Assembly: GCA_030524175.1 (NCBI GenBank)
Contig: JAUNHC010000018.1
Coordinates: 44,135 to 108,134 of the forward strand
Length of the DNA stretch: 64,000 nucleotides
DNA from: Eubacteriales bacterium
GTDB lineage: Bacteria > Bacillota > Clostridia > Lachnospirales > Lachnospiraceae
Direction of reading: 5' to 3'
Position 1 is the first letter of the stretch. Each line of letters starts with the position of its first letter. The notes beneath the pieces are model-generated. The model did no database searches. It saw only the letters and a program-made list of their open reading frames with translations, and had not been told where the DNA came from. The translations under genes and the position numbers were made by a program. Positions 1 to 64,000 of the stretch are shown here, in pieces.

Positions 1-965
1 ATCCAGCGAAGCTTGGTGATATCGAATACAGCAGGTGATTTATTGATATGATGATAGTCAAAAGCCTCTACAAGCTCCTCAAGGCTGAAAATCTCTCTGT
101 TATCTGCAGGACTCCACCCAAGGAGTGCCACATAGTTCACAATGGCTTCAGACAAAAAGCCCTGCTCCAGCAGATCCTCATAAGAGGAATGTCCGGAACG
201 CTTGGACAGCTTCTGATGATCCTCATCTGTGATCAGAGGGCAATGTACATAAACAGGAATCTCCCAGCCGAAGGCTTCATAAATACGGTTATACTTAGGC
301 GCAGAGGAAAGATACTCATTTCCTCTCACCACATGAGTGATCCCCATAAGATGATCGTCAATAACATTGGCAAAATTGTAAGTGGGATAACCGTCTGATT
401 TGATCAGGATCAAATCTTCCAGCTCCTCATTGTTTACTGTGATATCTCCGTAGATCACATCCTGGAAGGTGGTAGTCCCTTCTGTGGGCATATTGAACCG
501 GATAACATGAGGCTCCCCTGCTGCCAGACGCTTCTCCACTTCTTCTTTTGTGAGCTTCAGACAGCGCTTGTCATAGATGGAAATCTCTTTTCCTGCAACC
601 ACGCGCTTCATATTCTCCAGCTCATCCTTCTGGCAGAAGCAATAATAAGCATCTCCCTGTTCAACCAGCTTCCTGGCATATTCCAGATAAACACCTGATG
701 CCTGACGCTCGCTCTGCACATAAGGGCCAAAGCCTCCGTCCTTGTCAGGGCCTTCATCATGGATCAGACCTGTCTTCTCCATTGTACGGTAAATAATGTC
801 CACGGCGCCTTCCATATAGCGTTCCTGGTCTGTATCTTCTATACGGAGAATGAAATCCCCGCCCTCGTGTTTGGTGATCAGATATGCATATAATGCAGTT
901 CTTAAATTTCCCACATGCATTCTTCCGGTGGGACTCGGTGCAAATCTTGTCCTAAGTTTACTCAT
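1..965 (-). CDS. gltX: Glutamyl-tRNA synthetase, partial (3' end outside window)
   Basis: Class I aminoacyl-tRNA synthetase that charges tRNA-Glu (or tRNA-Glu/Gln) with glutamate in the cytoplasm. The reverse strand from the ATG at 965 reads [20 protein letters not shown], containing the HIGH-type ATP site (HVGN, residues 17-20); the KMSKS-type loop KLSKRSG lies near residue 252. The frame stays open to base 1, so about 321 residues are present and the anticodon-binding C-terminus lies to the left. The sirtuin-like gene lies upstream on the same strand, 42 bp away. The family call is certain; discriminating versus non-discriminating specificity cannot be judged without the C-terminus. Confidence 0.97.
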
Positions 966-1007
966 GACCTTCTCAGCTCTCCTATGATTATTCTTTCAAC
1001 CTGCCTA

Positions 1008-1748
1008 TTATATACCTAAATCCTTCAAAATGTCCATAGGTTTTCCGTGGATTACCAAATCTGCCTTTTTATCGGCAAAATGCTCCTGACTGTTAAGAAG
1101 CACCAGCTGTTCCCCTGTAAAATATCTGAGGAATGTATTCGCCAGCTGGGATTTCAGATTACAGCCCATGACAAGAAGTGTATCTGCCTTCTGCACCTCC
1201 TCTGCAGCCCTGGAGATCAATCCATTGTCCACCATCTCTCCGATCATGGAAACACCCGGACGGATCACGGTTCCGCACACCTGGCATTTAGGTACTCCGT
1301 CGCTCTGCTGTATGTATTCCAGGGAATACTGCTTCCCGCAATGGGGACAATGGTTGCTGAACACGCTCCCATGGAGTTCATATACATTTCTGCACCCGGC
1401 TCTTTTGGGCAGAGAAAAAATATCTCTGGTTATAATGCTTTTTAATTTTCCTCTGGCTTCAAGTCTCTGCATAGTCTTGAGACCCTCACCAACCTCACCC
1501 AGCACATTTATCATATCGTTCTTATAAAACTCATAAAACTGCTCTACTCTTGTATTGTAAAATGTTGCATTGAACATTTCTTCGGGGGAATATCCGTATT
1601 TACCTTCAATAACGTATGCATCATGCTCATCCCGATAATTGGTGCACCCGCATTGAGAACTGACCCGTACGCCCATAAGGCATACCATGTAATTACTCCT
1701 TTCTATCGTTTGTCTCAGCCAACTGATCTTTTCTTTGTAATATTCCAT
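1008..1748 (-). CDS. Degenerate sirtuin (Sir2-like) protein
   Basis: 246 residues with the overall plan of a Sir2/CobB NAD-dependent deacylase. The catalytic-position His is kept (ELHG, H126) and the zinc ribbon is intact (C134, C137, C155, C158), followed by a RPGV..GE segment. The NAD-binding signatures have drifted: where GAGIS..SGIPDFR is expected the protein has MGVRVSSQCGCTNYRD, and the QNID motif reads TRDIF. A classical deacylase activity is therefore doubtful. The start at 1748 is chosen because GGGAGG sits just upstream of it; a longer form from 1799 has no such site. It lies between accDA and gltX and is probably transcribed toward gltX. It could be a pseudo-enzyme or have changed substrate. 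Confidence 0.8.
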   Translation of the reverse strand: MEYYKEKISWLRQTIERSNYMVCLMGVRVSSQCGCTNYRDEHDAYVIEGKYGYSPEEMFNATFYNTRVEQFYEFYKNDMINVLGEVGEGLKTMQRLEARGKLKSIITRDIFSLPKRAGCRNVYELHGSVFSNHCPHCGKQYSLEYIQQSDGVPKCQVCGTVIRPGVSMIGEMVDNGLISRAAEEVQKADTLLVMGCNLKSQLANTFLRYFTGEQLVLLNSQEHFADKKADLVIHGKPMDILKDLGI

Positions 1749-1837
1749 ATTCTTCCCTCCCGTTCCTGTAGATAACTGCAAATTTCCGTTAACAGTCAAG
1801 GCTGGCCTGGACTGTTACAATTTCCGGGCTATACAGG

Positions 1838-1868
1838 AAAAGATGCCGCAATACGCAAGCATCTTTTT
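1838..1868 (-). terminator. Rho-independent terminator of the fatty-acid operon
   Basis: Nine-base arms AAAAGATGC and GCATCTTTT around a 12-base loop, T-rich on both sides. It lies about 130 bp beyond the accDA stop on the minus strand, so it most likely ends the acpP/fabD-accDA transcript before the sirtuin gene. Confidence 0.7.
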
Positions 1869-1933
1869 CCCTTTTCATATTTAATATTATACGCTGTAAC
1901 AGGCATGTTTTCAACATAAAACAATACATTTTG

Positions 1934-1961
1934 GTAACTGTTCAGAACCATGAACAGTTAC
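1934..1961. repeat. Perfect 10-bp inverted repeat (GTAACTGTTC / GAACAGTTAC)
   Basis: Arms at 1934-1943 and 1952-1961 with an 8-base loop, in the gap after accDA. The same TAACTGT...ACAGTTA arms recur near 40821-40852, suggesting a dispersed palindromic repeat family rather than a local regulatory site. Confidence 0.5.
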
Positions 1962-1996
1962 GCCGCAAGCCCATGAAAGATGAATCCCATAAGGGT

Positions 1997-3706
1997 TCAC
2001 ATCCTCCGGAACCTTTCATAGCGCTGGGCAGCAATTTCATCCTTACTTTTTCCCTCCTGTGCGGAAAGAAATTTTTTCATACGGATCTTCATATACTCGG
2101 AAATCTCATCCAGATTTTCTTCCCCTGCCGGATATTCTTCCGGGATGATCCTCTCGATGATCCCCATCTCCTTCAGCTGGGCGGCAGTGACTTTCATAAC
2201 CTCCGAAGCCTCAGGAGCACGCTTGCTGTCTTTCCACAAAATAGATGCAAAACCTTCCGGGGACAGAATGGTATAAGTTGAATTTTCCATCATCCACACT
2301 TCATTTCCCACTCCTAAGGCCAAGGCTCCTCCGCTGCCTCCTTCTCCAATGACGATAGAGAGGACAGGCACTGTCAAATCCGACATTTCCATAAGATTCC
2401 TTGCAATGGCTTCCCCTTGTCCACGTTCTTCCGCCTCCACTCCGCAGAAAGCGCCGGGTGTATCGATAAAGGCGATCACTGCTCTTTGGAATTTCTCAGC
2501 CTGCTTCATGAGACGTAAGGCTTTTCTGTATCCTTCCGGAGAAGGCATACCGAAATTACGGCTGATATTCTCCTTGGTGGTCCGGCCTTTCTGGATGCCG
2601 ATGACTGTCACCGGCTGTCCGTCCAGCATGGCGATTCCTCCCACCACTGCACCGTCATCACGGAACGCTCTGTCTCCGTGCAATTCCATAAAGTTGTCAA
2701 AAATACTGTATATATATTCAAGGCTTGTGGGCCGCTGGCTGCTTCTCGCTGTGAGCACTCTGTCCCAAGCCGTCATATCTGAAGATTTCCTTACCTTTTT
2801 CTTTTTGCCGAAGGTTTCTATTGTCCTTGCAGGAATTTCTGCCGGAAAATTTCCATAGGCACAGGGTTTCCCATGGATCTTCACTAGGCTGCAAAGAACC
2901 TTCCTCATCTGCTCTCTCGGCACGATTCCGTCAATAATGCCGTGGTCTACCAGAAATTCTGACCGTTGGAATCCCTCCGGCAGCTTCTGCCCGATGGTCT
3001 GCTGGATCACTCTTGGCCCGGCAAAGCCGATCAAGGCTCCCGGTTCCGCCAGGATAATATCCCCCAGCATGGCAAAGCTTGCCGTCACGCCCCCGGTGGT
3101 GGGGTCGGTAAGCACGGGAATGTAAAGGAGTCCTTCCCTGGAATGTCGTTTAATTGCCGCAGAGGTCTTTGCCATCTGCATCAATGACACCATTCCTTCC
3201 TGCATCCTGGCACCGCCGGAACAACAGAAGAGGATCACCGGCAGTCTGCGCTTTGAAGCTTCTTCAAATGCTCTGGTGATCTTTTCACCTACAACGTAAC
3301 CCATGCTGGCCATGAGAAAACGGGCATCCATGGCACCGATAACAACAGGAACACCGTCCATTGTAGCTTCTCCGATACGGATTGCCTCGTCAAGATGCGT
3401 CTTTTCTTTCAGCGCCTGAATTTTTTCCGGATATCCCGGATACTCCAGAGGATTCCCGTTCTCTATACCGGTAAACCACTCTTTAAAAGAGTCCTTGTCC
3501 ACCACGGAACGGATTCTTGTCTTTGCCTTAATGCGGAAATATCCTCCGCATTTTGGACATACATAGGAGTGGCCGGAAACATCTTCTTTATACACCATCT
3601 CACCGCATTTCGGGCAGTTTACCCATAAGCCTTCAGGCACAGAAGGGGCTTTGGCCGGCTCCTCCTGAGGAACTGTTTTTTTAAAAAATTTCTTCAAGTC
3701 CGCCAT
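1997..3706 (-). CDS. accDA: Acetyl-CoA carboxylase carboxyltransferase, fused beta-alpha subunits
   Basis: 569 residues that join the two carboxyltransferase subunits, which transfer CO2 from carboxybiotin to acetyl-CoA to give malonyl-CoA. The N-terminal half (about 1-285) is AccD-like, with the zinc ribbon C31, C34, C50, C53 and the GGARMQEGM segment; the C-terminal half (about 300-569) is AccA-like, with [14 protein letters not shown] and [10 protein letters not shown]. In most bacteria these are two genes; here there is one frame with no break. The start at 3706 is preferred because AAGGAG is 7 bases upstream, whereas the in-frame ATG at 3712 is only one base from it. It is the last gene of the fab/acc operon. 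Confidence 0.95.
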
Positions 3707-3738
3707 TTTCATTCTCCTTTATCTCTGGGCACATTTGC

Positions 3739-5085
3739 TTATAAATCCGGATAATGCTCAGGAATGAAATTCGTTGTTACCTCCCCGGACTGAAAATCAG
3801 GATTGTTCAAAAGCTCATACTGGAAATCTATATTGGTTTTCACACCCTCCACAACTACTTCCCCCAGGGTGCTGATCATTTTCCTGATGGCACTGTCACG
3901 GTCACGGTCATGTACGATCACTTTCACGATCATAGAATCATAGTGAGGAGGAATAGCATATCCGGTGTACATAGCTGTATCTGTCCGCACGCCGTTGCCT
4001 CCGGGAAGGTGAAGTCTTGTGATCGTCCCCGGGCAGGGAAGGAAATGGTTGTCAGGATCTTCTGCATTGATCCTGCACTCAATGGCATGTCCCCGAAGGA
4101 CAATATCCTCCTGAAGCACACTGAGCTTCTCCCCTGCTGCCACACGGATCTGTTCCTTCACCAGATCCACTCCTGACACAAATTCGGAAACAGGATGCTC
4201 TACCTGTATCCTGGTGTTCATCTCCATAAAATAAAAGTCGCCGGATTTATCAAGAAGAAATTCTATGGTTCCTGCGTTTTCATATCCCACAGCCTTAGCT
4301 GCACGTACAGCCGTATCTCCCATCTTTTTCCGAAGTTCCTCTGAGAGGGCCACACAAGGAGATTCCTCTATCATTTTCTGGTGGCGTCTCTGAATGGAAC
4401 AGTCACGCTCTCCCAAATGGATCACATTGCCATGCTTGTCTGCCATGATCTGCACTTCCACATGGCGGGGTGCTTCCACAAAACGCTCAAGGTACATAGT
4501 GTCATCCCCGAAGCCATGTATGGATTCCTGCTGGGCTGTCACAAAATTAGTCTCTAGCTCCGCCTCATTGTATGCAACGCGCATCCCTTTGCCGCCGCCT
4601 CCTGAGGAGGCTTTGATCATAATGGGAAAACCGATGCTCTGCGCCGCTTTCTTGGCCGCCTCAACCGTATAGACAGGGTCTTCTGTCCCCGGTACCACCG
4701 GAACACCTGCCTGACGCATGGTATTCTTTGCCTCGGATTTATTTCCCATCCTGGAAATAAGCTCTGCGGAAGGCCCGATAAAACTCACATTACATTTCTC
4801 GCACATTTCCACGAAACGGCTGTTTTCTGAGAGAAATCCGAATCCCGGATGGATGGCTTCTGCCCGGGATGCCACAGTGGCACTCAAGATACGCTCCATA
4901 TTAAGATAGCTGTCCCTGGACGCTGCCTTGCCGATACACACTGCCTCATCTGCAAGCTGTGTATGAAGGGCTTCTCTGTCTGCCTCAGAGTAAACGGCAA
5001 CTGTCCGTATCCCCATCTCCCTGCAGGCCCGTATGATACGCACCGCGATCTCCCCGCGGTTTGCAATTAATATCTTACTAAACAT
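3739..5085 (-). CDS. accC: Acetyl-CoA carboxylase, biotin carboxylase subunit
   Basis: 448 residues. ATP-grasp enzyme that carboxylates the biotin of AccB. It starts MFSKILIANRGEIAVRII, as biotin carboxylases do, and has the glycine-rich ATP loop (KASSGGGGKGMR) and the EMNTRIQVEHPVSE catalytic segment. The start at 5085 lies 4 bases after the fabZ stop with GGGAG at a fair distance; an in-frame upstream ATG at 5106 would overlap fabZ and adds no conserved sequence. It is followed by accDA and works with AccB (5534-6025) to supply malonyl-CoA. Confidence 0.97.
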   Translation of the reverse strand: MFSKILIANRGEIAVRIIRACREMGIRTVAVYSEADREALHTQLADEAVCIGKAASRDSYLNMERILSATVASRAEAIHPGFGFLSENSRFVEMCEKCNVSFIGPSAELISRMGNKSEAKNTMRQAGVPVVPGTEDPVYTVEAAKKAAQSIGFPIMIKASSGGGGKGMRVAYNEAELETNFVTAQQESIHGFGDDTMYLERFVEAPRHVEVQIMADKHGNVIHLGERDCSIQRRHQKMIEESPCVALSEELRKKMGDTAVRAAKAVGYENAGTIEFLLDKSGDFYFMEMNTRIQVEHPVSEFVSGVDLVKEQIRVAAGEKLSVLQEDIVLRGHAIECRINAEDPDNHFLPCPGTITRLHLPGGNGVRTDTAMYTGYAIPPHYDSMIVKVIVHDRDRDSAIRKMISTLGEVVVEGVKTNIDFQYELLNNPDFQSGEVTTNFIPEHYPDL

Positions 5086-5089
5086 AGGC

Positions 5090-5521
5090 TTATGCTCCCA
5101 CTGCAAAGGTCAGCTCAGCGATCACTGCCACTTTGCCGTCCTGTTTTACTGCTTTTGCCCTGCCCACTCCGATGGGGCCTTTTTCTTTAATGATTTCCAC
5201 TTCCAGAGTAAGGACATCACCGGGCAGCACTTTATTTTTGAATTTCGCACTGTTGATGGCCCCGAAATATCCGATTTTTCCTTTATTCTCCGGCTTGCTT
5301 AATATGGCAACCGATCCAACCTGAGCCAGCGCCTCCACGATGAGAACTCCCGGCATAACCGGCTCGCCCGGGAAATGGCCGGCAAAATACGGTTCATTGT
5401 AGGACACACATTTCCTTCCTACAGCACGGATCCCCGGTTCCAGCTCCTCGATGGTGTCAATGAGCAGAAATGGCTGTCTGTGGGGGATGATCTCCATAAT
5501 TTCCTTCGTGTTTAATTTCAT
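5090..5521 (-). CDS. fabZ: 3-hydroxyacyl-ACP dehydratase FabZ
   Basis: 143 residues, the usual size. Hot-dog fold dehydratase that converts 3-hydroxyacyl-ACP to trans-2-enoyl-ACP in the elongation cycle. The active-site pair is visible in [20 protein letters not shown] (H49 and E63). It lies between accB and accC. No FabM-type isomerase or FabA is seen in the window, so how unsaturated fatty acids are made is not shown here. Confidence 0.97.
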
Positions 5522-5533
5522 TGCCGCTCCTCC

Positions 5534-6025
5534 TTATCCAATGACGAACATAGGCTGTCCGAATTCCACCATCTGTTCGTTTTCCACAAGAATTTCTTTC
5601 ACTGTTCCGTCAAATTCTGACTCTATCTCATTCATCAGCTTCATGGCCTCCACAATTCCAAGGACCTGTCCTTTTTTCACTGTGTCACCTACCTGCACAA
5701 AGGGGGGATTGTCCGGCGATGAGGACTGATAGTAGGTTCCCACCAGCGGGGACTTCACAACCTTGCCTTTGATCTCCTCTTTCTCTTCTCCGCCCATGGA
5801 GGTTCCTGCGGGAACTGCCATATCCGCAAGTGTTTCTCCCGGGGCAGCCCCCGGAGCGGGAGTTCCGGGACATCCTGCCTGTATGGGAGGTGCTGTCACC
5901 GTTATCTGCTTGATTTCCTTGTCTGTTTTCATGGAGATTTTAAAATCTCCGTCCTGTATCTGAAACTGTGTCAGATTCGAATCACTGACCGCATGAATCA
6001 ATTCTATGATCTTTTCAAATTCCAT
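5534..6025 (-). CDS. accB: Biotin carboxyl carrier protein of acetyl-CoA carboxylase
   Basis: 163 residues. Carries biotin between AccC and AccDA. The C-terminal biotinyl domain holds EAMKLMNE, with the biotinylated lysine near residue 129; a Pro/Ala/Gly-rich linker precedes it and the N-terminus (MEFEKIIELIHAV) is typical. The frame is open upstream to 6190, but the start at 6025 has GGGAGG at the right distance and gives the family length, while the extension overlaps the end of fabF. Confidence 0.95.
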   Translation of the reverse strand: MEFEKIIELIHAVSDSNLTQFQIQDGDFKISMKTDKEIKQITVTAPPIQAGCPGTPAPGAAPGETLADMAVPAGTSMGGEEKEEIKGKVVKSPLVGTYYQSSSPDNPPFVQVGDTVKKGQVLGIVEAMKLMNEIESEFDGTVKEILVENEQMVEFGQPMFVIG

Positions 6026-6098
6026 TTTGTTCTGTCCTCCCGGATTTTTTTTGACGTATCCGCTGTAGAGTGTGTCGGAATGAATTTTCAAACGCGCT

Positions 6099-7328
6099 CT
6101 AGTATTTTTTAAGAAGAAGGGTTGCGTTGTGTCCCCCAAAGCCAAGGGAATTGCTGAGGGCATATTTGATATCCATTTTTTCCGGTCCATTTGTCACATA
6201 GTCCAGGTCACAGTCCTCATCCGGCACCTGATATCCCACAGTCTCATGGATAAATCCTTCCTGAAGCTCTTTCACACAGGTGATCGCCTCAACAGCTCCT
6301 GCTGCTCCCAGAAGATGACCGATCATTGACTTTGTGGAATTTATTTTCATTTCCTTTGCATGTTCGCCGAAAACGTTCTTAATGGCATTTGTCTCAAATA
6401 AATCATTGTGGTGAGTGCTTGTTCCATGGGCATTGATATACCATAATTCATCTGTGGTGATCCCTGCCTCGGCTACTGCCATTTCCATGGCTTTTGCCGC
6501 ACCTGAACCGTCTTCAATGGGTGATGTGATGTGATATGCATCCGCTGTGGCTCCATATCCAACCACTTCGGCAAGGATTTTTGCTCCTCTGGCTTTCGCC
6601 CGTTCCAGTTCTTCAAGAACAAGAATACCTGCACCCTCTCCCATAACAAATCCGTCTCTTTCCTTATCAAAAGGAATGGAGCATCTCTTGGGATCTGTGG
6701 AAGCAGAAAGTGCTGTAAGGGCGGCAAAGCCTCCCAGTCCTACGGGTGAAATGGCTGCCTCTGTTCCCCCGGCCACCATCACATCAGCATCTCCGCACTG
6801 AATGCTGCGGAAAGCTTCGCCGATACAGTTGGTTCCTGATGCACAGGCAGTCACCACATTGATATTTTTCCCTCTAAGACCAAACTGGATAGAAATATTA
6901 CCTGCCGCCATATTGGAGATCATCAAAGGTACCATCAAAGGGTTAAGTCTTCTGGGGCCTTTCTCCATCAGCTTCTGATGTTCCTGCTCAACAACCTGCA
7001 GGCTTCCGATTCCGCTTCCCACGGCACAGCCCACACGGAAAGGGTCTTCCGCATTCATATCCAGACCGGAATCCTCCATTGCCTCTTTCGCGGCAGCTAC
7101 CGCATACTGGCTGAAAAGAGCCATACGCTTGGCAGCTTTAAAATCCATATAGTCCTTGGCGTTAAACCCCTTAACCTCTGCTGCCAGATGTGCTTTATAA
7201 TCCGCCGTGTCGAAATAAGTAACTTCCCCGAAGCCTGTCTTTCCTTCTTTTACACTGTTCCAAAATTCTTCTACATTAAGGCCGATAGGGGTGATTGCTC
7301 CCATACCCGTTACCACAACTCTTCTCAT
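6099..7328 (-). CDS. fabF: 3-oxoacyl-ACP synthase II (FabF)
   Basis: 409 residues. Condensing enzyme that elongates acyl-ACP with malonyl-ACP. The Cys-His-His triad is in place: C162 (TACASGTNC), H301 (NAHGTSTHHND) and H338 (IGHLLGAAG). AGGAGG precedes the ATG. It is the only ketoacyl synthase in the cluster: the FabH-type initiating synthase, often at the head of this operon in clostridia, is missing from the window and must be elsewhere if present. Confidence 0.97.
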   Translation of the reverse strand: MRRVVVTGMGAITPIGLNVEEFWNSVKEGKTGFGEVTYFDTADYKAHLAAEVKGFNAKDYMDFKAAKRMALFSQYAVAAAKEAMEDSGLDMNAEDPFRVGCAVGSGIGSLQVVEQEHQKLMEKGPRRLNPLMVPLMISNMAAGNISIQFGLRGKNINVVTACASGTNCIGEAFRSIQCGDADVMVAGGTEAAISPVGLGGFAALTALSASTDPKRCSIPFDKERDGFVMGEGAGILVLEELERAKARGAKILAEVVGYGATADAYHITSPIEDGSGAAKAMEMAVAEAGITTDELWYINAHGTSTHHNDLFETNAIKNVFGEHAKEMKINSTKSMIGHLLGAAGAVEAITCVKELQEGFIHETVGYQVPDEDCDLDYVTNGPEKMDIKYALSNSLGFGGHNATLLLKKY

Positions 7329-7343
7329 ATTGCCTGTTTCCTC

Positions 7344-8084
7344 CTAAATATTCATGCCGCCATCCACACTGATGACCTGTCCGGTAATATAATCTGCTTT
7401 CTCTGATGCCAAATACGCCACCATATTGGCAATATCTGACGGTTTTCCGAATCTTCCCAGAGGAATCTGGCCGCAGGCCGCCTCCTTCACATCACCGGAT
7501 AAAACCTCTGTCATCTCCGTGTCAACAAATCCCGGTGCCACAGCATTTACAGTAATACCCCGGCTTGCAAGCTCTCTTGCCATGGTTTTTGTAAGGCCGA
7601 TGACCCCTGCCTTGGATGCGGCATAGTTGGCCTGTCCAGCATTTCCAAGAATTCCTGACACAGAAGAAATATTAATGATCTTTCCGCTTCTCTGCTTCAG
7701 CATCTGACGGGAAAGATGACGGATGGTATTGAAGGTTCCTTTCAGATTGATATTAAGGACTGCATCGAAATCTTCTTCCTTCATTTTCATGATCAGATTG
7801 TCCCTGGTGATTCCTGCATTGTTCACAAGAATGTCAACGCGGCCGAATTCCTTGATGATATCTTTCACCATAGTCTCGCAGGCAGCAAAATCACTGACAT
7901 TACACTGGTACAGATATGCCTGTCCACCCTGTGCTTCGATTGTTTCTTTTACTTCCCGGGCACGTTCCTGGGAACCATTATAATTCACGATCACCGCTGC
8001 ACCTTCTTTTGCAAGTGTAAGGGCGATTTCTCTTCCGATTCCCCTGCTTGCTCCGGTCACAAGTGCTACTTTATCTTTTAACAT
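7344..8084 (-). CDS. fabG: 3-oxoacyl-ACP reductase FabG
   Basis: 246 residues. NADPH-dependent short-chain dehydrogenase reducing 3-oxoacyl-ACP. Rossmann motif TGASRGIG (10-17), NNAG (88-91) and the catalytic Ser141, Tyr154 and Lys158 (YAASK) are all present. The ATG abuts the fabD stop, indicating translational coupling. It lies between fabD and fabF. Confidence 0.97.
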
Positions 8085-9005
8085 TTACAGACACTCCTTT
8101 ACTGCTTTCTCCAAGTCTTCTATTTTCTCAACATTCAAAACCTTCACACTCCGGTCAATTTTACGCATAAAACCGGCAAGGGTTTTGCCCGGCCCGATTT
8201 CCACGAAGGTATCTGCTCCGTCAGCTATCATCTTCTCCACACACTGCTGCCAGCGGACAGAAGAAGAAACCTGCTGTACCAAAAGCTCTTTTACCTTGGA
8301 AGGCTCTGTCACATATTCGGCTGTCACATTTGTCACATAAGGAACTGAAAATTCACGGATCTCCACATCCTTCAAAACCTCTCCCAGCTTTTCTCCTGCA
8401 CCGGTAAGCATTTGGGAATGGAAAGGTCCGCTTACCTTAAGGGGCACGATTCTTCTTGCTCCGGCAGCTTTCAGGCTTTCTCCTGCTTTTGCCACAGCAC
8501 CTTCCTCCCCGGTAATGACAATCTGTCCCGGACAGTTATAATTTGCAACAGACACAATTCCCTCAGTGTTTTTACACACTTCTTCAATCAATGCAGCATC
8601 TGTACCCATCACCGCTGCCATAGCACCTCCATGGGGCACTGCTTCCTGCATAAAGATACCTCTCTTACGGACAACACGGAATGCATCCTCCTCACTCATA
8701 ACCCCTGAGGCGATAAGTGCACCGTACTCTCCAAGGCTTAAGCCTCCGTTTACCTGGGAATGGATCCCCCGCTCCTCCAGAGCACGGAGTATGGCTGTCT
8801 CCACAGCCAGCATGGCAATCTGTGTATATTCTGTAATATGTAGCTTCTCATTTTCCTCAAAGCAAAGAGCCGGGATATCAAGTCCGCTGACTTTTGATGC
8901 CTTATCAATAATATCCCGGCACACCGGTACCTGTTCGTAGAAATCTTTTCCCATGCCTGCATACTGTGCACCCTGGCCTGGAAATATAAAAGCTGTTTTG
9001 CCCAT
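8085..9005 (-). CDS. fabD: Malonyl-CoA:ACP transacylase FabD
   Basis: 306 residues. Moves malonyl from CoA to acyl carrier protein. FPGQGAQ (8-14), the nucleophile Ser90 in GLSLGEY (the more common form is GHSLGEY) and His196 (GPFHSQ) are visible. It is the first gene after the acpP terminator, so it is either reached by readthrough or has its own promoter near the operator at 9143-9159. FabK, which often stands between acpP and fabD in Firmicutes, is absent. Confidence 0.96.
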   Translation of the reverse strand: MGKTAFIFPGQGAQYAGMGKDFYEQVPVCRDIIDKASKVSGLDIPALCFEENEKLHITEYTQIAMLAVETAILRALEERGIHSQVNGGLSLGEYGALIASGVMSEEDAFRVVRKRGIFMQEAVPHGGAMAAVMGTDAALIEEVCKNTEGIVSVANYNCPGQIVITGEEGAVAKAGESLKAAGARRIVPLKVSGPFHSQMLTGAGEKLGEVLKDVEIREFSVPYVTNVTAEYVTEPSKVKELLVQQVSSSVRWQQCVEKMIADGADTFVEIGPGKTLAGFMRKIDRSVKVLNVEKIEDLEKAVKECL

Positions 9006-9142
9006 TTATTTGTCCTTCCTTTTTCTGTGTGATTTATTATGAAAGCCCCTGACATCCTCTGCCTCACAGCAGCTCCCTATTGGTTCCCGGATTCCTGTCA
9101 CATGGCTATGTCAATATCTGTCGAATCTTTTGACTGCTAAAT

Positions 9143-9159
9143 ATTTTGATATACAAAGT
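9143..9159 (-). promoter_or_regulatory. FabT-like inverted repeat upstream of fabD
   Basis: ATTTTGATATACAAAGT, a 17-bp imperfect palindrome matching the acpP site (9492-9508) at 13 of 17 positions. It sits between the acpP terminator and fabD. MarR-family FabT regulators bind TTTGA..TCAAA-type palindromes in fatty-acid operons; assignment to FabT here is inference, and no regulator gene is in the window. Confidence 0.5.
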
Positions 9160-9166
9160 AATTAGA

Positions 9167-9205
9167 TAGAAAAATTCTCCTTAAGGCTGTTACGGCCTTA
9201 AGGAG
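9167..9205 (-). terminator. Terminator after acpP
   Basis: Eleven-base perfect stem CTCCTTAAGGC / GCCTTAAGGAG with a 7-base loop, followed on the minus strand by AATTTTTC. It would let acpP be made in excess over the downstream fab genes. Confidence 0.85.
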
Positions 9206-9216
9206 ACCTATGCAGA

Positions 9217-9450
9217 TTATGCCTCTACGCCTTTATTTTTCAGGTACTCAATCACAGAGCCTACGGTGGTAAGATCATTCAGTTCTTCTGCCGGGATCTC
9301 TACGCCGTACTCATCCTCCAGTGCCATTACCAGTTCAAACAAGTCCAGGGAATCTGCTCCCAGGTCATCCTTGAAAGAGGTCTCAGATGTGATGCCTGCT
9401 GCTTCACAATTTAACTGCTCTGCGATCATTTCACTCATTTTTTCTAACAT
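9217..9450 (-). CDS. acpP: Acyl carrier protein
   Basis: 77 residues, acidic, with the phosphopantetheine attachment site DSL (Ser34 in GADSLDLFEL). It carries the growing acyl chain for FabD/FabF/FabG/FabZ. The start at 9450 has AAGGAG 8-9 bases upstream; an upstream in-frame ATG at 9471 lies before this site. It has its own strong promoter and its own terminator. Confidence 0.97.
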   Translation of the reverse strand: MLEKMSEMIAEQLNCEAAGITSETSFKDDLGADSLDLFELVMALEDEYGVEIPAEELNDLTTVGSVIEYLKNKGVEA

Positions 9451-9491
9451 TTGTTTTTTCTCCTTTATCAAGTATCTTAACTTTCACAATT

Positions 9492-9534
9492 ACTTTGATG
9501 ACCAAAGTATATATGCTGCACCCCTATTTGTCAA
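9492..9534 (-). promoter_or_regulatory. acpP promoter with overlapping palindromic operator
   Basis: On the minus strand TTGACA (9529-9534), a 17-base spacer, then TATACT (9506-9511): a near-consensus sigma-A promoter. The palindrome ACTTTGATGACCAAAGT (9492-9508) overlaps the -10 box, so a bound protein would block RNA polymerase. The motif recurs before fabD. Confidence 0.8.
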
Positions 9535-9570
9535 GAGGATTTTGCCAATTTTGGAAAACATACGAAACAC

Positions 9571-10776
9571 CTACAAAAGAACCTCCGGTTCCTGGAATTT
9601 AATCTGCCTTGCCACACTTAATGCCAGCCCCATCTCTGCCATGAGGAACAGAATGGAAGTACCTCCGTAACTGATAAACGGCAAAGTTACACCTGTATTG
9701 GGCAGCAGATTTACCACAACTGCGATGTTAAAAATAACCTGCAGGGCAATGTGTATGAAAATCCCGCTCACCATCAAAGATCCAAACATATCCGGTGCAT
9801 TCTGGGCAATGAAAAACAGCCGATACAATAAATAGGCGAACAGCAGAAGCACGATGATTCCTCCGAAAATCCCCAATTCCTCACAGATAATGGAAAAAAT
9901 CATATCGTTCTGGGCCTCAGGCACACTTCCAAGCTTCTGAATACTGTTCCCCAGTCCACGGCCGAAAAATCCGCCTGATCCGATCGCATACAGTGCCTGC
10001 AAAGTCTGATACCCGTCTCCGTCCGCATAATCCTCCGGCCGCAGCCATACAAGCACACGGCGGATACGGAAGCTGCTGCTGGTCTCCAATGTACTGGACA
10101 AGAAGATTACAGCGGCGGCGATCACAACAATTGCCACAGCCAGAATGATCAAAAACGGCCTCATTTCCGGATGGGCGATAAAAATAAGCCCTGCGGTAAT
10201 ACAAAAGATGATGATAGCTGTACTTAAGTTGTCGGTTCCTACATAGGCGATAAGTGCCAGAAGACCGCCCATACTCCCAAGGACCATACAAGCCCTCAAG
10301 GTCTTGATCTGCTTTCCCATCTTCACGATCATATAGGACAGACAGACGATCACAGCAATCTTCGCCACTTCTGCAGGCTGGAACTGAACCGGGCCGAGCT
10401 GGAGCCATCTCCTGGCTCCGTGGGACTCATATCCAAGGGGTGTCTTGACCAGCACCATCAGCAGGATTGCCGCACCGTACAGCAATGTGGTGAAATACGT
10501 AAGAATATGGTAATCGATCTTAGAGATCACCAGTGCTGCTATAATACACACAAGGCTGATTATGGCCTGTTTTTTAAAATAATACATGTCGTCGTTATAT
10601 GTCACCTGTGCCATATAGGCACTTGTACTGTACAGCATGATCAGACCAAAACAGGTCAGAAGCACAATAACCGCCACCAAATTGAAATCGTAATAATCCG
10701 TTCCTGATTTTCTTCTTATCCTGCTTTTTTTGGCGGATGTGATCAACGGCTGCCTTTGCTGCCGAGCTTTTTCCAT
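9571..10776 (-). CDS. ftsW: FtsW/RodA/SpoVE (SEDS) peptidoglycan glycosyltransferase
   Basis: 401 residues, polytopic inner-membrane protein with about ten hydrophobic segments after a basic N-terminus. SEDS polymerases extend peptidoglycan glycan strands from lipid II at the septum, the lateral wall or the spore cortex. Seen here: the GARRWL..G..FQPAE.AK segment, PEAQNDMIFS..CEELG in the large loop region and the C-terminal LLPNTGVTLPFISYGGTS signature. It lies just upstream of acpP but is separated from it by the acpP promoter. The FtsW/SpoVE class is favoured over RodA by the signature; the exact paralogue cannot be settled from sequence context. Confidence 0.9.
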   Translation of the reverse strand: MEKARQQRQPLITSAKKSRIRRKSGTDYYDFNLVAVIVLLTCFGLIMLYSTSAYMAQVTYNDDMYYFKKQAIISLVCIIAALVISKIDYHILTYFTTLLYGAAILLMVLVKTPLGYESHGARRWLQLGPVQFQPAEVAKIAVIVCLSYMIVKMGKQIKTLRACMVLGSMGGLLALIAYVGTDNLSTAIIIFCITAGLIFIAHPEMRPFLIILAVAIVVIAAAVIFLSSTLETSSSFRIRRVLVWLRPEDYADGDGYQTLQALYAIGSGGFFGRGLGNSIQKLGSVPEAQNDMIFSIICEELGIFGGIIVLLLFAYLLYRLFFIAQNAPDMFGSLMVSGIFIHIALQVIFNIAVVVNLLPNTGVTLPFISYGGTSILFLMAEMGLALSVARQIKFQEPEVLL

Positions 10777-10992
10777 TATATCACCTTACACTTTCTCTTC
10801 ATTCCCTCACTTTTGGGAACCTAAAAACTACGGCAAAAATCTCTTCAGCCTTTTAGGTGTTCTCATTATAGCAGAATCTTTTTACAGACGCAAGACAAGA
10901 GGGCAGGTTTCTGCCCTCTTGTAAATTCCGTAAATTCCGGGAGGTAATACCATTACTGCTTACTCCGGCTGCAGGATTTTTGGCAAAGATAT
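10777..10992. other. Intergenic region with 11-bp perfect hairpin
   Basis: No gene seen. A hairpin with arms CAAGAGGGCAG (10896-10906) and CTGCCCTCTTG (10911-10921) and loop GTTT lies about 70 bp after the stop of the repeat-protein gene on the minus strand. It lacks a clear T-run, so it may be a processing or weak termination site. Confidence 0.5.
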
Positions 10993-13809
10993 TTATTCAT
11001 CCCGGACTTCGATCGGTGCTGTCTCTATAATAAATTTCACACTTCCGTCCATATCCTCTTTCTTTCCGGAGAATGAAGTATATGCCGCTTCATCGGAACG
11101 TATGGCTTCCAGACGGTCCAAAACTTCAGAAAGCTCATCATCTATGGTATCCTTCAGCTTCTTGATCCCTTCCTTATGGAATTTCTCAGCGCCTTCATTC
11201 AGATCCTTTGCACCGTCCTTTAACTCTGAAATACCATCCTTAAGCTGTGCACTTCCATCTGACAATTTATCCGTTCCGTCCAAGAGTTCTTTTGTACCTG
11301 ACACAAGCTGGCCGGCTCCGCTTACAAGGCTGGAGCTGTTAGAGGACAATTGCCGTGCCCCGCTTTGCAGCTGTCCTGTGGCCCCGCTTACCTGCTGTAT
11401 GCCGCCGCTGATCTGCCCGCCAGCTGCTTCCAGCTCATCAGCCCCCTTTACAAGGGCAGTGCTGGAGCTCTGTAGCTTAGATGCACCTGCATTGAGAGTC
11501 TTACCGGTAGATTTCAGTGTTTTTGCACCCTTTACAAGTTCCTTTGAAGATGCTGCTGCAGTCTCATAACCGCTCTTTAGCTGGCTGCTTGCCTGATTCA
11601 GTTGTTCCGCACCCTCCTGGAGTACCGGAGCACTTTCTATCAATTGTGATGCCCCTTCCATCAGCTGGGGAACTGCCCCTTTCAACTGTTCAGCCCCCTC
11701 ATTTAATTCCTGCCCTTTCTCTATAAGCTGGTCAGCACCGCCGAGAAGCTGGTCATTCCGGGAGGTAAGCTGATCCAGCCCGTTTTTCACACGGCCTGCG
11801 CCTTCTGCCAAAGCACCTGCTCCGCTGTTCAGCTGTTCCAGACCGCCCTGCATCTGTTCAAGGCCGCTCTGAAGCGCTCCTGCGGATGCCAATGCACCCT
11901 GTACCTGCTCTGCCCCGGCGCTTATAGCTCCTGCTGCCTGGTTTAAGGCTGCCGCAGCCTCCTGTACGCCATTAGCCTGACCGGCGATCTCTGCCATGAC
12001 CGCTTCATCGGACTGTAATGCACCAAGTCCGCTTTGGGCTGTGCCCACACCGCTTTCAATCACACCAATTGCCTGGCTGATAGCCGCCTGAGTCCCCTCA
12101 TCCAGCTGAGAGGTATCAATACTGCTTAGAATATCAATGGCTGAACCTGCAGTTCCAAGGCCGCTTTCAACTGTACCTGCACCGCCGGAAAGAGAAATCC
12201 CGCCTCCTCCGCCTAAAGAACCTGCCAGTTCAGAAAGCTGCCCTGACAGCCCCTGCATCTGAGCCACGATCTCCCCGCCATTTCCTGCCAGCGCATCAGC
12301 ACCTGCTTTCGCTGTCTCAAGTCCCTCAGCCATAGCTCCTGCGGCTGCAGGAAGTGCAGAGGCGTTTTCTGCCAGATCACCTGCTCCTTCAGCCACAGCA
12401 GACACACCGCCCACATACTGCCTGGCCCCTTCTGCCAAAGCGGAAACGCCATTTGTATAAGCAATAACTCCCTCTGCCACCTGGCTGGTACCGCCTTCAT
12501 ACTGCTTAAGCCCTTCGCTCAAAGCCCCTACTCCCTGAGAATATTGGGAAATACCGTCAGTTTCCTTCGCTATTCCCTGGACACAGCTGCCAATCCCGTC
12601 CACAAGCTGCCCTGTACCGTCCACATACTGTTCAATACCGCCTGCCAGAGTGACTGCTCCTTTCACATAAGTCTGCACGCCGCCTGCCAAGGTGGTACTT
12701 CCGCCGACATATGTCTTAACTCCGTCAGCCAAGGTATTCACCCCGTCACTGTACTGCCCCAGTGCTCCGGACAGAGTTCCCACACCGCCGGTATATTCCT
12801 GTACCCCTGAAGCAAGGGTGTCGGCACCTTGTGTATAAGCAGAAATCCCGTCCTTCAATGAGGACGCCCCATCATTTAAATCCGTTACTCCTGTTTTTAA
12901 TGTTCCGATCCCATCATAAAATTCCTGGTATTTCTCATCCAGTTCAGAAGTTCCATCGTACATTTTCTTCGTACCGTCAACAAGATCAAGAGATGCATCC
13001 GTAAGCTTATCTATGGCCTCGTTTAAGTCATCCATATCCCCGATACTGTCCACATCTAGATCCTTTAATATATCAGCACTCCCCATGGTAAAAGTAGATC
13101 CCATGGTGAAATCCGTCACATCTGCTTCCACAGTAAAGCCTTCCGGTATCTCCACCTTATCATCCAGTTCTTTCACATTCAGGCTGTCCTTCAGACCAGG
13201 CATTGCAATACCCATGACAATATTTTTGTCACCGTCTGATACCACTTTCCCATTCTCAACTGTGACATTTGTAAAATGCTCTGTGGACAGGAACATACCC
13301 GTTACCATTACAAAGGGAGCATACACCTCCACTATTTTCCCATCCACCTTAGTCTTATTTTTAACATTATTATTATAGGAAACCTGCATCCTGAGATGAC
13401 CGTTCCTGCCTGCCAGTTCCTCCGGGGAAACCTGTACTCCGTCCAGATAATAAGTAATTTTCATTGCCACAGGCAGTTCTTTATTTGTGGTTCCCTGGTA
13501 ATAAATATCTGACTGATCTGTGTTCCAGGTAAGAAGCTCTCCATCCTGTGAAAAAGTCTCCTCCCCCTTCACATTCTTAATATCTTCCAGCTCTGACACA
13601 TCAGTCACATCTTTTGCTTCCCCTGAGTTTTTCAGCCAGTCGGATACTGTGATATCCTCTGCCTCACCGTCTGCTGCCGCATTTACATATACAGTCTCTT
13701 CCTTGGACACACCAGCACCCTGGGCTGCAGCCAGAACCGGCCCGGCTCCCAGCACCACTGCCACCCCGGCCGCCAAGGAGGCGGCTGCTATTTTTCTGTT
13801 TCTGTTCAT
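10993..13809 (-). CDS. Exported repeat protein (YhgE/Pip-like glycine-periodic repeats), MMPL partner
   Basis: 938 residues. A signal peptide (MNRNRKIAAASLAAG, hydrophobic to about residue 28, ALA-type cleavage) is followed by a beta-rich domain to about residue 250. Residues about 321-480 form roughly eleven tandem 14-residue units of the type QYxxGVxxLAxGVx, and the later part continues with looser L..G...L..GA periodicity to about 890. The C-terminus ends in charged sequence without a membrane anchor, unlike canonical YhgE. Its gene follows the MMPL transporter gene by 92 bp with AAAGGAG before the ATG, so the two are probably one operon and the protein may be an extracytoplasmic partner. 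Function is unknown. Confidence 0.75.
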   Translation of the reverse strand: MNRNRKIAAASLAAGVAVVLGAGPVLAAAQGAGVSKEETVYVNAAADGEAEDITVSDWLKNSGEAKDVTDVSELEDIKNVKGEETFSQDGELLTWNTDQSDIYYQGTTNKELPVAMKITYYLDGVQVSPEELAGRNGHLRMQVSYNNNVKNKTKVDGKIVEVYAPFVMVTGMFLSTEHFTNVTVENGKVVSDGDKNIVMGIAMPGLKDSLNVKELDDKVEIPEGFTVEADVTDFTMGSTFTMGSADILKDLDVDSIGDMDDLNEAIDKLTDASLDLVDGTKKMYDGTSELDEKYQEFYDGIGTLKTGVTDLNDGASSLKDGISAYTQGADTLASGVQEYTGGVGTLSGALGQYSDGVNTLADGVKTYVGGSTTLAGGVQTYVKGAVTLAGGIEQYVDGTGQLVDGIGSCVQGIAKETDGISQYSQGVGALSEGLKQYEGGTSQVAEGVIAYTNGVSALAEGARQYVGGVSAVAEGAGDLAENASALPAAAGAMAEGLETAKAGADALAGNGGEIVAQMQGLSGQLSELAGSLGGGGGISLSGGAGTVESGLGTAGSAIDILSSIDTSQLDEGTQAAISQAIGVIESGVGTAQSGLGALQSDEAVMAEIAGQANGVQEAAAALNQAAGAISAGAEQVQGALASAGALQSGLEQMQGGLEQLNSGAGALAEGAGRVKNGLDQLTSRNDQLLGGADQLIEKGQELNEGAEQLKGAVPQLMEGASQLIESAPVLQEGAEQLNQASSQLKSGYETAAASSKELVKGAKTLKSTGKTLNAGASKLQSSSTALVKGADELEAAGGQISGGIQQVSGATGQLQSGARQLSSNSSSLVSGAGQLVSGTKELLDGTDKLSDGSAQLKDGISELKDGAKDLNEGAEKFHKEGIKKLKDTIDDELSEVLDRLEAIRSDEAAYTSFSGKKEDMDGSVKFIIETAPIEVRDE
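12370..12850 (-). repeat. Tandem 42-bp coding repeats (14-residue units)
   Basis: About eleven consecutive 14-codon units in the exported protein gene, each with Tyr, Gly, Leu and Gly at fixed spacing. DNA copies have diverged, so the periodicity is clearer in protein than in DNA. Confidence 0.7.
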
Positions 13810-13901
13810 ATCTTACAACTCCTTTCCTGAACTTGCTGCTGTCCTCATACACGCTCCAGGGACAGCTGTCTGACTTGAGATTCTCTTCAATATTTTTATC
13901 A

Positions 13902-16022
13902 TCAATTCCCTGCACCCTGACTCACCGTAGTCTGACCTGCTTTCTTGGTTTTCTCCTTCTTTGGCAGAAAGCCCACAGAGGTATGACAGATAACAGGATC
14001 AAAAATCATGAACATGGCCGGAAGCACCAGCAGAACAACTAATGTACTTATGATCGCCCCCCGGGAAAGTAAGGTACAGATGGCGCCGATCATATCCACC
14101 TGGGAATACAGCCCCACTCCAAAGGTTGCCGCAAAAAAGCTGCATCCGCTGATTAAAATGGATTTCATGGAACTCTTATGGGCAATGGCAATAGCTTCTT
14201 TTTTACTCCTGCCAAGATGCCGCTCCTTCTGATATCTGCTTGTCATCAAAATAGCATAATCCACTGTAGCGCCCAGCTGTATGGTGCCGATGACAATACT
14301 TGCCACAAAAGGTAAGGTGGTTCCCTGGAAATAGGGAACTGCCATGTTAACGCAGATGGCAAACTCGATCACCGCCACAAGGATAAAGGGTAAGGATATG
14401 GATTTGAATACGATCATGATGATCACAAATATAGCAGCAATGGAAATAATATTTACATTTTTCAGATCCACATCTGTCACATCTGCCAAATCCTTGGTAA
14501 GAGGCGCTTCACCGATCACCATGGAAGATGGACTATACTTCTTAACGATCTTCTGGATATCTTCGATCTGTGCGTTTACCTCGTCCGTAGCCGCCCTGTA
14601 GTCAGAGCAGACAAACTGAAGCTCATAATTGTCACTTTCCAGCATCTTGCGGATATCCTTGGGGATCATAGTGTCCGGAAATGCCGGCCCGATAAAGGAG
14701 TTCACACCCAGAGCCCACTTCACACCGTCCACATCCTCGATCTGCTTCAGCATATTGGATTTATCCTTTGCATCCATTCCCTTTTCCAGAAGAACCATGT
14801 GTACTGTATTCATCTGAAACACATCCTCAAGCTCGGCATTTGCCGTATTGCTGGGCAGGCTGGCCGGAAGAGATTTATCAATATTATAATATACCTGTGT
14901 ATGGTTATTTCCATAAATGGCAGGATAAAGCATTACCAGAAAAAGCAGGATCCAGATTTTATAATGCTTTGTGAGAAATCCTGACACCTTATCCAGATTA
15001 GGGATGATCGATCTGTGCCGGGTTTTCTCAATGGCCTTATCACACACTAAGATCATGGACGGAAGTAAGGTCACACAACATATCACGCCTATGATGACAC
15101 CCTTTGACATGACAATTCCGATATCACGTCCCAGGGTAAAGGTCATAAAGCACAATGCAATAAATCCGGCCACCGTGGTCACAGAGCTTCCCACCACGGA
15201 TTTAAAGGTATTGGAAATAGCATGAGCCATAGCCCTCTCATTATCACCGGGAAATCTCTTCTTATTTTCTTCATAACAATTTAATAAGAAGATAGAGTAA
15301 TCCATTGTAACCCCAAGCTGCAGTACCGCAGTCAAGGCCTGGGTAATATAAGAAATCTCCCCCAGGAAAATATTACTTCCCAGATTGTAGAGAATTGCCA
15401 CTCCTATACTGACCAGAAACAATACAGGAACCACCAGGGAATCCATTGCCAGGCACAGTACCAAAAGCGATAATACTGCAGCGATCACTACATAAACCGG
15501 CATTTCTTTCAATGAAATATTCTTAATATCCGTGACTACACCTGTCATACCGCTGACAAAACATTTCTCTGAGGTGATTTTCCTCATCTGGCTTACTGCT
15601 TCCATTGCTTCATCGGAGGAGGTTGTATTGTCAAACAAAGCGATCATCATAGTCGCATCCCCTTTGAAAAAAGCCTCCTTCAGATTATTGGGAAGCATCT
15701 CCACCGGGACACTCAGATCCATCACACTGTCATACCACAGCACATCCTTCACATGGTCAACACCTTCAATATCCTCTTTTAAGGCTGCCACATCCTTTAA
15801 CTCCATATCCTCCACAACCACCATGGAAAATGCGCCCATTCCAAACTCATCCACCATGATATCCTGCCCCTTCACTGTCTCCAGCGAATCCGGCAGATAA
15901 CTCAGGATATCGTAATTCACCCTTGTACCTATAACCCCCATAACCGAAGGAATCAACAGCAATATTCCCAAGAAAATTATAAATTTCTTATGCTTCGCTA
16001 TCCACTTGCCCGCCTTGATCAT
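13902..16022 (-). CDS. MMPL/RND-family membrane transporter
   Basis: 706 residues. It shows the duplicated RND plan: one N-terminal membrane helix, a soluble domain, five or six helices, then a second helix-soluble-helices half. LGVTMDYSIFLLNCY and LGATVDYAILMTSRY are the paired helix-4 motifs with the Asp used for proton coupling. Such proteins export lipids, siderophores or peptides. The start at 16022 is preferred over the ATG at 16025 because GGAGG is 5 rather than 2 bases away. The first gene of an operon with the exported repeat protein, it is divergent from a TetR gene and preceded by TetR-type palindromes. Substrate unknown. Confidence 0.88.
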   Translation of the reverse strand: MIKAGKWIAKHKKFIIFLGILLLIPSVMGVIGTRVNYDILSYLPDSLETVKGQDIMVDEFGMGAFSMVVVEDMELKDVAALKEDIEGVDHVKDVLWYDSVMDLSVPVEMLPNNLKEAFFKGDATMMIALFDNTTSSDEAMEAVSQMRKITSEKCFVSGMTGVVTDIKNISLKEMPVYVVIAAVLSLLVLCLAMDSLVVPVLFLVSIGVAILYNLGSNIFLGEISYITQALTAVLQLGVTMDYSIFLLNCYEENKKRFPGDNERAMAHAISNTFKSVVGSSVTTVAGFIALCFMTFTLGRDIGIVMSKGVIIGVICCVTLLPSMILVCDKAIEKTRHRSIIPNLDKVSGFLTKHYKIWILLFLVMLYPAIYGNNHTQVYYNIDKSLPASLPSNTANAELEDVFQMNTVHMVLLEKGMDAKDKSNMLKQIEDVDGVKWALGVNSFIGPAFPDTMIPKDIRKMLESDNYELQFVCSDYRAATDEVNAQIEDIQKIVKKYSPSSMVIGEAPLTKDLADVTDVDLKNVNIISIAAIFVIIMIVFKSISLPFILVAVIEFAICVNMAVPYFQGTTLPFVASIVIGTIQLGATVDYAILMTSRYQKERHLGRSKKEAIAIAHKSSMKSILISGCSFFAATFGVGLYSQVDMIGAICTLLSRGAIISTLVVLLVLPAMFMIFDPVICHTSVGFLPKKEKTKKAGQTTVSQGAGN

Positions 16023-16064
16023 CATATCCTCCTTCTTCCTCTATTAGATACATCACCTTATTTT

Positions 16065-16172
16065 ATGACTAATGGTCATTTTTTAACACAAGGAATGTTA
16101 TATACCAAAAATGACTAATAGTCAATATCTATTTTTGAATTTATATAAATTTAATATATTGACTTCTAGTCA
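16065..16172. promoter_or_regulatory. Three TetR-type palindromic operators
   Basis: TGACTAATGGTCA (16066-16078), TGACTAATAGTCA (16112-16124) and TGACTTCTAGTCA (16160-16172): a TGAC-N5-GTCA palindrome three times in 107 bp between the divergent MMPL and TetR genes. Operators two and three overlap the -35 boxes of the two promoters, which fits autoregulation plus control of the transporter operon. Confidence 0.8.
16097..16125 (-). promoter_or_regulatory. Promoter of the MMPL operon
   Basis: Minus strand TTGACT (16120-16125), 17-base spacer, TATAAC (16097-16102). The -35 box is part of the second operator. Confidence 0.7.
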
Positions 16173-16186
16173 TTTTTGTTTAAAAT
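16159..16186 (+). promoter_or_regulatory. Promoter of the TetR gene
   Basis: TTGACT (16159-16164), 16-base spacer, TAAAAT (16181-16186). The -35 box is part of the third operator. Confidence 0.65.
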
Positions 16187-16241
16187 AAAAGATAACATGA
16201 AAACGCAAAATGAACCATTTGATTTCAAAGGAGGTTTTCGT

Positions 16242-16850
16242 TTGGGAAAATTGGAATTAAATAAGAAGAAGAAAAAAGATGCCCTGTACAATACCGCCTT
16301 TGAGCTGTTCACCACAAAAGGCATTGCCAAGACCACAATTTCAGACATTGTAGAAAAAGCCGGGGTCGCTAAGGGAACCTTTTATTTGTATTTCAAAGAT
16401 AAGTACGATATCCGCAACAAACTTGTTTCCCATAAGACAGGGGAACTGTTTTTCAAGGCTCATGAAGCTTTAAAGAAAACAACCCTGACAGAGTTTGAAG
16501 ATCAGCTTTACTTCATTATTGATTACATTCTTACTGTGCTGGACCAGAACCGCTCCCTCTTGCTTTTTATCTCCAAAAATTTGGCCTGGGGTGTGTTTAA
16601 GGGTGCCTTTGAAGAAAAAATGCCGGATGAGGACTACCATTTCTACCAGTCCTATCTTGATCTTTTGTCAAAAAACGGCCGCACTTATGACAATCCTGAG
16701 CTTATGCTTTTTACCATCATTGAACTGGTCGGCTCCACCTGCTACAGCTGCATCCTTTACCAGCAGCCTGTGCCCCTTTCGGAGTATAAACCTTATCTCC
16801 ATACGGCCATTGCGGGGATTTTGAAGAGCTTTTCCGGGGAAATTTTATAA
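16242..16850 (+). CDS. TetR-family transcriptional regulator
   Basis: 202 residues. N-terminal helix-turn-helix with the typical KGIAKTTISDIVEKAGVAKGTFYLYFKDK (near residues 25-55), then an all-helical ligand/dimer domain. A TTG start at 16242 is chosen because AAAGGAGG lies 7 bases upstream; an ATG at 16197 is in frame but has no ribosome site and is likely untranslated leader. It is divergent from the MMPL operon with three shared palindromes, so it most likely represses that operon and itself. Confidence 0.88.
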   Translation: MGKLELNKKKKKDALYNTAFELFTTKGIAKTTISDIVEKAGVAKGTFYLYFKDKYDIRNKLVSHKTGELFFKAHEALKKTTLTEFEDQLYFIIDYILTVLDQNRSLLLFISKNLAWGVFKGAFEEKMPDEDYHFYQSYLDLLSKNGRTYDNPELMLFTIIELVGSTCYSCILYQQPVPLSEYKPYLHTAIAGILKSFSGEIL

Positions 16851-16862
16851 AATCATCTTCTG

Positions 16863-16892
16863 CACACCTTTTTCTCCTTATAACATAAAATA
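16863..16892 (+). promoter_or_regulatory. Putative mother-cell (sigma-K/sigma-E type) promoter of cotJ operon
   Basis: CACAC (16863-16867), 16 bases, CATAAAATA (16884-16892), followed 38 bases later by the cotJA ATG. This fits the B. subtilis sigma-K pattern AC-N16/17-CATANNNTA; the -10 also fits sigma-E. Inference from the consensus only. Confidence 0.5.
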
Positions 16893-16930
16893 TAGAGTAA
16901 CATAAGTTTTAATATAGAAAGGATTTGTTC

Positions 16931-17287
16931 ATGGAAAATTGTCAAATGAACCGTCCGGGCTGCCGCCCTTATAATAACACCTGCGGCATGGGAAGAGCAC
17001 AATGCCACTCCCAAATGCCCATAGCTGACAGGACGCCTTGTCAGTCTGACCGAACACCTTGCAGATACGAAAGACAGCAGAATGATAACTGTTCCTGCCG
17101 CATGCCCGGAACAGTTTCTCCTGAAGCTGAAATGTATGCACATGTGGATCATATGCCTGTTGCCATGGCTTATGTACCATGCCAGGAGTTTACCACAACC
17201 TTTGATTTATGCTATGCATTAAATGTAGGAACTATTTTCCCGCAATTATGCAAACCATTCTGCGGAAGGAGAGGTGGCTGCCGATGA
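16931..17287 (+). CDS. cotJA: Spore coat associated protein CotJA
   Basis: 118 residues. The C-terminal part (AMAYVPCQEFTTTFDLCYALNVGTIFPQL, residues about 77-105) matches the CotJA family; the N-terminal 75 residues are Cys-rich and variable. CotJA, B and C are made in the mother cell and form part of the inner coat in bacilli. The ATG at 16931 has AAAGGA 7 bases upstream. The stop overlaps the cotJB start (ATGA). Confidence 0.88.
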   Translation: MENCQMNRPGCRPYNNTCGMGRAQCHSQMPIADRTPCQSDRTPCRYERQQNDNCSCRMPGTVSPEAEMYAHVDHMPVAMAYVPCQEFTTTFDLCYALNVGTIFPQLCKPFCGRRGGCR

Positions 17288-17571
17288 TGTACAGTAATAA
17301 TAATCAGAATTCCAGAAACCAGCTTCTTAAGAACCTTAATGAAGTAAGCTTTGCTGTAGATGATATTCTGCTGTACCTGGACACTCATCCCTGTGATGAG
17401 AAAGCTCTTGACTTCTATGAAAAAATGGCCCTGAAGCGCAATGAATTGTTGGCGGAATATGCCAAATGCTTTGGCCCCCTGACAATTGACAGTGCAGCAG
17501 AGTCCTGCGGTGACACCTGGAAATGGATGCAGCAGCCATTCCCATGGGAAAAGGAAGGAGCGTGCAGATAA
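17284..17571 (+). CDS. cotJB: Spore coat peptide assembly protein CotJB
   Basis: 95 residues. LKNLNEVSFAVDDILLYLDTHPCDEKALDFYEKMALKRNELLAEYAKCFGPL is the family signature region (residues about 13-65), and the tail carries a WMQQPFPWEKE motif typical of CotJB. It begins at the overlapping ATG of the cotJA stop. The cotJC 5' part follows 3 bases after its stop. Confidence 0.9.
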   Translation: MMYSNNNQNSRNQLLKNLNEVSFAVDDILLYLDTHPCDEKALDFYEKMALKRNELLAEYAKCFGPLTIDSAAESCGDTWKWMQQPFPWEKEGACR

Positions 17572-17574
17572 TCT

Positions 17575-17688
17575 ATGTGGAATTATGAAAAGCGATTACA
17601 GTATCCAATTAACATTACAACACCTAATGCCAAGATTGCTCAGTTTATTATGAGTCAATACGGCGGTCCTGACTGCAGCAACCTATAA
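17575..17688 (+). CDS. cotJC: CotJC, 5' part (gene interrupted after codon 29)
   Basis: MWNYEKRLQYPINITTPNAK and on to SQYGGPD is the CotJC N-terminus, but after Asp33 the frame reads CSNL and stops, giving a 37-residue stub. The missing 181 codons are at 31888-32430. The junction falls in GGCGGTCC (17662-17669), whose first base begins codon 30. CotJC is a manganese-catalase-like coat protein. In the present arrangement no functional CotJC can be made. Confidence 0.92.
   Translation: MWNYEKRLQYPINITTPNAKIAQFIMSQYGGPDCSNL
17662..17669 (+). other. attL core of the cotJC element
   Basis: GGCGGTCC inside CAATACGGCGGTCCTGAC. The matching right end reads CAATTGGGCGGTCCGGAT, so eight bases are identical and CAAT is also shared upstream. 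Confidence 0.8.
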
Positions 17689-18558
17689 TAAAAAGTCTCT
17701 TACATTAATTGTCTGTCTGAATCCTTCCGTGTTCATTGCGTTTCTCTGTCTGTATTCCCCCGGCGTACATCCCATATATTTTTTAAACTGACGTGAAAAG
17801 TAATTCTGACTGGAAAATCCGCATCTTATAGCCACAGAGTATATGGAAGTTTCGGGACTGCACAGACTTTCGCAGGCTTTCTGAATCCGCACAGACATTA
17901 GATAATGGTACACGGACATCCCTGTATATTTCTGGAAAAGCTGATTCAAGCGTGTTTTGCCATAGCCCATTCCCCGGCAAAGATCTTCCAGGGTTATCTG
18001 CTCTTTGTAATGCTCATCCAGATAAGCACACAATTCTTTTGCCATATGGGTATCCGGTACAGGAAACTTGTGATGGTTTGTGATATAGTCGGCACAAACC
18101 CGGCACATAGTAACAAAAGATTCAAGACTGTGAAGATCAATTTCTACCAGCTGATCTAAAGCTTTGTTTATTTCTTCATCACTTTCTATCTTCATCCTGC
18201 GGGCCTTTTGGAACACCTCTGCCCTTGCCTTGGGATTCTTTTCCAGCATCTGTCCTGCCATCATATAACCTGCCAGTGTTCCATAATGATACAACGGAAC
18301 CACTGCCTCATAAAGACCCATATGACATTTATAAAGATGAAATCTTCGTTCCTTTTTAACTGTTTCAAAATTTTCTCTGTCTGCTTTTTGGCATTTTAGG
18401 AGACCATCAGGAAGGGCTGCTACAAGATTGCAGAAATGTGCACCTTTATCCGGATACTCTGCCAGAGGGTTCCCGTGTAAATCATAAACCACTATCACGA
18501 TTCCCGATATGGTATATAAGTCCTTTAAAATATCCTCCAAAGATATCTCTTCATTCAT
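17683..18558 (-). CDS. PocR-domain AraC-family transcriptional regulator
   Basis: 291 residues. The N-terminal half (about 5-165) is a PocR-type sensory domain with conserved Cys/His positions (CNLV, KCQKAD, KCHMGLYEAVVPL); the C-terminus (about 175-275) is an AraC DNA-binding domain with two helix-turn-helix units ending in FSRQFKKYMGCTPGEYR. It is divergent from the MATE gene 168 bp away and may control it. Its stop codon is only 14 bp inside the left end of the element. The ligand is unknown. Confidence 0.88.
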   Translation of the reverse strand: MNEEISLEDILKDLYTISGIVIVVYDLHGNPLAEYPDKGAHFCNLVAALPDGLLKCQKADRENFETVKKERRFHLYKCHMGLYEAVVPLYHYGTLAGYMMAGQMLEKNPKARAEVFQKARRMKIESDEEINKALDQLVEIDLHSLESFVTMCRVCADYITNHHKFPVPDTHMAKELCAYLDEHYKEQITLEDLCRGMGYGKTRLNQLFQKYTGMSVYHYLMSVRIQKACESLCSPETSIYSVAIRCGFSSQNYFSRQFKKYMGCTPGEYRQRNAMNTEGFRQTINVRDFLL

Positions 18559-18725
18559 TTTCTTTACCCCTTTTTATCACAAGTGGTCGAATGTGCTAAT
18601 AATAATCCTATTATACATTGTTTTTAGGAAGAATACCACCTATGATTGTCGTAACAAAATCAAATAACCAAACAGCTGCAACGGATCTAGAGTATTTGGT
18701 TTGGCATGAAGGAAGGTATTATTTT

Positions 18726-20096
18726 ATGCAGTTTATACAGGATATGACACATGGTTCACCACTAAAACTTCTCGTTCGTTTCTCTCTTCCGATGATAATA
18801 GGAAACCTGTTTCAGCAGTTATATACCATGACTGATTCCATTATTGTGGGGAAATTTATAGGTGCGGATGCATTGGCATCAGTGGGCGCATGTAATTCCG
18901 TCACTTACTTGTTATTTTCCTTATGTCTGGGACTTTCCTCCGGAATCGGAATTGTCATTTCCCAACATTTCGGCTCCGGAAACGAAAAAAATATACGCAA
19001 AGCAATCGGCAATTCCATCTATCTTCTTTTATCCTGTGCAATCGTACTAACCGTTTTGGGGCTTCTGTGTGCAAAGCCCGTCATGGAGCTGCTCGGCACG
19101 CCGAAGGAAATCATGGGGAATGCTGTATCCTATTTTCAGATTGTCACAGCCGGAACTATTGCCGTAGCCTTTTATAACGGTATTTCTTCCATTCTGCGCG
19201 CATTGGGAGACAGCAGGACACCTTTATTTTTTTTGATTCTGGCAGCACTGCTTAACATCGGACTGGATTTGCTCTTTGTGCTCATTTTCCATATGGGTGT
19301 TGCAGGCACTGCCCTGGCAACAACACTGGCACAGCTTGTTTCTGCCTGCAGCTGTCTGGCATTTGCCATACACACCAATCCTTATTTCCGCCTGACCAAA
19401 ACCTGCTTTGCCCCTGACAGGGAACTGATAACCCAAATGCTCCATATCGGACTTCCCTTGTCCCTTCAAAATGCTATGATCGCTTTATCATGTACTGTCC
19501 TGCAGGGAATCATCAACACCTTCGGCACAACCGTAGTGGCAGCCTTTACTTCCACCAACCGCATCGAAAGCCTCATTGCCCAGGTTTTCCTTTCTCTAAA
19601 TACTGCTCTGTCCAGCTATACGGCCCAAAATCTGGGTGCGGAAAATCCAGACCGGGTAAGGCAGGGCACCCGGTGCAGTGTTGGCATTGTATGTGTATTT
19701 TCTATAATCATGCTTTTATTCATATATCTTTTTGGAAAGTCTGTTATGGGCTGGTTTGTTCAAGAGCCGGATGTAATTCAAACAGGCAGCCGTGCTCTGA
19801 AACTCATAAGCTGTTTCTTTGCTGCATGGGGGCTTCTCTATGTATTCCGCGGTGTATTAAACGGTGCAGGAAATGCAGGCTTTGCCTATGTCAGCGGACT
19901 TCTGGAAATTATAGGACGAGTAGGATTTGCCCTGCTTTTTACCCGGATGGACTCCGTAGGTGTATGGGGGATTTGGCTGGCAGAAGGATGCACCTGGATC
20001 CTTATAACCGTTGCAGGCATCTATTGTTATCGGCGGGGGAACTGGAAGCACTCAAAGCTCATCCGTGTATCTGCCGGAAAATATTCCCTGCGATGA
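18726..20096 (+). CDS. MATE-family multidrug efflux transporter
   Basis: 456 residues, about twelve membrane segments. LPMIIGNLFQQLYTMTDSIIVGKFIGADALASVG near the start and the repeated half with NGAGNAGFAYVSGLLEIIGR are typical of MATE Na+/H+-drug antiporters (DinF/NorM-like clade of Firmicutes). The start at 18726 is chosen from family alignment and a nearby GGAAGG; longer forms from 18618 add non-conserved residues. It is divergent from the PocR-AraC gene, a common regulator-transporter pairing. Confidence 0.88.
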   Translation: MQFIQDMTHGSPLKLLVRFSLPMIIGNLFQQLYTMTDSIIVGKFIGADALASVGACNSVTYLLFSLCLGLSSGIGIVISQHFGSGNEKNIRKAIGNSIYLLLSCAIVLTVLGLLCAKPVMELLGTPKEIMGNAVSYFQIVTAGTIAVAFYNGISSILRALGDSRTPLFFLILAALLNIGLDLLFVLIFHMGVAGTALATTLAQLVSACSCLAFAIHTNPYFRLTKTCFAPDRELITQMLHIGLPLSLQNAMIALSCTVLQGIINTFGTTVVAAFTSTNRIESLIAQVFLSLNTALSSYTAQNLGAENPDRVRQGTRCSVGIVCVFSIIMLLFIYLFGKSVMGWFVQEPDVIQTGSRALKLISCFFAAWGLLYVFRGVLNGAGNAGFAYVSGLLEIIGRVGFALLFTRMDSVGVWGIWLAEGCTWILITVAGIYCYRRGNWKHSKLIRVSAGKYSLR

Positions 20097-20272
20097 TTTC
20101 TGCAATGTATTCCTGCAGCACATGCAAAACCTCTTCATATATTTTATTAAGTTTTGGAAAGTGTGACCTGAATTTGTGCGTTTTTGTCTCATCCCGCAAA
20201 AAATATTCTTTTTTTCTTTTCATTTCTCTTGATCCCCATTTAAAATCGCACATATTTGTCCTCTTACATTCA

Positions 20273-20301
20273 TTGACTTTTAGTGATTTTGCCTATAAAA
20301 T
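20273..20301 (+). promoter_or_regulatory. Sigma-A promoter of the secreted protein gene
   Basis: TTGACT (20273-20278), 17-base spacer, TAAAAT (20296-20301), about 68 bp before the ATG. Confidence 0.65.
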
Positions 20302-20368
20302 CAAGACATCAATTTATTCTTCCGTCCGGACAAAGAGTATAAAAATATCATTATCGGAGGAATTTTTC

Positions 20369-22114
20369 ATGAAAAGAAAATCAGCATCAATCATTCTCAC
20401 CTCCCTGTTGATCGGCTGCTTTCCCATTGCTGTAAGTGCAGCGGAAGCACCTGTTCTTGAGGTAGAAAGCCATCTTTTGGGAAGTGCTTATACCAACGGA
20501 AAAAGCACATTAAAATATCACCTGAATACAGGGGTATCCTACGGCGAAGATTCACAATGTATCTTTACCCTCTCCTTGCCTGACGGTTCGTCTGTGGATG
20601 ACAGCAAAATCGACTGCAGCAGTGCCTCCGTATCTCTTACCAACGGAGACGGATACTATCCGGAAGAATATACCTTCCAGGCAGTTGAATTAAATGGTGA
20701 ATGGAAAAACGGTCAATTCATCTACCGTTTAGACCAAGGTGACCTAGAGCTAAATCTTGACCTTTATCCACTGGAAGATAAGGACAGCGGACGTGAATGG
20801 AGCTGTCTGGGAGGAGACGGTCATGGTAATTATCATTTTAACCTGACAGTCAGCGGTATTGTCTATGACGGTGCTGAAGTGGAAAGCCAGTCTTTCCCTG
20901 TTGATATTTCTATTTTTGGTTATAATTATACCAGCGATGCGCAAAAACTGTACGGAGAGGAAGGCTCACCAACTATTCAGCCTGTATTCTCTTCTTTAAA
21001 GGAAAAAACAAATACTTCTCCGGAGGTAAAAGACGAACCCGTCTGGACTTGGGTTGGTGATGGTGAAAAGCCTATTCTCTGCGACGCTTTGGCCGATGAT
21101 TTTTATATAAGCTGGCCGGAAAATATCGATGCCTCTTCCCTTACCAACAGCGATGTCACCATCACCTTATCAAATAATAATGGTGAAACACTTGCCCTGA
21201 GTGCTGACAAAGACTTTTACATACAGTCTGAGGGTTCTGAAACCCAAATTGCACTGACCTTCCAAAACTGGGCATTCACTCCAGTCTATACTTCTATGAC
21301 CATTGATGTTGACGGCACCGCAAAGGCTTCTGAAACTTATGATATCGGCAGTGTATATGTGTACGAAGCACAGCAGGGCGGCGGCGGCCAGACTGTAGAT
21401 GGTACCGTAACTGCCTACAGTTTTTATGGATTTGCAAATCTGGAATCCTGGGAGCAAATACTGGGGACTCCGGCTTATTTGTTAAAAACCGAAAAAGACG
21501 GTGCAGAATACTATTATGCAGAAGATGCCGACAGCAATGGTTATCTGACCCAGGCTCCGGAAGAAGCATTAACTTTTGATGCTGTTGAGGAACGTAATCC
21601 CCAGCTTATCGGCAATACAGTGTATATTACTACGAGAACTGATTTAAAGGAAATTGAAAAAACAGTGGATGGAGAGAACATTGTATTTACACAAGCTTAT
21701 CCCGGCTGGGATTTCCCTCTGCCATTAGGCAGCCTGCTAAGTCCCAATGCCTGCGATGAGAGCTTGGAGGCAGCTCCCGGATATGTCATCCCCTGGGGAA
21801 CTGAAAACTGGATCACAAATGAAAAATGGGCCTGGCAGAAAGGTATAGAAGAAGGCTGGACCGGAATCGAAGTCACCCCTTATGAAGGCAAATACGAGTG
21901 GAAAGTTGCCAAAGGCGCTTCCCAGCAGTTCTCTGCCGAAACCGACAGCTTAACATGGGAAATCATCGGTGATATTGATGAAGGAACCTCTGTTACCCAA
22001 GAAGGACTCCTTACTGTAGCTGAAGACGAGTCTCACCCATCCTTTGCCGTAACTGTAACAGATCCTGACGGCAATCTTGGCACAGTTACTATTAAAGTAA
22101 CAAACCCGGAATAA
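20369..22114 (+). CDS. Secreted protein of unknown function with C-terminal Ig-like segment
   Basis: 581 residues. The signal peptide (MKRKSASIILTSLLIGCFPI, cleavage after SAA near residue 24) is followed by an acidic, beta-rich, Asn/Thr/Tyr-rich mature protein. The last 75 residues (GKYEWKVAKGASQQF, then WEIIGDIDEGTSVTQEGLLTV) resemble bacterial Ig-like (Big-type) domains. No catalytic motif is recognised. The start at 20369 has CGGAGG 7 bases upstream; the same frame is open to 19490, but that part overlaps the MATE gene and is not coding. A strong convergent terminator follows. Confidence 0.8.
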   Translation: MKRKSASIILTSLLIGCFPIAVSAAEAPVLEVESHLLGSAYTNGKSTLKYHLNTGVSYGEDSQCIFTLSLPDGSSVDDSKIDCSSASVSLTNGDGYYPEEYTFQAVELNGEWKNGQFIYRLDQGDLELNLDLYPLEDKDSGREWSCLGGDGHGNYHFNLTVSGIVYDGAEVESQSFPVDISIFGYNYTSDAQKLYGEEGSPTIQPVFSSLKEKTNTSPEVKDEPVWTWVGDGEKPILCDALADDFYISWPENIDASSLTNSDVTITLSNNNGETLALSADKDFYIQSEGSETQIALTFQNWAFTPVYTSMTIDVDGTAKASETYDIGSVYVYEAQQGGGGQTVDGTVTAYSFYGFANLESWEQILGTPAYLLKTEKDGAEYYYAEDADSNGYLTQAPEEALTFDAVEERNPQLIGNTVYITTRTDLKEIEKTVDGENIVFTQAYPGWDFPLPLGSLLSPNACDESLEAAPGYVIPWGTENWITNEKWAWQKGIEEGWTGIEVTPYEGKYEWKVAKGASQQFSAETDSLTWEIIGDIDEGTSVTQEGLLTVAEDESHPSFAVTVTDPDGNLGTVTIKVTNPE

Positions 22115-22141
22115 GCTTCCGGCTGATCTGCAAAAAGTTTC

Positions 22142-22180
22142 AGCGCTTCTGCCTGTTATTAAGGCAGAAGCGCTGTTTTC
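22142..22180. terminator. Bidirectional terminator
   Basis: Thirteen-base perfect arms AGCGCTTCTGCCT (22142-22154) and AGGCAGAAGCGCT (22162-22174), then GTTTTC. It lies between the converging secreted-protein and histidine-kinase genes. Confidence 0.85.
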
Positions 22181-22189
22181 ATATCTTCT

Positions 22190-23638
22190 TTACGGCAAAT
22201 CGATCATCACTTTTAACCCTTTGTCCATCCCTTCCAGACTGATTTCAGCCCTTCCGTCAAAGAACTCTTTCAGCCTGTATGCTACACTGCGCAATCCAAT
22301 CCCCCGTTCCCCTGATTCAAAAGGACGATACATTTCCCGCTCTATTTCATAAAGGGTTTCTTGATCCACCCCTTCTCCATTATCCTTCACTTCAATCACA
22401 GTCTGCTTGTTCTTTTCATAAATATTGACCTCCACTGACCCATGTCCGCTGTGATTCTTCAAACCGTGGGAAAGGCTGTTTTCAATCAACGGCTGGAGGA
22501 GTAAGGCCGGAATCTTCTTCTCTGAACAAGCTTCCTCACACTGTACTGTGAAACCCACCCTGTCTCCAAACCGTATTCTCTGAAGATCCAGATATGCCTC
22601 TGTATGCTCTACCTCCTCCTGGATCGTCACACTTTTTCCAATACGGTCCAGAAAGGTTCTGAGATAATCTGCCAGTTGTATAGAACATTCCTCTGTACGC
22701 TCTGCCTTTTCAATAAAAGCCAGACTGGATAAAGTGCTCAGACAATTAAACAGGAAATGGGGGCTGATCAGAGACTGAAGAAGGCTCATTTCTGTCTGCT
22801 TCAGTGCTACCTTTGTCTGCATATGCTCCATCTCCAACTGATGAAGTTCTTTGGTGACTCGGATTTTTTCCAACAATTCGTCCATCTGACGCCGGATCAC
22901 AGATATCATTTCCTCAAACGCGTGTGTTAAAATAACCGTTTCCCGGCAAGTGTCCGGCACAAACTCCCCTTGCTGTGATTCCTTAAAATTATTTTCCGTT
23001 GCCATTCTCACTCTTTCCGTTAATTCTATGATAGGTCTTGATAAATTATCAACAAACCTGGCTCCTTGAAAAAATACTATAATGCAAACCAGAATCCCCA
23101 ATAACAGCAAAAACTGCTGCTGTTTATACCAGTCTCTGCTGTTATTGTGAATACTTTCCGAAATCAGCTGGTGTTCTATACTTCCCGTAGTTTCATAGCT
23201 CTCCAATACCAGCCGGTACCATGACATGGTTTGACTATAATAGGGAAAAGCCGTGTCCTCCGGATTCTCTTTCCTGGCTCTCATAAAGTCATCCACTGCT
23301 TCCAGATAACTCTGTACAATATAATAATTATCAACCATCTGGGCATGAGGAAAGTCAGTTGTCAACTGCCTGACATATTGCAAAAATTGTGTTTTTTCCG
23401 CTTCCAGACTCTCCGCAGTAATCATTCCGGAATGATTAAAATATCCTGTTACTGTCTCCTGCAACTTGTCTGCTTTTGATTGATAAGAATCATAAGAAAG
23501 CTGAACGTTTAAAATATGATTCAGATTTTTCACAGTCTGATAATTCAAATATACCGTCACCATATAAAATACAATCATTGTCCCCAGAATGCCACCAATA
23601 ATATAAATCATCTTACGGCGTATTGACTGATTTTTCAT
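22190..23638 (-). CDS. YesM-type sensor histidine kinase
   Basis: 482 residues. One membrane helix near 10-30, an extracytoplasmic helical region, a second helix near 175-195, a HAMP-like linker (RFVDNLSRPIIELTERV), a coiled coil, then the His_kinase domain with phospho-acceptor ISPHFLFNCL (near 290) and an ATPase domain with ENSLSHGLKNH and DNGEGVD / GIGLRSV. Last gene of a three-gene sensory operon; its ATG overlaps the response-regulator stop. The partner solute-binding lipoprotein suggests it senses a sugar-like ligand. Confidence 0.92.
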   Translation of the reverse strand: MKNQSIRRKMIYIIGGILGTMIVFYMVTVYLNYQTVKNLNHILNVQLSYDSYQSKADKLQETVTGYFNHSGMITAESLEAEKTQFLQYVRQLTTDFPHAQMVDNYYIVQSYLEAVDDFMRARKENPEDTAFPYYSQTMSWYRLVLESYETTGSIEHQLISESIHNNSRDWYKQQQFLLLLGILVCIIVFFQGARFVDNLSRPIIELTERVRMATENNFKESQQGEFVPDTCRETVILTHAFEEMISVIRRQMDELLEKIRVTKELHQLEMEHMQTKVALKQTEMSLLQSLISPHFLFNCLSTLSSLAFIEKAERTEECSIQLADYLRTFLDRIGKSVTIQEEVEHTEAYLDLQRIRFGDRVGFTVQCEEACSEKKIPALLLQPLIENSLSHGLKNHSGHGSVEVNIYEKNKQTVIEVKDNGEGVDQETLYEIEREMYRPFESGERGIGLRSVAYRLKEFFDGRAEISLEGMDKGLKVMIDLP

Positions 23639-25059
23639 TTATACTTACCTCGCTGATATTCCGTTACACTTACTCCCGTCACACGCTTAAAAACCTCCAG
23701 GAAATACTTTTTATTATAATAACCACAGGCAGAAGCTACTTCATCTAAATCGGCCTTTTCATTTTTCAGACACTCCCTGGCCTTTTCAATCCTTATTTCA
23801 TTGAGCATCTGCGCAAATCCCTTTCCTGTTTCCTTTTTAAACAAATGACTGAAATAGGTATCTGTAAAACCCAACATTTCTGCCATTGAATCCCGGGAGA
23901 TTTCTTCAGAACAATGTTTTTTCATATAGGATACCGCAAAAGCAATGGGGCTTTGACCGCCCTGCTGCCGATAATATTTAGCCAGCCAGCATTCCAGGCC
24001 GGCATAAGTTTTTTTACCCCGCAATAATTCCAACAGGAGTATCTGATCGACAGACGGATCCATTTGATAAAACACTTGGCACAGCAAAGACGCATATTCC
24101 CAATAGCATCCGCTGGCTGTTATTTTCCGTCTGAACATGCGAACGAAATTTTCCGCCTGTTTTTCTCTCAGCCGCTGCTGCCACTTCTTTTCCTGTTTCT
24201 CTCTGTCCCTTACAGGCAGATCATGGGAAGCCAGCCGTTGAAAATCTATCTCTTCCCTACTTTGTTCCTGGATTTTTATTAAACAATTGTCACAGACACT
24301 TTTAAGAAGCTCATAGGTATCGCAATAATCACTGACAAAAAGACTCCCCTTACCGGACTTTTTCCAAACCTCCATCAGACAGCACTGCAAAATAAGCCTC
24401 TGTTCCTGTCTGTCTCTGCCCTCTCGTTCTTTCAAAAAATATAACGCTGTCCCATCTATGTTCCCCTCAAAAGCTGAAAAGAAGGGCGAAAATAACTTTT
24501 TATCCACACTACATCCCTTCGCAGCCACCACACAGACTCCCAGTTCCCCGTCTACTGCCCATCCATAAGCCGTCTCTAATGTGGACCGCGGATAATTTCC
24601 CCCTATAATATCTGCAGTCAGATACGGTTCCGCATAAGACGATACTTCAGTGCGCACAAACTCCCCACGGGCAATCTCACGTTCCTTTTCCAATTGTGCC
24701 AGACATTTATCCATCGCTGCCTCTAATTTCCTTCTATGTACTGGTTTTAAAAGATATTCTACTACCCCTAACGTCAGTGCCTCCCGAATGTATCCTGTCA
24801 TATCATAAGCCGTTATGATTAAAATTTTGCCTGAATATTGCTCTTCTTTTAACTTTGTGATCAGTTCCAGGCCTGATATACCGGGAATATTAATGTCTAC
24901 CAGCATGATTTCCGGTTTTTCCTGCCTGCATAGTTCCAGTGCCTTCCACCCGTCTCCTGCAGCAAAAACATCCATTTGCTCCCCGTATATGCGTTTTACA
25001 TTTCCGCAAAGTGCCGTCTGTTCCAGCAGCTCGTCCTCTACGATCAGTACCTTATTCAC
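23635..25059 (-). CDS. YesN-type response regulator with AraC output domain
   Basis: 474 residues. N-terminal receiver (VLIVEDELLEQTAL, phospho-Asp in MLVDINIPG near 55, Lys in LLKPVHRRKLE), a long middle region, and a C-terminal AraC-type double helix-turn-helix (about 370-470: MAEMLGFTDTYFSHLFKKE and SACGYYNKKYFLEVFKR). Overlaps the kinase gene by 4 bp and the upstream lipoprotein gene by 8 bp. Target genes are not evident; no sugar ABC transporter is encoded nearby. Confidence 0.92.
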   Translation of the reverse strand: MNKVLIVEDELLEQTALCGNVKRIYGEQMDVFAAGDGWKALELCRQEKPEIMLVDINIPGISGLELITKLKEEQYSGKILIITAYDMTGYIREALTLGVVEYLLKPVHRRKLEAAMDKCLAQLEKEREIARGEFVRTEVSSYAEPYLTADIIGGNYPRSTLETAYGWAVDGELGVCVVAAKGCSVDKKLFSPFFSAFEGNIDGTALYFLKEREGRDRQEQRLILQCCLMEVWKKSGKGSLFVSDYCDTYELLKSVCDNCLIKIQEQSREEIDFQRLASHDLPVRDREKQEKKWQQRLREKQAENFVRMFRRKITASGCYWEYASLLCQVFYQMDPSVDQILLLELLRGKKTYAGLECWLAKYYRQQGGQSPIAFAVSYMKKHCSEEISRDSMAEMLGFTDTYFSHLFKKETGKGFAQMLNEIRIEKARECLKNEKADLDEVASACGYYNKKYFLEVFKRVTGVSVTEYQRGKYK

Positions 25060-25996
25060 TGTTCCTTCCCCCCGTTCCCTCTTCTGCAGTAATCAGCGTA
25101 CTATCCACATATGACTGCTTCTTTTCCAGTTTTTCTTCATCTAAAAGCTTCTTCATCTGGCAGACTGCCATTTCACCTATCTGATCATTATCCTGCAGCA
25201 AAAGGGCCGATATGACACCATTTTCCAGATACTGTTCCGCCTCCTGTGATTCCCCAAAACCTACCAGACTGATTTCCCCCTCCAATTTCATTCTGCAAAG
25301 CGTCTCTGCAGCCTGCACTGTACAGGAAGGATCAAAAGACACAATCCATTTTAGATTCTCTGACGTCTGGATGCCTTGCTCTATTCCCTCCAGCCGTTCT
25401 TCATTTTCTTCTTTTAAAGGCAGCAAGGTTACTTCACTTTCTCCCTGTGCCGTCATATAATCCAGAAAAGCATTTTTTCTTTTTTCTACTGCACCAGAGG
25501 CAGAAGGATTCAAAACTAAAATATGCTCCTCAGGTATTTTCCGTTTACAGACATATTCCGCCAGCTGCCGGCCTGCCATCTCATTATCTATGCCTACAAA
25601 TGCATCGTAAAGTTCGCTTTCTATATCTGTATCCACCACCACGATTTTAATACCGCTTTCCCGCACGGAACGAAGCACTTGAAAAACTTCTTCATCCCCA
25701 TTATCGGACACAAATAAAATGATTCCTTCCGGCTTTGCCGCATAAGCCAGCACCAGCCGGTCAATAATGGGATCATTTGCACTTGAAGGATATTCCGACA
25801 AGGCAATCCCCTCTTCCTTAATACTGCTATGAATACCGTTCCATACCTGCTGCCAGAAATCTGTCACTCTGATTTTTCCGTTTTCCGGCAATACTGCCGC
25901 TACCCTGTATCCTGAATCTTTCACATCCTGCTTTACAGCGCAGCCCGTCATCAACGCCATGGATAACAGACAGATACCACATTGATATTTTTTCAA
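25052..25996 (-). CDS. Solute-binding lipoprotein (periplasmic-binding-protein type I) of a sensory operon
   Basis: 314 residues. A lipoprotein signal peptide ending in the lipobox LMTGC (Cys19), then a LacI/RbsB-like fold (VAAVLPENGKIRVTDFWQQV, FVSDNGDEEV, GIDNEMAGRQLAEYV, VGFGESQEAEQYL). A TTG start at 25996 has GGAGGAG five bases upstream. First gene of the operon with the YesM kinase and YesN regulator; probably presents a ligand to the kinase rather than to a transporter. Confidence 0.87.
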   Translation of the reverse strand: MKKYQCGICLLSMALMTGCAVKQDVKDSGYRVAAVLPENGKIRVTDFWQQVWNGIHSSIKEEGIALSEYPSSANDPIIDRLVLAYAAKPEGIILFVSDNGDEEVFQVLRSVRESGIKIVVVDTDIESELYDAFVGIDNEMAGRQLAEYVCKRKIPEEHILVLNPSASGAVEKRKNAFLDYMTAQGESEVTLLPLKEENEERLEGIEQGIQTSENLKWIVSFDPSCTVQAAETLCRMKLEGEISLVGFGESQEAEQYLENGVISALLLQDNDQIGEMAVCQMKKLLDEEKLEKKQSYVDSTLITAEEGTGGRNSE

Positions 25997-26083
25997 CTCT
26001 TCTCCTCCAACAATCCCACAAAGCCTGGATTCTCTCCTATATCAGTCTTATACAGCGATACCCAAAATATATCTGTCAGCCAG

Positions 26084-26671
26084 TCAACGATCACTTTTAG
26101 CCAGAAACCCAAAAACACCGTTAGCCACTAACCCCTGTGCCATTTTGAAAAACTCATCATCTGTCAGGTCATTGCCGTTTTCAAACCATTTTGTCATTAA
26201 GCCGATCATGGCAGAGTAAGCGTATTCCATCAGATAATCCAGGTGCTCCATCTGTTCCGGCAGATTCCAAAACCGCATTAGAAGCACCTGGAAGCTTTCT
26301 CTGAACTTACCGGTAAATTTAGGGTCTCCGTTTTTCCCAAGCAATGTAAAAATCTTGTCCTCATGCTTTTTAAATATAGGCATACTCATTGAATATAAAC
26401 AATCAATGTCTCTTGGGTTTTCTTCAAAATTATGATTGTTTAAAACATCGGTTACTTCTCTGCGCACTTCTTCTATAAGATCATTTTCGATCTGTTCTAA
26501 GACCTCATAGATATCTTTAAAATAATTATAAAAGGTTCCTCTGTTATTTCCGGTTATACTTGTAATCTCAGCGATTGATATCTTATCAATGGCTTTTTCT
26601 TTATAAACGTTCCAGAACGCGTCCATTAATTTTTTCCTTGTAGCAGCTGTGACTTCCGGTTGTTTTTTCAC
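26084..26671 (-). CDS. TetR-family transcriptional regulator (of the adjacent ABC operon)
   Basis: 195 residues. N-terminal helix-turn-helix IDKISIAEITSITGNNRGTFYNYFKDI, then a helical effector domain. The GTG start at 26671 has GGAGGG 7 bases away; the frame extends to 26731 without a ribosome site. Divergent from two ABC ATPase genes with palindromes in between. Confidence 0.88.
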   Translation of the reverse strand: MKKQPEVTAATRKKLMDAFWNVYKEKAIDKISIAEITSITGNNRGTFYNYFKDIYEVLEQIENDLIEEVRREVTDVLNNHNFEENPRDIDCLYSMSMPIFKKHEDKIFTLLGKNGDPKFTGKFRESFQVLLMRFWNLPEQMEHLDYLMEYAYSAMIGLMTKWFENGNDLTDDEFFKMAQGLVANGVFGFLAKSDR

Positions 26672-26724
26672 AGTATTACCCTCCTCTCTTTTGTCATTCT
26701 GAATAAAATCCCTCTCAGCATCAG

Positions 26725-26800
26725 GCAACAATACCCGAAAGATTGTTGCTTGATAAAAAATACAGCTTCAACTATAATCGCATCATACAACACATTGTTG
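26725..26800 (+). promoter_or_regulatory. ABC operon promoter flanked by CAACA..TGTTG palindromes
   Basis: TTGATA (26750-26755), 17 bases, TATAAT (26773-26778). GCAACAAT (26725-26732) and ATTGTTGC (26742-26749) form a palindrome abutting the -35; CAACACATTGTTG (26788-26800) forms another just after the expected transcript start. Likely operators of the divergent TetR protein. Confidence 0.7.
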
Positions 26801-26828
26801 CACAAATCAAGTATAAGGAGAGATACAA

Positions 26829-27740
26829 ATGTCAGTTATAGAGGTCAATAAGTTGACAAAAGACTACGGACATGGCAGAGGTGTGTTCGATGTATCTGCT
26901 CATGTGAATGAAGGAGAGTGCTTTGGATTTCTTGGGCCAAACGGAGCCGGTAAGAGCACAACCATCAGACATTTGATGGGTTTTTCAAAGCCACAGAGCG
27001 GAACTGCCGCCATTGACGGAAAGGACTGCTGGGAATATTCTGCTGAGCTTCAGCGTGAAGTGGGATATTTACCCGGAGAGATTGCCCTGCCTTCGGGAAT
27101 GACGGGAACACAGTTTTTAAAAATGCAGATGAAAATGAGAGGTGTGACAGATGCCTCCTATTTAGAAAAATTACTGGAAACTTTTGATCTGGACCCTGAC
27201 ATCGGATTAAAACAGATGAGTCTGGGTACCAAGCGAAAACTGGCGGTTGTCACTGCATTTATGCACGACCCCCGAATATTGATCCTGGATGAACCAACCT
27301 CCGGACTTGACCCTATCATGCAGGAAATCTTCATTGAATATATTCTTGAAGAAAAGAAAAGAGGGAAAACCATATTTCTGTCCTCCCATATTTTCCATGA
27401 GGTAGATGCTTCCTGCGACAGAATTGCCATTATCAAGGACGGAAAAATCGTTTCAGAGTTTGACCCGGAGATACTAAAAAAAGAAAGTGACAAGATTTAC
27501 AGAGTTACTTTCCACGAAAAAAAACAGTGGAAGGAATTTACCTCACATACTTATCATTTTACTTCCGTAAACGAAAGAAAGCTGCGTGCCAGAATCCAGC
27601 TGAAAAACAGGGAAATCACACCATTCCTCGCAGATATCTCCCAATATCATATCACCGATTTTACGGAGTTCCCCTTTTCGCTGGAAGATTATTTTATGCA
27701 GTTTTATCATGAGGATAAGATATTTGAGGGGGTGAAGTGA
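26829..27740 (+). CDS. ABC transporter ATP-binding protein
   Basis: 303 residues. Walker A GPNGAGKST (near 38-46), Walker B ILILDEPTSGLDP and switch histidine SSHIF are present; the signature region reads MSLGTKRK rather than LSGGQ, a common variant in DrrA-like drug and antibiotic exporters. The C-terminal 80 residues are a DrrA-type extension. It is followed by a paralogue (ATG overlapping the TGA) and by a permease. Confidence 0.92.
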   Translation: MSVIEVNKLTKDYGHGRGVFDVSAHVNEGECFGFLGPNGAGKSTTIRHLMGFSKPQSGTAAIDGKDCWEYSAELQREVGYLPGEIALPSGMTGTQFLKMQMKMRGVTDASYLEKLLETFDLDPDIGLKQMSLGTKRKLAVVTAFMHDPRILILDEPTSGLDPIMQEIFIEYILEEKKRGKTIFLSSHIFHEVDASCDRIAIIKDGKIVSEFDPEILKKESDKIYRVTFHEKKQWKEFTSHTYHFTSVNERKLRARIQLKNREITPFLADISQYHITDFTEFPFSLEDYFMQFYHEDKIFEGVK

Positions 27741-28654
27741 TGAACGATGTTATAATACAAACAACCGGACTGACCAAGGACTACGGCAAATGCCGGGGGA
27801 TTTTCGATATAAATCTTGAGATTCACAGGGGCGAGGTATTCGGCTTTATCGGAACAAACGGTTCCGGAAAGACCACCACCATCCGTAATATGATGGGTTT
27901 TATCCGGCCGGACCGGGGAAATTCTGTCATTAACGGTCTTGACTCATGGAACAGTTCTGCGGATATCATGAAAAATGTCAGCTATGTCCCTGGTGAAATC
28001 GCTTTTCCTGCTCTGAAAACAGGAACTGAATTCCTGAAATCCCAAGCAAAATATCTGGGTGTTACAGATTTTAAATATATGAATCATGTAATCGAGCTGC
28101 TCCAATTAGACCCTACGGCAAATCTAAAAAGAATGAGCAAGGGCATGAAGCAGAAGACAGCTATTGTTGCCGCATTAATGGGAGAAAAAGAAATTCTTGT
28201 GTTAGACGAACCCACCACCGGCCTTGACCCGCTCATGCGTGAATCATTTTTGGAGCTGATTCGTGAAGAAAAACAGAAGGGCCATACCATTTTTATGTCC
28301 AGCCATATTTTTGAGGAGATAGAAGCCGTATGCGACAGAGTTTCAATGATAAAAAACGGCCATATCATTGATACCACCTCACTGTATGATCTGCGCCATC
28401 CTTCTACCAAGAATTTTATCATTGAATTCAAACAAAAGGAGGATCAGGAACAGTTCATTGAAAACCGCCTGTTCGCAATCACCTGTACTGAAATAAACAC
28501 CTGTACTGTTCAATGTTCCGTTGACCAATTGGATGCTTTATTCAATATCCTTAAAAACTACCAGATTACAAATTTACGTGAAATCCACCTCTCACTGCAG
28601 CAGCAGTTTATGAGAGCATATAAGGAGGGAATCGCTCATAATGGAAACAAATAA
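27740..28654 (+). CDS. ABC transporter ATP-binding protein (paralogue)
   Basis: 304 residues, clearly related to its upstream neighbour: Walker A GTNGSGKTT, MSKGMKQK in place of the signature, Walker B ILVLDEPTTGLDP. ATG at 27740 overlaps the preceding stop. Two different ATPases with one permease suggest a heterodimeric ATPase pair. Confidence 0.92.
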   Translation: MNDVIIQTTGLTKDYGKCRGIFDINLEIHRGEVFGFIGTNGSGKTTTIRNMMGFIRPDRGNSVINGLDSWNSSADIMKNVSYVPGEIAFPALKTGTEFLKSQAKYLGVTDFKYMNHVIELLQLDPTANLKRMSKGMKQKTAIVAALMGEKEILVLDEPTTGLDPLMRESFLELIREEKQKGHTIFMSSHIFEEIEAVCDRVSMIKNGHIIDTTSLYDLRHPSTKNFIIEFKQKEDQEQFIENRLFAITCTEINTCTVQCSVDQLDALFNILKNYQITNLREIHLSLQQQFMRAYKEGIAHNGNK

Positions 28655-29834
28655 AAAAACAGCCCGATTTTTTTCTAAGCCTTTAATGGGGCAGACGATC
28701 AAGGCCAACTGGGGATTATGCCTTGCAATATTACTTATCATGATACTTCTTGGAAACGTCATGAACTATGCCATGAGCATGATGGCAACGGAAAAGTCCG
28801 ATGTGGACGTCACAGAGTACCAGGAAAACTTCTACTCCTATTTGGGAGCGTTAGCCACCTATGACACAATGACCCAGCAGGAATTGTCTTACGATGATTT
28901 TGTAAACGGAAACAATGAGGCAGCATATGAAACAGCTTTTGAGATGCTGAATGCACAGGCTGACATGGACCTTAGTACAGACGGTTTCCGCCAGTCCATA
29001 GACGGACTGTCACAATCCGACATAAGCCTTGACAAATATGTAAAGCAATTTGAATATGTGTATGCTCTGAACCAATCGGAAGGTGTGTTTGACAAAGAAG
29101 AACTGACAATTTCTGAAATGCTTACCGTCACACTGGATATGATGGGGGTTTCCTCAGATATGGTGGAGAAAATGAGTGAAATGAATCCCGCCTCCATGAT
29201 GAACCAAATGTATTATACGGCAATGGGCTTACTTCCCATTTTCATTCTTATTGTAATCCTGGCAAATTCTCTCATTGCCAATCAGGTTGACCGGGGTTCC
29301 ATGGCATATGTACTGTCCACACCTACCAAACGCTCAGCAGTTGCCATAACACAGATGGTATTTATGATCGTTGTACCGTTTTTGATGGTCGCTATTGTCT
29401 GTGCAACCCGGGTGGGAACTTCCCTGCTGTTTTACGATGAAGTAAATGTACCGGGAATCATTGCCTTGTTCGGCGGAATGTATATTCTTGTTGAAGCAGT
29501 ATGTGCACTGTGCTTTATGGGAAGCTGCCTGTTCTCACAAAGCAAAAAATCAATGGCTTTTGGCGGCGGACTTGCAGTTTGGTTTTTCCTTGCATCCATG
29601 ATCGGTCTGTTTGGATCAGAAAATATGGTCAATACGGGAATGGGTGTGGAGGAACTTAGCGTATTTAACAAGCTCACTCTGGTGGGTTTATATGATGTGG
29701 ACTCCTTGTCAACCATCGGCACCGGCAATGTGGATACCACCTTTGTATGGAAGCTGTTAGTTTTAATCGCTGTGGCAATTGTTTGTTATACAGTGGGCGC
29801 AGTGAGATTTTCTAAAAAAGATTTACCGCTGTAA
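28641..29834 (+). CDS. ABC-2 type transporter permease
   Basis: 397 residues. One membrane helix near 25-50, a large extracytoplasmic acidic loop (about 50-185), then five hydrophobic segments (from MYYTAMGLLPIFILIVILANSL onward). Overlaps the second ATPase gene by 14 bp. Substrate unknown; the TetR-ABC-ABC-permease set suggests inducible export of a toxic compound. Confidence 0.87.
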   Translation: METNKKTARFFSKPLMGQTIKANWGLCLAILLIMILLGNVMNYAMSMMATEKSDVDVTEYQENFYSYLGALATYDTMTQQELSYDDFVNGNNEAAYETAFEMLNAQADMDLSTDGFRQSIDGLSQSDISLDKYVKQFEYVYALNQSEGVFDKEELTISEMLTVTLDMMGVSSDMVEKMSEMNPASMMNQMYYTAMGLLPIFILIVILANSLIANQVDRGSMAYVLSTPTKRSAVAITQMVFMIVVPFLMVAIVCATRVGTSLLFYDEVNVPGIIALFGGMYILVEAVCALCFMGSCLFSQSKKSMAFGGGLAVWFFLASMIGLFGSENMVNTGMGVEELSVFNKLTLVGLYDVDSLSTIGTGNVDTTFVWKLLVLIAVAIVCYTVGAVRFSKKDLPL

Positions 29835-29848
29835 TATAAAAGAAAACG

Positions 29849-29899
29849 CCAGGGATAAATCTCTTTCACTAAAGAAATTTATCTCTGGTGAATTTTATT
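29849..29899 (+). terminator. Terminator of the ABC operon
   Basis: CCAGGGATAAAT (29849-29860) pairs with ATTTATCTCTGG (29877-29888) with one G-U, an inner CTTT/AAAG pair, then TGAATTTTATTT. Confidence 0.8.
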
Positions 29900-29975
29900 T
29901 ATACAGGGTACTGTTCAATTTTCAGACACTCTGAAAATCTTCTTATTCTCCTGATCTTCCCACATTTCTCCCGTC

Positions 29976-30155
29976 TCACACATTCTTACCGTTCTTGCAG
30001 ACTGTCCCATTTACGCACCTTTCATAATTAATCCCTGCCATAGCCAAATCCACTCTTTGTTCAATAATCTCATCAACCTTTTCTTTCGGCAATTGATCAA
30101 ATGTATAATATTTCCCATCTATGCGGATCCGGGGGACAATTTCAATCTTTTTCAT
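29976..30155 (-). CDS. Small basic protein, candidate recombination directionality factor
   Basis: 59 residues, MKKIEIVPRIRIDGKYYTFD then QLPKEKVDEIIEQRVDLAMAG and a short tail with two Cys. GGGAGG lies 7 bases before the ATG. It is divergent from the serine recombinase, 265 bp away, and inside the element. Directionality factors of large serine recombinases are typically small and encoded near the integrase (for example in the C. difficile skin element). The family itself is not recognised, so this role is inference from size and position. Confidence 0.6.
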   Translation of the reverse strand: MKKIEIVPRIRIDGKYYTFDQLPKEKVDEIIEQRVDLAMAGINYERCVNGTVCKNGKNV

Positions 30156-30419
30156 TTTGACACCTCCCTTGATTATGTTATGAAACTCAGTCCCCTATGG
30201 TTCCTAACAACTTACTAATACCCTCTCAATTACTCCGATGAAAATATGGCGTAGACCCTGGCAGGATATTGCCGGTGGCAGTAAGGGCGTACCCAATTCT
30301 GAGGCAGTCTTTTTTACGGAAACTTTCCATATATTAGTGATGCCAGGGGCAAAAGGCCCTGCCATGCATAGCGACATGTGCTTTTAGCCCCTGTCATCCT
30401 ATTAATAAGAGGTGATATA
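30156..30419. other. Leader region of the serine recombinase
   Basis: No gene. CATATATTA at 30328-30336 fits the sigma-E/sigma-K -10 pattern (CATANNNTA), but no good -35 is seen at the right distance. Downstream, AGGGGCAAAAG (near 30345) can pair with CTTTTAGCCCCT (near 30372), so the leader may fold before the start codon at 30420. Confidence 0.4.
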
Positions 30420-31847
30420 ATGTCAGAAAAAGAAATACAAAGAATAAAAACCGGGGCATTATATATACGAGTTTCCACTCACGACCAGGATGATCTGTCT
30501 CCTGATGCGCAAAAACGCCTTTTACAGGAATATGCTGAAAAAAATTATATTCACATTCCAAAAGAATTCATCTTTGTTGAAAGTGTTTCCGGACGAAACG
30601 TGAAAAAACGTCTTGAATTTCAACGTATGATATCCATGGCAAAAACTCCGGAACATCCCTTCGATATCATTCTCGTGTGGAAATACAGCCGTTTTGCCAG
30701 GAACCAGGAAGAATCCATTGTATATAAAAGCATGTTAAAAAAAGATAATGTGGATGTTATCAGTATCTCGGAGCCTGTGATAGACGGCCCCTTCGGAAGC
30801 CTGATAGAACGTATCATAGAATGGATGGACGAATATTATTCAATCCGTCTTTCCGGTGAGGTCATTCGAGGTATGAAAGAAAAAGCACTTAAACATGGCT
30901 ATCAGACCACACCGCCTCTGGGGTATAAAGCTGTGGGAAACGGCAAGCCTTTTATTATAGATGAGGAGGAATTTAAAATCGTGTCTTTTATATTCTCTCA
31001 ATATGATGACTATGCACAAGACTGTACAGCAATTGCAAGAAAATGCAATGACCTGGGATATCGTACGAAACGGGGAAATCTTTTTGAAAAAAGAACCATA
31101 GATTATATCCTTCACAATCCTTTCTATACAGGAACTGTGACCTGGAACGGACAAAGCTTTGAAGGCTCTCATGAAGTACGATACACCAAAGAACAGTTTG
31201 CCGGCCGGATCAAACTTATGGACGCCCGCAAGCGCCCGTCTAATCACAGAAATCCGTCCGTCTGCAGGCACTGGCTTTCCGGTTTGATCAAATGCTCGGT
31301 ATGCGGTGCCACCCTGGCTTATTCCGGCAGTTCCGGGACCCCTAACTTTCAGTGCTGGAAATATGCCAAGGGTATTCATAAGACCTCCAGCAGCATCACG
31401 GTCAAAAAAATGGAACGGCTGATCCTGGAATATTTTGAAGAGATCCTCAATGGAAAGGACTTTCACTATGTTCAGAAAAAAAATCCCGAAAAAAATATTA
31501 ACCGATCAGAGATATTGCAGTCAGAATTGTCCCGTCTCTCTGCTAAAGAACAGCGGATCAAATTGGCTTACGAAAATGAAGTGGACACTCTGGAGGAATA
31601 TTGTGTAAATAAACAACGCCTGCAAAATCAACGTACTGCCATAATGCAAGAGTTATCTTCCCTGGATTGCGGATCACCTGTTATTTCTAAAGAAGACGTG
31701 CTGGCCCGTATACAATCCGTATATGACGTTATACGAAATCCTGATGTCAGTTATGATATTAAAGGAAATTTTATACGTACGGTGATCAATGAAATTGTAT
31801 ACGATAAAAATACAGGAAAAGCATATTTTGACGTCATCATTTCTTAG
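30420..31847 (+). CDS. Large serine recombinase (site-specific integrase/excisionase)
   Basis: 475 residues. Catalytic N-terminal resolvase domain with ALYIRVSTHDQ (nucleophile Ser19), the SGRN and WKYSRFARN segments, a Recombinase domain (about 160-270: TPPLGYKAVGNGKPF, FYTGTVTWNG), a zinc ribbon (CSVCGATL ... CW) and a C-terminal coiled coil (about 360-420). Large serine recombinases join attP and attB without host factors and need a directionality factor to excise. The start at 30420 has AGAGGTG upstream. Its stop is 40 bp from the right end of the element in cotJC, so it almost certainly made this insertion and could reverse it. Confidence 0.95.
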   Translation: MSEKEIQRIKTGALYIRVSTHDQDDLSPDAQKRLLQEYAEKNYIHIPKEFIFVESVSGRNVKKRLEFQRMISMAKTPEHPFDIILVWKYSRFARNQEESIVYKSMLKKDNVDVISISEPVIDGPFGSLIERIIEWMDEYYSIRLSGEVIRGMKEKALKHGYQTTPPLGYKAVGNGKPFIIDEEEFKIVSFIFSQYDDYAQDCTAIARKCNDLGYRTKRGNLFEKRTIDYILHNPFYTGTVTWNGQSFEGSHEVRYTKEQFAGRIKLMDARKRPSNHRNPSVCRHWLSGLIKCSVCGATLAYSGSSGTPNFQCWKYAKGIHKTSSSITVKKMERLILEYFEEILNGKDFHYVQKKNPEKNINRSEILQSELSRLSAKEQRIKLAYENEVDTLEEYCVNKQRLQNQRTAIMQELSSLDCGSPVISKEDVLARIQSVYDVIRNPDVSYDIKGNFIRTVINEIVYDKNTGKAYFDVIIS

Positions 31848-31887
31848 TCCCTGTCAATCTCCGTTTTCTTATAGGCTGCCGCAATTG

Positions 31888-31895
31888 GGCGGTCC
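31888..31895 (+). other. attR core of the cotJC element
   Basis: GGCGGTCC within CAATTGGGCGGTCCGGATGG, in the same codon phase as attL. In the excised circle the core would be flanked by GCTGC and GCAGC arms (GCTGC near 31876, GCAGC near 17675), an inverted repeat expected of attP. Confidence 0.8.
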
Positions 31896-32430
31896 GGATG
31901 GAGAGATAAGTGCATCCATGCGTTATCTTTCCCAGCGTTTTACTATGCCAAACCGTATGTCTATGGCTGTTCTCAATGACATCGGCACCGAGGAGCTCGC
32001 TCATTTAGAAATGGTTTCCACTATTGTCCATCAGTTGACCCGTGACCTCAGTATGGAAGAAATCGAAAAATCCGGTTTCGGAAACTATTATATTGACCAT
32101 GCAGTTGCCATATGGCCCCAGGCAGCGGGCGGAATTCCTTTTAACGCATGTGAATTCCAGTCAAAAGGCGATCCTATCACAGATCTTCACGAGGACCTGG
32201 CTGCAGAACAGAAAGCCCGCTCCACTTACGATAATATTCTACGTGTAGTACGCGACATGCCGGAAATTGCTGACCCCATTAAGTTCCTCCGTGCCCGTGA
32301 AGTAGTTCATTACCAGCGATTTGGCGAAGCTCTCCGTTCCATTCAGGAGCAGTTGGATTCCAACAACTTCTATGCGTTCAACCCAAGCTTCGACAATCCT
32401 TGTAAAGCAAGCTGCAAAGACTGCAAGTAG
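31888..32430 (+). CDS. cotJC: CotJC, 3' part (gene interrupted)
   Basis: 180 codons reading GGPDGEISASMRYLSQRF and on to the stop, the body of CotJC. It is a ferritin-like, manganese-catalase family protein: EELAHLEMV, DLHEDLAAEQKAR and AREVVHYQRFGEAL hold the Glu and His metal ligands. The C-terminus (CKASCKDCK) is Cys-rich. There is no start codon or ribosome site for this part; it can be expressed only when joined to codons 1-29 at 17575-17661. It shows no internal stop or frameshift, so it is still under selection or was interrupted recently. Confidence 0.92.
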   Translation, partial: GGPDGEISASMRYLSQRFTMPNRMSMAVLNDIGTEELAHLEMVSTIVHQLTRDLSMEEIEKSGFGNYYIDHAVAIWPQAAGGIPFNACEFQSKGDPITDLHEDLAAEQKARSTYDNILRVVRDMPEIADPIKFLRAREVVHYQRFGEALRSIQEQLDSNNFYAFNPSFDNPCKASCKDCK

Positions 32431-32504
32431 TGCGTATGGCTGGTTATGGAAATACTGACTGCTTGATGGATCATCAGGCTATCGTATTTTCCACTCCTGT
32501 AAAG

Positions 32505-32542
32505 CAAACAGAATGCCGGAGATATATCCGGCACTCTGTTTG
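32505..32542 (+). terminator. Probable cotJ operon terminator
   Basis: Sixteen-base arms with one internal mismatch around GATATA, about 75 bp after the cotJC stop; only a weak T-tract follows. Confidence 0.6.
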
Positions 32543-32854
32543 TTACAATAATGTAAATCACGATGCCAAGGTCAAAACTTCCGGGCCTCTGTATCCTCAT
32601 AGGAAAATGATTTATTATGCGGGGGATAAGGATATTTTATCCTCACATATTCCAAAATTTATTGAATCAACAGGGATATCTCCGCATATAAAAAAAATAA
32701 AATTTTAACCCCCCGGGTAGCTTGTAATCTCACCAAAGTTTGTTAAAATAGTATCAACAACACAAAGAATGTGTTGAAATTCACTCTTAATTGCATGTCA
32801 TACCTCCACCCATAAAGACATGCTGCACGCAATCAATAATCAGGAAATCATCCT

Positions 32855-32899
32855 ATAAGAAAAGCAGCTATAGAAGACTCTATAACTGCTTTTCTTATA
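32855..32899 (-). terminator. Terminator of the nitroreductase gene
   Basis: Arms TATAAGAAAAGCAG and CTGCTTTTCTTATA with an inner TATAGA/TCTATA pairing, 13 bp beyond the stop at 32912; T-rich on both strands. Confidence 0.8.
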
Positions 32900-32911
32900 C
32901 ACTTTATCCCA

Positions 32912-33712
32912 TTACAGCCAGGTTACCTCTGGTGTTTTCCTGGGTGCAGTCCGGTGATATGTAACATCAGGATATCCCGCAAGAATACATGCAAGAATCT
33001 CCCTGTCTCCTGTACCGAGAAACTGTCTCACCTGCGGAAGCATCATGGATATTCTTGCCAAATATCCATTATACATAAACCCAAGTCCCAAAGAACAGGC
33101 CATCAACTCCATATTCTGAGCGGCAAGCCCTGCATCCAGAGCCCTGTCACCTAATATATAAATAACAGCCGGAGCATTCCGAAAAAGCATTTCCTTCTCT
33201 TCCAAAGTATTTCTATCTTCATAAAAAGTCTTTAGCTTTCTCCAGAAAAACTCTTGCCCTTTCATCACTTCCGGCATTTCGCCGAAAACCACCTGTCCCA
33301 GTTCTTCAAAAACCAGTCTCTTCAGCTCATCCCTGTTTTCCTGTACCATGATATAAGATACTTCCTGCCGATTGGAGGCTGTAGCGGTATGCATACCTGC
33401 ATCTATGAGCAATTCAAGCTTTTTCCGCTCAATTACCTGATCCTTAAATCTCCGTATACTCCTGCGGAATTTGATTGCGTGCAGCATATTATCAGGCTCC
33501 ACCGAAAAGCTTTCCCTACAGTATTCCTCAGGTTTATCCTCATAATTGTCAATGGACACTGCACCTGCCGGACATACTGCCACACAATGTCCGCACAAGA
33601 GACAGGGCTGCATTGCCCTCATCTCTTTGCCCTCCTGCCAAATGGCCTGCTGAATGCAGTCCCGTGCACATTCTCCGCACAAGATACATTTTTCTTTATC
33701 AAATAAAATCAT
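32912..33712 (-). CDS. Ferredoxin-domain nitroreductase
   Basis: 266 residues. Residues 1-60 hold two [4Fe-4S] motifs (CILCGECARDC and CLLCGHCVAVCP); residues about 75-260 form an FMN-dependent nitroreductase domain (KFRRSIRRFKDQ, TATASNRQ, SLGLGFMYNGYL). Such proteins move electrons from iron-sulfur clusters to FMN and reduce nitro or quinone-like compounds; physiological substrate unknown. AGGAGAG precedes the ATG. Stands alone. Confidence 0.92.
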   Translation of the reverse strand: MILFDKEKCILCGECARDCIQQAIWQEGKEMRAMQPCLLCGHCVAVCPAGAVSIDNYEDKPEEYCRESFSVEPDNMLHAIKFRRSIRRFKDQVIERKKLELLIDAGMHTATASNRQEVSYIMVQENRDELKRLVFEELGQVVFGEMPEVMKGQEFFWRKLKTFYEDRNTLEEKEMLFRNAPAVIYILGDRALDAGLAAQNMELMACSLGLGFMYNGYLARISMMLPQVRQFLGTGDREILACILAGYPDVTYHRTAPRKTPEVTWL

Positions 33713-33796
33713 AGCTTACTCTCCTGTTTCCACGAATTTAAAATTATAGCTGCCATATTTTCCGCCAGTTCTCTACCTCCATAGACTGCCTCAATT

Positions 33797-34195
33797 CTAT
33801 TTAAAAGTAATGTCCGGATTTACTTTCTTTAACTCTTCCAAAAATCCTGCCTTATCCACAACCGAACACATAAACTCGTTACGTCTGCCTTTCACCGCTA
33901 TGCGGTCCAGCGAGGCGGCAGTAGATGACAATGGGTTATGTGTTTCATACACCTCTATGATATCACAAATTTTTATAGTATCCTTGAAAAAACCAAAAAC
34001 AACTGTAAGAGACTCCTGCGTCAGCAAAACATAATTCCTTAAGGCAATGGGCAAAAAAACCAGCTCATAAATCACCAGCCCGGCAAGGAGTGTAGTAGAT
34101 TCTTTTGGAGAAAATAACAACTGATACACAAAACTCCCAGTGCCATGCAAATATATTCCCCAAAACCATATTGCAATTTTTCCCTTAAATCTCAT
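33797..34195 (-). CDS. Membrane protein with bacterial PH-like domain
   Basis: 132 residues. Two hydrophobic segments in the first 55 residues are followed by a soluble domain (YVLLTQESLTVVFGFFKDTIKICDIIEVYETHNPLSSTAASLDRIAVKG) of the short bPH/DUF1200 type. The start at 34195 has AAGGAG 8 bases upstream; the frame runs to 34234 without a ribosome site. Function unknown. Confidence 0.75.
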   Translation of the reverse strand: MRFKGKIAIWFWGIYLHGTGSFVYQLLFSPKESTTLLAGLVIYELVFLPIALRNYVLLTQESLTVVFGFFKDTIKICDIIEVYETHNPLSSTAASLDRIAVKGRRNEFMCSVVDKAGFLEELKKVNPDITFK

Positions 34196-34387
34196 GGAAA
34201 GTTCTCCTTTTTCTGACCTGCGTCTTTCCAACATTGATATAAATCTCAGACAAAGTCTAAATAAAATTATACAGCAACTGAATCACATGTATATGTTATT
34301 AAAAAAGCAGGAAGCAATTTTCAATTGCTGAGATTTCTCTCTTCATTACTCACTTCCGAAAATGGTTGATTTTAGGGCATAAAAAAA

Positions 34388-34460
34388 TGGAGCATACGGG
34401 ATTCGAACCCGTGACCTCCACACTGCCAGTGTGGCGCGCTCCCAGCTGCGCTAATGCCCC
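34388..34460 (-). tRNA. tRNA-Ala (anticodon GGC)
   Basis: Reverse strand folds as a cloverleaf: acceptor GGGGCAT/ATGCTCC with the G3-U70 pair that identifies alanine tRNA, D stem GCGC/GCGC, anticodon stem CCACA/TGTGG with loop CTGGCAG (anticodon GGC), T stem ACGGG/CCCGT with loop TTCGAAT, discriminator A. CCA is not encoded. A T-run follows directly. Confidence 0.97.
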
Positions 34461-34471
34461 GTCAGGTAGTT

Positions 34472-34500
34472 ATTATAACATATCTTCTTTTCCATGTGAA
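34472..34500 (-). promoter_or_regulatory. tRNA-Ala promoter
   Basis: Minus strand TTCACA (34495-34500), 17 bases, TATAAT (34472-34477), 11 bases before the mature 5' end. Confidence 0.75.
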
Positions 34501-34759
34501 GTAGATAATACTTTTTTTTACATTTTTTTCAGTCCCTTTTTCAGCTATTTTAATCCTCCCCGTATCACCGTTCCCTCCTCCCCGCAGCTGTATCCTCTAT
34601 GATCCACTTGCTCGTGCTTCCTTGTCTCTGTTACCACGAAAAATAGTCCATTAACACAGTGGTTATAATAAGATTGTCATACTTTACCTGGAATCTTATT
34701 TTTAATCATGATAACTTGATAGTGAGACTATTATTATAGGCGTCTGTTATTTTACCATG
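34501..34759. other. Intergenic region
   Basis: Between the tRNA promoter and the MerR promoter I see no gene, RNA or repeat; the DNA is pyrimidine-rich on the plus strand. Confidence 0.5.
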
Positions 34760-34790
34760 TTGACTTTAACCTTAGGGCAAGGTGTAACAT
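34760..34790 (+). promoter_or_regulatory. MerR-type promoter with 19-bp spacer and operator
   Basis: TTGACT (34760-34765), a 19-base spacer and TAACAT (34785-34790), with the palindrome ACCTT-AGGGC-AAGGT (34769-34783) inside the spacer. Over-long spacers that a bound MerR protein untwists are the hallmark of MerR-activated promoters, so the downstream MerR gene is probably autoregulated. Confidence 0.8.
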
Positions 34791-34827
34791 AAAGGCAGCA
34801 CATAAAAAGCCATAAAGGAGAGCAAAG

Positions 34828-35673
34828 GTGTTATCTATTGGAGAATTTTCAAATATATGTAAAGTATCAACGAAAACACTTCGGTATTATGCCGAAATAG
34901 GATTAATCCATCCCAATGAAATCAATCCTGAAAACGGATATAGGTATTATTCTATTGAACAGTTAGAGACTATGTTGTTTATCAACCGCCTGAAATCCTA
35001 CAATTTTTCTCTGGAGGAAATCAAAACAATTCTTCAGTCACAGGAACTCCAGGACGAAGTGCTCTACTTTGAACTTCTGAAAAAGAAAAAAGAAATTGAA
35101 AAACAAGTACAGGAATATGAAAGAAGTTTAGAGCAGCTAAATCATGATATGTCAGTGCTGAAGCAGGGAAAATCCATTATGTCATATCTTGACAATATTG
35201 ATGTTCAGCTTGTTGAAATACCGGATATGAATCTTCTTTTTATCCGGAAGATGGTTCTTAAATGTGATTTTGCTGCAGCATATGCTGATAACTTTGGGAA
35301 ATTGCTTAGAAAGATTGGAAATGAAAAGTTGACGGCCATTGCTGCCCCAATGGTTCTTTTCCACAGCAGTGAATTCAGCCCGTTTGGCCTGGATACGGAA
35401 TTTGCTGTCCCGGTTAAGGAACGTGTAAAAGGGACAAGGGACTTTCGACCCGGCCTTTGTCTGAAAACGGTTCTCCACGGTTCTTACTGCAATCTTCCCT
35501 CTGTATACGCGAAACAGCGTGAATGGGCTGACCAGGAAGGCTATGAGAATGATAATGCTCTTTATGAAGTATATGTCACTGATCCGTCGGTTGTGTCAGA
35601 TGACAATGAGCTTATAACGGAAATCTATTATCCCGTAAAGATAAAATCACCCAATACCCGCCCAAAACAATAA
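34828..35673 (+). CDS. MerR-family regulator with GyrI-like effector domain
   Basis: 281 residues. N-terminal winged helix (LSIGEFSNICKVSTKTLRYYAEIGLIHP), a coiled coil (about 85-120) and a C-terminal effector-binding (BltR/GyrI-like) domain (VQLVEIPDMNLLFIRKMVL ... YEVYVTDPS). GTG start at 34828 with AAAGGAG 7 bases upstream. Followed 22 bp later by a serine hydrolase gene, likely co-transcribed. Confidence 0.9.
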   Translation: MLSIGEFSNICKVSTKTLRYYAEIGLIHPNEINPENGYRYYSIEQLETMLFINRLKSYNFSLEEIKTILQSQELQDEVLYFELLKKKKEIEKQVQEYERSLEQLNHDMSVLKQGKSIMSYLDNIDVQLVEIPDMNLLFIRKMVLKCDFAAAYADNFGKLLRKIGNEKLTAIAAPMVLFHSSEFSPFGLDTEFAVPVKERVKGTRDFRPGLCLKTVLHGSYCNLPSVYAKQREWADQEGYENDNALYEVYVTDPSVVSDDNELITEIYYPVKIKSPNTRPKQ

Positions 35674-35695
35674 GGGACACAAAGGAGATAAATCA

Positions 35696-36688
35696 ATGAG
35701 TCAAGAAGAGATTTTAAAACTGGAAAAACTAATATCAAAGGAATATAGTAATATCGCCGGTATTGTTGTACGCAAAGACAATAAAACTTTATATGAGAAT
35801 TATTTTAATGAATGTACAGATACCAGCCATATCCATGTCTATTCTGTATCCAAAAGCATAGTCTCCATATTGATCGGGATTGCTTTAGACAAAAACTATA
35901 TCAAGGATATAGATCAAAAGGTATTGGATTTTTTCCCGGATTACAAAGTGAAAAGAGGGGAGACCACTATACAGCAGATCACTGTCAGGAATCTGCTGAC
36001 AATGACGGCTCCGTATAAATATAAAGCAGCTCCGTTAACCTATATAAAATATTTCATGAGTAATGACTGGTTAAAATTCACCCTGGATTTGTTAGGAGGG
36101 AAACAGCCAATAGGCAAATTTCAATATACTCCCCTTGTGGGCCCGGATATTTTGACAGGCATACTTGTTAAGGCAACAGGACAGTCCGTATTTGATTTTG
36201 CAGCAGAAAATTTATTCACTCCCCTGGGGATTACAGTGGAAAAAAACATAGTCTTACATAGCGCAAAAGAACAAAGTGCTTTTAATAAATCAACAGACAT
36301 CAGCGGCTGGGTCACCGACCTAACAGGATTAAATTCAGGCGGGTGGGGACTTACACTTTCCCCATGTGATATGGCAAAACTAGGACAATTATATGTAAAC
36401 GATGGGGTATGGAACAACACACAGATCATATCTTCAAAATGGATAAATGAAAGTATAACGGAACACAGCCGATGGGAAGAGAATGATCTGCCTTACGGAT
36501 ATTTATGGTGGATCATTGATGAGAAGGAACAAGCATGTGCCGCCATGGGAGACGGAGGAAATGTCATTTATTTTAATAGGAAGAAAAAAATAGTAATCTC
36601 TATTGCATCTTTATTTGTGCAAAATCCAAAGGATCGTATCGGCCTTATCAGAGATTATATTGAGCCAATGTTTGAACACCTAATATAA
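35696..36688 (+). CDS. Beta-lactamase-family (class C-like) serine hydrolase
   Basis: 330 residues. The SxxK nucleophile motif is VYSVSKSI (near 50); the Tyr motif region reads QYTPLVGPDILTGIL, not the usual YSN, and the C-terminal GDGGNVIYF stands for the KTG/HxG strand. No signal peptide, so it is probably cytoplasmic; esterase or amidase activity is more likely than antibiotic hydrolysis. Probably in one operon with the MerR gene. Confidence 0.87.
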   Translation: MSQEEILKLEKLISKEYSNIAGIVVRKDNKTLYENYFNECTDTSHIHVYSVSKSIVSILIGIALDKNYIKDIDQKVLDFFPDYKVKRGETTIQQITVRNLLTMTAPYKYKAAPLTYIKYFMSNDWLKFTLDLLGGKQPIGKFQYTPLVGPDILTGILVKATGQSVFDFAAENLFTPLGITVEKNIVLHSAKEQSAFNKSTDISGWVTDLTGLNSGGWGLTLSPCDMAKLGQLYVNDGVWNNTQIISSKWINESITEHSRWEENDLPYGYLWWIIDEKEQACAAMGDGGNVIYFNRKKKIVISIASLFVQNPKDRIGLIRDYIEPMFEHLI

Positions 36689-36848
36689 TATAAAGAAATG
36701 TTTTTCACTGACACCTCTGTAGACTAGGATGCATATTCTATCATACGGCAGTGTATAAACTGCTGGGCAAGAATATCACAATATTTATTACTGTTCACTT
36801 TCTGACCGGTAACCAATATTTTAATATAAGTCCCGAAAAGGAGGTTTC

Positions 36849-37142
36849 ATGGAACAGATTTTAAATTACGTAAAACCGGAATTAATTGTTGTCACAGTGG
36901 TACTCTATTTTATTGGTATGGCCGTTAAACAGCTTCCCGGCATCAAGGATAAGTTTATTCCCTCCATTCTTGGGGCTGTTGGAATTGTTATCTGTGCCAT
37001 TTATGTATTTGCATCCTGCCATTGCCATAATGGCCAGGACATCGCTATGGCTGCTTTTACAGCTATAACCCAGGGTGTTCTGGTAGCCGGACTTTCCACC
37101 TATGTGAATCAGCTTTTAAAGCAGTCTTCAAAAAAAGAATAA
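36849..37142 (+). CDS. Orphan phage-holin-like membrane protein
   Basis: 97 residues, three hydrophobic segments (about 12-28, 38-58, 66-85). VKPELIVVTVVLYFIGMAVKQ and IPSILGAVGIVI match the class of small holins annotated in clostridial phages. No lysin or other phage gene is near, so it may be a domesticated remnant or serve another membrane role. AAAGGAGG precedes the ATG. A strong terminator follows. Confidence 0.75.
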   Translation: MEQILNYVKPELIVVTVVLYFIGMAVKQLPGIKDKFIPSILGAVGIVICAIYVFASCHCHNGQDIAMAAFTAITQGVLVAGLSTYVNQLLKQSSKKE

Positions 37143-37164
37143 CTTGTGTTTATCCTGAAACAAG

Positions 37165-37215
37165 CAAGTCCCCCTCCGCTTATTTCCTGCGGCACAACGG
37201 GGGACTTGTCTTTTA
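37165..37215 (+). terminator. Terminator after the holin-like gene
   Basis: CAAGTCCCCC (37165-37174) and GGGGGACTTG (37199-37208), then TCTTTTACTTT. It may also serve the converging operon. Confidence 0.8.
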
Positions 37216-37217
37216 CT

Positions 37218-38006
37218 TTAAATAAGCATATAGGCAGCGATGAAAACTGAGAACACCGCCACGAAAATTTTAAGTCCCTTAACCGGTACTTTATCTGCAT
37301 AATGGCTACCGATAAGCACACCTGCTCCGTGGGTAACTGCTATGATCACTAAAATAAGAAGACTGTTTTTCCAGTCTATTCTGGACAGATATCCAATACA
37401 AGCCGGAATGGCAATAAACACGGAATCAAATAAGGCAACTCCCACTGCTGTCCTTGCTGATACACCTACAGTGATAAGCAGCGGCATCACCAGCACGGGA
37501 CCTCCTGCACCGGAAAGGGAACAAATTGCTCCGGTGACAATTCCCAGAATAAGCAGAAACCATAGCTGTCCTGTAAGCTTACTCTCCTTTTCCGCCTTAT
37601 CCTCTCCTGACTTTTTCTTATCGCTCCACATCCTGTACAATATAGAAAGTCCTGAAAACAGGACTACAAAATACAGGATTGTCTTTGCAGTTTCCTTTGA
37701 TATCATTGCCTGCAGGAGCACTCCTGCAACCGCTCCTATAAGACTTCCCGCTCCCAGCTTGATGGAAAGAGGAATATCCAGATTGCCGGCCTTATGATAG
37801 TTCATGGAACCCAAAATTCCGGACACAAAAAATGCAAGAAAGCTGAACGCCAATGCCTGATCTACCGGAAAGCCCAGCGCTCCGGTATATAACATGGGCA
37901 GTAAGAAGCCTGCTATCCCACAGATACCAATCAGGCCGCCGATAATCCCGTTGGCGGCCCCGATAATGATCAGTACCGTGAGTGAACCTGTAAAAAGAGC
38001 ACTCAT
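37218..38006 (-). CDS. TSUP-family (TauE/SafE) membrane transporter
   Basis: 262 residues, seven to eight membrane segments; the two halves carry GGLIGICGIAGFLLPMLY and GAICSLSGAGGPVLVMPLL, the paired TSUP motifs. Family members export sulfite, sulfonates or other small anions. GGAGG precedes the ATG, which overlaps the amidohydrolase stop by 4 bp. Last gene of a four-gene operon. Confidence 0.9.
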   Translation of the reverse strand: MSALFTGSLTVLIIIGAANGIIGGLIGICGIAGFLLPMLYTGALGFPVDQALAFSFLAFFVSGILGSMNYHKAGNLDIPLSIKLGAGSLIGAVAGVLLQAMISKETAKTILYFVVLFSGLSILYRMWSDKKKSGEDKAEKESKLTGQLWFLLILGIVTGAICSLSGAGGPVLVMPLLITVGVSARTAVGVALFDSVFIAIPACIGYLSRIDWKNSLLILVIIAVTHGAGVLIGSHYADKVPVKGLKIFVAVFSVFIAAYMLI

Positions 38007-39334
38007 AAAGGCACCTCCTGATTTTCAAAGTATTTCTTTGCCTGATACAGGATTTTCTCCTCATCCAGTGTCAGGACTTCTCTGTTCCTCATGAGGAATT
38101 TTCCATTCACCATGCTGTCCGCCACATCTTCTGCCGTAACACATTCCAAAAGTGTATTCATACGGTTTAATGTAGGAAACAGATGTGGTTTGTTCCAGTC
38201 TATGGAAATCATGTCCGCACGGTATCCTTTTTTTAGTACACCAAGCTGTCCCTTCTCTCCAAGTATCTCCGCACCGCCAGCCGTAGCCATGGCAAGAATC
38301 TTTCTGGCAGGCATCACTGCAGGATCAGCATTTCTCACTCCCCAGACAGCATTCATCACAGAGCGGAAAATCTTCATTTCATTCCAAAGGCTTAATCCTC
38401 CATGGGCAGCACCATCAGTACCCAGCCCCACACAGATTCCACGTTCCATCAAAGAAGGCGTATCGGGAACTCCTTTTCCGCAATTGCTGAAAGGACAATG
38501 AACCACTTTGGCTTTATTTCGGGCAAGCAGTTCTCTTTCCCCGGGGGAAAGCATAATACCATGTGCCGCTACAAAATTGTCTCCAAGCACATCCAGGGAA
38601 TCAAGATACTCTACAGGATGCATCTGAAATTTTTCCAGAGTATAATTCACTTCTCCCGGATATTCATTCATGTGTGCCTGCAGACAGGTTTCTCTTTCTT
38701 TCGCCCTGAAAGCCATTCCTTCTGTCAGTTCCCTGGAGCAGTTCATAAGAGCCCTGAGAGAATAAAAAACTTTCAGGTTTCCTTTGCCGTGAAATGAGTC
38801 GTAAAGACAGTCTGCAGAATGTAATGCTTCTTTGGCATTCTGGCGGATAGACGGAGGAAAATTCCCCTGGTCCATAGATGAACAGGAAAGCGCCCCCCGA
38901 ATCCCGCAGGCCTCATAAACCGACGCTGCATTCTCCATGAAATAACTTCCTGCGTCCACAAACCCGGTGGTGCCCGATTTTATCATTTCCAGAGCTGCAA
39001 GCTGTGCGCTAAGTGTCATCTTCTCCGGAGTCAGGGTGCTCTCAAACGGAAGCATGATCCTTGTCCATATCATAGGCAGCTCATCAAGTATTCTGCCTTT
39101 GAGAAGCTGCTGGCCTGTATGCATATGGCCGTCGATCAGCCCCGGCATCCACAGCCTGCCCTTCTCCGCCACTATATGGTCACACTGATAAAGCTTATCC
39201 GCCTCACTCTGGGGACACACCGCCAGGATTCTTCCATCCTTTATTGCTATAGCCTGATCATCTGCCACTGAAAAATCTTCTGTCAGACAAGATGCCTCTT
39301 TTATTAAAATATCACAGGATATCATTTCTTTCAT
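38003..39334 (-). CDS. Amidohydrolase (chlorohydrolase / cytosine-deaminase-like)
   Basis: 443 residues. Metal-dependent hydrolase with the LWMPGLIDGHMHTG metal site near 60-72, HMNEYPGEV (near 220), VVHCPFSNCGKGVP and GLGTDGAAHGG (near 315-325), and a C-terminal beta-sandwich. Relatives deaminate S-adenosylhomocysteine, guanine or related heterocycles; the substrate here is unknown. It stands between a two-part membrane protein and a TSUP exporter, suggesting uptake, hydrolysis and export of a product. Confidence 0.9.
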   Translation of the reverse strand: MKEMISCDILIKEASCLTEDFSVADDQAIAIKDGRILAVCPQSEADKLYQCDHIVAEKGRLWMPGLIDGHMHTGQQLLKGRILDELPMIWTRIMLPFESTLTPEKMTLSAQLAALEMIKSGTTGFVDAGSYFMENAASVYEACGIRGALSCSSMDQGNFPPSIRQNAKEALHSADCLYDSFHGKGNLKVFYSLRALMNCSRELTEGMAFRAKERETCLQAHMNEYPGEVNYTLEKFQMHPVEYLDSLDVLGDNFVAAHGIMLSPGERELLARNKAKVVHCPFSNCGKGVPDTPSLMERGICVGLGTDGAAHGGLSLWNEMKIFRSVMNAVWGVRNADPAVMPARKILAMATAGGAEILGEKGQLGVLKKGYRADMISIDWNKPHLFPTLNRMNTLLECVTAEDVADSMVNGKFLMRNREVLTLDEEKILYQAKKYFENQEVPL

Positions 39335-39396
39335 AAACTATCTGCCTCTTTTTCTTAAATTGCTGCTGTTGCCGTCCGTAGCTGTCAGCACCATTC

Positions 39397-39843
39397 TTAT
39401 ATTACATTTGTCAAAGATAATGTGATCTGAGCAATGACAGCAGAGCCCACAAATGTCCCCACCATAACAAGACAGGCAATGAGAAGCATCTTCCAGCCTT
39501 GCTTCACAAACTCTTTTAACTGGTCGCTGATGGAGATTCCTGCAAATGCCCCTACCATTGTAAGCGGTGCTGTGAAATTGATTTTCCCAGCTGACTCGAT
39601 AACGAAATCCCGGACCGGGCATAAGGGACATGCCAGAAACAATCCAAGCAAGGAGCAGTAAGCGATGACCGGCAATTTAATGGGAATAAGTTTACTGATC
39701 ACCACTGCTGCCAGTGAAATTAAAAGCAGAATAACGATTCCCGGAAGTGAGTCTAAAAATCCCACCTGAAACCCCACAAAGTTGGCCAGGCCAATCCCAA
39801 GGCCAGCCACAATAAACATTACAATCCACTCTATGTATCTCAT
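39397..39843 (-). CDS. Small membrane protein paired with DUF3100-type transporter
   Basis: 148 residues, four or five hydrophobic segments (MRYIEWIVMFIVAGLGIGLANFVGF, LPGIVILLLISLAAVVISKLIPI, TAPLTMVGAFAGISISDQLK, LLIACLVMVGTFVGSAV). The start at 39843 is one base from the upstream stop, preceded by GGAGAG. It resembles one half of the DUF340/LysO-type fold and probably forms a complex with the product of the previous gene. Confidence 0.7.
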   Translation of the reverse strand: MRYIEWIVMFIVAGLGIGLANFVGFQVGFLDSLPGIVILLLISLAAVVISKLIPIKLPVIAYCSLLGLFLACPLCPVRDFVIESAGKINFTAPLTMVGAFAGISISDQLKEFVKQGWKMLLIACLVMVGTFVGSAVIAQITLSLTNVI

Positions 39844-39844
39844 G

Positions 39845-40693
39845 CTATCTCTCCTTTTCCTCTTGTAATTGGTTACAGGCTTTGCCAATCTTCGGTTCCA
39901 GCTTACGGTACAGCCAATTGCAGAGCGGAATACCCACGAAAATCGCAATGTAAATTCCGTCTATTCCGGAAATCGTCTCACTGGCACTGGCCAAGGCTGA
40001 AATCTGGTCCGCCATTGCCGGATACATTGCTGACAGGCTTGCTGTAGCAGAAGCCATCATAATACCTGCCCCAACCCCTGATGCCATTCCCAGGGAATAT
40101 GGGTGAAAAAGTCCTGTAGCAGCTATCACCGTAGCCATAAATCCGAAGAAAATCGTCCCCACCATACCACCGATGATATATACGGATAAGCTTCCTCTTG
40201 CCTCCGGGGAATCCGGCCCGAACATATCCTGCATCAATGCCAGATTTGTTTCACGGTTGATAGAATGACAGGCACCGATAGCCTCCCGCTTCAAACCGAG
40301 CATTAAGGCCACAGGCAATGACAGGAATATAGTTCCGAGATTTCCGAATTCCTGTAAGATCAACGCGGGACCTGCTGATATCACAGTCTCGATACTTGCC
40401 CCTGCGTTGATCCCAAGCTTGGCGATAAACGGACAGATACACACAATAACCAGCTTTGACGCAGCCTTCACTTCTGATTTTTTGAAAAACTTAAGTACCT
40501 GAGGACCGGATAAAATACCCATCAGTATAGAATAAAAGATGGGGAACAAAATTAAAGTCCCTGGCCCCAGCGGAATCTTGATCTGGCCGATAGAATCTGC
40601 AACAATGATAAACAAAAATGCTGCCAGATAAACTTTCCATTCCTTACGGAACCGCTCGGCCAGGCCTGAATACATGTAACCTTCTTGGTTCAT
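39845..40693 (-). CDS. DUF3100-type integral membrane protein, putative transporter
   Basis: 282 residues, about eight hydrophobic segments, including GPGTLILFPIFYSILMGILSGP and GASIETVISAGPALILQEFGNLGTIFLSLPVALMLG. I assign it to the DUF3100 group with moderate confidence. AAGGAGG precedes the ATG at 40693; an open frame continues to 40759 without a site. A TATAAT-type -10 (40730-40735, minus strand) lies just upstream. First gene of the operon with the small membrane protein, amidohydrolase and TSUP genes. Confidence 0.75.
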   Translation of the reverse strand: MNQEGYMYSGLAERFRKEWKVYLAAFLFIIVADSIGQIKIPLGPGTLILFPIFYSILMGILSGPQVLKFFKKSEVKAASKLVIVCICPFIAKLGINAGASIETVISAGPALILQEFGNLGTIFLSLPVALMLGLKREAIGACHSINRETNLALMQDMFGPDSPEARGSLSVYIIGGMVGTIFFGFMATVIAATGLFHPYSLGMASGVGAGIMMASATASLSAMYPAMADQISALASASETISGIDGIYIAIFVGIPLCNWLYRKLEPKIGKACNQLQEEKER

Positions 40694-40810
40694 ATTGCTC
40701 CTCCTTAACATCTCCCTGCGGGAGTCTTTATTATAGTTAAATTCTACTAAAAAACACAAAGCAAAAAAAAGGACAAAGGTACTTTTTTATAAAAAAATGT
40801 AGAAATGTGG

Positions 40811-40964
40811 TATAATGAAGATTAACTGTGAGCCGTAGGAGCGAACAGTTAATCGCTGCTGCTTGACCTTTAGGTCAAGCAGATACCTTAAGAGCACTGT
40901 GAGCCGTAGAGCGAACAGTTAATCGCTGCTGCTTGACCTTCAGGTCAAGCAGATACCTTAAGAG
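40811..40964 (+). repeat. Tandem 70-bp direct repeat with hairpins in the Crp/Fnr leader
   Basis: After an extended -10 (TGGTATAAT, 40808-40816) two near-identical units follow (40825-40895 and 40896-40964), differing by one deletion and few substitutions. Each contains ACTGT..GCGAACAGTTAAT, an inverted pair, and the perfect hairpin CTGCTTGACCT/AGGTCAAGCAG (TT or TC changes at the loop), then ATACCTTAAGAG. The units lie between the promoter and the ATG at 40992, so they are transcribed. They may be a dispersed repeat that duplicated or a structured leader. Confidence 0.8.
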
Positions 40965-40991
40965 TTAAGAGCACAAACCAAGGAGGCTGCC

Positions 40992-41687
40992 ATGACACTG
41001 GAAGAATTGATGGTGCGTTATCCGGACACGCGCACCTATTTTGAATTTATGCCCCAGGAGTTAAAATCACGGTATACGATCCGTACATATCCCCCGGGAA
41101 CCATAATCCACCAAAAGGATTATCCCCTGGATTATTTCGGAATTGTGTGCAGCGGTGATCACAGGGTCATCAATGAATTTGAAAACGGAAATGTGTATAT
41201 GATAGAAAAGAACGAGGCCATTGATTTTGTAGGCGAAGTTACAATCCTGGCCGGCAAGGAGAAAACTTCAGTAACCATTGAAACTCTCACAGAATGTGTT
41301 GTCTTTATGATAGCCCGCTCTGATTTTGAAATGTGGATATCAAAAGATATACATTTCCTTCGCCTTGTTTCCCATAAAATAGCTTATAAACTGTATCGTT
41401 CCTCATATAACCGGGGTGCACGACTGTTTTATCCGCCTAACTTTCTTCTCCTTGATCATCTGCTGAAATATGCTGCAACAAACAATATAGAAGAAAAAGG
41501 TGAAATTATTCTCCGAAAAACAAGAGAAGACCTTCGGGAGGAGCTTGGCATGACGGTAAAGACCATAAACAGGACAATCGCCAAATTAAAAGAATCCGGT
41601 CTTATCGGTACCTATAAAGGCAAGGTAACCATGACTCTCCGGCAATACCAGCAGGCAAAAAATGAAATTACCTACTATGTTAATTAG
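40992..41687 (+). CDS. Crp/Fnr-family transcriptional regulator
   Basis: 231 residues. N-terminal cyclic-nucleotide-like beta-roll (YPPGTIIHQKDYPLDYFGIVCSGDHRVINEFENG), long dimer helix, and a C-terminal winged helix (RKTREDLREELGMTVKTINRTIAKLKESGLI). No Cys cluster of the Fnr type, so the effector is unknown. AAGGAGG lies before the ATG. Divergent from the DUF3100-amidohydrolase-TSUP operon, which it may control. Confidence 0.88.
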   Translation: MTLEELMVRYPDTRTYFEFMPQELKSRYTIRTYPPGTIIHQKDYPLDYFGIVCSGDHRVINEFENGNVYMIEKNEAIDFVGEVTILAGKEKTSVTIETLTECVVFMIARSDFEMWISKDIHFLRLVSHKIAYKLYRSSYNRGARLFYPPNFLLLDHLLKYAATNNIEEKGEIILRKTREDLREELGMTVKTINRTIAKLKESGLIGTYKGKVTMTLRQYQQAKNEITYYVN

Positions 41688-41819
41688 AAACAAAAAATTC
41701 ATATTTAAAAAAGGACAGGACAGTGCTATAATAGCTTTACCTTGTAAAAAAGGTTATACTAAAATAAACCGGAAAACACAGGAAAACTGCCGGTAAATAC
41801 ATTTAAACTTGGAGGAACT

Positions 41820-43178
41820 ATGCAGATAATCATAGTCGGGTGCGGAAAAGTCGGGCGTACCCTAGCAGAACAGTTACAGGAAGAAGATACCGACCTAACC
41901 CTGATCGATACCGTTGCAGATAAGATCAATACTCTCTCGGAAGATATAGATGCCATGGGTATTGTAGGCAATGGAGCCAGCATCAACACCTTAATAGATG
42001 CCGGAATTGAAACAGCGGATATTTTAATTGCTGTCACAGCTTCTGATGAGCTGAATCTTTTGTGTTGTCTCATCGCCCAGAAAACAGGACATTGTCAGAC
42101 GATCGCCAGAGTCCGCAACCCAATTTACAATAAGGAGATTGGTTTTATTAAGAAACGGCTTGGAGTATCCATGATCATCAATCCTGAATTCGCAGCGGCA
42201 TCTGAGATGTCCCGCCTGCTCCGTTTCCCGTCAGCAATTAAGATCGATACCTTCGCCAGAGGACGAGTTGAGCTATTGAAATTTAAGGTTGTTCCGGAAT
42301 TTAATCTGGATGGGATGAGTATTTCTCAGATAACTGACTCACTCCGCTGTGACATTCTGTTCTGTGCCATAGAAAACAAGAACTCCGTCTCAATTCCCGG
42401 CGGCAATCATGTGATCCATAACGGTGACATGGTTTCCATTTTAGCCACTCCCCAGAACGGAGCCACTTTTTTCAAAAAAATCGGGCTTAAAACACATCAG
42501 GTAAAAAACACCATTATTGTAGGCGGCGGTACTATTTCCTACTATCTGGCCCGTACGCTGCTGGCTATGAAAATCAATGTAAAGATAATCGAAAAGGATA
42601 AGGTTCGGTGTGAGACTTTGAGCGAACTGCTTCCTGAAGCCACAATCATCAATGGGGACGGCACGGATCGTGCTCTTCTTCTGGAGGAAGGACTGTCTCA
42701 GGCGGAATCTTTTGTGGCGCTGACCAATCTTGATGAAGAGAATGTTTTCCTGGCTCTTTTTGCCAAAACCTACTCCAATGCCAAGCTTATCGCCAAGGTG
42801 AACCGTCTTGCATTTGATGACGTCATTGATAATCTGGATATAGGCAGTGTCATTTATCCTAAGTATATAACTGCGGATTACATCCTTCAGTACGTCCGCG
42901 CCATGCAGAACAGTATCGGAAGTAACGTGGAGACCTTATACCACATATTGGATAATCAGGCTGAGGCTCTGGAATTTGCAATCCATGAGAATTCACCTGT
43001 CATCGGTAAATCCCTTTCTGAACTGAATCTTAAAAAGAACCTGCTGGTAGGCTGCCTGAACCGCAACGGTGAAGTGCGCATACCAAGAGGTCATGACACC
43101 ATACGTGTTGGAGATACCGTTATCATAGTAACTACAGTCAAAGGCCTTCGTGACATCAGTGATATTTTGGAAAAATAG
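41820..43178 (+). CDS. trkA: Trk potassium transporter peripheral NAD-binding subunit TrkA
   Basis: 452 residues made of two RCK/TrkA units. The first NAD-binding fold begins MQIIIVGCGKVGRTLAEQL; the second begins near 233 with TIIVGGGTISYYLARTLL; each is followed by a TrkA-C domain. Gates TrkH in response to NADH/NAD or other nucleotides. GGAGG at the right distance. TrkH follows after 13 bp. A TATAAT at 41727-41732 is a likely -10. Confidence 0.96.
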   Translation: MQIIIVGCGKVGRTLAEQLQEEDTDLTLIDTVADKINTLSEDIDAMGIVGNGASINTLIDAGIETADILIAVTASDELNLLCCLIAQKTGHCQTIARVRNPIYNKEIGFIKKRLGVSMIINPEFAAASEMSRLLRFPSAIKIDTFARGRVELLKFKVVPEFNLDGMSISQITDSLRCDILFCAIENKNSVSIPGGNHVIHNGDMVSILATPQNGATFFKKIGLKTHQVKNTIIVGGGTISYYLARTLLAMKINVKIIEKDKVRCETLSELLPEATIINGDGTDRALLLEEGLSQAESFVALTNLDEENVFLALFAKTYSNAKLIAKVNRLAFDDVIDNLDIGSVIYPKYITADYILQYVRAMQNSIGSNVETLYHILDNQAEALEFAIHENSPVIGKSLSELNLKKNLLVGCLNRNGEVRIPRGHDTIRVGDTVIIVTTVKGLRDISDILEK

Positions 43179-43191
43179 AGGAGATTGAATC

Positions 43192-44631
43192 ATGAATTAT
43201 TCCATTATTATATATATCATTGGATGGATACTTAAACTGGAAGCTGCTTTTATGGCCCTTCCAGGCATCACGGCCATCATCTACCGTGAAGAGGCCGGTT
43301 ATGCCTTTTTAATCACAATGGCCTTATGTCTTCTTGCCGGTATTCCTCTTACAGCCAAGAAGCCTACAAATAAAGTATTTTACACCAAGGAAGGTTTCGT
43401 AACAGTTGCCTTGAGTTGGATCGTCCTGAGTATTGTGGGAGCTTTGCCATTTATGTTCAGCAGAACGATCCCCCACCCCATAGACGCCATCTTTGAGACA
43501 GTATCAGGCTTCACTACCACAGGGGCCAGTATTCTGGCTGAGGTTGAATCACTGCCCCACTGCATTCTTTTCTGGAGAAGTTTCACCCACTGGATAGGCG
43601 GTATGGGAGTGCTGGTATTTATTCTCTGCCTTCTTCCCCTCGCCGGCGGCTACCATATGAATCTCATGAAGGCAGAGAGCCCCGGACCTTCTGTGAGTAA
43701 GCTTGTGCCGAAAGTGCAGTCCACGGCCAAAATACTTTATGCTATTTATTTCAGTCTTACATTACTGGAGATCATTTTACTTCTTATAGGAAAAATGCCC
43801 CTATTCGATACTCTGTGTACCGCCTTCGGTACCGCGGGTACCGGCGGCTTCGGTGTAAGAAACAGCAGTATTGCAGATTACAGTACCTATCTGCAGGTGG
43901 TAATTACCGTTTTTATGATTTTATTTGGTATTAACTTTAACTTTTATTTCCTTCTCCTGACCAAGAAATTTATGCAGGCCTTTAAGACAGAGGAGGTACG
44001 TTATTACCTGGGAATTATAGCAATTTCCATTATAGTCATCGCATTTAATATCCGGCATATGTTTGGAAGTGTAGGCGCTGCCATACAGCAGGCATCCTTC
44101 CAGGTTGGGTCCATAATCACAACCACCGGGTTTGCCACTGCTGACTTTAACCAATGGCCTGTGGTGTCCAGGACCATACTTGTAATGCTTATGTTCGTAG
44201 GAGCCTGCGCAGGCAGTACAGGAGGCGGCATTAAGGTTTCCCGTTTTGTCATTCTGTGCAAAACAGTAAGCAAAGAGCTTCATTTATACCTGCATCCAAA
44301 TGCAGTAAAAAAAGTGAAAATGGACCAGAAGTCCATTCCCCACGAAGTAGTTCGTGCAACAAATATTTTTATGATAGTATATGTTTTAATATTTGCTGTC
44401 TCTGTACTGCTGATCGGGTTTAACAATTTTGACCTGACCACCAATTTCACGGCTGTGGCTGCAACCTTGAACAACATAGGTCCCGGTCTTGAATTAGTGG
44501 GGCCCACACAGAACTTTGGAATGTTTTCCTTTGGCTCCAAACTCATTCTGATTTTTGATATGCTTGCAGGACGTCTTGAGATCTTCCCTATCCTGCTCCT
44601 GTTTGTAAGAGATACATGGAAGAAATTTTAA
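43192..44631 (+). CDS. trkH: Trk potassium uptake channel subunit TrkH
   Basis: 479 residues, a membrane channel with four pore repeats; selectivity-loop motifs seen include TTTGASIL, GTAGTGGFG, TTTGFATADFNQWP and NNIGPGLE. Works with TrkA. Two-gene operon closed by a strong terminator. Confidence 0.96.
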   Translation: MNYSIIIYIIGWILKLEAAFMALPGITAIIYREEAGYAFLITMALCLLAGIPLTAKKPTNKVFYTKEGFVTVALSWIVLSIVGALPFMFSRTIPHPIDAIFETVSGFTTTGASILAEVESLPHCILFWRSFTHWIGGMGVLVFILCLLPLAGGYHMNLMKAESPGPSVSKLVPKVQSTAKILYAIYFSLTLLEIILLLIGKMPLFDTLCTAFGTAGTGGFGVRNSSIADYSTYLQVVITVFMILFGINFNFYFLLLTKKFMQAFKTEEVRYYLGIIAISIIVIAFNIRHMFGSVGAAIQQASFQVGSIITTTGFATADFNQWPVVSRTILVMLMFVGACAGSTGGGIKVSRFVILCKTVSKELHLYLHPNAVKKVKMDQKSIPHEVVRATNIFMIVYVLIFAVSVLLIGFNNFDLTTNFTAVAATLNNIGPGLELVGPTQNFGMFSFGSKLILIFDMLAGRLEIFPILLLFVRDTWKKF

Positions 44632-44636
44632 CTTTT

Positions 44637-44682
44637 AACAGCAAGCCATTTTATCCTTCTGAGGAAAATGGCTTGCTGTTTT
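44637..44682 (+). terminator. Terminator of the trkAH operon
   Basis: AACAGCAAGCCATTTT (44637-44652) and AAAATGGCTTGCTGTT (44665-44680), perfect 16-base arms, then TTTATG. Confidence 0.92.
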
Positions 44683-44723
44683 TATGCAATAAAGGCTCTG
44701 TCGTATTATGAGCTGTCTCGCTG

Positions 44724-47276
44724 TCATCTGCAGAAAACCCGCTGGCTGCGGATGTCGGAATACAGCTCTGCATTTTTTCCGTCAAAAACCTTAATTATCT
44801 TTGAATACTCAGCAGCTTCGGGAATGAGGATATCCAGCAGATTCTCCCCGTCCAATCTTTCCTCATGGAAAATAACCCCTTCCTGTTCTTTAAATAGTGC
44901 AATATAAAAAACACCTGATTCTACCAAGTCCTGAAAGAAGTGGCTGCCGTAGGACAATTCCGGCATCAATCCCTCTGACTGATAGGAAATCTCGCACATA
45001 GCTGTCATATTGCTGATTTCGGTAAAATGTACAGGAACCCCTAAGGAAGGCGTAGTCGTTCCCCATCTCCCCGGCCCCATGAGCAATACTTTTTCATTTT
45101 TCAATACGGTGTTGAGCATTCCGATGTTTCTGGCCACCTGATACTTATCCTGTTCAGAACAGGAGAGATATTCATGAACATCCACGAATATGATCTTATC
45201 GATCGCCACCCGCAGATTCCCTCCCATAAAATTCCCTTCCGAATAGAACAAACACTCATCCATGGTATCCAGCTTAGGAATTTCCACTGTTTTTCCAAGC
45301 CCTCTTGTCTGCAGCGGCCTGCACTGGACCAGATTAAAGAAAAACTGTTTCTCATTCTTAAAATTCACCGTAAATTCAATGTCTACCGGATAATCATACT
45401 CTTCTGACAAGAGTTTCAGCAGATTTTTCATAATACGGGGGAATTCTGTCTGCGTAAGCATCCTTTTAAAATTCAGAGTGGAAGGGACAGGAAGATCCGT
45501 ATAGCCCAGTTCACGCAGACGGTCCGCCTCTGCATAGTCCATTGTCATAAACAGGCTGCTGCTCACCTTGATATCCTCCTTCATCAGCTCTGAAACCTCC
45601 TTGCTGCACCATATATTATTCTGCAGATCCAATACATCAGCTTTATGCTGGGAGAATTTCCTTTCATCCTGAGCTGTGAGCAAAGGCAGACGGGAAGGGG
45701 CATCCAGCGCCACTATTTTCACATAGTCTCCGATCACCCGGTCCACTGCCCTGGTACCCAGACCAAAAACCAGCCGCAACATACCTGCCTCCATATCCAT
45801 ATGCTTATCCCACACATAGAGATTGGACGAATTCCCCACTCCCGCTGCATGAGGAAAAAAGTAATTCCCGTAGTAATCACCTGACACTCTTTGAACTAAA
45901 ATTGCCATCTGTTCATCCTTTAGTTCCAGCCCCCTCTGTCTGCGGTAATGTAGGGCATCCGGATTCATGGTACTTGCATAAACGCGGCGCACCGCATCCT
46001 CAAATGCCTGCAGGCGTTCCTCCGGTGTTCCCTGGTTAACACAGAAGACACTTTCATATTTCCCGGCAAAGGCATTTCCGAAATTATCCTCCTGAAGTGA
46101 GCTGGAACGTACTATGACGGGGGACTGACCAAAATACTCAAGCATACGTACAAATTCTTCTTCAATGATCTCAGGAAAGCTTCCTGAAAGCAAATGAGCC
46201 CGAAAGGATTCTGCTGCGGAAAAATACCCCTCTTGTGTTTTCTGCTCCAGCCTCTGCTCCCACCATCCGTTCTGGACAATATAAGTATAATATACATCCG
46301 CACCAATAAAAAAGGAATCATCCGGCTCCAGGTATTCCTGAATTTCCTTCCGCTCTCCCTTGGCATTCTTGACAATTTTACGGGCCAGCAGCATTCCGAT
46401 GCTTTTTCCTCCAATATATCCTGTGCCCACCTCCCTGGAAACAATCTTCAGCAAATCTTCTAGTTCAAAATGTTTTGTACAAAGCTCCCGGATTCTTTTT
46501 TCACGTCCGATAAACAGGCTGATCAGAAGGTTTTTCATCTCTTCCTGCTCTTCTTTGCTTTTCTTTAAATATTCCTTTGCATGATCCATTGTCACATTCC
46601 AGTAATCCAGTCTCTTCTTATCCCACTCGAAACCGGAAAAAAGCTCCGCCGCTTCTGTGCTTGATGTAATACTTACTGATTTGTCCCCTTCAATCCTATG
46701 AGGGAAAAACATAGTGGGCGAATACCTTCCGTCCGCCTTCAAAGGATGGATATACATACTTTCCTGTATGATATATAATCCAAAAAGACATTGTGTTGTC
46801 TCACGGATACGTGCTATGGTATCAAATGTATGATGATTTCTCCTGATCGCAAAATATGCTACTGTGTCCATATAATAAAGAAACGGACAAGTAACCTTAA
46901 AAAAATTGCCTATCATTAAATCGGAATACCAGAACTTCAATAACTCAGTAAGACAGTCAAACACATAGAATACTTTTCTTCCCTCTTTCTGTGCAATATG
47001 ATGAACTGTTGTGGCAAACTGTTCAAAGCCCTGGGCCGCATCAACATAATATAACTGAATATCCTCAGTGTGCTCCACCACAGGCTGATGGCTGCCAAAG
47101 CGCAGATAAACAATTTTCCGCCGGTCCTCTCTTGCTTTCTTCACGTATGGCTCCACGACCTTGGCATAATCGCTGATATCATCAATTTGCCACACTACAT
47201 TATCCCCCATGCGAAGCAGGTCAATAGTCTCATCAAATCCCGGCATCCCCGTACTTACCTTTTCATGATATTTCAT
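44724..47276 (-). CDS. KaiC-like segment fused to PEP-synthase-type ATP/pyruvate-binding domain
   Basis: 850 residues. Residues about 1-210 have RecA/KaiC-like features (STGMPGFDETIDLL at the start, FYVFDCLTELL as a Walker B-like strand) but no Walker A lysine loop. Residues about 283-700 match the N-terminal nucleotide-binding domain of PEP synthase/pyruvate phosphate dikinase (TGYIGGKSIGMLLARK, SPVIVRSSSLQEDNFGNAFAGKYESV, FNLVQCRPLQTR). The phosphohistidine and PEP-binding domains are missing, so it cannot complete the usual reaction alone. GGAGG precedes the ATG. Convergent with trkAH, with a structured leader. Function unknown. Confidence 0.8.
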   Translation of the reverse strand: MKYHEKVSTGMPGFDETIDLLRMGDNVVWQIDDISDYAKVVEPYVKKAREDRRKIVYLRFGSHQPVVEHTEDIQLYYVDAAQGFEQFATTVHHIAQKEGRKVFYVFDCLTELLKFWYSDLMIGNFFKVTCPFLYYMDTVAYFAIRRNHHTFDTIARIRETTQCLFGLYIIQESMYIHPLKADGRYSPTMFFPHRIEGDKSVSITSSTEAAELFSGFEWDKKRLDYWNVTMDHAKEYLKKSKEEQEEMKNLLISLFIGREKRIRELCTKHFELEDLLKIVSREVGTGYIGGKSIGMLLARKIVKNAKGERKEIQEYLEPDDSFFIGADVYYTYIVQNGWWEQRLEQKTQEGYFSAAESFRAHLLSGSFPEIIEEEFVRMLEYFGQSPVIVRSSSLQEDNFGNAFAGKYESVFCVNQGTPEERLQAFEDAVRRVYASTMNPDALHYRRQRGLELKDEQMAILVQRVSGDYYGNYFFPHAAGVGNSSNLYVWDKHMDMEAGMLRLVFGLGTRAVDRVIGDYVKIVALDAPSRLPLLTAQDERKFSQHKADVLDLQNNIWCSKEVSELMKEDIKVSSSLFMTMDYAEADRLRELGYTDLPVPSTLNFKRMLTQTEFPRIMKNLLKLLSEEYDYPVDIEFTVNFKNEKQFFFNLVQCRPLQTRGLGKTVEIPKLDTMDECLFYSEGNFMGGNLRVAIDKIIFVDVHEYLSCSEQDKYQVARNIGMLNTVLKNEKVLLMGPGRWGTTTPSLGVPVHFTEISNMTAMCEISYQSEGLMPELSYGSHFFQDLVESGVFYIALFKEQEGVIFHEERLDGENLLDILIPEAAEYSKIIKVFDGKNAELYSDIRSQRVFCR

Positions 47277-47582
47277 AAGCTTCCTCCGTTCTTTTCCCCC
47301 TGTCTTATGCGGACAGGGCAGTTCAGCTTACGCCAGACATTTGCATGAACACGCAAAAAGGCGCTCTGCTTCACGCAAAACGCCTTCGTTTCTATCTAAA
47401 ATAATAGTGTGTGCACAAGTGGTTTGTCAAGATTTTTTTATGGTTTCCAACTATTGTTATGGTTTCCAGCGATTGTATATCATAGGTATACGGATCACTA
47501 TTTCACTTGCGGCAAACAAGATGAATATTATGCATCAACATAGACATACTATAAAAAAACATAACAGGAGGTATGAACTAAT
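47277..47582. other. Leader of the KaiC-PEP-synthase gene and short repeat
   Basis: On the minus strand a hairpin GAAGGCG...CGCCTTTTT (47355-47387) looks like an intrinsic terminator placed before the gene, and a second hairpin CCCTGTC/GACAGGG (47298-47318) lies closer to the start: a possible attenuator pair. At 47438-47475 two 19-bp tandem copies (TTATGGTTTCCAACTATTG and a 17/19 match) occur. No gene seen. Confidence 0.45.
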
Positions 47583-47741
47583 ATGAAAGAAAAAGAAACC
47601 CACAAAGATTCTTCCCCGAAAAACACCGCCCCCATGATTCCCAGTGCTTTTCCAGATGAAATTCCCTTCACGCGCACAGACGCACCGGCTGATGTGATTC
47701 CTGATGAAGTCCCCCGCCGCGACGGCCCGGGCGGTGAATGA
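47583..47741 (+). CDS. Small hypothetical protein, proline/aspartate-rich
   Basis: 52 residues: MKEKETHKDSSPKNTAPMIP, then alternating Pro, Asp and Glu, ending PDEVPRRDGPGGE. No membrane segment or signal peptide. AGGAGG lies 11 bases before the ATG. The regular spacing of proline-aspartate and the compact C-terminal motif suggest a real, conserved small protein, but there is no recognised family. Confidence 0.55.
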   Translation: MKEKETHKDSSPKNTAPMIPSAFPDEIPFTRTDAPADVIPDEVPRRDGPGGE

Positions 47742-48018
47742 TCATTTCTGTCCATTCTGTGAACATCATCTGAAAATTTTCACAGTTTCTTCAAATGCTT
47801 ATCACATAGATTTCACAATCCATGAGTATAGTATCAATCATAGAAAGATTAGTCTTTCTTAATTAAATATTTTTCTTTTTCATACGCGCCGGTACGAAAG
47901 TACCGGCCTCCTTCCATTTATGGACATTTTTAATTCTGTTATATATTGGTAACTCGCGGACAGTCACATATCTTTTATGTTTTCCCTTCTTGCAGACTCC
48001 TTAATTTTGGTAATACAA
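47742..48018. other. Intergenic region with GAAA-loop hairpin
   Basis: No gene. A perfect 8-base stem GCCGGTAC-GAAA-GTACCGGC at 47888-47907 is the only structure seen; it lacks a T-tract on either side. Confidence 0.5.
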
Positions 48019-48933
48019 TCATACTCCCTCATAGTCAAAGGCTGGAATAAAGCTTTCCTCCGCAGTTTCTCCTTCCTGAATAAATCCATTTGAAATTCCA
48101 AGGCTCACTGCATGATCAAGAACCTTTTCATACTCACGCCGTGTAACCCTTCTGTTCAGTTCCTGATATGTCTTGTGCTCCAGGACAGGAGTGTACTGGT
48201 TCATGATACTGATATAAATCTTTTCACCATAGGTCCTGTTGAGGTATTCCAGAACCTGAAGGGAATTCTTCGTATGTCCGGGAAGGATGAGATGACGTAC
48301 AATAGTCCCTTTTCTTATATATCCCTCATTGTCAAAACAGCAGGCACCAGTCTGTCTTACCATCTCTTCTATGGCCAGCTTTGCCTTCTCAGGATATCCG
48401 GGGGCATTTGAATATGCCTTAGCCAGATTGATATCCATATATTTAAAATCCGGGAGATACACATCCACATATCCTTCCAGCATCCTCAAGGTATCTGTTT
48501 CCTCAAATCCGCTTGAATTATATATAACAGGCAGGTCCATACCCTTTCCCTTGGAAATTTCCAGTCCTTCTATAATATGAGGTACATAATGAGCACCTGT
48601 GACAAGATTAATATTTGCTGCACCTTTTTCTTTCAACTCCAGAAATATGTCTGCAAGCCTTTGGACTGTAATCTCTTTTCCTCTGTCTCCCACTGCAATA
48701 TCATGGTTCTGACAAAAGCAGCAGCGAAGTCCGCAGCCTGTAAAAAACACAGTACCAGACCCCTTATCCCCTGAGATGCAAGGCTCCTCCCACATGTGCA
48801 AAGCGGCACGGGCAGCAAAAATCGTGCTGCTCATGCCGCAGTAACCTCTTTCACCATGTGAACGGTCCGCATGACATCTCCTTGGACATAAGGTGCAGTC
48901 TGAAAGCAGTGTCTGAAGCTCTGTCCCAGTCAT
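48019..48933 (-). CDS. Radical SAM protein, pyruvate-formate-lyase-activase-like
   Basis: 304 residues. An N-terminal Cys pair region (CTLCPRRCHADR, then GYCG) precedes the radical SAM cluster FTGCGLRCCFCQNHDIA (CxxxCxxC). The middle carries NLVTGAHYVPHI and VYNSSGFEE typical of the COG1313 uncharacterised activase family. AAGGAGG before the ATG at 48933; the frame reaches 48981 without a site. Target protein unknown. The next gene upstream is the UPF0251-NifX fusion, possibly co-transcribed. Confidence 0.9.
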   Translation of the reverse strand: MTGTELQTLLSDCTLCPRRCHADRSHGERGYCGMSSTIFAARAALHMWEEPCISGDKGSGTVFFTGCGLRCCFCQNHDIAVGDRGKEITVQRLADIFLELKEKGAANINLVTGAHYVPHIIEGLEISKGKGMDLPVIYNSSGFEETDTLRMLEGYVDVYLPDFKYMDINLAKAYSNAPGYPEKAKLAIEEMVRQTGACCFDNEGYIRKGTIVRHLILPGHTKNSLQVLEYLNRTYGEKIYISIMNQYTPVLEHKTYQELNRRVTRREYEKVLDHAVSLGISNGFIQEGETAEESFIPAFDYEGV

Positions 48934-48987
48934 ACATTTCCTCCTTGTATCCCGCCGAATGTAAGCATATGCTGCGCTCATTGAATG

Positions 48988-49833
48988 TTATTCACCATGA
49001 TGGCCGCAGCCGTGACCTGCCCCATGGCCGCCGCAGCCGTGATGGCCCTCTTCGTGACCGCCGCAGCCATGATGCCCTTCCCCATGACTGCCACCGTGAC
49101 TTCCGCAGCTGTGGCCTTCCCCGTGGCTGCCGCAGCCCTGGTGCTCTTCATGGTGATGTGTACACATAGTATCGGGATCATAATTTAAGCTTCCTGCAAG
49201 ATAGGATGCCACCTGTGCGTCTGCATCACCGCCGGCTCCCGGGAACAGACGGATTCCGGCTTCTGCCAGAGCATTCCTGGCACCTCCGCCAATACCGCCG
49301 CAGATTAAAGTATCTACTCCCTGTGCCTTTAAAAATCCTGCAAGTGCTCCGTGTCCGTTTCCATTAGTGTCAATAACTTCTTCACCAATGATTTTTCCAT
49401 CCTGTACCTCATAAATTTTAAACTGCTCTGTGTGTCCGAAATGCTGAAATACCTGTCCGTTTTCATAAGTCACTGCTATTTTCATTGTAGAATCCCCTTT
49501 CAAATCTTTTTCATGTTTTCTGATGCCAATTTCATCTTTCCCGGGACAAAGATTATAATTTCCGCCCTCGATGCGAAGTCTGGTTGCCTCCACCAAGAAA
49601 CGGGACAGTTTCTTCCTCGCCTCCACATATAAAGTCTGTACTGTGGCACGTCCCACATCCATCTGCCCGGCACATTCCTCCTGGGTAAGTCCTGCATAGT
49701 CAATGAGACGGATCGTCTCATATTCTTCCACAGTCATTACAATTTCATGGCTGCAGTCACATTGATCCTCCGCATAATACGTGGTGCATCTGGGCATCCG
49801 GCAGACTTTTTTTGGTTTACTTGGTCTTGGCAT
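48988..49833 (-). CDS. UPF0251 HTH protein fused to NifX/NifB-type domain with His/Cys/Gly tail
   Basis: 281 residues in three parts. Residues 1-95 are UPF0251/DUF134 (MPRPSKPKKVCRMP, then a sigma-like helix-turn-helix LTQEECAGQMDVGRATVQTLY). Residues about 116-220 are a dinitrogenase iron-molybdenum cofactor-type domain (MKIAVTYENGQVFQHFGHTEQFKIYEV, CGGIGGGARNALAEAGI). The last 56 residues are almost only His, Gly, Cys and Glu (HHHEEHQGCGSHGEGH...), a likely metal-binding tail. The start at 49833 gives GGAGG 7 bases away and the usual MPRP N-terminus. It has its own strong promoter. Confidence 0.88.
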   Translation of the reverse strand: MPRPSKPKKVCRMPRCTTYYAEDQCDCSHEIVMTVEEYETIRLIDYAGLTQEECAGQMDVGRATVQTLYVEARKKLSRFLVEATRLRIEGGNYNLCPGKDEIGIRKHEKDLKGDSTMKIAVTYENGQVFQHFGHTEQFKIYEVQDGKIIGEEVIDTNGNGHGALAGFLKAQGVDTLICGGIGGGARNALAEAGIRLFPGAGGDADAQVASYLAGSLNYDPDTMCTHHHEEHQGCGSHGEGHSCGSHGGSHGEGHHGCGGHEEGHHGCGGHGAGHGCGHHGE

Positions 49834-49856
49834 CATTAGGCCTCCGTTTTTTATTG

Positions 49857-49905
49857 GCATATGTTAATTATTATTATAACATGTTATTAGCATATGTCAA
49901 TAATA
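49857..49905 (-). promoter_or_regulatory. Promoter with GCATATGT repeats upstream of the UPF0251-NifX gene
   Basis: Minus strand TTGACA (49895-49900), 16 bases, TATAAT (49873-49878). GCATATGT occurs twice (near 49858 and 49890) and AACATGTT lies between, so an operator is likely; UPF0251 proteins may bind such DNA. Confidence 0.7.
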
Positions 49906-50025
49906 GTTTTGACATTTCCTGGATTCTATGTTTTTACATCTCCTGAACTCTTATGATTTCCTGAGTTCTTATGATCTTCGGTATCCCAAACCTATAATAT
50001 ATTACGGAATTCCGGATATCTAATA

Positions 50026-50661
50026 TTATTCGAAATTCCAGGCTTCCTGCAGCGATGCTGTCAGCAATTCCGGACACCGGGCTTTCATCAGACCGCTCAT
50101 AATGCATACCCCGGCAATGCCGCAGTCCCGTATTTCCCTTACATTAGAAACATTGATCCCACCGATGGCATATACAGGAATACTGACAGCACTTGACACT
50201 TCCCGGAGAAACCCGGCTCCTCTCCCCGGAATGCCCTTCTTGCACTCCGTGGGAAAAACATGTCCGGCGATAATATAATCTGCCCCCAGCATTTCTGCTT
50301 CTTCCGCCTCTTCCGCACTGTGAACGGAAGCTCCCAGACACTTAAACAAAGGCTCAGGATGCTCCTTCTTCCAACAGCGCAGCCCTTCCACGGAAAGATG
50401 CAGTGACTCTGCCCCTGCCCGCAATGCGGCATTCCCGTAACTGTGGAGAGTCCCCTTCACATTATATAACTGACAAAGATTCACAAATTTTTCTGCTAGC
50501 TGGGTGTATTCCATCTCAGATAAATCTTTCTCCCTGAGAACGATCCTGGTGATACCTGACCGGACAATCTTTTCCAACTGCTCCATGAAAGGAGCGGTAC
50601 ATAATTTCCGGTTCGTCACACAGATGATGGGCAGTGTACTGCCTTCACTTCCATTTTCCAT
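50026..50661 (-). CDS. tenI: TenI-like thiazole tautomerase / thiamine phosphate synthase paralogue
   Basis: 211 residues, TIM barrel of the ThiE/TenI family (RIVLREKDLSEMEYTQLAE, GADYIIAGHVFPTECKKG, PVYAIGGINVSNVREI). The pyrimidine-binding NDN motif of true ThiE is replaced by HSYGN, which fits TenI, the thiazole aromatase. Last gene of the thi operon, 14 bp after thiH. AAAGGGGGAG before the ATG. Confidence 0.85.
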   Translation of the reverse strand: MENGSEGSTLPIICVTNRKLCTAPFMEQLEKIVRSGITRIVLREKDLSEMEYTQLAEKFVNLCQLYNVKGTLHSYGNAALRAGAESLHLSVEGLRCWKKEHPEPLFKCLGASVHSAEEAEEAEMLGADYIIAGHVFPTECKKGIPGRGAGFLREVSSAVSIPVYAIGGINVSNVREIRDCGIAGVCIMSGLMKARCPELLTASLQEAWNFE

Positions 50662-50675
50662 AACTCCCCCTTTGA

Positions 50676-51833
50676 TCAGACAAAAATATAATCACTCATC
50701 ACCGGCTGCAGGCCCTGTTCTTTAATTGCCTGGTATATCTGAGGTACCGTTCTTCCATCCTCAATCTCAAACTGCTCATCGCCTTTAGGTTCATTCTGGG
50801 AATGGCCCCCAATCCCCACATCTACTCCGGCAGAAATCTTGGTAGCTGCTATCTTGATGATATTGTCCCTGAATTTTGCACCTTCTCTGCTGGAAATAGT
50901 AATTCCGGCAAAAGGCATAAAAATCCTGTAAGCACAAATAATCTGAAGTAACTGGGGTTCATGTACATCCCTTGGTTTTATTTTATCATTATTGATAATA
51001 GGACGCAGACGGGGACAGGAAAAAGTGATTTCCGCCTGAGGATATTTCCTCTGGAGCAGATAGGCGTGCATTCCTGTGGCGAAAGCATCCTTTCTGAAGT
51101 CATCCAGCCCAAGAAGAGCGGCGAAGCCAACTCCTCTGATGCCGCCTCTCACAGCCCTTTCCTGTGTGTAGAACCGGTATGGAAAAATTCTTTTATTCCC
51201 GCCCAGATGCAGTGTTTCATATTTCACAGGATTATAGGTTTCCTGAAATACCGTGACGAAATCAGCACCGCATTCGTGAAGATATTTATAATCCTCACTA
51301 TTCATAGGATAAACCTCAAGTCCTATCACTTTAAAATATTTCCTCGCAATCTTACAGGCTTCCCCTATATATTCCACATCAGACATTTTGGGACTTTCTC
51401 CTGTAAGCAGAAGGATTTCCTCCAGTCCTGTCTCTGCGATAGCCTGCATTTCCTTTTCAATTTCTTCCCCGTTCAGCCTTGCTCTGTGAATTTTGTTATG
51501 GCAGTTAAACCCACAGTAAATACAATAATTCTCACAGTAATTTGCTATATAAAGAGGGGTAAACATATTTACAGAATTCCCGAAATGCTTTCTTGTCTCT
51601 GCCTGGGCCCGCAGAGCAATTTCTTCCAAAAGAGGCAGTGCAGCCGGAGACAACAGCGCCATGAAGTCCTCAGGCCCCGGACTGTCCTTCTGAAGTGCCC
51701 TGCGCACATCATTCTCTGTATAACTTTCCGGGCAAAACTTTTCTACAGTTGAAAACACCTGTTCCAACATATTGGAATCAAGCACTTCCATTCCCTCCTG
51801 GTACTCCATACAGTTTGTATTCCTGTTTATCAT
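50676..51833 (-). CDS. thiH: 2-iminoacetate synthase ThiH
   Basis: 385 residues. Radical SAM enzyme that cleaves tyrosine to dehydroglycine for thiazole formation; cluster motif YCENYCIYCGF. Anaerobes use ThiH where aerobes use ThiO. GGAGGGGG before the ATG. Between thiG and tenI. Confidence 0.95.
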   Translation of the reverse strand: MINRNTNCMEYQEGMEVLDSNMLEQVFSTVEKFCPESYTENDVRRALQKDSPGPEDFMALLSPAALPLLEEIALRAQAETRKHFGNSVNMFTPLYIANYCENYCIYCGFNCHNKIHRARLNGEEIEKEMQAIAETGLEEILLLTGESPKMSDVEYIGEACKIARKYFKVIGLEVYPMNSEDYKYLHECGADFVTVFQETYNPVKYETLHLGGNKRIFPYRFYTQERAVRGGIRGVGFAALLGLDDFRKDAFATGMHAYLLQRKYPQAEITFSCPRLRPIINNDKIKPRDVHEPQLLQIICAYRIFMPFAGITISSREGAKFRDNIIKIAATKISAGVDVGIGGHSQNEPKGDEQFEIEDGRTVPQIYQAIKEQGLQPVMSDYIFV

Positions 51834-51845
51834 TTTCTCCCCCTC

Positions 51846-52655
51846 CTATTCATGCAGAAAACCAGTGAGGGGTGAAGAAGCCGCAGCCCCTTTTTCTATC
51901 ACACGTCCTAAACCTGACAAGTATGCCATACGTCCGGCTTCAATGGCCCTTTTAAATGCCTCCGCCATCACAGGAATATCACCTGCTGTTGCGATTGCTG
52001 TGTTTGCCATTACTGCGGCTGCCCCCATTTCCATGGCCTCACACGCCTGGGAGGGACGTCCGATACCTGCATCCACGATCACAGGCAGGTCAATCTCTTC
52101 TATGAGGATTTTAATAAATTCTTTCGTGCATATGCCCTTATTGGAGCCAATAGGCGAACCCAGCGGCATGACAGATGCCGCACCTGCATTATAGAGATCA
52201 CGTGCCACATTCAGATCCGGATACATATAAGGCATGACCACAAATCCTTCTTTAGCCAGGATTTCTGTCGCTTTAATGGTCTCATAATTATCAGGAAGAA
52301 GATATTTGCTGTCACGCATCACCTCAATCTTGACAAAATCACCACAGCCGCATTCTCTGGATAATCTTGCAATCCTCACAGCCTCCTGAGCATCTCTGGC
52401 TCCCGAAGTGTTGGGAAGAAGCGTCACACCCTCCGGAATATAATCCAGAATATTTTCTGTCTCTGCCTGTGCCCGGCGAAGAGCCAGGGTGATCATCTCC
52501 GCCCCCGCATTCTCCACAGCAGCTTTAATAAGCTTCAATGAATATTTCCCTGATCCCAGAATAAAACGGGAATGGAATTTCCGTCCTCCCAGAACTAATA
52601 TATCTTCCCCGCCGGCGTTATTATCAATATTGTTATACTTCTTGTCATTTTCCAT
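51846..52655 (-). CDS. thiG: Thiazole synthase ThiG
   Basis: 269 residues. TIM barrel that joins deoxyxylulose 5-phosphate, dehydroglycine and ThiS thiocarboxylate. FILGSGKY near the start, the Schiff-base Lys in DFVKIEV, and [11 protein letters not shown] are visible. Preceded by thiF and followed by thiH. Confidence 0.96.
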
Positions 52656-52736
52656 AATTTTCTCCTCTGACTCATCTATCTGCTATCTTATTTCATTCTC
52701 CCATTCCTGACTCCTGTAAAATATGAAGCCCACATC

Positions 52737-53405
52737 TTAGGGTTCCTCATTTCCCAGAAGAAGCCGCAGTACCATCAATGCCTGATGGGCGGCACAGAGA
52801 GCCACACGGGGTTCTGTCAGGCTTCCGGAAAGTGAAACATCACTGACACCATCCCCGCAAAGATAGAAATTTTTCATCACTCTCTCTGTACGGATTTTAT
52901 TTCCAGAATCCATACCTGCCATGCCGGAGGCTGCCACCAGCGGAATACCGTCCAGCACAGTGAGTACCGTTTCCGTCAGCATTGCCTTTTCCTCAGGCTG
53001 GTCAAAAGCCTCGCACACCACTTGGCATCTGCCGAACAGTGTCTCCACATTTTCCGGTGTCACTGAGGTAAAATGTGTTTCATACACGGAAAAAGGATTG
53101 ATCCGCCTAAGCTCCTCCGCCAGGGCTTTTGGTTTTTCCATACCTACCTGATGGAATGCATATTGCTGGCGGTGGAGGTTTGTCATATCCACACGATCAT
53201 AATCTGCCAGCACCAGCCTTCCTATCCCAAGCCTGGCAAGAGAAACTGCTATGTGTGAGCCAAGACCTCCAAGCCCTGCAATCCCCACTACAGAACGTGA
53301 CAGCTTCTCCTGGTTTTCCCATCCGTGCCTCTGTGCCAATGCGGCCATGAATCCGTCCCTGTCTGTGTGTTTCTCAGCGCCCGTCCTACTACTGTCACAA
53401 TCCAT
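52737..53405 (-). CDS. thiF: Sulfur carrier protein adenylyltransferase ThiF
   Basis: 222 residues. E1-like fold with GIAGLGGLGSHIAVSLARLGIGRLVLADYD (ATP loop) and the R/Q motif TNLHRQQY. Adenylates the ThiS C-terminus. Shorter than E. coli ThiF and lacks the CxxC zinc site, as in the clostridial ThiF type. Adjacent to thiS. Confidence 0.93.
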   Translation of the reverse strand: MDCDSSRTGAEKHTDRDGFMAALAQRHGWENQEKLSRSVVGIAGLGGLGSHIAVSLARLGIGRLVLADYDRVDMTNLHRQQYAFHQVGMEKPKALAEELRRINPFSVYETHFTSVTPENVETLFGRCQVVCEAFDQPEEKAMLTETVLTVLDGIPLVAASGMAGMDSGNKIRTERVMKNFYLCGDGVSDVSLSGSLTEPRVALCAAHQALMVLRLLLGNEEP

Positions 53406-53407
53406 AT

Positions 53408-53605
53408 TCAGCCGCCTCCAACAAAACTCACCACTTCCAGATGATCCCCATCAACAACAGCAACATGTTCCAGACTTTTCCGCGGTACAATCTCCCCATT
53501 TCTCTCAACTGCTGTTCTTTCCGCCCGGTAGCCTAACCGATTCAATAGTTGGGATATTGTACACTCTCCCGGATATTCCACTTCTTTTCCATTTACAAAC
53601 AACAT
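53408..53605 (-). CDS. thiS: Sulfur carrier protein ThiS
   Basis: 65 residues with ubiquitin-like fold and C-terminal Gly-Gly-Gly, the site of thiocarboxylate formation. Start at 53605 overlaps the end of thiE by 13 bp; GGAGG is 10 bases upstream. Confidence 0.94.
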   Translation of the reverse strand: MLFVNGKEVEYPGECTISQLLNRLGYRAERTAVERNGEIVPRKSLEHVAVVDGDHLEVVSFVGGG

Positions 53606-54237
53606 AGTCGGGATACCTCCGTTAAAAGAAACTTCACTGCTTCTCTGGGATCTTCCCGGGCAAAAACAGCCGATACCACAGCCACTCCGTCCGCTCCGCA
53701 TCCGTAAAGCTCATGAATATTTTCCGCCGTAATACCGCCGATTGCCGCCACCGGAATGTGAACTGCCCTGCAGATATCCTCAAGGATTTTTCTTTCAAGA
53801 AAGGATGCGTTCGTCTTTGTTGAAGAGCCGAAGACTGCACCGCAGCCCAGATAGGAAGCACCGGACCTCTGTGCCGCCAATGCTTCCTCCACATTATGGG
53901 CGCTGGCTCCCACAAGCTTATCAGGTCCTAAAATACTGACAGCCTTCTCCACCGCCATATCCTCAAGACCCACATGTACTCCATCAGCATCCAGTTCCCT
54001 GGCAAGCTCTACATTGTCATTCAATAAAAACGGCACTCCGTATCTGCGGCACACAGCCTGGACTTCCCTTGCTTCTTCTATGTATGCATCTCCCTTTAGA
54101 TGCTTCTCCCTGTACTGCACCATAGTAGCCCCGGCCTGCAAAGCCAGCTCTACCCTGTGTGACAACGGCTCACCTTCCCTCAGCCAGGTACGGTCTGTCA
54201 CAAGATAAAGCCTGATCCATTTTTTATCCAGTATCAT
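53593..54237 (-). CDS. thiE: Thiamine phosphate synthase ThiE
   Basis: 214 residues. Condenses HMP-PP with the thiazole phosphate. QYREK (near 41), LLNDNVELA (near 70), GVHVG and the C-terminal AIGGI are all present, unlike the tenI paralogue at 50026-50661. Confidence 0.95.
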   Translation of the reverse strand: MILDKKWIRLYLVTDRTWLREGEPLSHRVELALQAGATMVQYREKHLKGDAYIEEAREVQAVCRRYGVPFLLNDNVELARELDADGVHVGLEDMAVEKAVSILGPDKLVGASAHNVEEALAAQRSGASYLGCGAVFGSSTKTNASFLERKILEDICRAVHIPVAAIGGITAENIHELYGCGADGVAVVSAVFAREDPREAVKFLLTEVSRLCCL

Positions 54238-54327
54238 ATCACGCCTCCTGTTCCATAAATCCTGGAAATCTGTTTCCCATCGGTCCGGTAAATATGCGAC
54301 ATTTCAGGCAACCTGCCTGTTACGTAT

Positions 54328-55647
54328 TTACTTCTCATCAAGCTTCAGAAGCTCTACCTTTTTGCCTTCCAGAATCATATTTGTAGTACGAACAGCACAC
54401 ATCTTGCCGCACATGGAACAGGTATGACGGTCACTTGGGGGAGTTTCCTCATAGTACCTCCTGGCCTTTTCCTCATCTATTGCCAGGGAAAACATCTCTT
54501 CCCAGTCCATCTTATGCCGGGCAGCGGCCATCTTATTGTCAGCCTCTCTTGCACCCTTCACCCCTTTTGCAATATCAGCTGCATGGGCTGCTATTTTTGT
54601 TGCAATGATTCCTTCCTTCACATCATCCAGGTCAGGAAGACGAAGGTGCTCTGCCGGTGTCACATAGCAAAGAAAATCTGCACCGCTGGCCGCTGCGATA
54701 GCCCCTCCGATCGCTGATGTAATATGATCATAACCAGGGGCAATATCTGTGACCAAAGGCCCCAGCACATAAAAGGGAGCATTGTGGCAAAGGCGCTTCT
54801 CCATTTTCATATTTGCCGCAATCTCATCCATAGCCATATGTCCCGGTCCTTCCACCATTACCTGCACATCCTTTTCCCAGGCACGCAAAGTAAGATTGCC
54901 AAGCTCTATCAATTCACACAGCTGGCCTGCATCTGAGCTGTCATCAAGACATCCCGGACGAAGGGCATCTCCCAGGCTGATGGTCACATCATAACGGCGC
55001 AGGATTTCCAGCACATCATCATAAAATTCAAAAAAAGGATTCTCATTTCCTGTCATCTCCATCCAGGCAAATAAAAGGGAACCGCCCCGGGACACAATAT
55101 TCATCTTTCTCTTATCCCTTTTAAAAGCCTCCACAGTCCTGCGGTTAATCCCTGCATGGATCGTCATAAAATCCACGCCTTCCTTTGCATGGGCTTCAAT
55201 GACCTTCAGAAAATCCTGTGCCGTAATCTCAAGCAAATCCTTTTCCAGATACCCAATAGCGTCATACATAGGCACAGTTCCTATCATAGCCGGCGATTTC
55301 CTGATCAGCTCCTTACGAAACACATTTGTTTTTCCATAATTGCTCAGATCCATAATAGATTCCGCACCGTATTTCAGCGCCATATCCACCTTTTCCATTT
55401 CCATCTCATAATCCTTGCAGTCACCTGAAATTCCCAGATTGACATTAATCTTTGTGTTCAGCCCTGTTCCGATACCCTCCGGAGACAGAGAACTGTGATA
55501 AATGTTTGCAGGGATAGCAACTTGTCCGCTGGCAACCATCTCCCGCAGCATCTCCACATCCATATCTTCCTTTGCAGACACAACTTCCATTTCAGGGGTA
55601 ATAAACCCTTTTTTTGCAGCTTCCATCTGGGTGCTGTACTCTTTCAT
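54328..55647 (-). CDS. thiC: Phosphomethylpyrimidine synthase ThiC
   Basis: 439 residues. Radical SAM-like enzyme that turns aminoimidazole ribotide into HMP-P. Core motifs [36 protein letters not shown] and the C-terminal iron-sulfur motif CSMCGKMC are visible. The ATG at 55647 is 12 bases from AAGGAGG; a TTG two codons upstream has better spacing and may be the true start. First gene of the thi operon, under a TPP riboswitch. Confidence 0.95.
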
Positions 55648-55743
55648 AATCAACTGAATCCTCCTTAGATTTTTCCGTCCGGTCACACACAGGGCAGGAA
55701 GGTTTTGGCTTACAGCAGCGAAATCCTCCCGCCACTGTAAAAT

Positions 55744-55777
55744 CAAAAAACTCCCGCCAGGAACCCTGACAGGAGTG
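55744..55777 (-). terminator. Regulatory terminator of the TPP riboswitch
   Basis: Minus strand ACTCCTGTCAGG-GTT-CCTGGCGGGAG then TTTTTTG. It lies between the aptamer and thiC, so ligand binding likely stops transcription here. Confidence 0.85.
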
Positions 55778-55830
55778 TAAAATACGCGAAAAATTATATG
55801 CGTGTACACAAAATAACCGCGGCCTGTAAT

Positions 55831-55922
55831 GTTCCCTACGCTGGCATTATCCAGATCAGGTTAATGGGTTTAAAAACGAATCAGTTTTAATCTCAGCCGG
55901 CTTTCACCAGCTCCCCGTTGTT
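55831..55922 (-). ncRNA. TPP riboswitch (THI element)
   Basis: Minus strand has GGGGAGC, CTGAGA, ACCC, then ACCTGATCTGGATAATGCC and AGCGTAGGGAA: the conserved TPP aptamer with both ligand-binding arms. The P3 arm is short. It controls thiC and the whole operon. Confidence 0.95.
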
Positions 55923-55929
55923 ATGGTAT

Positions 55930-55957
55930 AGTGTAGCAGATTGTTGGGATTTGTCAA
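55930..55957 (-). promoter_or_regulatory. thi operon promoter
   Basis: Minus strand TTGACA (55952-55957), 16 bases, TACACT (55930-55935), just before the riboswitch. Confidence 0.6.
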
Positions 55958-55985
55958 GATAAAAATATACTTGAGTTTCCGCACA

Positions 55986-56180
55986 CACAGGTTTGAAACG
56001 CTTGTCCAGCTTATGGCGCGCTATTACAACACAACGAAGCTGGCGGCAAGAAAACGTCTAGTCGAGCTAGGTTATCACGAGGCCAAAGGCATCGGCAACT
56101 ATGCAGACGGAAAGGCTATCCCTGCTCTCTCCTGTGCCAACGGCGTGCTTGGCCGAAACCAGACCTTCCTCATTGGACTA
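55986..56180 (+). pseudogene. Remnant resembling an ImmA/IrrE-type protein C-terminus
   Basis: HRFETLVQLMARYYNTTKLA, then RKRLVELGYHEAKG and ALSCANGVLGRNQTFLI resemble the C-terminal part of ImmA/IrrE-family proteins. There is no start region or HExxH motif, and the frame runs into unrelated sequence. Weak call. Confidence 0.4.
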
Positions 56181-56183
56181 AAT

Positions 56184-56545
56184 CCACAGAATGACAAAAA
56201 TAACCCAATACCAGGAATCAAATGCTGTCCCACACAAAACAGTCAGAACGAAAAACACGAACACATGGGCAAAACGGCGAAGCTTACAGTTAATTTTGTT
56301 TACACTTTCTGTGTCGTTGGATAGGCTACTGTGTTTTGTCAGCAGCTCCGCCAGTCACCGGCTAAACACAGCTGCGTGGATACCATCCTGGTGGGACAGA
56401 CAGGTCATGAAAAGGAACCATAGAAATAGAACAATATATCTTATTCAGCCAACTCCGACTACATATGACTTACGTACTTCACAGCTTAGTCCACTATAGA
56501 AATCATATCGTACCTAGTATTCTGCACATAGCCAGTTCTATATCC
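56184..56545 (-). pseudogene. Decayed copy of the VanZ-like gene
   Basis: The DNA matches 58238-58612 at most positions with several indels (for example the segment near 56337 lacks about 30 bases present near 58400), and no long frame survives on the minus strand. The homology continues beyond the gene into the upstream non-coding DNA, so a whole segment was duplicated. Confidence 0.75.
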
Positions 56546-56559
56546 TTTTCAGACGTAAT

Positions 56560-56610
56560 TTCGTCCGCACCATTCCCCTTTTCGTCCGAAACCAGTAAAA
56601 ATCGGACGAA
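56560..56610. repeat. CGGACGAA boxes after fic
   Basis: TTCGTCCG at 56560-56567 and 56581-56588 and CGGACGAA at 56603-56610, the same 8-mer as the two boxes in the fic promoter. Confidence 0.65.
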
Positions 56611-56615
56611 TCGTT

Positions 56616-57683
56616 TTAATCTTCAACAGCGTCTCTTCTCACATAGTAAGTGCCTTTACCTGCACCACATTTTACAATCTCACTTTCATCCGCAAGCCGT
56701 TTAATGGCTGCCAATACCGCCGTTCGTCCCACACTGGGGCATCCGGCCATTACTTCAGCACTTGTCGTCTTACCGATTTTCTGAAGCATAAACGCTTTGA
56801 CTATGTCATATGCTGTACTTTTTTTTCTGCTAGCGCTCATCATGCCAACACGCTCTTCAAATTCCACATAACAAGCAAGTATCACCTGTAACATATACTT
56901 AATGAATGGTATCGGATCATTTTTTTCCTCGTGCCATCCGGCATCAGCACCCCCCAGTACATCATAGTATACATCTTTGGTTTTTTCAATTTGATGCTCA
57001 ATACTGATGTACTTACCAACCTCGTACCCATTCTGATAAAGCAACAGCAGCGTGAGCAGTCTGCTCATGCGTCCGTTTCCATCATTAAACGGATGGATGC
57101 ACAGAAAATCACAGATGAATGTTGGAATAAGAATCAATGGATCGACCTTTTCCATTGAGATTGCATATTCGTAACTCTTACATATTGCCTCGATTGCATC
57201 CGGAGTTTCATAAGGAGCCACAGGAGTAAAGCGGGTAACCTGCGTACCATCCGACTTCGTTTCGTTAATATAGTTTTGTACATTCTTGAAACTGCCTCCA
57301 TAGGAAAGTCCCGCGCGTTTCAGCAAATCCCTGTGCAGTTGCAGAATGTACGTGGGACGAATCGAAATGAAGTTATGGTTCTCGTGAATAGTGTTCAGCA
57401 CATCACGGTATCCCAAAATCTCACTTTCATCCCTGTTCCGCGGAGTGGTTTTTTCATTAACCAACTGCTTGATTCTGGTGCTGGTTGTCACAATCCCTTC
57501 GATTTTATTGGATGCCTCGGTACTCTGTATCCGGGCAATTTCCACCAACCGCTCCAATTCCACAGGCTTCTGCCTGATAAATAGCTCCTGACGGCCTTTG
57601 CACTCATGGATTTTTGCGATATAGGACAGAGTTTCTGAATCCCACATCTTATCCGCCAACTTCATATAATCAAAATTTCTCAC
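56616..57683 (-). CDS. Fic-domain protein (AMP transferase-like) with C-terminal winged helix
   Basis: 355 residues. Fic motif HPFNDGNGR (His197) is complete, and the N-terminal inhibitory motif SNKIEG (Ser58-Glu62) shows a self-inhibited class II Fic. The C-terminal 80 residues (SAEVMAGCPSVGRTAVLAAIKRLADE) form a winged helix, so it may bind DNA. The GTG start at 57683 has GGAGG 6 bases upstream. Repeated CGGACGAA boxes lie at both flanks. No toxin-antitoxin partner is adjacent. Confidence 0.92.
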   Translation of the reverse strand: MRNFDYMKLADKMWDSETLSYIAKIHECKGRQELFIRQKPVELERLVEIARIQSTEASNKIEGIVTTSTRIKQLVNEKTTPRNRDESEILGYRDVLNTIHENHNFISIRPTYILQLHRDLLKRAGLSYGGSFKNVQNYINETKSDGTQVTRFTPVAPYETPDAIEAICKSYEYAISMEKVDPLILIPTFICDFLCIHPFNDGNGRMSRLLTLLLLYQNGYEVGKYISIEHQIEKTKDVYYDVLGGADAGWHEEKNDPIPFIKYMLQVILACYVEFEERVGMMSASRKKSTAYDIVKAFMLQKIGKTTSAEVMAGCPSVGRTAVLAAIKRLADESEIVKCGAGKGTYYVRRDAVED

Positions 57684-57701
57684 ATTTTACCTCCGGGTTT
57701 A

Positions 57702-57782
57702 GGTGGAGTATTCATCCACCCTATTCGTTCTTTCATCCACATTATATTATAAATCGGACGAATAATCAAGCTAGCGGACGAA
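57702..57782 (-). promoter_or_regulatory. fic promoter with CGGACGAA boxes and GGTGGA/TCCACC palindrome
   Basis: Minus strand TTGATT (57764-57769), 17 bases, TATAAT (57741-57746). CGGACGAA occurs at 57755-57762, inside the spacer, and at 57775-57782. The palindrome GGTGGA-N7-TCCACC (57702-57720) and a repeated TTCATCCAC (57711 and 57732) lie downstream. A likely autoregulated operator. Confidence 0.7.
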
Positions 57783-57881
57783 TAATTCACCGACGTTTGG
57801 ATTTTACTATTGTGGTTTATTGCCGGATGAAATAGCTGAAGCCTATTTGACCAACATGGAATTCGACTACTTTACCAAATC

Positions 57882-58007
57882 ATGAAAGACGCCGACGCTC
57901 TGGATTGGGTCAGGTTCGGTATCAAACATCTGAATGTGAATTACCTCCGACTGCCTATTTCTCACAAGCTGGTCCGTTTGGCAGTCACCGCACTCAGGGA
58001 CATCTAG
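57882..58007 (+). pseudogene. Fragment of an HD-domain-like protein
   Basis: A 41-codon frame reads MKDADALDWVRFGIKHLNVN and YLRLPISHKLVRLAV, then TAG. KDADALD-VR is a motif I associate with HD-type phosphohydrolases of this bacterial group; nothing in frame precedes it. Low-confidence remnant. Confidence 0.45.
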
Positions 58008-58113
58008 CTATAAACACAGTCCTCATACTTTCTTCAAAACATCATGACGCCATCCGCAAAGAGTATCATTTGCTCCTGCGGAGGGCCTTCCGTTATATAC
58101 TTATATGCTTTCA

Positions 58114-58518
58114 TTATATTTTCCACACCAGAGTCAGCAAAAACCCAAATCCCACGCCAATGAGGTTAAGCCCTACATCATACCAAGAGAAATGCCTGCC
58201 CTCGATCCAAGGCTTGGTCGTCTCATCTGCCCATGCCCACAGGATGACAAAGATAATCCAATACCAGAAATCAAAAACCATCCCACATAAAACCGTCAAA
58301 ACAAAAAATACAAACACATAGGCAAAGCGGCGAATCTTACCGTTGATTTTGTTTACCTCTTCTGTGTCACTGGATGAGACACTGTGTTTTGTCAGAAGCT
58401 CCGATAACTTCGTCAGCAGCTCCGCCAGTCTCCGGCTGAACACAGCCGTATGGATACCGTCCTGGTGGGATAGATAGGTCATGAAAAGGAACCAAAAGAA
58501 TAGAACGATATATCGCAA
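58114..58518 (-). CDS. VanZ-like small membrane protein
   Basis: 134 residues with three or four hydrophobic segments; ILWAWADETTKPWIEGRHFSWYDVGLNLIGVGFGF fits the VanZ/phosphotransbutyrylase family. TTG start at 58518 with GGAGG 7 bases upstream. It contains a short internal repeat (LAELLTK-LSELLTK) that the decayed copy at 56184-56545 lacks. Confidence 0.75.
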   Translation of the reverse strand: MRYIVLFFWFLFMTYLSHQDGIHTAVFSRRLAELLTKLSELLTKHSVSSSDTEEVNKINGKIRRFAYVFVFFVLTVLCGMVFDFWYWIIFVILWAWADETTKPWIEGRHFSWYDVGLNLIGVGFGFLLTLVWKI

Positions 58519-58605
58519 TCGACCACCTCCAACTACTTACATACTTCACAGCTTATTCCACTGTAGAAGTCATATCATACCACAGTATTCTGCACATAGC
58601 CGGTT

Positions 58606-59299
58606 CTATTCTGTGCTCCTGTATACATTCTTTTCTGCCTTAGCTCTCGTATCCCTTATCACCCCAAGTCGGATAAACACCGGGTATAAATAGCTTGCGC
58701 CAAAGCATCCCAGCTTCTTGGGGCCGGTCATGCCCTCCCCCCCAATATCAATATCTCTTATAGATGCTAACTCCACGGTCGCCCTTGTGATTGATTTCTC
58801 TTTCCGATCCACAAGCATCTCGTTGCCTTTGATTTTATATGTAAACTTCAGTCCTTTGGCTGTGCGAAAGGGATAGGGTTCAAAAAGGATGAGTGCCTTC
58901 CACAGACTTTCAAAATCCGTAATGCCCTTCCACAGCAGCTTTCTTCTGTCGATACTTTCTCAGCTTCTTCGCAGTCACAAAAATTTCATCTGCCTTATAA
59001 GGAAATTTCGTATATGGGAGGTAAGAATTCACAGAGGGCCGGGACAATCCTGTAGCTGACATGATTTCAGAAACACTTTTTCCTTCTCTGTGTAGTTGCA
59101 GCACTTCATCTGCAATATCTGACTCATACACCTCAGCCGTGATCAAAAGTTTCCGTACCTTAATCAGATTGAATTCCAGTTGATCAGCGATCGTTTGCAA
59201 GGATGGTTTGGGAGATACTGCATATGCAGACACCACTGTATCCATTAAATCTGCCATAACAGAACTATAATCATATGATTTCTTCTTTTGTCTTGGCAT
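58606..59299 (-). pseudogene. Frameshifted HTH-containing hypothetical gene
   Basis: From the ATG at 59299 the frame gives a 129-residue N-terminus with a helix-turn-helix (SVSEIMSATGLSRPSVNSYLPYTK) and stops at 58910. The next frame carries straight on with ITDFESLWKALILFEPYPFR, KGNEMLVDRKEKSITRATVE and GPKKLGCFGASYLYPVF to 58606. One base gained or lost near 58918 (a GGG run) would restore one protein of about 230 residues. Confidence 0.7.
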
Positions 59300-59376
59300 C
59301 CACTTCTCCTTATTTCCGTTTCAATCTATATGCAAATACAATCTATAGGGACAGATACATGTTTTGCCCCTACCAT

Positions 59377-60090
59377 TTACTTTCCGCAGCACTGTTTGTA
59401 TTTCTTTCCACTTCCACATGGACACGGTTCGTTTCTTCCGATTTTCCTACTCTTTACAATAGTTTTTCTTGCCTTATTCTTTTGATTACTAGCTTCTGTA
59501 CTTTGTTTTTTACTATACGCCTTGAATTCTGGCAAAGTATCAATATAACGCTGAAGTCTCTTTTCTGCTAAATCATTAGCTTCTTCTGGAATACTTAGTA
59601 AAGGATTTCTGCCATTTCTATATAGCATCTCTAATATAATACCATACGCATTTGCATCAACTTCAACCTCCTGAAAAATATTAGTCAACTGCGAAGTTCC
59701 ACCTTCGTTCCGAACATAATGCTCAAATCCATCTTTCCAGGTTTGTACCACTTCCCTTGGCTCTCTAGTTTTTTTCCCCATTCTCAGTAATTGAATTTGA
59801 TATTGCTGATGTATATGACGCAGTTCGTGAAAAAGGAAAAACTCAACATCATCTTGATGTGCCTCAACCCGGTTTGCAAACCAAACTGCGTTGATAAAAA
59901 CATGTCCCCGACCATCCGATCCTAAAACACTCTCTGCCGCATTGTCCATAGTACCAAATCTTCGACTTGGACAATCATCAAATGTGATATCAATATCGGG
60001 AAGAAGTAAAAAGTTATTTGCAAACCTTACGCAGGTTTCAAATATCGAAGCTTTCTCATTCACTAATTTCATTTGTTCTTCTGTTAACAT
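59377..60090 (-). CDS. Metallopeptidase-like protein with SEC-C zinc motif
   Basis: 237 residues. HELRH (88-92) is an HExxH-type zinc site in a helical domain. The C-terminus ([20 protein letters not shown]) is a SEC-C motif as in SecA. A basic linker joins them. No membrane segment or signal peptide. GGAGG before the ATG. Function unknown. Confidence 0.8.
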
Positions 60091-60114
60091 AGTACCTCCA
60101 TAAAAAAAATCATG

Positions 60115-60396
60115 TTAGAACAGCGGACTCTTATATACGCCATCGCTTACCAGTTTCTTAAAGCTGTCGGCCACGGATGCCTTGTCCTCTGCATTAGTGA
60201 CACCAATCCAACGATCTCTTGATTCGAGCACCTTCACGCATACAGTACCTTCCTTGATCAGGTTATTGATGATAATTGGCAGTAATTACTTGGCTTTCTG
60301 AGGATTCATTCCGCTCTCGGAATCCTCCATCGTTTCGAGGAACTACGCAAAGCCAGTCTCCAGGATATCCGAGAACTTCAGTGTCAATCCCCACAT
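60115..60396 (-). pseudogene. Remnant of a sugar-nucleotidyltransferase C-terminus
   Basis: Reverse strand reads MWGLTLKFSDILETGFA-stop-FLETMEDSESGMNPQKAK-stop-LLPIIINNLIKEGTVCVKVL and RWIGVTNAEDKASVADSFKK to TAA. This resembles the end of glucose-1-phosphate-type nucleotidyltransferases, broken by two stops. Confidence 0.6.
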
Positions 60397-60404
60397 ATTC
60401 ATTT

Positions 60405-61823
60405 CTATCCTTTTTTACGAAATCCTGAAATATATTTTATAATATAACTTCTAAAAGCCCACAAGAAACTAATAAATCCAATAACAATTATTGCATATCT
60501 CACACGCATATACTTATATGTGGCAATAAGAATTGCTACAGCAATTCCTGTAACCAGAAGTGTACCAAACATAAATAAATCATTATAAATCTCTACTTTC
60601 AATACTTTAGTTGTAATAAAATAATGCAAAAAAAGTAACATAATATAACTACACAAAGTTGTGTACGCTGCAGCGGTAAATCCGTATATCGGTATAAATA
60701 TTGCATTTAGTATAATATTCATAACAGCTGCAAGAACAGTTCCGTATGATGTATATTTTGTTTTCTTAAGGTGCATTTCAACATTTACATAGTGTGTATA
60801 CACATATTGGCACAATATACCCATTACAATAGGCGCAACGCAATATACACCCGAAGCGTATTTTACTCCGCCCAAGATTGCTATGGCTTCTGGTGCTAAT
60901 GCCACACAAGCTAATGAGACATAGCACCCTAAAATAATTACCCACTTTACATTCCTTCTTATCTCCTCGTACTTTTTTGCATAGAACGTATCATGAAACC
61001 AAGGAAGCCATCCATCAGCAACGGCATTAGTAATTATTGAAATCATCACCCCATAATTATACACAAGACTATATATACCGGCATCTGATGAACCACAAAT
61101 TTTGGTGATAAATATCCTATCCGATTGAGCAAGTATATTCAGAGATACCGTGTGAATTATAAGTGGGCCAGACAGTCTTGCACCGTATTTCCAGTATTCC
61201 TTATTTACATGAAGATTTCCTCGTTTTAAAGATAATATCCAAAACACCGAAGAAAGAATAACAGTAGGGATAACAATTCCGATCATTCGATATGTAGCCA
61301 TATCCCCATCAAAAGTAAACATCAAAATCAGCGATAGTATAACGGTTGACAATGCTATATACCAAGCTATAGCTATGTTTTCTTTATATCTATACCTGTA
61401 ACGACATCCATTTTGATAAAAATTAATCGCTGGTGTAAAAAAAAGATATAAGATTAGAAATACAACCCCAATAACACTTATTTCCAGAAAATTAGAAATT
61501 GATTCTACAAAAAACAAAGTGATTATACTCAAAATTCCAGTAACAAGAGCCGATAAAAGCTGCATTGAACCAATATAATTATCTAATTTATCCGGATAAT
61601 CCAGTTTTGCTCTCCCTATACTATAGGTTAAATTAAGGGTACAGAACGTCAGTAAAATGGAATACCATGAAGTAAAATTTGAAACTTGGCCATATTCCGA
61701 TGTGGACATGATTCTTGCAAAAATTGGAGTTGTGATGATTGAAATAGCCTTTACCATAACAGAAGAAACCACATACCAAACACCAGCCTTTAGAGCTGTC
61801 CCCTTGCTCGTATCCTCACTCAA
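60405..61823 (-). CDS. Polysaccharide flippase (Wzx/RfbX-like)
   Basis: 472 residues with about 14 membrane segments and MATE/MOP-superfamily features (WYVVSSVMVKAISIITTPIFARIMSTSEYGQVSNF at the N-terminus, IYSLVYNYGVMISIITNAVADGWLPWFHD in the middle). Flips lipid-linked oligosaccharide units. TTG start at 61823, two bases after the preceding stop; GGAGG is 13 bases away. Part of a surface-glycan cluster. Confidence 0.9.
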   Translation of the reverse strand: MSEDTSKGTALKAGVWYVVSSVMVKAISIITTPIFARIMSTSEYGQVSNFTSWYSILLTFCTLNLTYSIGRAKLDYPDKLDNYIGSMQLLSALVTGILSIITLFFVESISNFLEISVIGVVFLILYLFFTPAINFYQNGCRYRYRYKENIAIAWYIALSTVILSLILMFTFDGDMATYRMIGIVIPTVILSSVFWILSLKRGNLHVNKEYWKYGARLSGPLIIHTVSLNILAQSDRIFITKICGSSDAGIYSLVYNYGVMISIITNAVADGWLPWFHDTFYAKKYEEIRRNVKWVIILGCYVSLACVALAPEAIAILGGVKYASGVYCVAPIVMGILCQYVYTHYVNVEMHLKKTKYTSYGTVLAAVMNIILNAIFIPIYGFTAAAYTTLCSYIMLLFLHYFITTKVLKVEIYNDLFMFGTLLVTGIAVAILIATYKYMRVRYAIIVIGFISFLWAFRSYIIKYISGFRKKG

Positions 61824-61825
61824 TT

Positions 61826-63025
61826 CTACTTCGACGCCTCCTGCAAAATCTTTTCTACAACCTCTCTAATAACTCCTCTCCCGCCCTTAGCTTTGGTTAC
61901 ATAATCCGCAGCTGCTTTCACTTGCGGCATTGCATCGGCAGGCGCGCATCCTAAACCAACCATTTTAATAGTATCCAAGTCATTTATATCGTCCCCCATA
62001 TAAGCGACATTCTCTAGTTCAACATGAAACTGTTCACAGAGTCTCTTTACAGCGTACACCTTATCCTTACACCCCGCTTCAAATACATCTAATTTCAGTT
62101 TCTCTGCCCGTCGCCTATTAAGTTCAACAGATTCTGATGTAACAATTCCAGTAATGATGCCTTTTCCACGAAGTAACGCAAATCCCATACCATCCCTGGT
62201 ATTGAATTTCTTTAACTCATCTCCATGCTCGGAGTAGTACATTCCTCCATCGGTTAGGCACCCATCGCAATCCGTAAGGAACATCTTGATTTCAGGAACA
62301 GCTTTCTTTTCTTCAGCAATTATCTTCTCTTCAACCAAACCATTCTTCCGCATCAACGCTTCAATAATGATCCAGTCACTTGGCTCATCGATTTCAAATG
62401 CACTGTCCTCGCACATCTCATAAGCCTTAATGTTGCCAGAGACACGGTTCTGATACTTAAGCACATCAAACTTTGAGGAGATATAAAACGCACCGTTCTC
62501 CATCATATACCCGTCAAACTCTTGCCGGCGAGGACGATGGAATACATCGTAATTACTTGGGGAGACATTTCCCTTCTCATCCTTATTCCATAGGAATCTA
62601 TACTGGCGAACGACCGAGAGTACAGAATCCGTCCCCTCGGTGTTGAACAGTTCAAATCCACTATCAAGATCGGCAGCGGTCAACATAGGGGATGTAGCCT
62701 GGACAAGTATGACATTGTCAAACTCATAATTAGCTGCAAACTCAAGCATAGCAAATTCTGTGGAAGCTGTGTCTGATGCCGACTCCGCACTTCTTCCAAT
62801 TACCTGTGCCTTAGAGAAAATTTCTACCTCATCGCCGCACTTGAACGTTTCCACCGTTTCCTTAATCTTATCACTGTCCGTGGCAATATACACAACATCT
62901 ATATACTTACATTGGCATGCAGCCTTTACAGTCCAATAAACAAGCGGCTTACCACAAATAGGCTTTATGTTTTTCAGAGGTATTGATTTACTTCCGCCCC
63001 TTACCGGAATAAATGCTACATTCAT
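61826..63025 (-). CDS. CMP-nonulosonate (sialic-acid-type) synthetase fused to KdsC-like phosphatase
   Basis: 399 residues. Residues 1-228 form an acylneuraminate cytidylyltransferase (AFIPVRGGSKSIPLKNI, ATSPMLTAADLD, MMENGAFYI); residues 245-399 form a HAD phosphatase (FLTDCDGCLTDG with Asp252 and Asp254, TSES, GDDINDLDTIKMVG). The fused phosphatase would remove the 9-phosphate or act on a precursor, then CMP is added. Whether the sugar is Neu5Ac, legionaminate or pseudaminate cannot be told. GGAGG precedes the ATG. Confidence 0.93.
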   Translation of the reverse strand: MNVAFIPVRGGSKSIPLKNIKPICGKPLVYWTVKAACQCKYIDVVYIATDSDKIKETVETFKCGDEVEIFSKAQVIGRSAESASDTASTEFAMLEFAANYEFDNVILVQATSPMLTAADLDSGFELFNTEGTDSVLSVVRQYRFLWNKDEKGNVSPSNYDVFHRPRRQEFDGYMMENGAFYISSKFDVLKYQNRVSGNIKAYEMCEDSAFEIDEPSDWIIIEALMRKNGLVEEKIIAEEKKAVPEIKMFLTDCDGCLTDGGMYYSEHGDELKKFNTRDGMGFALLRGKGIITGIVTSESVELNRRRAEKLKLDVFEAGCKDKVYAVKRLCEQFHVELENVAYMGDDINDLDTIKMVGLGCAPADAMPQVKAAADYVTKAKGGRGVIREVVEKILQEASK

Positions 63026-63042
63026 ATGGCACCTCCATTAAA

Positions 63043-64000
63043 TTACTCATTTAAATTGAAAACTTTATATAATCTTGACATCACAACGTCATATACCTTC
63101 TTCAGCCTTTCATTCAACAGTAACTCTGTAATAACTACTGCATACAAAACAGCAACAAAACAAAACTGTGTATTCCATATCACATTCATTTTTTCAAGCA
63201 CTGCCTTCAAAATATCTACAACAAATGGATGAATCAGATATACCAGCAAAGAATTTCTTCCCCACCTTGTCAAAAACATCCTCTTGTTTGGAACAAGTAC
63301 TGCGAGTCCTGAAAATATACCCATCGTAAAAAACATAAAGACATACTTGAGCAGACACTCCATTGCAGTAACAGGATAGTCATGTGAAGCCCATGTAATA
63401 TCTGTTATATTATTTTTCAGTAAGAGCAACTCACCAAATACGCATACGCTCATCATGATTAACGCAGTGCTCTTTTTTTCACGAATTTTACCCACAAATT
63501 CATTTGAACAGCTTCTTCCCCGATAGAAAATCGGATACAACAATGCAACTCTTCCAAATGATAGCACCAGCCACATATTCTTTCCGATAAACGGTGAAAA
63601 GATTGTCAATCCAACGCTAATTGGCAGGAAAACCTTATCAAAAACTGGAATAAAAGCAATAATCCTCATTATACCTAAACATAAAATGTACCAGTATACA
63701 TAAGTCGGAATCAAAACATTCAACGCAACCACTGAAACAGTTCTGCGAATTAACGAATATACTACCCACAACAGATCAAAAATAAGATATGGTAAGATAT
63801 AATTTCGCAATATCTTCTTCCATGTCCACTTTTTCTTGCTCAGATACCCGGAAATTAAAATAAACATCGGCATGTGAACGCTGTAAATCATATAATGCAG
63901 CATTCCGTATATATTATACTCCTTCGATGACTTGCCACCAATCAAGTGACCAAAAACAACTGCCAGAATCAAAATACCCTTAATATTATCCAACCATATA
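63043..64000 (-). CDS. Acyltransferase-3 family membrane protein, partial (5' end outside window)
   Basis: At least 318 residues remain open to the window edge. Ten or so membrane segments; WLDNIKGILILAVVFGHL is the usual N-terminal start region of acyltransferase-3 (OafA/WecH-like) proteins, and LLVYLIHPFVVDIL is its last helix. Such enzymes O-acetylate surface glycans. The true start is beyond base 64000. Confidence 0.88.
   Translation of the reverse strand, partial: IWLDNIKGILILAVVFGHLIGGKSSKEYNIYGMLHYMIYSVHMPMFILISGYLSKKKWTWKKILRNYILPYLIFDLLWVVYSLIRRTVSVVALNVLIPTYVYWYILCLGIMRIIAFIPVFDKVFLPISVGLTIFSPFIGKNMWLVLSFGRVALLYPIFYRGRSCSNEFVGKIREKKSTALIMMSVCVFGELLLLKNNITDITWASHDYPVTAMECLLKYVFMFFTMGIFSGLAVLVPNKRMFLTRWGRNSLLVYLIHPFVVDILKAVLEKMNVIWNTQFCFVAVLYAVVITELLLNERLKKVYDVVMSRLYKVFNLNE

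Follow-up and report, generated by a model that had tools for sequence, protein, structure and literature searches.

In this Lachnospiraceae genome, the coat gene cotJC is interrupted at codon 30 by a stretch of 14,226 bp, and we consider it likely that this stretch is an integrative element, removed by programmed excision in the mother cell with the help of a 59-aa factor. The gene begins at ATG 17575 of the 64,000-nt stretch of DNA that was analysed (hereafter the window), downstream of cotJA and cotJB. Its first 29 codons (17575-17661) lead into GGCGGTCC at 17662-17669 and then into an in-frame stop (TAA, 17686-17688). A second GGCGGTCC lies at 31888-31895 with the codon phase unchanged, and the remainder of cotJC follows to 32430. 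The original prediction of two undamaged pieces, 14.2 kb apart in the same strand and phase and with the same sequence at both junctions, agrees with these coordinates and spacing as well as with the Pfam Mn_catalase profile, which matches the 5' piece at positions 1-33 (26.4 bits, slightly below the 27-bit cut-off) and the 3' piece at positions 28-198 (132 bits). Intact pieces in one strand and frame, with a core at both junctions, align the locus with the sporulation-gene intervening elements of the skin, spsM and gin kind, as does a site-specific recombinase with complete domains (Resolvase, Recombinase and Zn ribbon). By itself, an 8-bp repeat is weak evidence for element boundaries. Here chance can be discounted, because many other genomes have a break at this very codon next to a related large serine recombinase (LSR), and because the element ends, once joined, form the symmetric site TATAGG-N12-GGCGGTCC-N12-CCTATA. 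The features of the locus are collected in Table 1.

Table 1. Features of the interrupted cotJC locus, in positions of the window
Feature	Position	Strand	Basis
Sigma-K-type promoter of the cotJ operon, AC-N16-CATAAAATA	16866..16892	+	strict sequence match
cotJA	16931..17287	+	ORF, start checked; named by CotJA resemblance and position
cotJB	17284..17571	+	ORF, start checked; named by position
cotJC 5' piece, 29 codons and shared core	17575..17669	+	Pfam Mn_catalase 1-33; CotJC HMM 1-33
Left junction, core GGCGGTCC and element arm TGACTGCAGCAA-CCTATA	17662..17687	+	sequence
PocR-domain AraC-type regulator, cargo	17683..18558	-	Pfam
MATE transporter, cargo	18618..20096	+	Pfam
581-aa protein, cargo; apparent signal peptide (by eye), without family match	20369..22114	+	ORF, profile searches
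Histidine kinase, cargo	22190..23638	-	Pfam
Response regulator with AraC-type domain, cargo	23635..25059	-	Pfam
Periplasmic sugar-binding-type protein, cargo	25052..25996	-	Pfam
TetR-type regulator, cargo	26084..26731	-	Pfam
Two ABC ATPases and one ABC-2 membrane protein, cargo	26829..29834	+	Pfam
59-aa protein, candidate recombination directionality factor (excision factor)	29976..30155	-	HMM match, E 8.4e-20
Sigma-K-type promoter of the 59-aa gene, AC-N17-CATA then CATAACATA	30179..30201	-	sequence match
LSR, 475 aa from ATG 30420	30420..31847	+	Pfam Resolvase, Recombinase, Zn_ribbon_recom; PHROG 95 integrase, E 9e-100
Right junction, element arm TATAGG-CTGCCGCAATTG and core GGCGGTCC	31870..31895	+	sequence
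cotJC 3' piece, core, rest of codons and stop	31888..32430	+	Pfam Mn_catalase 28-198, 132 bits

As predicted from the sequence at the outset, the LSR ends 40 bp before the right core (frame end 31847), and its three Pfam domains confirm its nature; the open frame also permits a GTG start at 30378. It is neither a cassette chromosome recombinase CcrB (NCBIfam NF047343, 113.1 bits against a curated cut-off of 900) nor the fdxN element recombinase XisF (NF041201, 57 bits against 375). No recognised phage genes were found in the 14,226-bp element, and the closest record to its LSR in a phage collection is only 36% identical.

The interruption recurs across the family. Among 396 Lachnospiraceae genomes, 250 have cotJC, and it is broken with both sides seen in at least 54 of these and with at least one side seen in 77. 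The breaks sit at three fixed positions (S1, S2 and S3): 146 of 160 inner ends of cotJC pieces fall within three intervals, set after the matches had been viewed, that make up about 15% of the profile, and random contig breaks are rejected as the cause. An assembly chimera is likewise rejected, because unrelated assemblies, some of them complete genomes, show the same break. Culturable strains that carry a split cotJC include Lacrimispora xylanisolvens DSM 3808, Blautia schinkii DSM 10518 and Blautia massiliensis GD8. Insertions at the same codon with related LSRs occur in other species, and the comparison called for in the original prediction, with relatives that lack the element, did turn up intact cotJC copies (empty sites). 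The LSR clades track insertion position, with 2 changes as opposed to 22.6 when shuffled. Up to three breaks occur in one cotJC, and all pieces seen in two- and three-break genes remain open. Three elements (L054, L058 and L066) have clearly shortened LSRs, and therefore some split cotJC copies may be dead. According to the excerpted text of PMC11222575, phi027 of Clostridioides difficile R20291 adjoins a CotJC homologue.

An inherited insertion in Lacrimispora, a 2.7-kb element interrupting cotJC, allows selection on the split halves to be gauged. Neither half shows frame damage. The 3' half evolves at an omega of 0.02 at dS 0.57, indicating strong purifying selection; the 5' half has no amino-acid changes in 28 codons at dS 0.44 (L160 versus L185), and the element's LSR has an omega of 0.07. 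When the window's own halves were compared with intact relatives, synonymous sites were saturated or nearly so and 4 of 8 relatives were missed by the start motif. This comparison cannot separate changes before the insertion from those after it, and the selection argument therefore rests on Lacrimispora. It bears directly on the idea that a truncated CotJC is read from the 3' piece alone, starting in the element, making excision unnecessary. The piece is indeed open and has a possible start at 31789 within the LSR gene, but such a reading leaves the conservation of the 5' piece unexplained, and we find it scarcely credible.

The skin element of C. difficile (skin-Cd) has a sigma-A-dependent LSR that requires a directionality factor, which is controlled by sigma-E and SpoIIID (PMC5025042, in excerpt). 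With the directionality factor under mother-cell control there and the LSR not (PMC5025042, in excerpt), the region upstream of the 59-aa gene was examined, and a sigma-K-type promoter was found with CATA 27 bases ahead of the start codon. Using a consensus picked after the sequences had been inspected, such a promoter precedes 56 of 72 homologues (3.7 in shuffles), as against 20 of 658 other ORFs and 3 of 124 LSR genes, the latter at shuffle level. A sigma-E-type promoter was found at 1 of the 72. No clear signal of the sigma-E, sigma-K, sigma-F/G or sigma-A type emerged from scans of the LSR upstream regions; these regions are mildly enriched in CATACAAT-like words (18 of 124 versus 5.8), so the contrast between the 59-aa genes and the LSR genes is valid for the full sigma-K pattern only. 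Upstream of cotJA, 54 of 69 unique copies have the sigma-K type (strict in 40), and the cotJC-type operons of C. difficile are described as sigK-dependent (PMC3789822, in excerpt). These promoters suggest that sigma-K drives the window's 59-aa gene, and the element probably carries a sporulation-timed switch for its own removal.

The 59-aa family has HMM matches in 96 loci and, among the loci sampled, is found only beside S1-type LSRs. Moreover, its gene is one of just three retained in the 2.7-kb Lacrimispora element. No family member was found in the S1 elements L054, L055, L057, L101 and L102, and neither Pfam nor PHROGs gave a usable match to the protein. Directionality factors are said, in the excerpted text of PMC5025042, to have no significant sequence similarity to each other, and the identity of the 59-aa protein is therefore not readable from its sequence; from its distribution and promoter, we infer that it is the directionality factor of the window element. 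In a search for small genes, S3 loci revealed a conserved gene of about 46 aa beside the LSR, and nothing comparable was evident in S2 elements. Programmed excision could also be real and set by another factor, with the 59-aa protein otherwise employed, for instance as a regulator kept with the LSR. The missing family match, the S1 elements without the family and the dissimilarity among known factors (PMC5025042, in excerpt) would fit this. Its retention in the 2.7-kb Lacrimispora element, its restriction to S1-type LSRs among the sampled loci and a promoter class of the kind expected from the skin-Cd precedent (PMC5025042, in excerpt) speak against it, and we hold it to be unlikely.

Programmed excision through the 59-aa protein would proceed as follows. 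Carrying transport and regulatory cargo, the element would have entered codon 30 of cotJC site-specifically with its own LSR, and during growth it would be retained, leaving cotJC unreadable. Late in sporulation, cotJABC and the 59-aa gene of the element would both be transcribed by sigma-K in the mother cell, and the 59-aa protein would switch the LSR from integration to excision. Recombination of the ends at GGCGGTCC would then yield an element circle and a continuous cotJC. Because the mother cell dies, the element would stay in the spore chromosome.

The remaining alternative is that an ordinary integrative element landed in cotJC, that the gene is dead in its carriers, with excision rare and unregulated, and that a paralogue serves the coat. 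A further cotJC-like gene of full length does lie elsewhere in this genome, at C87:32161-32712; across 173 residues it shares 64% identity with the window's 3' part. The original prediction had named a second intact cotJC as grounds for refutation; one is present as a diverged paralogue, which weakens the indispensability of the window copy but not the excision mechanism. An intact paralogue occurs in 12 of 18 named split-copy carriers, including all three Lacrimispora checked, whereas the other 6 of the 18 have no full-length copy. A dead gene would also fit the shortened LSRs of some elements, the apparent dispensability of cotJC-type genes in C. difficile (PMC11222575, in excerpt) and the window's own assembly, in which no restored cotJC junction was found at up to 3 mismatches. 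The exact joined attP was found in none of 397 family genomes; a joined attP is present in three related virus contigs. What a dead gene does not account for is the strong purifying selection on the undamaged halves of an inherited insertion, the open pieces of every two- and three-break gene seen, the sporulation-type promoter at most of the small genes, and the carriers without a full-length copy. We regard this alternative as distinctly improbable. Excision of the element in this strain is the likelier reading of the sequence. The original prediction of a developmental switch on a coat gene, similar to sigK and spsM, gains support from recurrence, the LSR clades, selection in Lacrimispora, the joined attP and the sigma-K-type promoters, short of proof. 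The three-site pattern across the family, the small gene with its sigma-K-type promoter and the splitting of sigK in this genome go beyond that prediction.

Skin in sigK (Bacillus subtilis and C. difficile) is an LSR element that interrupts a mother-cell gene, as the window element probably is. The window element differs in its target, a coat gene, in cargo that is not phage-like and, relative to skin-Cd, in a candidate factor with a sigma-K-type rather than a sigma-E-type promoter. The gin element in gerE of Bacillus cereus ATCC10987 likewise has no phage genes and splits a sporulation gene, and its LSR acts with an extra factor, GirX (PMC5595907, in excerpt). However, gin measures 28.6 kb and has three recombinases (same excerpt), while the window element has a single LSR and another gene, site and small protein. 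SP-beta in spsM (PMC4191935, in excerpt) and vfbin in spoVFB, vrin in spoVR and yin in yabG (PMC10747680, in excerpt) also intervene in sporulation genes. These four are described in the excerpted texts as one insertion per gene, whereas cotJC is targeted at three positions and can have as many as three breaks at once. A literature search found no report of cotJC as the target of an intervening element. The window element is probably a sporulation-gene intervening element in a target for which that search gave no precedent, with a multi-site and multi-lineage pattern.

In this genome sigK is also split, and sister LSRs interrupt sleC. We lean slightly towards a mother-cell excision cascade in Lachnospiraceae, in which sigK would be restored first and sigma-K would then call up small factors that free cotJC and sleC, with up to three elements lost per coat gene. 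In such a cascade cotJC would be a long-standing hub for four LSR lineages, phage and non-phage, each adapted to its codon. To our knowledge, programmed gene rearrangement in sporulation has so far amounted to a handful of single insertions. Here, between a fifth and a third of the sampled Lachnospiraceae genomes with cotJC have it interrupted, by several recombinase lineages and with the pieces open. Automatic annotation may mistake such split genes for pseudogenes. The loci also provide a candidate directionality factor, together with LSRs whose sites are predicted. If excision holds true, they would offer many natural repeats for testing the timing and upkeep of these elements, and DNA cutting would be a routine step of spore-making in a dominant gut family.

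Both pieces of the window's cotJC, which follow cotJA and cotJB in the cotJ operon, meet the intervening DNA at the same core, GGCGGTCC. The original prediction of a gene split in phase by 14,226 bp, with a large serine recombinase (LSR) beside the right junction, holds on both counts, the gap from the end of the LSR to the right core being 40 bp. Read past the left core, the frame of the 5' piece meets a stop at 17686. The element further encodes a PocR/AraC regulator, a MATE transporter, a 581-aa protein without assignment, a kinase, a response regulator, a sugar-binding-type protein, a TetR regulator and an ABC transporter set; no phage structural types were found among the element proteins searched in Pfam. 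Joining its ends yields a symmetric site, TATAGG-N12-GGCGGTCC-N12-CCTATA. In 24 elements at the first of the three break positions described below (S1), the two outer arms of one element match at 8.7 of 14 positions, compared with 6.3 for arms of different elements and 4.0 after shuffling.

Features of the split genes, their elements and related loci
Feature	Start	End	Remarks
cotJA	16931	17287	cotJ operon
cotJB	17284	17571	cotJ operon, before cotJC
cotJC 5' piece	17575		29 codons, then core
Left core GGCGGTCC	17662	17669	
Small-protein gene	29976	30155	minus strand
LSR gene	30372	31847	3' end of element
cotJC 3' piece	31888	32430	from second GGCGGTCC; same codon phase as 5' piece
cotJC paralogue	C87:32161	32712	full-length
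sigK, first piece	C51:120743	121018	locus L289
sigK, second piece	C51:129395	129751	same strand as first
sleC-associated LSR loci			L169, L171, L172, L174, L175, L176, L178, L180, L183, L184, L186-L191

Breaks of this kind recur at fixed places across Lachnospiraceae. In 396 genomes of the family with completeness of at least 90, 250 had cotJC family matches; among the matches listed, 83 genomes with weak best matches were chosen by eye and 80 looked at, of which 77 are broken at one of three positions: S1, near codon 30, in 31 genomes (13 of them with both sides); S2, near codon 63, in 42 (33 with both sides); and S3, near Pfam position 148, in 15 (11 with both sides). Ten genomes are broken at more than one position. 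In 54 genomes, again among the matches listed, one break or more was seen from both sides, which puts split cotJC at 54 to 77 of 250, a figure that may be too low, since genomes with an intact and a split copy, like that of the window, fall mostly outside the sample, or too high, since one-sided cases could include diverged ends. The inner ends cluster, 146 of 160 lying inside three intervals that make up about 15% of the profile. From the 80 stretches taken (L033-L112), 55 junction pairs, some on different contigs, were aligned in CotJC-profile register. The core common to both junctions is GGNGGNCC for S1 and GCAGCAGA for S3, and for S2 it lies around GGTAC-GAAG; L054, L057 and L061 are among the few pairs with little sequence in common. 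Multiple breaks leave cotJC in three pieces in L101 (genome G398; S1 and S2) and in four pieces over three contigs in genome G052, while L102 (G411) combines three LSRs with three pieces, of which the last stops at S3 and no continuation was located. The smallest element measures about 1.6 kb (G351) and the largest 87 kb (Hungatella hathewayi), and their cargo varies. Clostridium sp. Marseille-P2415 (L144, 1410-9108) carries an LSR and small gene three times in tandem at cotJC, and its genome has the 5' piece twice. The window's LSR gene occupies the 3' end of its element, but two same-genus genomes (L035 and L041), with elements at the same cotJC site as the window's, have theirs at the 5' end and on the opposite strand, so the gene has changed sides with respect to the core.

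Recombinase lineage follows break position. In a tree of 55 of the 59 position-assigned LSRs (four short or partial ones left out), the 15 S1 and 11 S3 enzymes each form one clade (100/100 each), and the 29 S2 enzymes form two clades plus a long-branch row, L051; the labels require 2 changes against a shuffle mean of 22.6, a value as low being reached in 0 of 200 shuffles. A query alignment built from 14 S1 LSRs gave 79 loci from the best 80 matches in named genomes, 58 with a cotJC piece; carriers include Blautia schinkii DSM 10518, B. massiliensis GD8, B. parvula NBRC 113351, H. hathewayi DSM 13479, Clostridium clostridioforme AGR2157, Lacrimispora celerecrescens, L. xylanisolvens and L. amygdalina. 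Sixteen of the other 21 loci carry a piece of sleC, the spore cortex-lytic enzyme gene, beside LSRs related to the S1 lineage; two sleC pieces match the solved pre-pro-form of that enzyme (E 2.5e-87 and 1.1e-42) and join near residue 351. Two loci stop 124 and 70 bp past the LSR (L137 and L162), and L130, L173 and L179 were assigned neither gene. Among virus-contig LSR loci, 18 of 80 have a cotJC piece, and three IMG/VR contigs carry a joined attP, with both arms round the core and no cotJC adjoining. The LSR of L193 (29.3 kb) is 65% identical to that of the window and the LSR of L273 (20 kb) 51%, while L272 (5.2 kb) includes just the end of an LSR. The contigs represent related elements rather than the window's own; their joined ends suggest a circular form, with no exact end repeats in the contig ends compared.

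A small protein of Lacrimispora elements has a relative in the window (E 8.4e-20) and is a candidate excision factor. An iterated profile of five members, the window's included, matched 96 of the collected loci to which the search was confined, just five of them within L033-L112, all S1 elements; within these loci, rather than genome-wide, the protein is associated with S1 as against S2 or S3 LSRs. Of the 58 named cotJC loci, covered to at most 6 kb on each side, 33 have it. Ten S3 elements (L038, L040, L068, L070, L071, L091, L094, L102, L103, L107) have a conserved gene of about 46 aa beside the LSR, possibly an excision factor of another family.

Most upstream regions of the small gene carry a sigma-K-type promoter pattern. 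According to PMC3789822, AC replaces ATA at -35 in sigma-K as compared with sigma-E promoters, and sigK is needed for the cotCB and cotD operons. The pattern AC-N16/17-CATA, tested after the mutually related sequences had been looked at, is present in 56 of 72 unique upstream sequences (100 dinucleotide shuffles: mean 3.7, maximum 9) and, where the locus includes a cotJC piece, in 27 of 36; the strict form, AC-N16/17-CATAnnnTA, occurs in 27 of 72 (shuffles 0.4), sigma-E and sigma-A types in 1 and 0. As controls, LSR genes match in 3 of 124, the same as shuffled, and other ORFs of the same loci in 20 of 658. Upstream of cotJA the pattern is found in 54 of 69 sequences, 40 of them strict matches, and in the window a strict match precedes both cotJA and the small gene. 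Words resembling CATACAAT are somewhat over-represented upstream of LSR genes (18 of 124 against 5.8). A conserved box, ACAAGTACAA, in the -35 region of 32 of the 72 small-gene upstreams (e.g., L138, L145, L211) might be an extra regulator site.

Split cotJC is probably restored by programmed excision in the mother cell, as sigK is on removal of skin, though several observations stand against this. The host genome (5.95 Mb, 119 contigs) does contain a second intact cotJC, named beforehand as a refuter if it made the split copy dispensable: the full-length paralogue, 64% identical over the 3' part and adjoined by a cotJB-like piece, weakens the case for the split copy being indispensable rather than the mechanism. 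Also against excision are the clearly shortened LSRs of L054, L058 and L066 and the several S1 elements in which the profile recognised no small protein. Full-length copies accompany the split one in 12 of 18 named carriers checked and are lacking in 6. The window's own assembly contains no restored junction, as expected if excision occurs only in sporulating mother cells, and this is no evidence for it. Selection on the split gene can be read from five Lacrimispora-type genomes (L160, L164, L165, L167, L185), two of which bear other genus or family labels. Their S1 elements (LSR, PdaC/DUF3298 protein, small protein) are collinear and 81-95% identical along 3.7-4.7 kb that include the flanks, for which a single ancestral insertion would be the simplest reading; L165 has gained an additional element at S2. 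Comparing L160 with L185 gives dN 0.012, dS 0.57 and omega 0.02 for the 165 codons of the cotJC 3' half; the 28 codons of the 5' half encode identical residues at dS 0.44, and the LSR has an omega of 0.07; all three of these genomes checked also have a full-length paralogue.

Intervening elements in sporulation genes are a known class, with sigK, spsM, spoVFB, spoVR, gerE and yabG among the targets named in PMC5595907, PMC10747680 and PMC4191935. Prophage phi027 of C. difficile R20291 adjoins the CotJC homologue CDR20291_1465 (PMC11222575). Searches of open PubMed Central full texts found no report of interrupted cotJC or sleC, which, with subscription literature outside that scope, is no proof. 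As far as these searches show, neither cotJC as target, nor its interruption at three positions and more than once in one gene, nor sigma-K-type control over the small gene has been described. In the window's genome sigK is split as well: 8.4 kb separate its two pieces, an LSR frame runs up to the second, and ABC-transporter-like genes (frames judged by eye) lie nearby, which makes a skin-like element. If it works like skin, sigK excision would precede sigma-K activity, which would then drive excision from cotJC.
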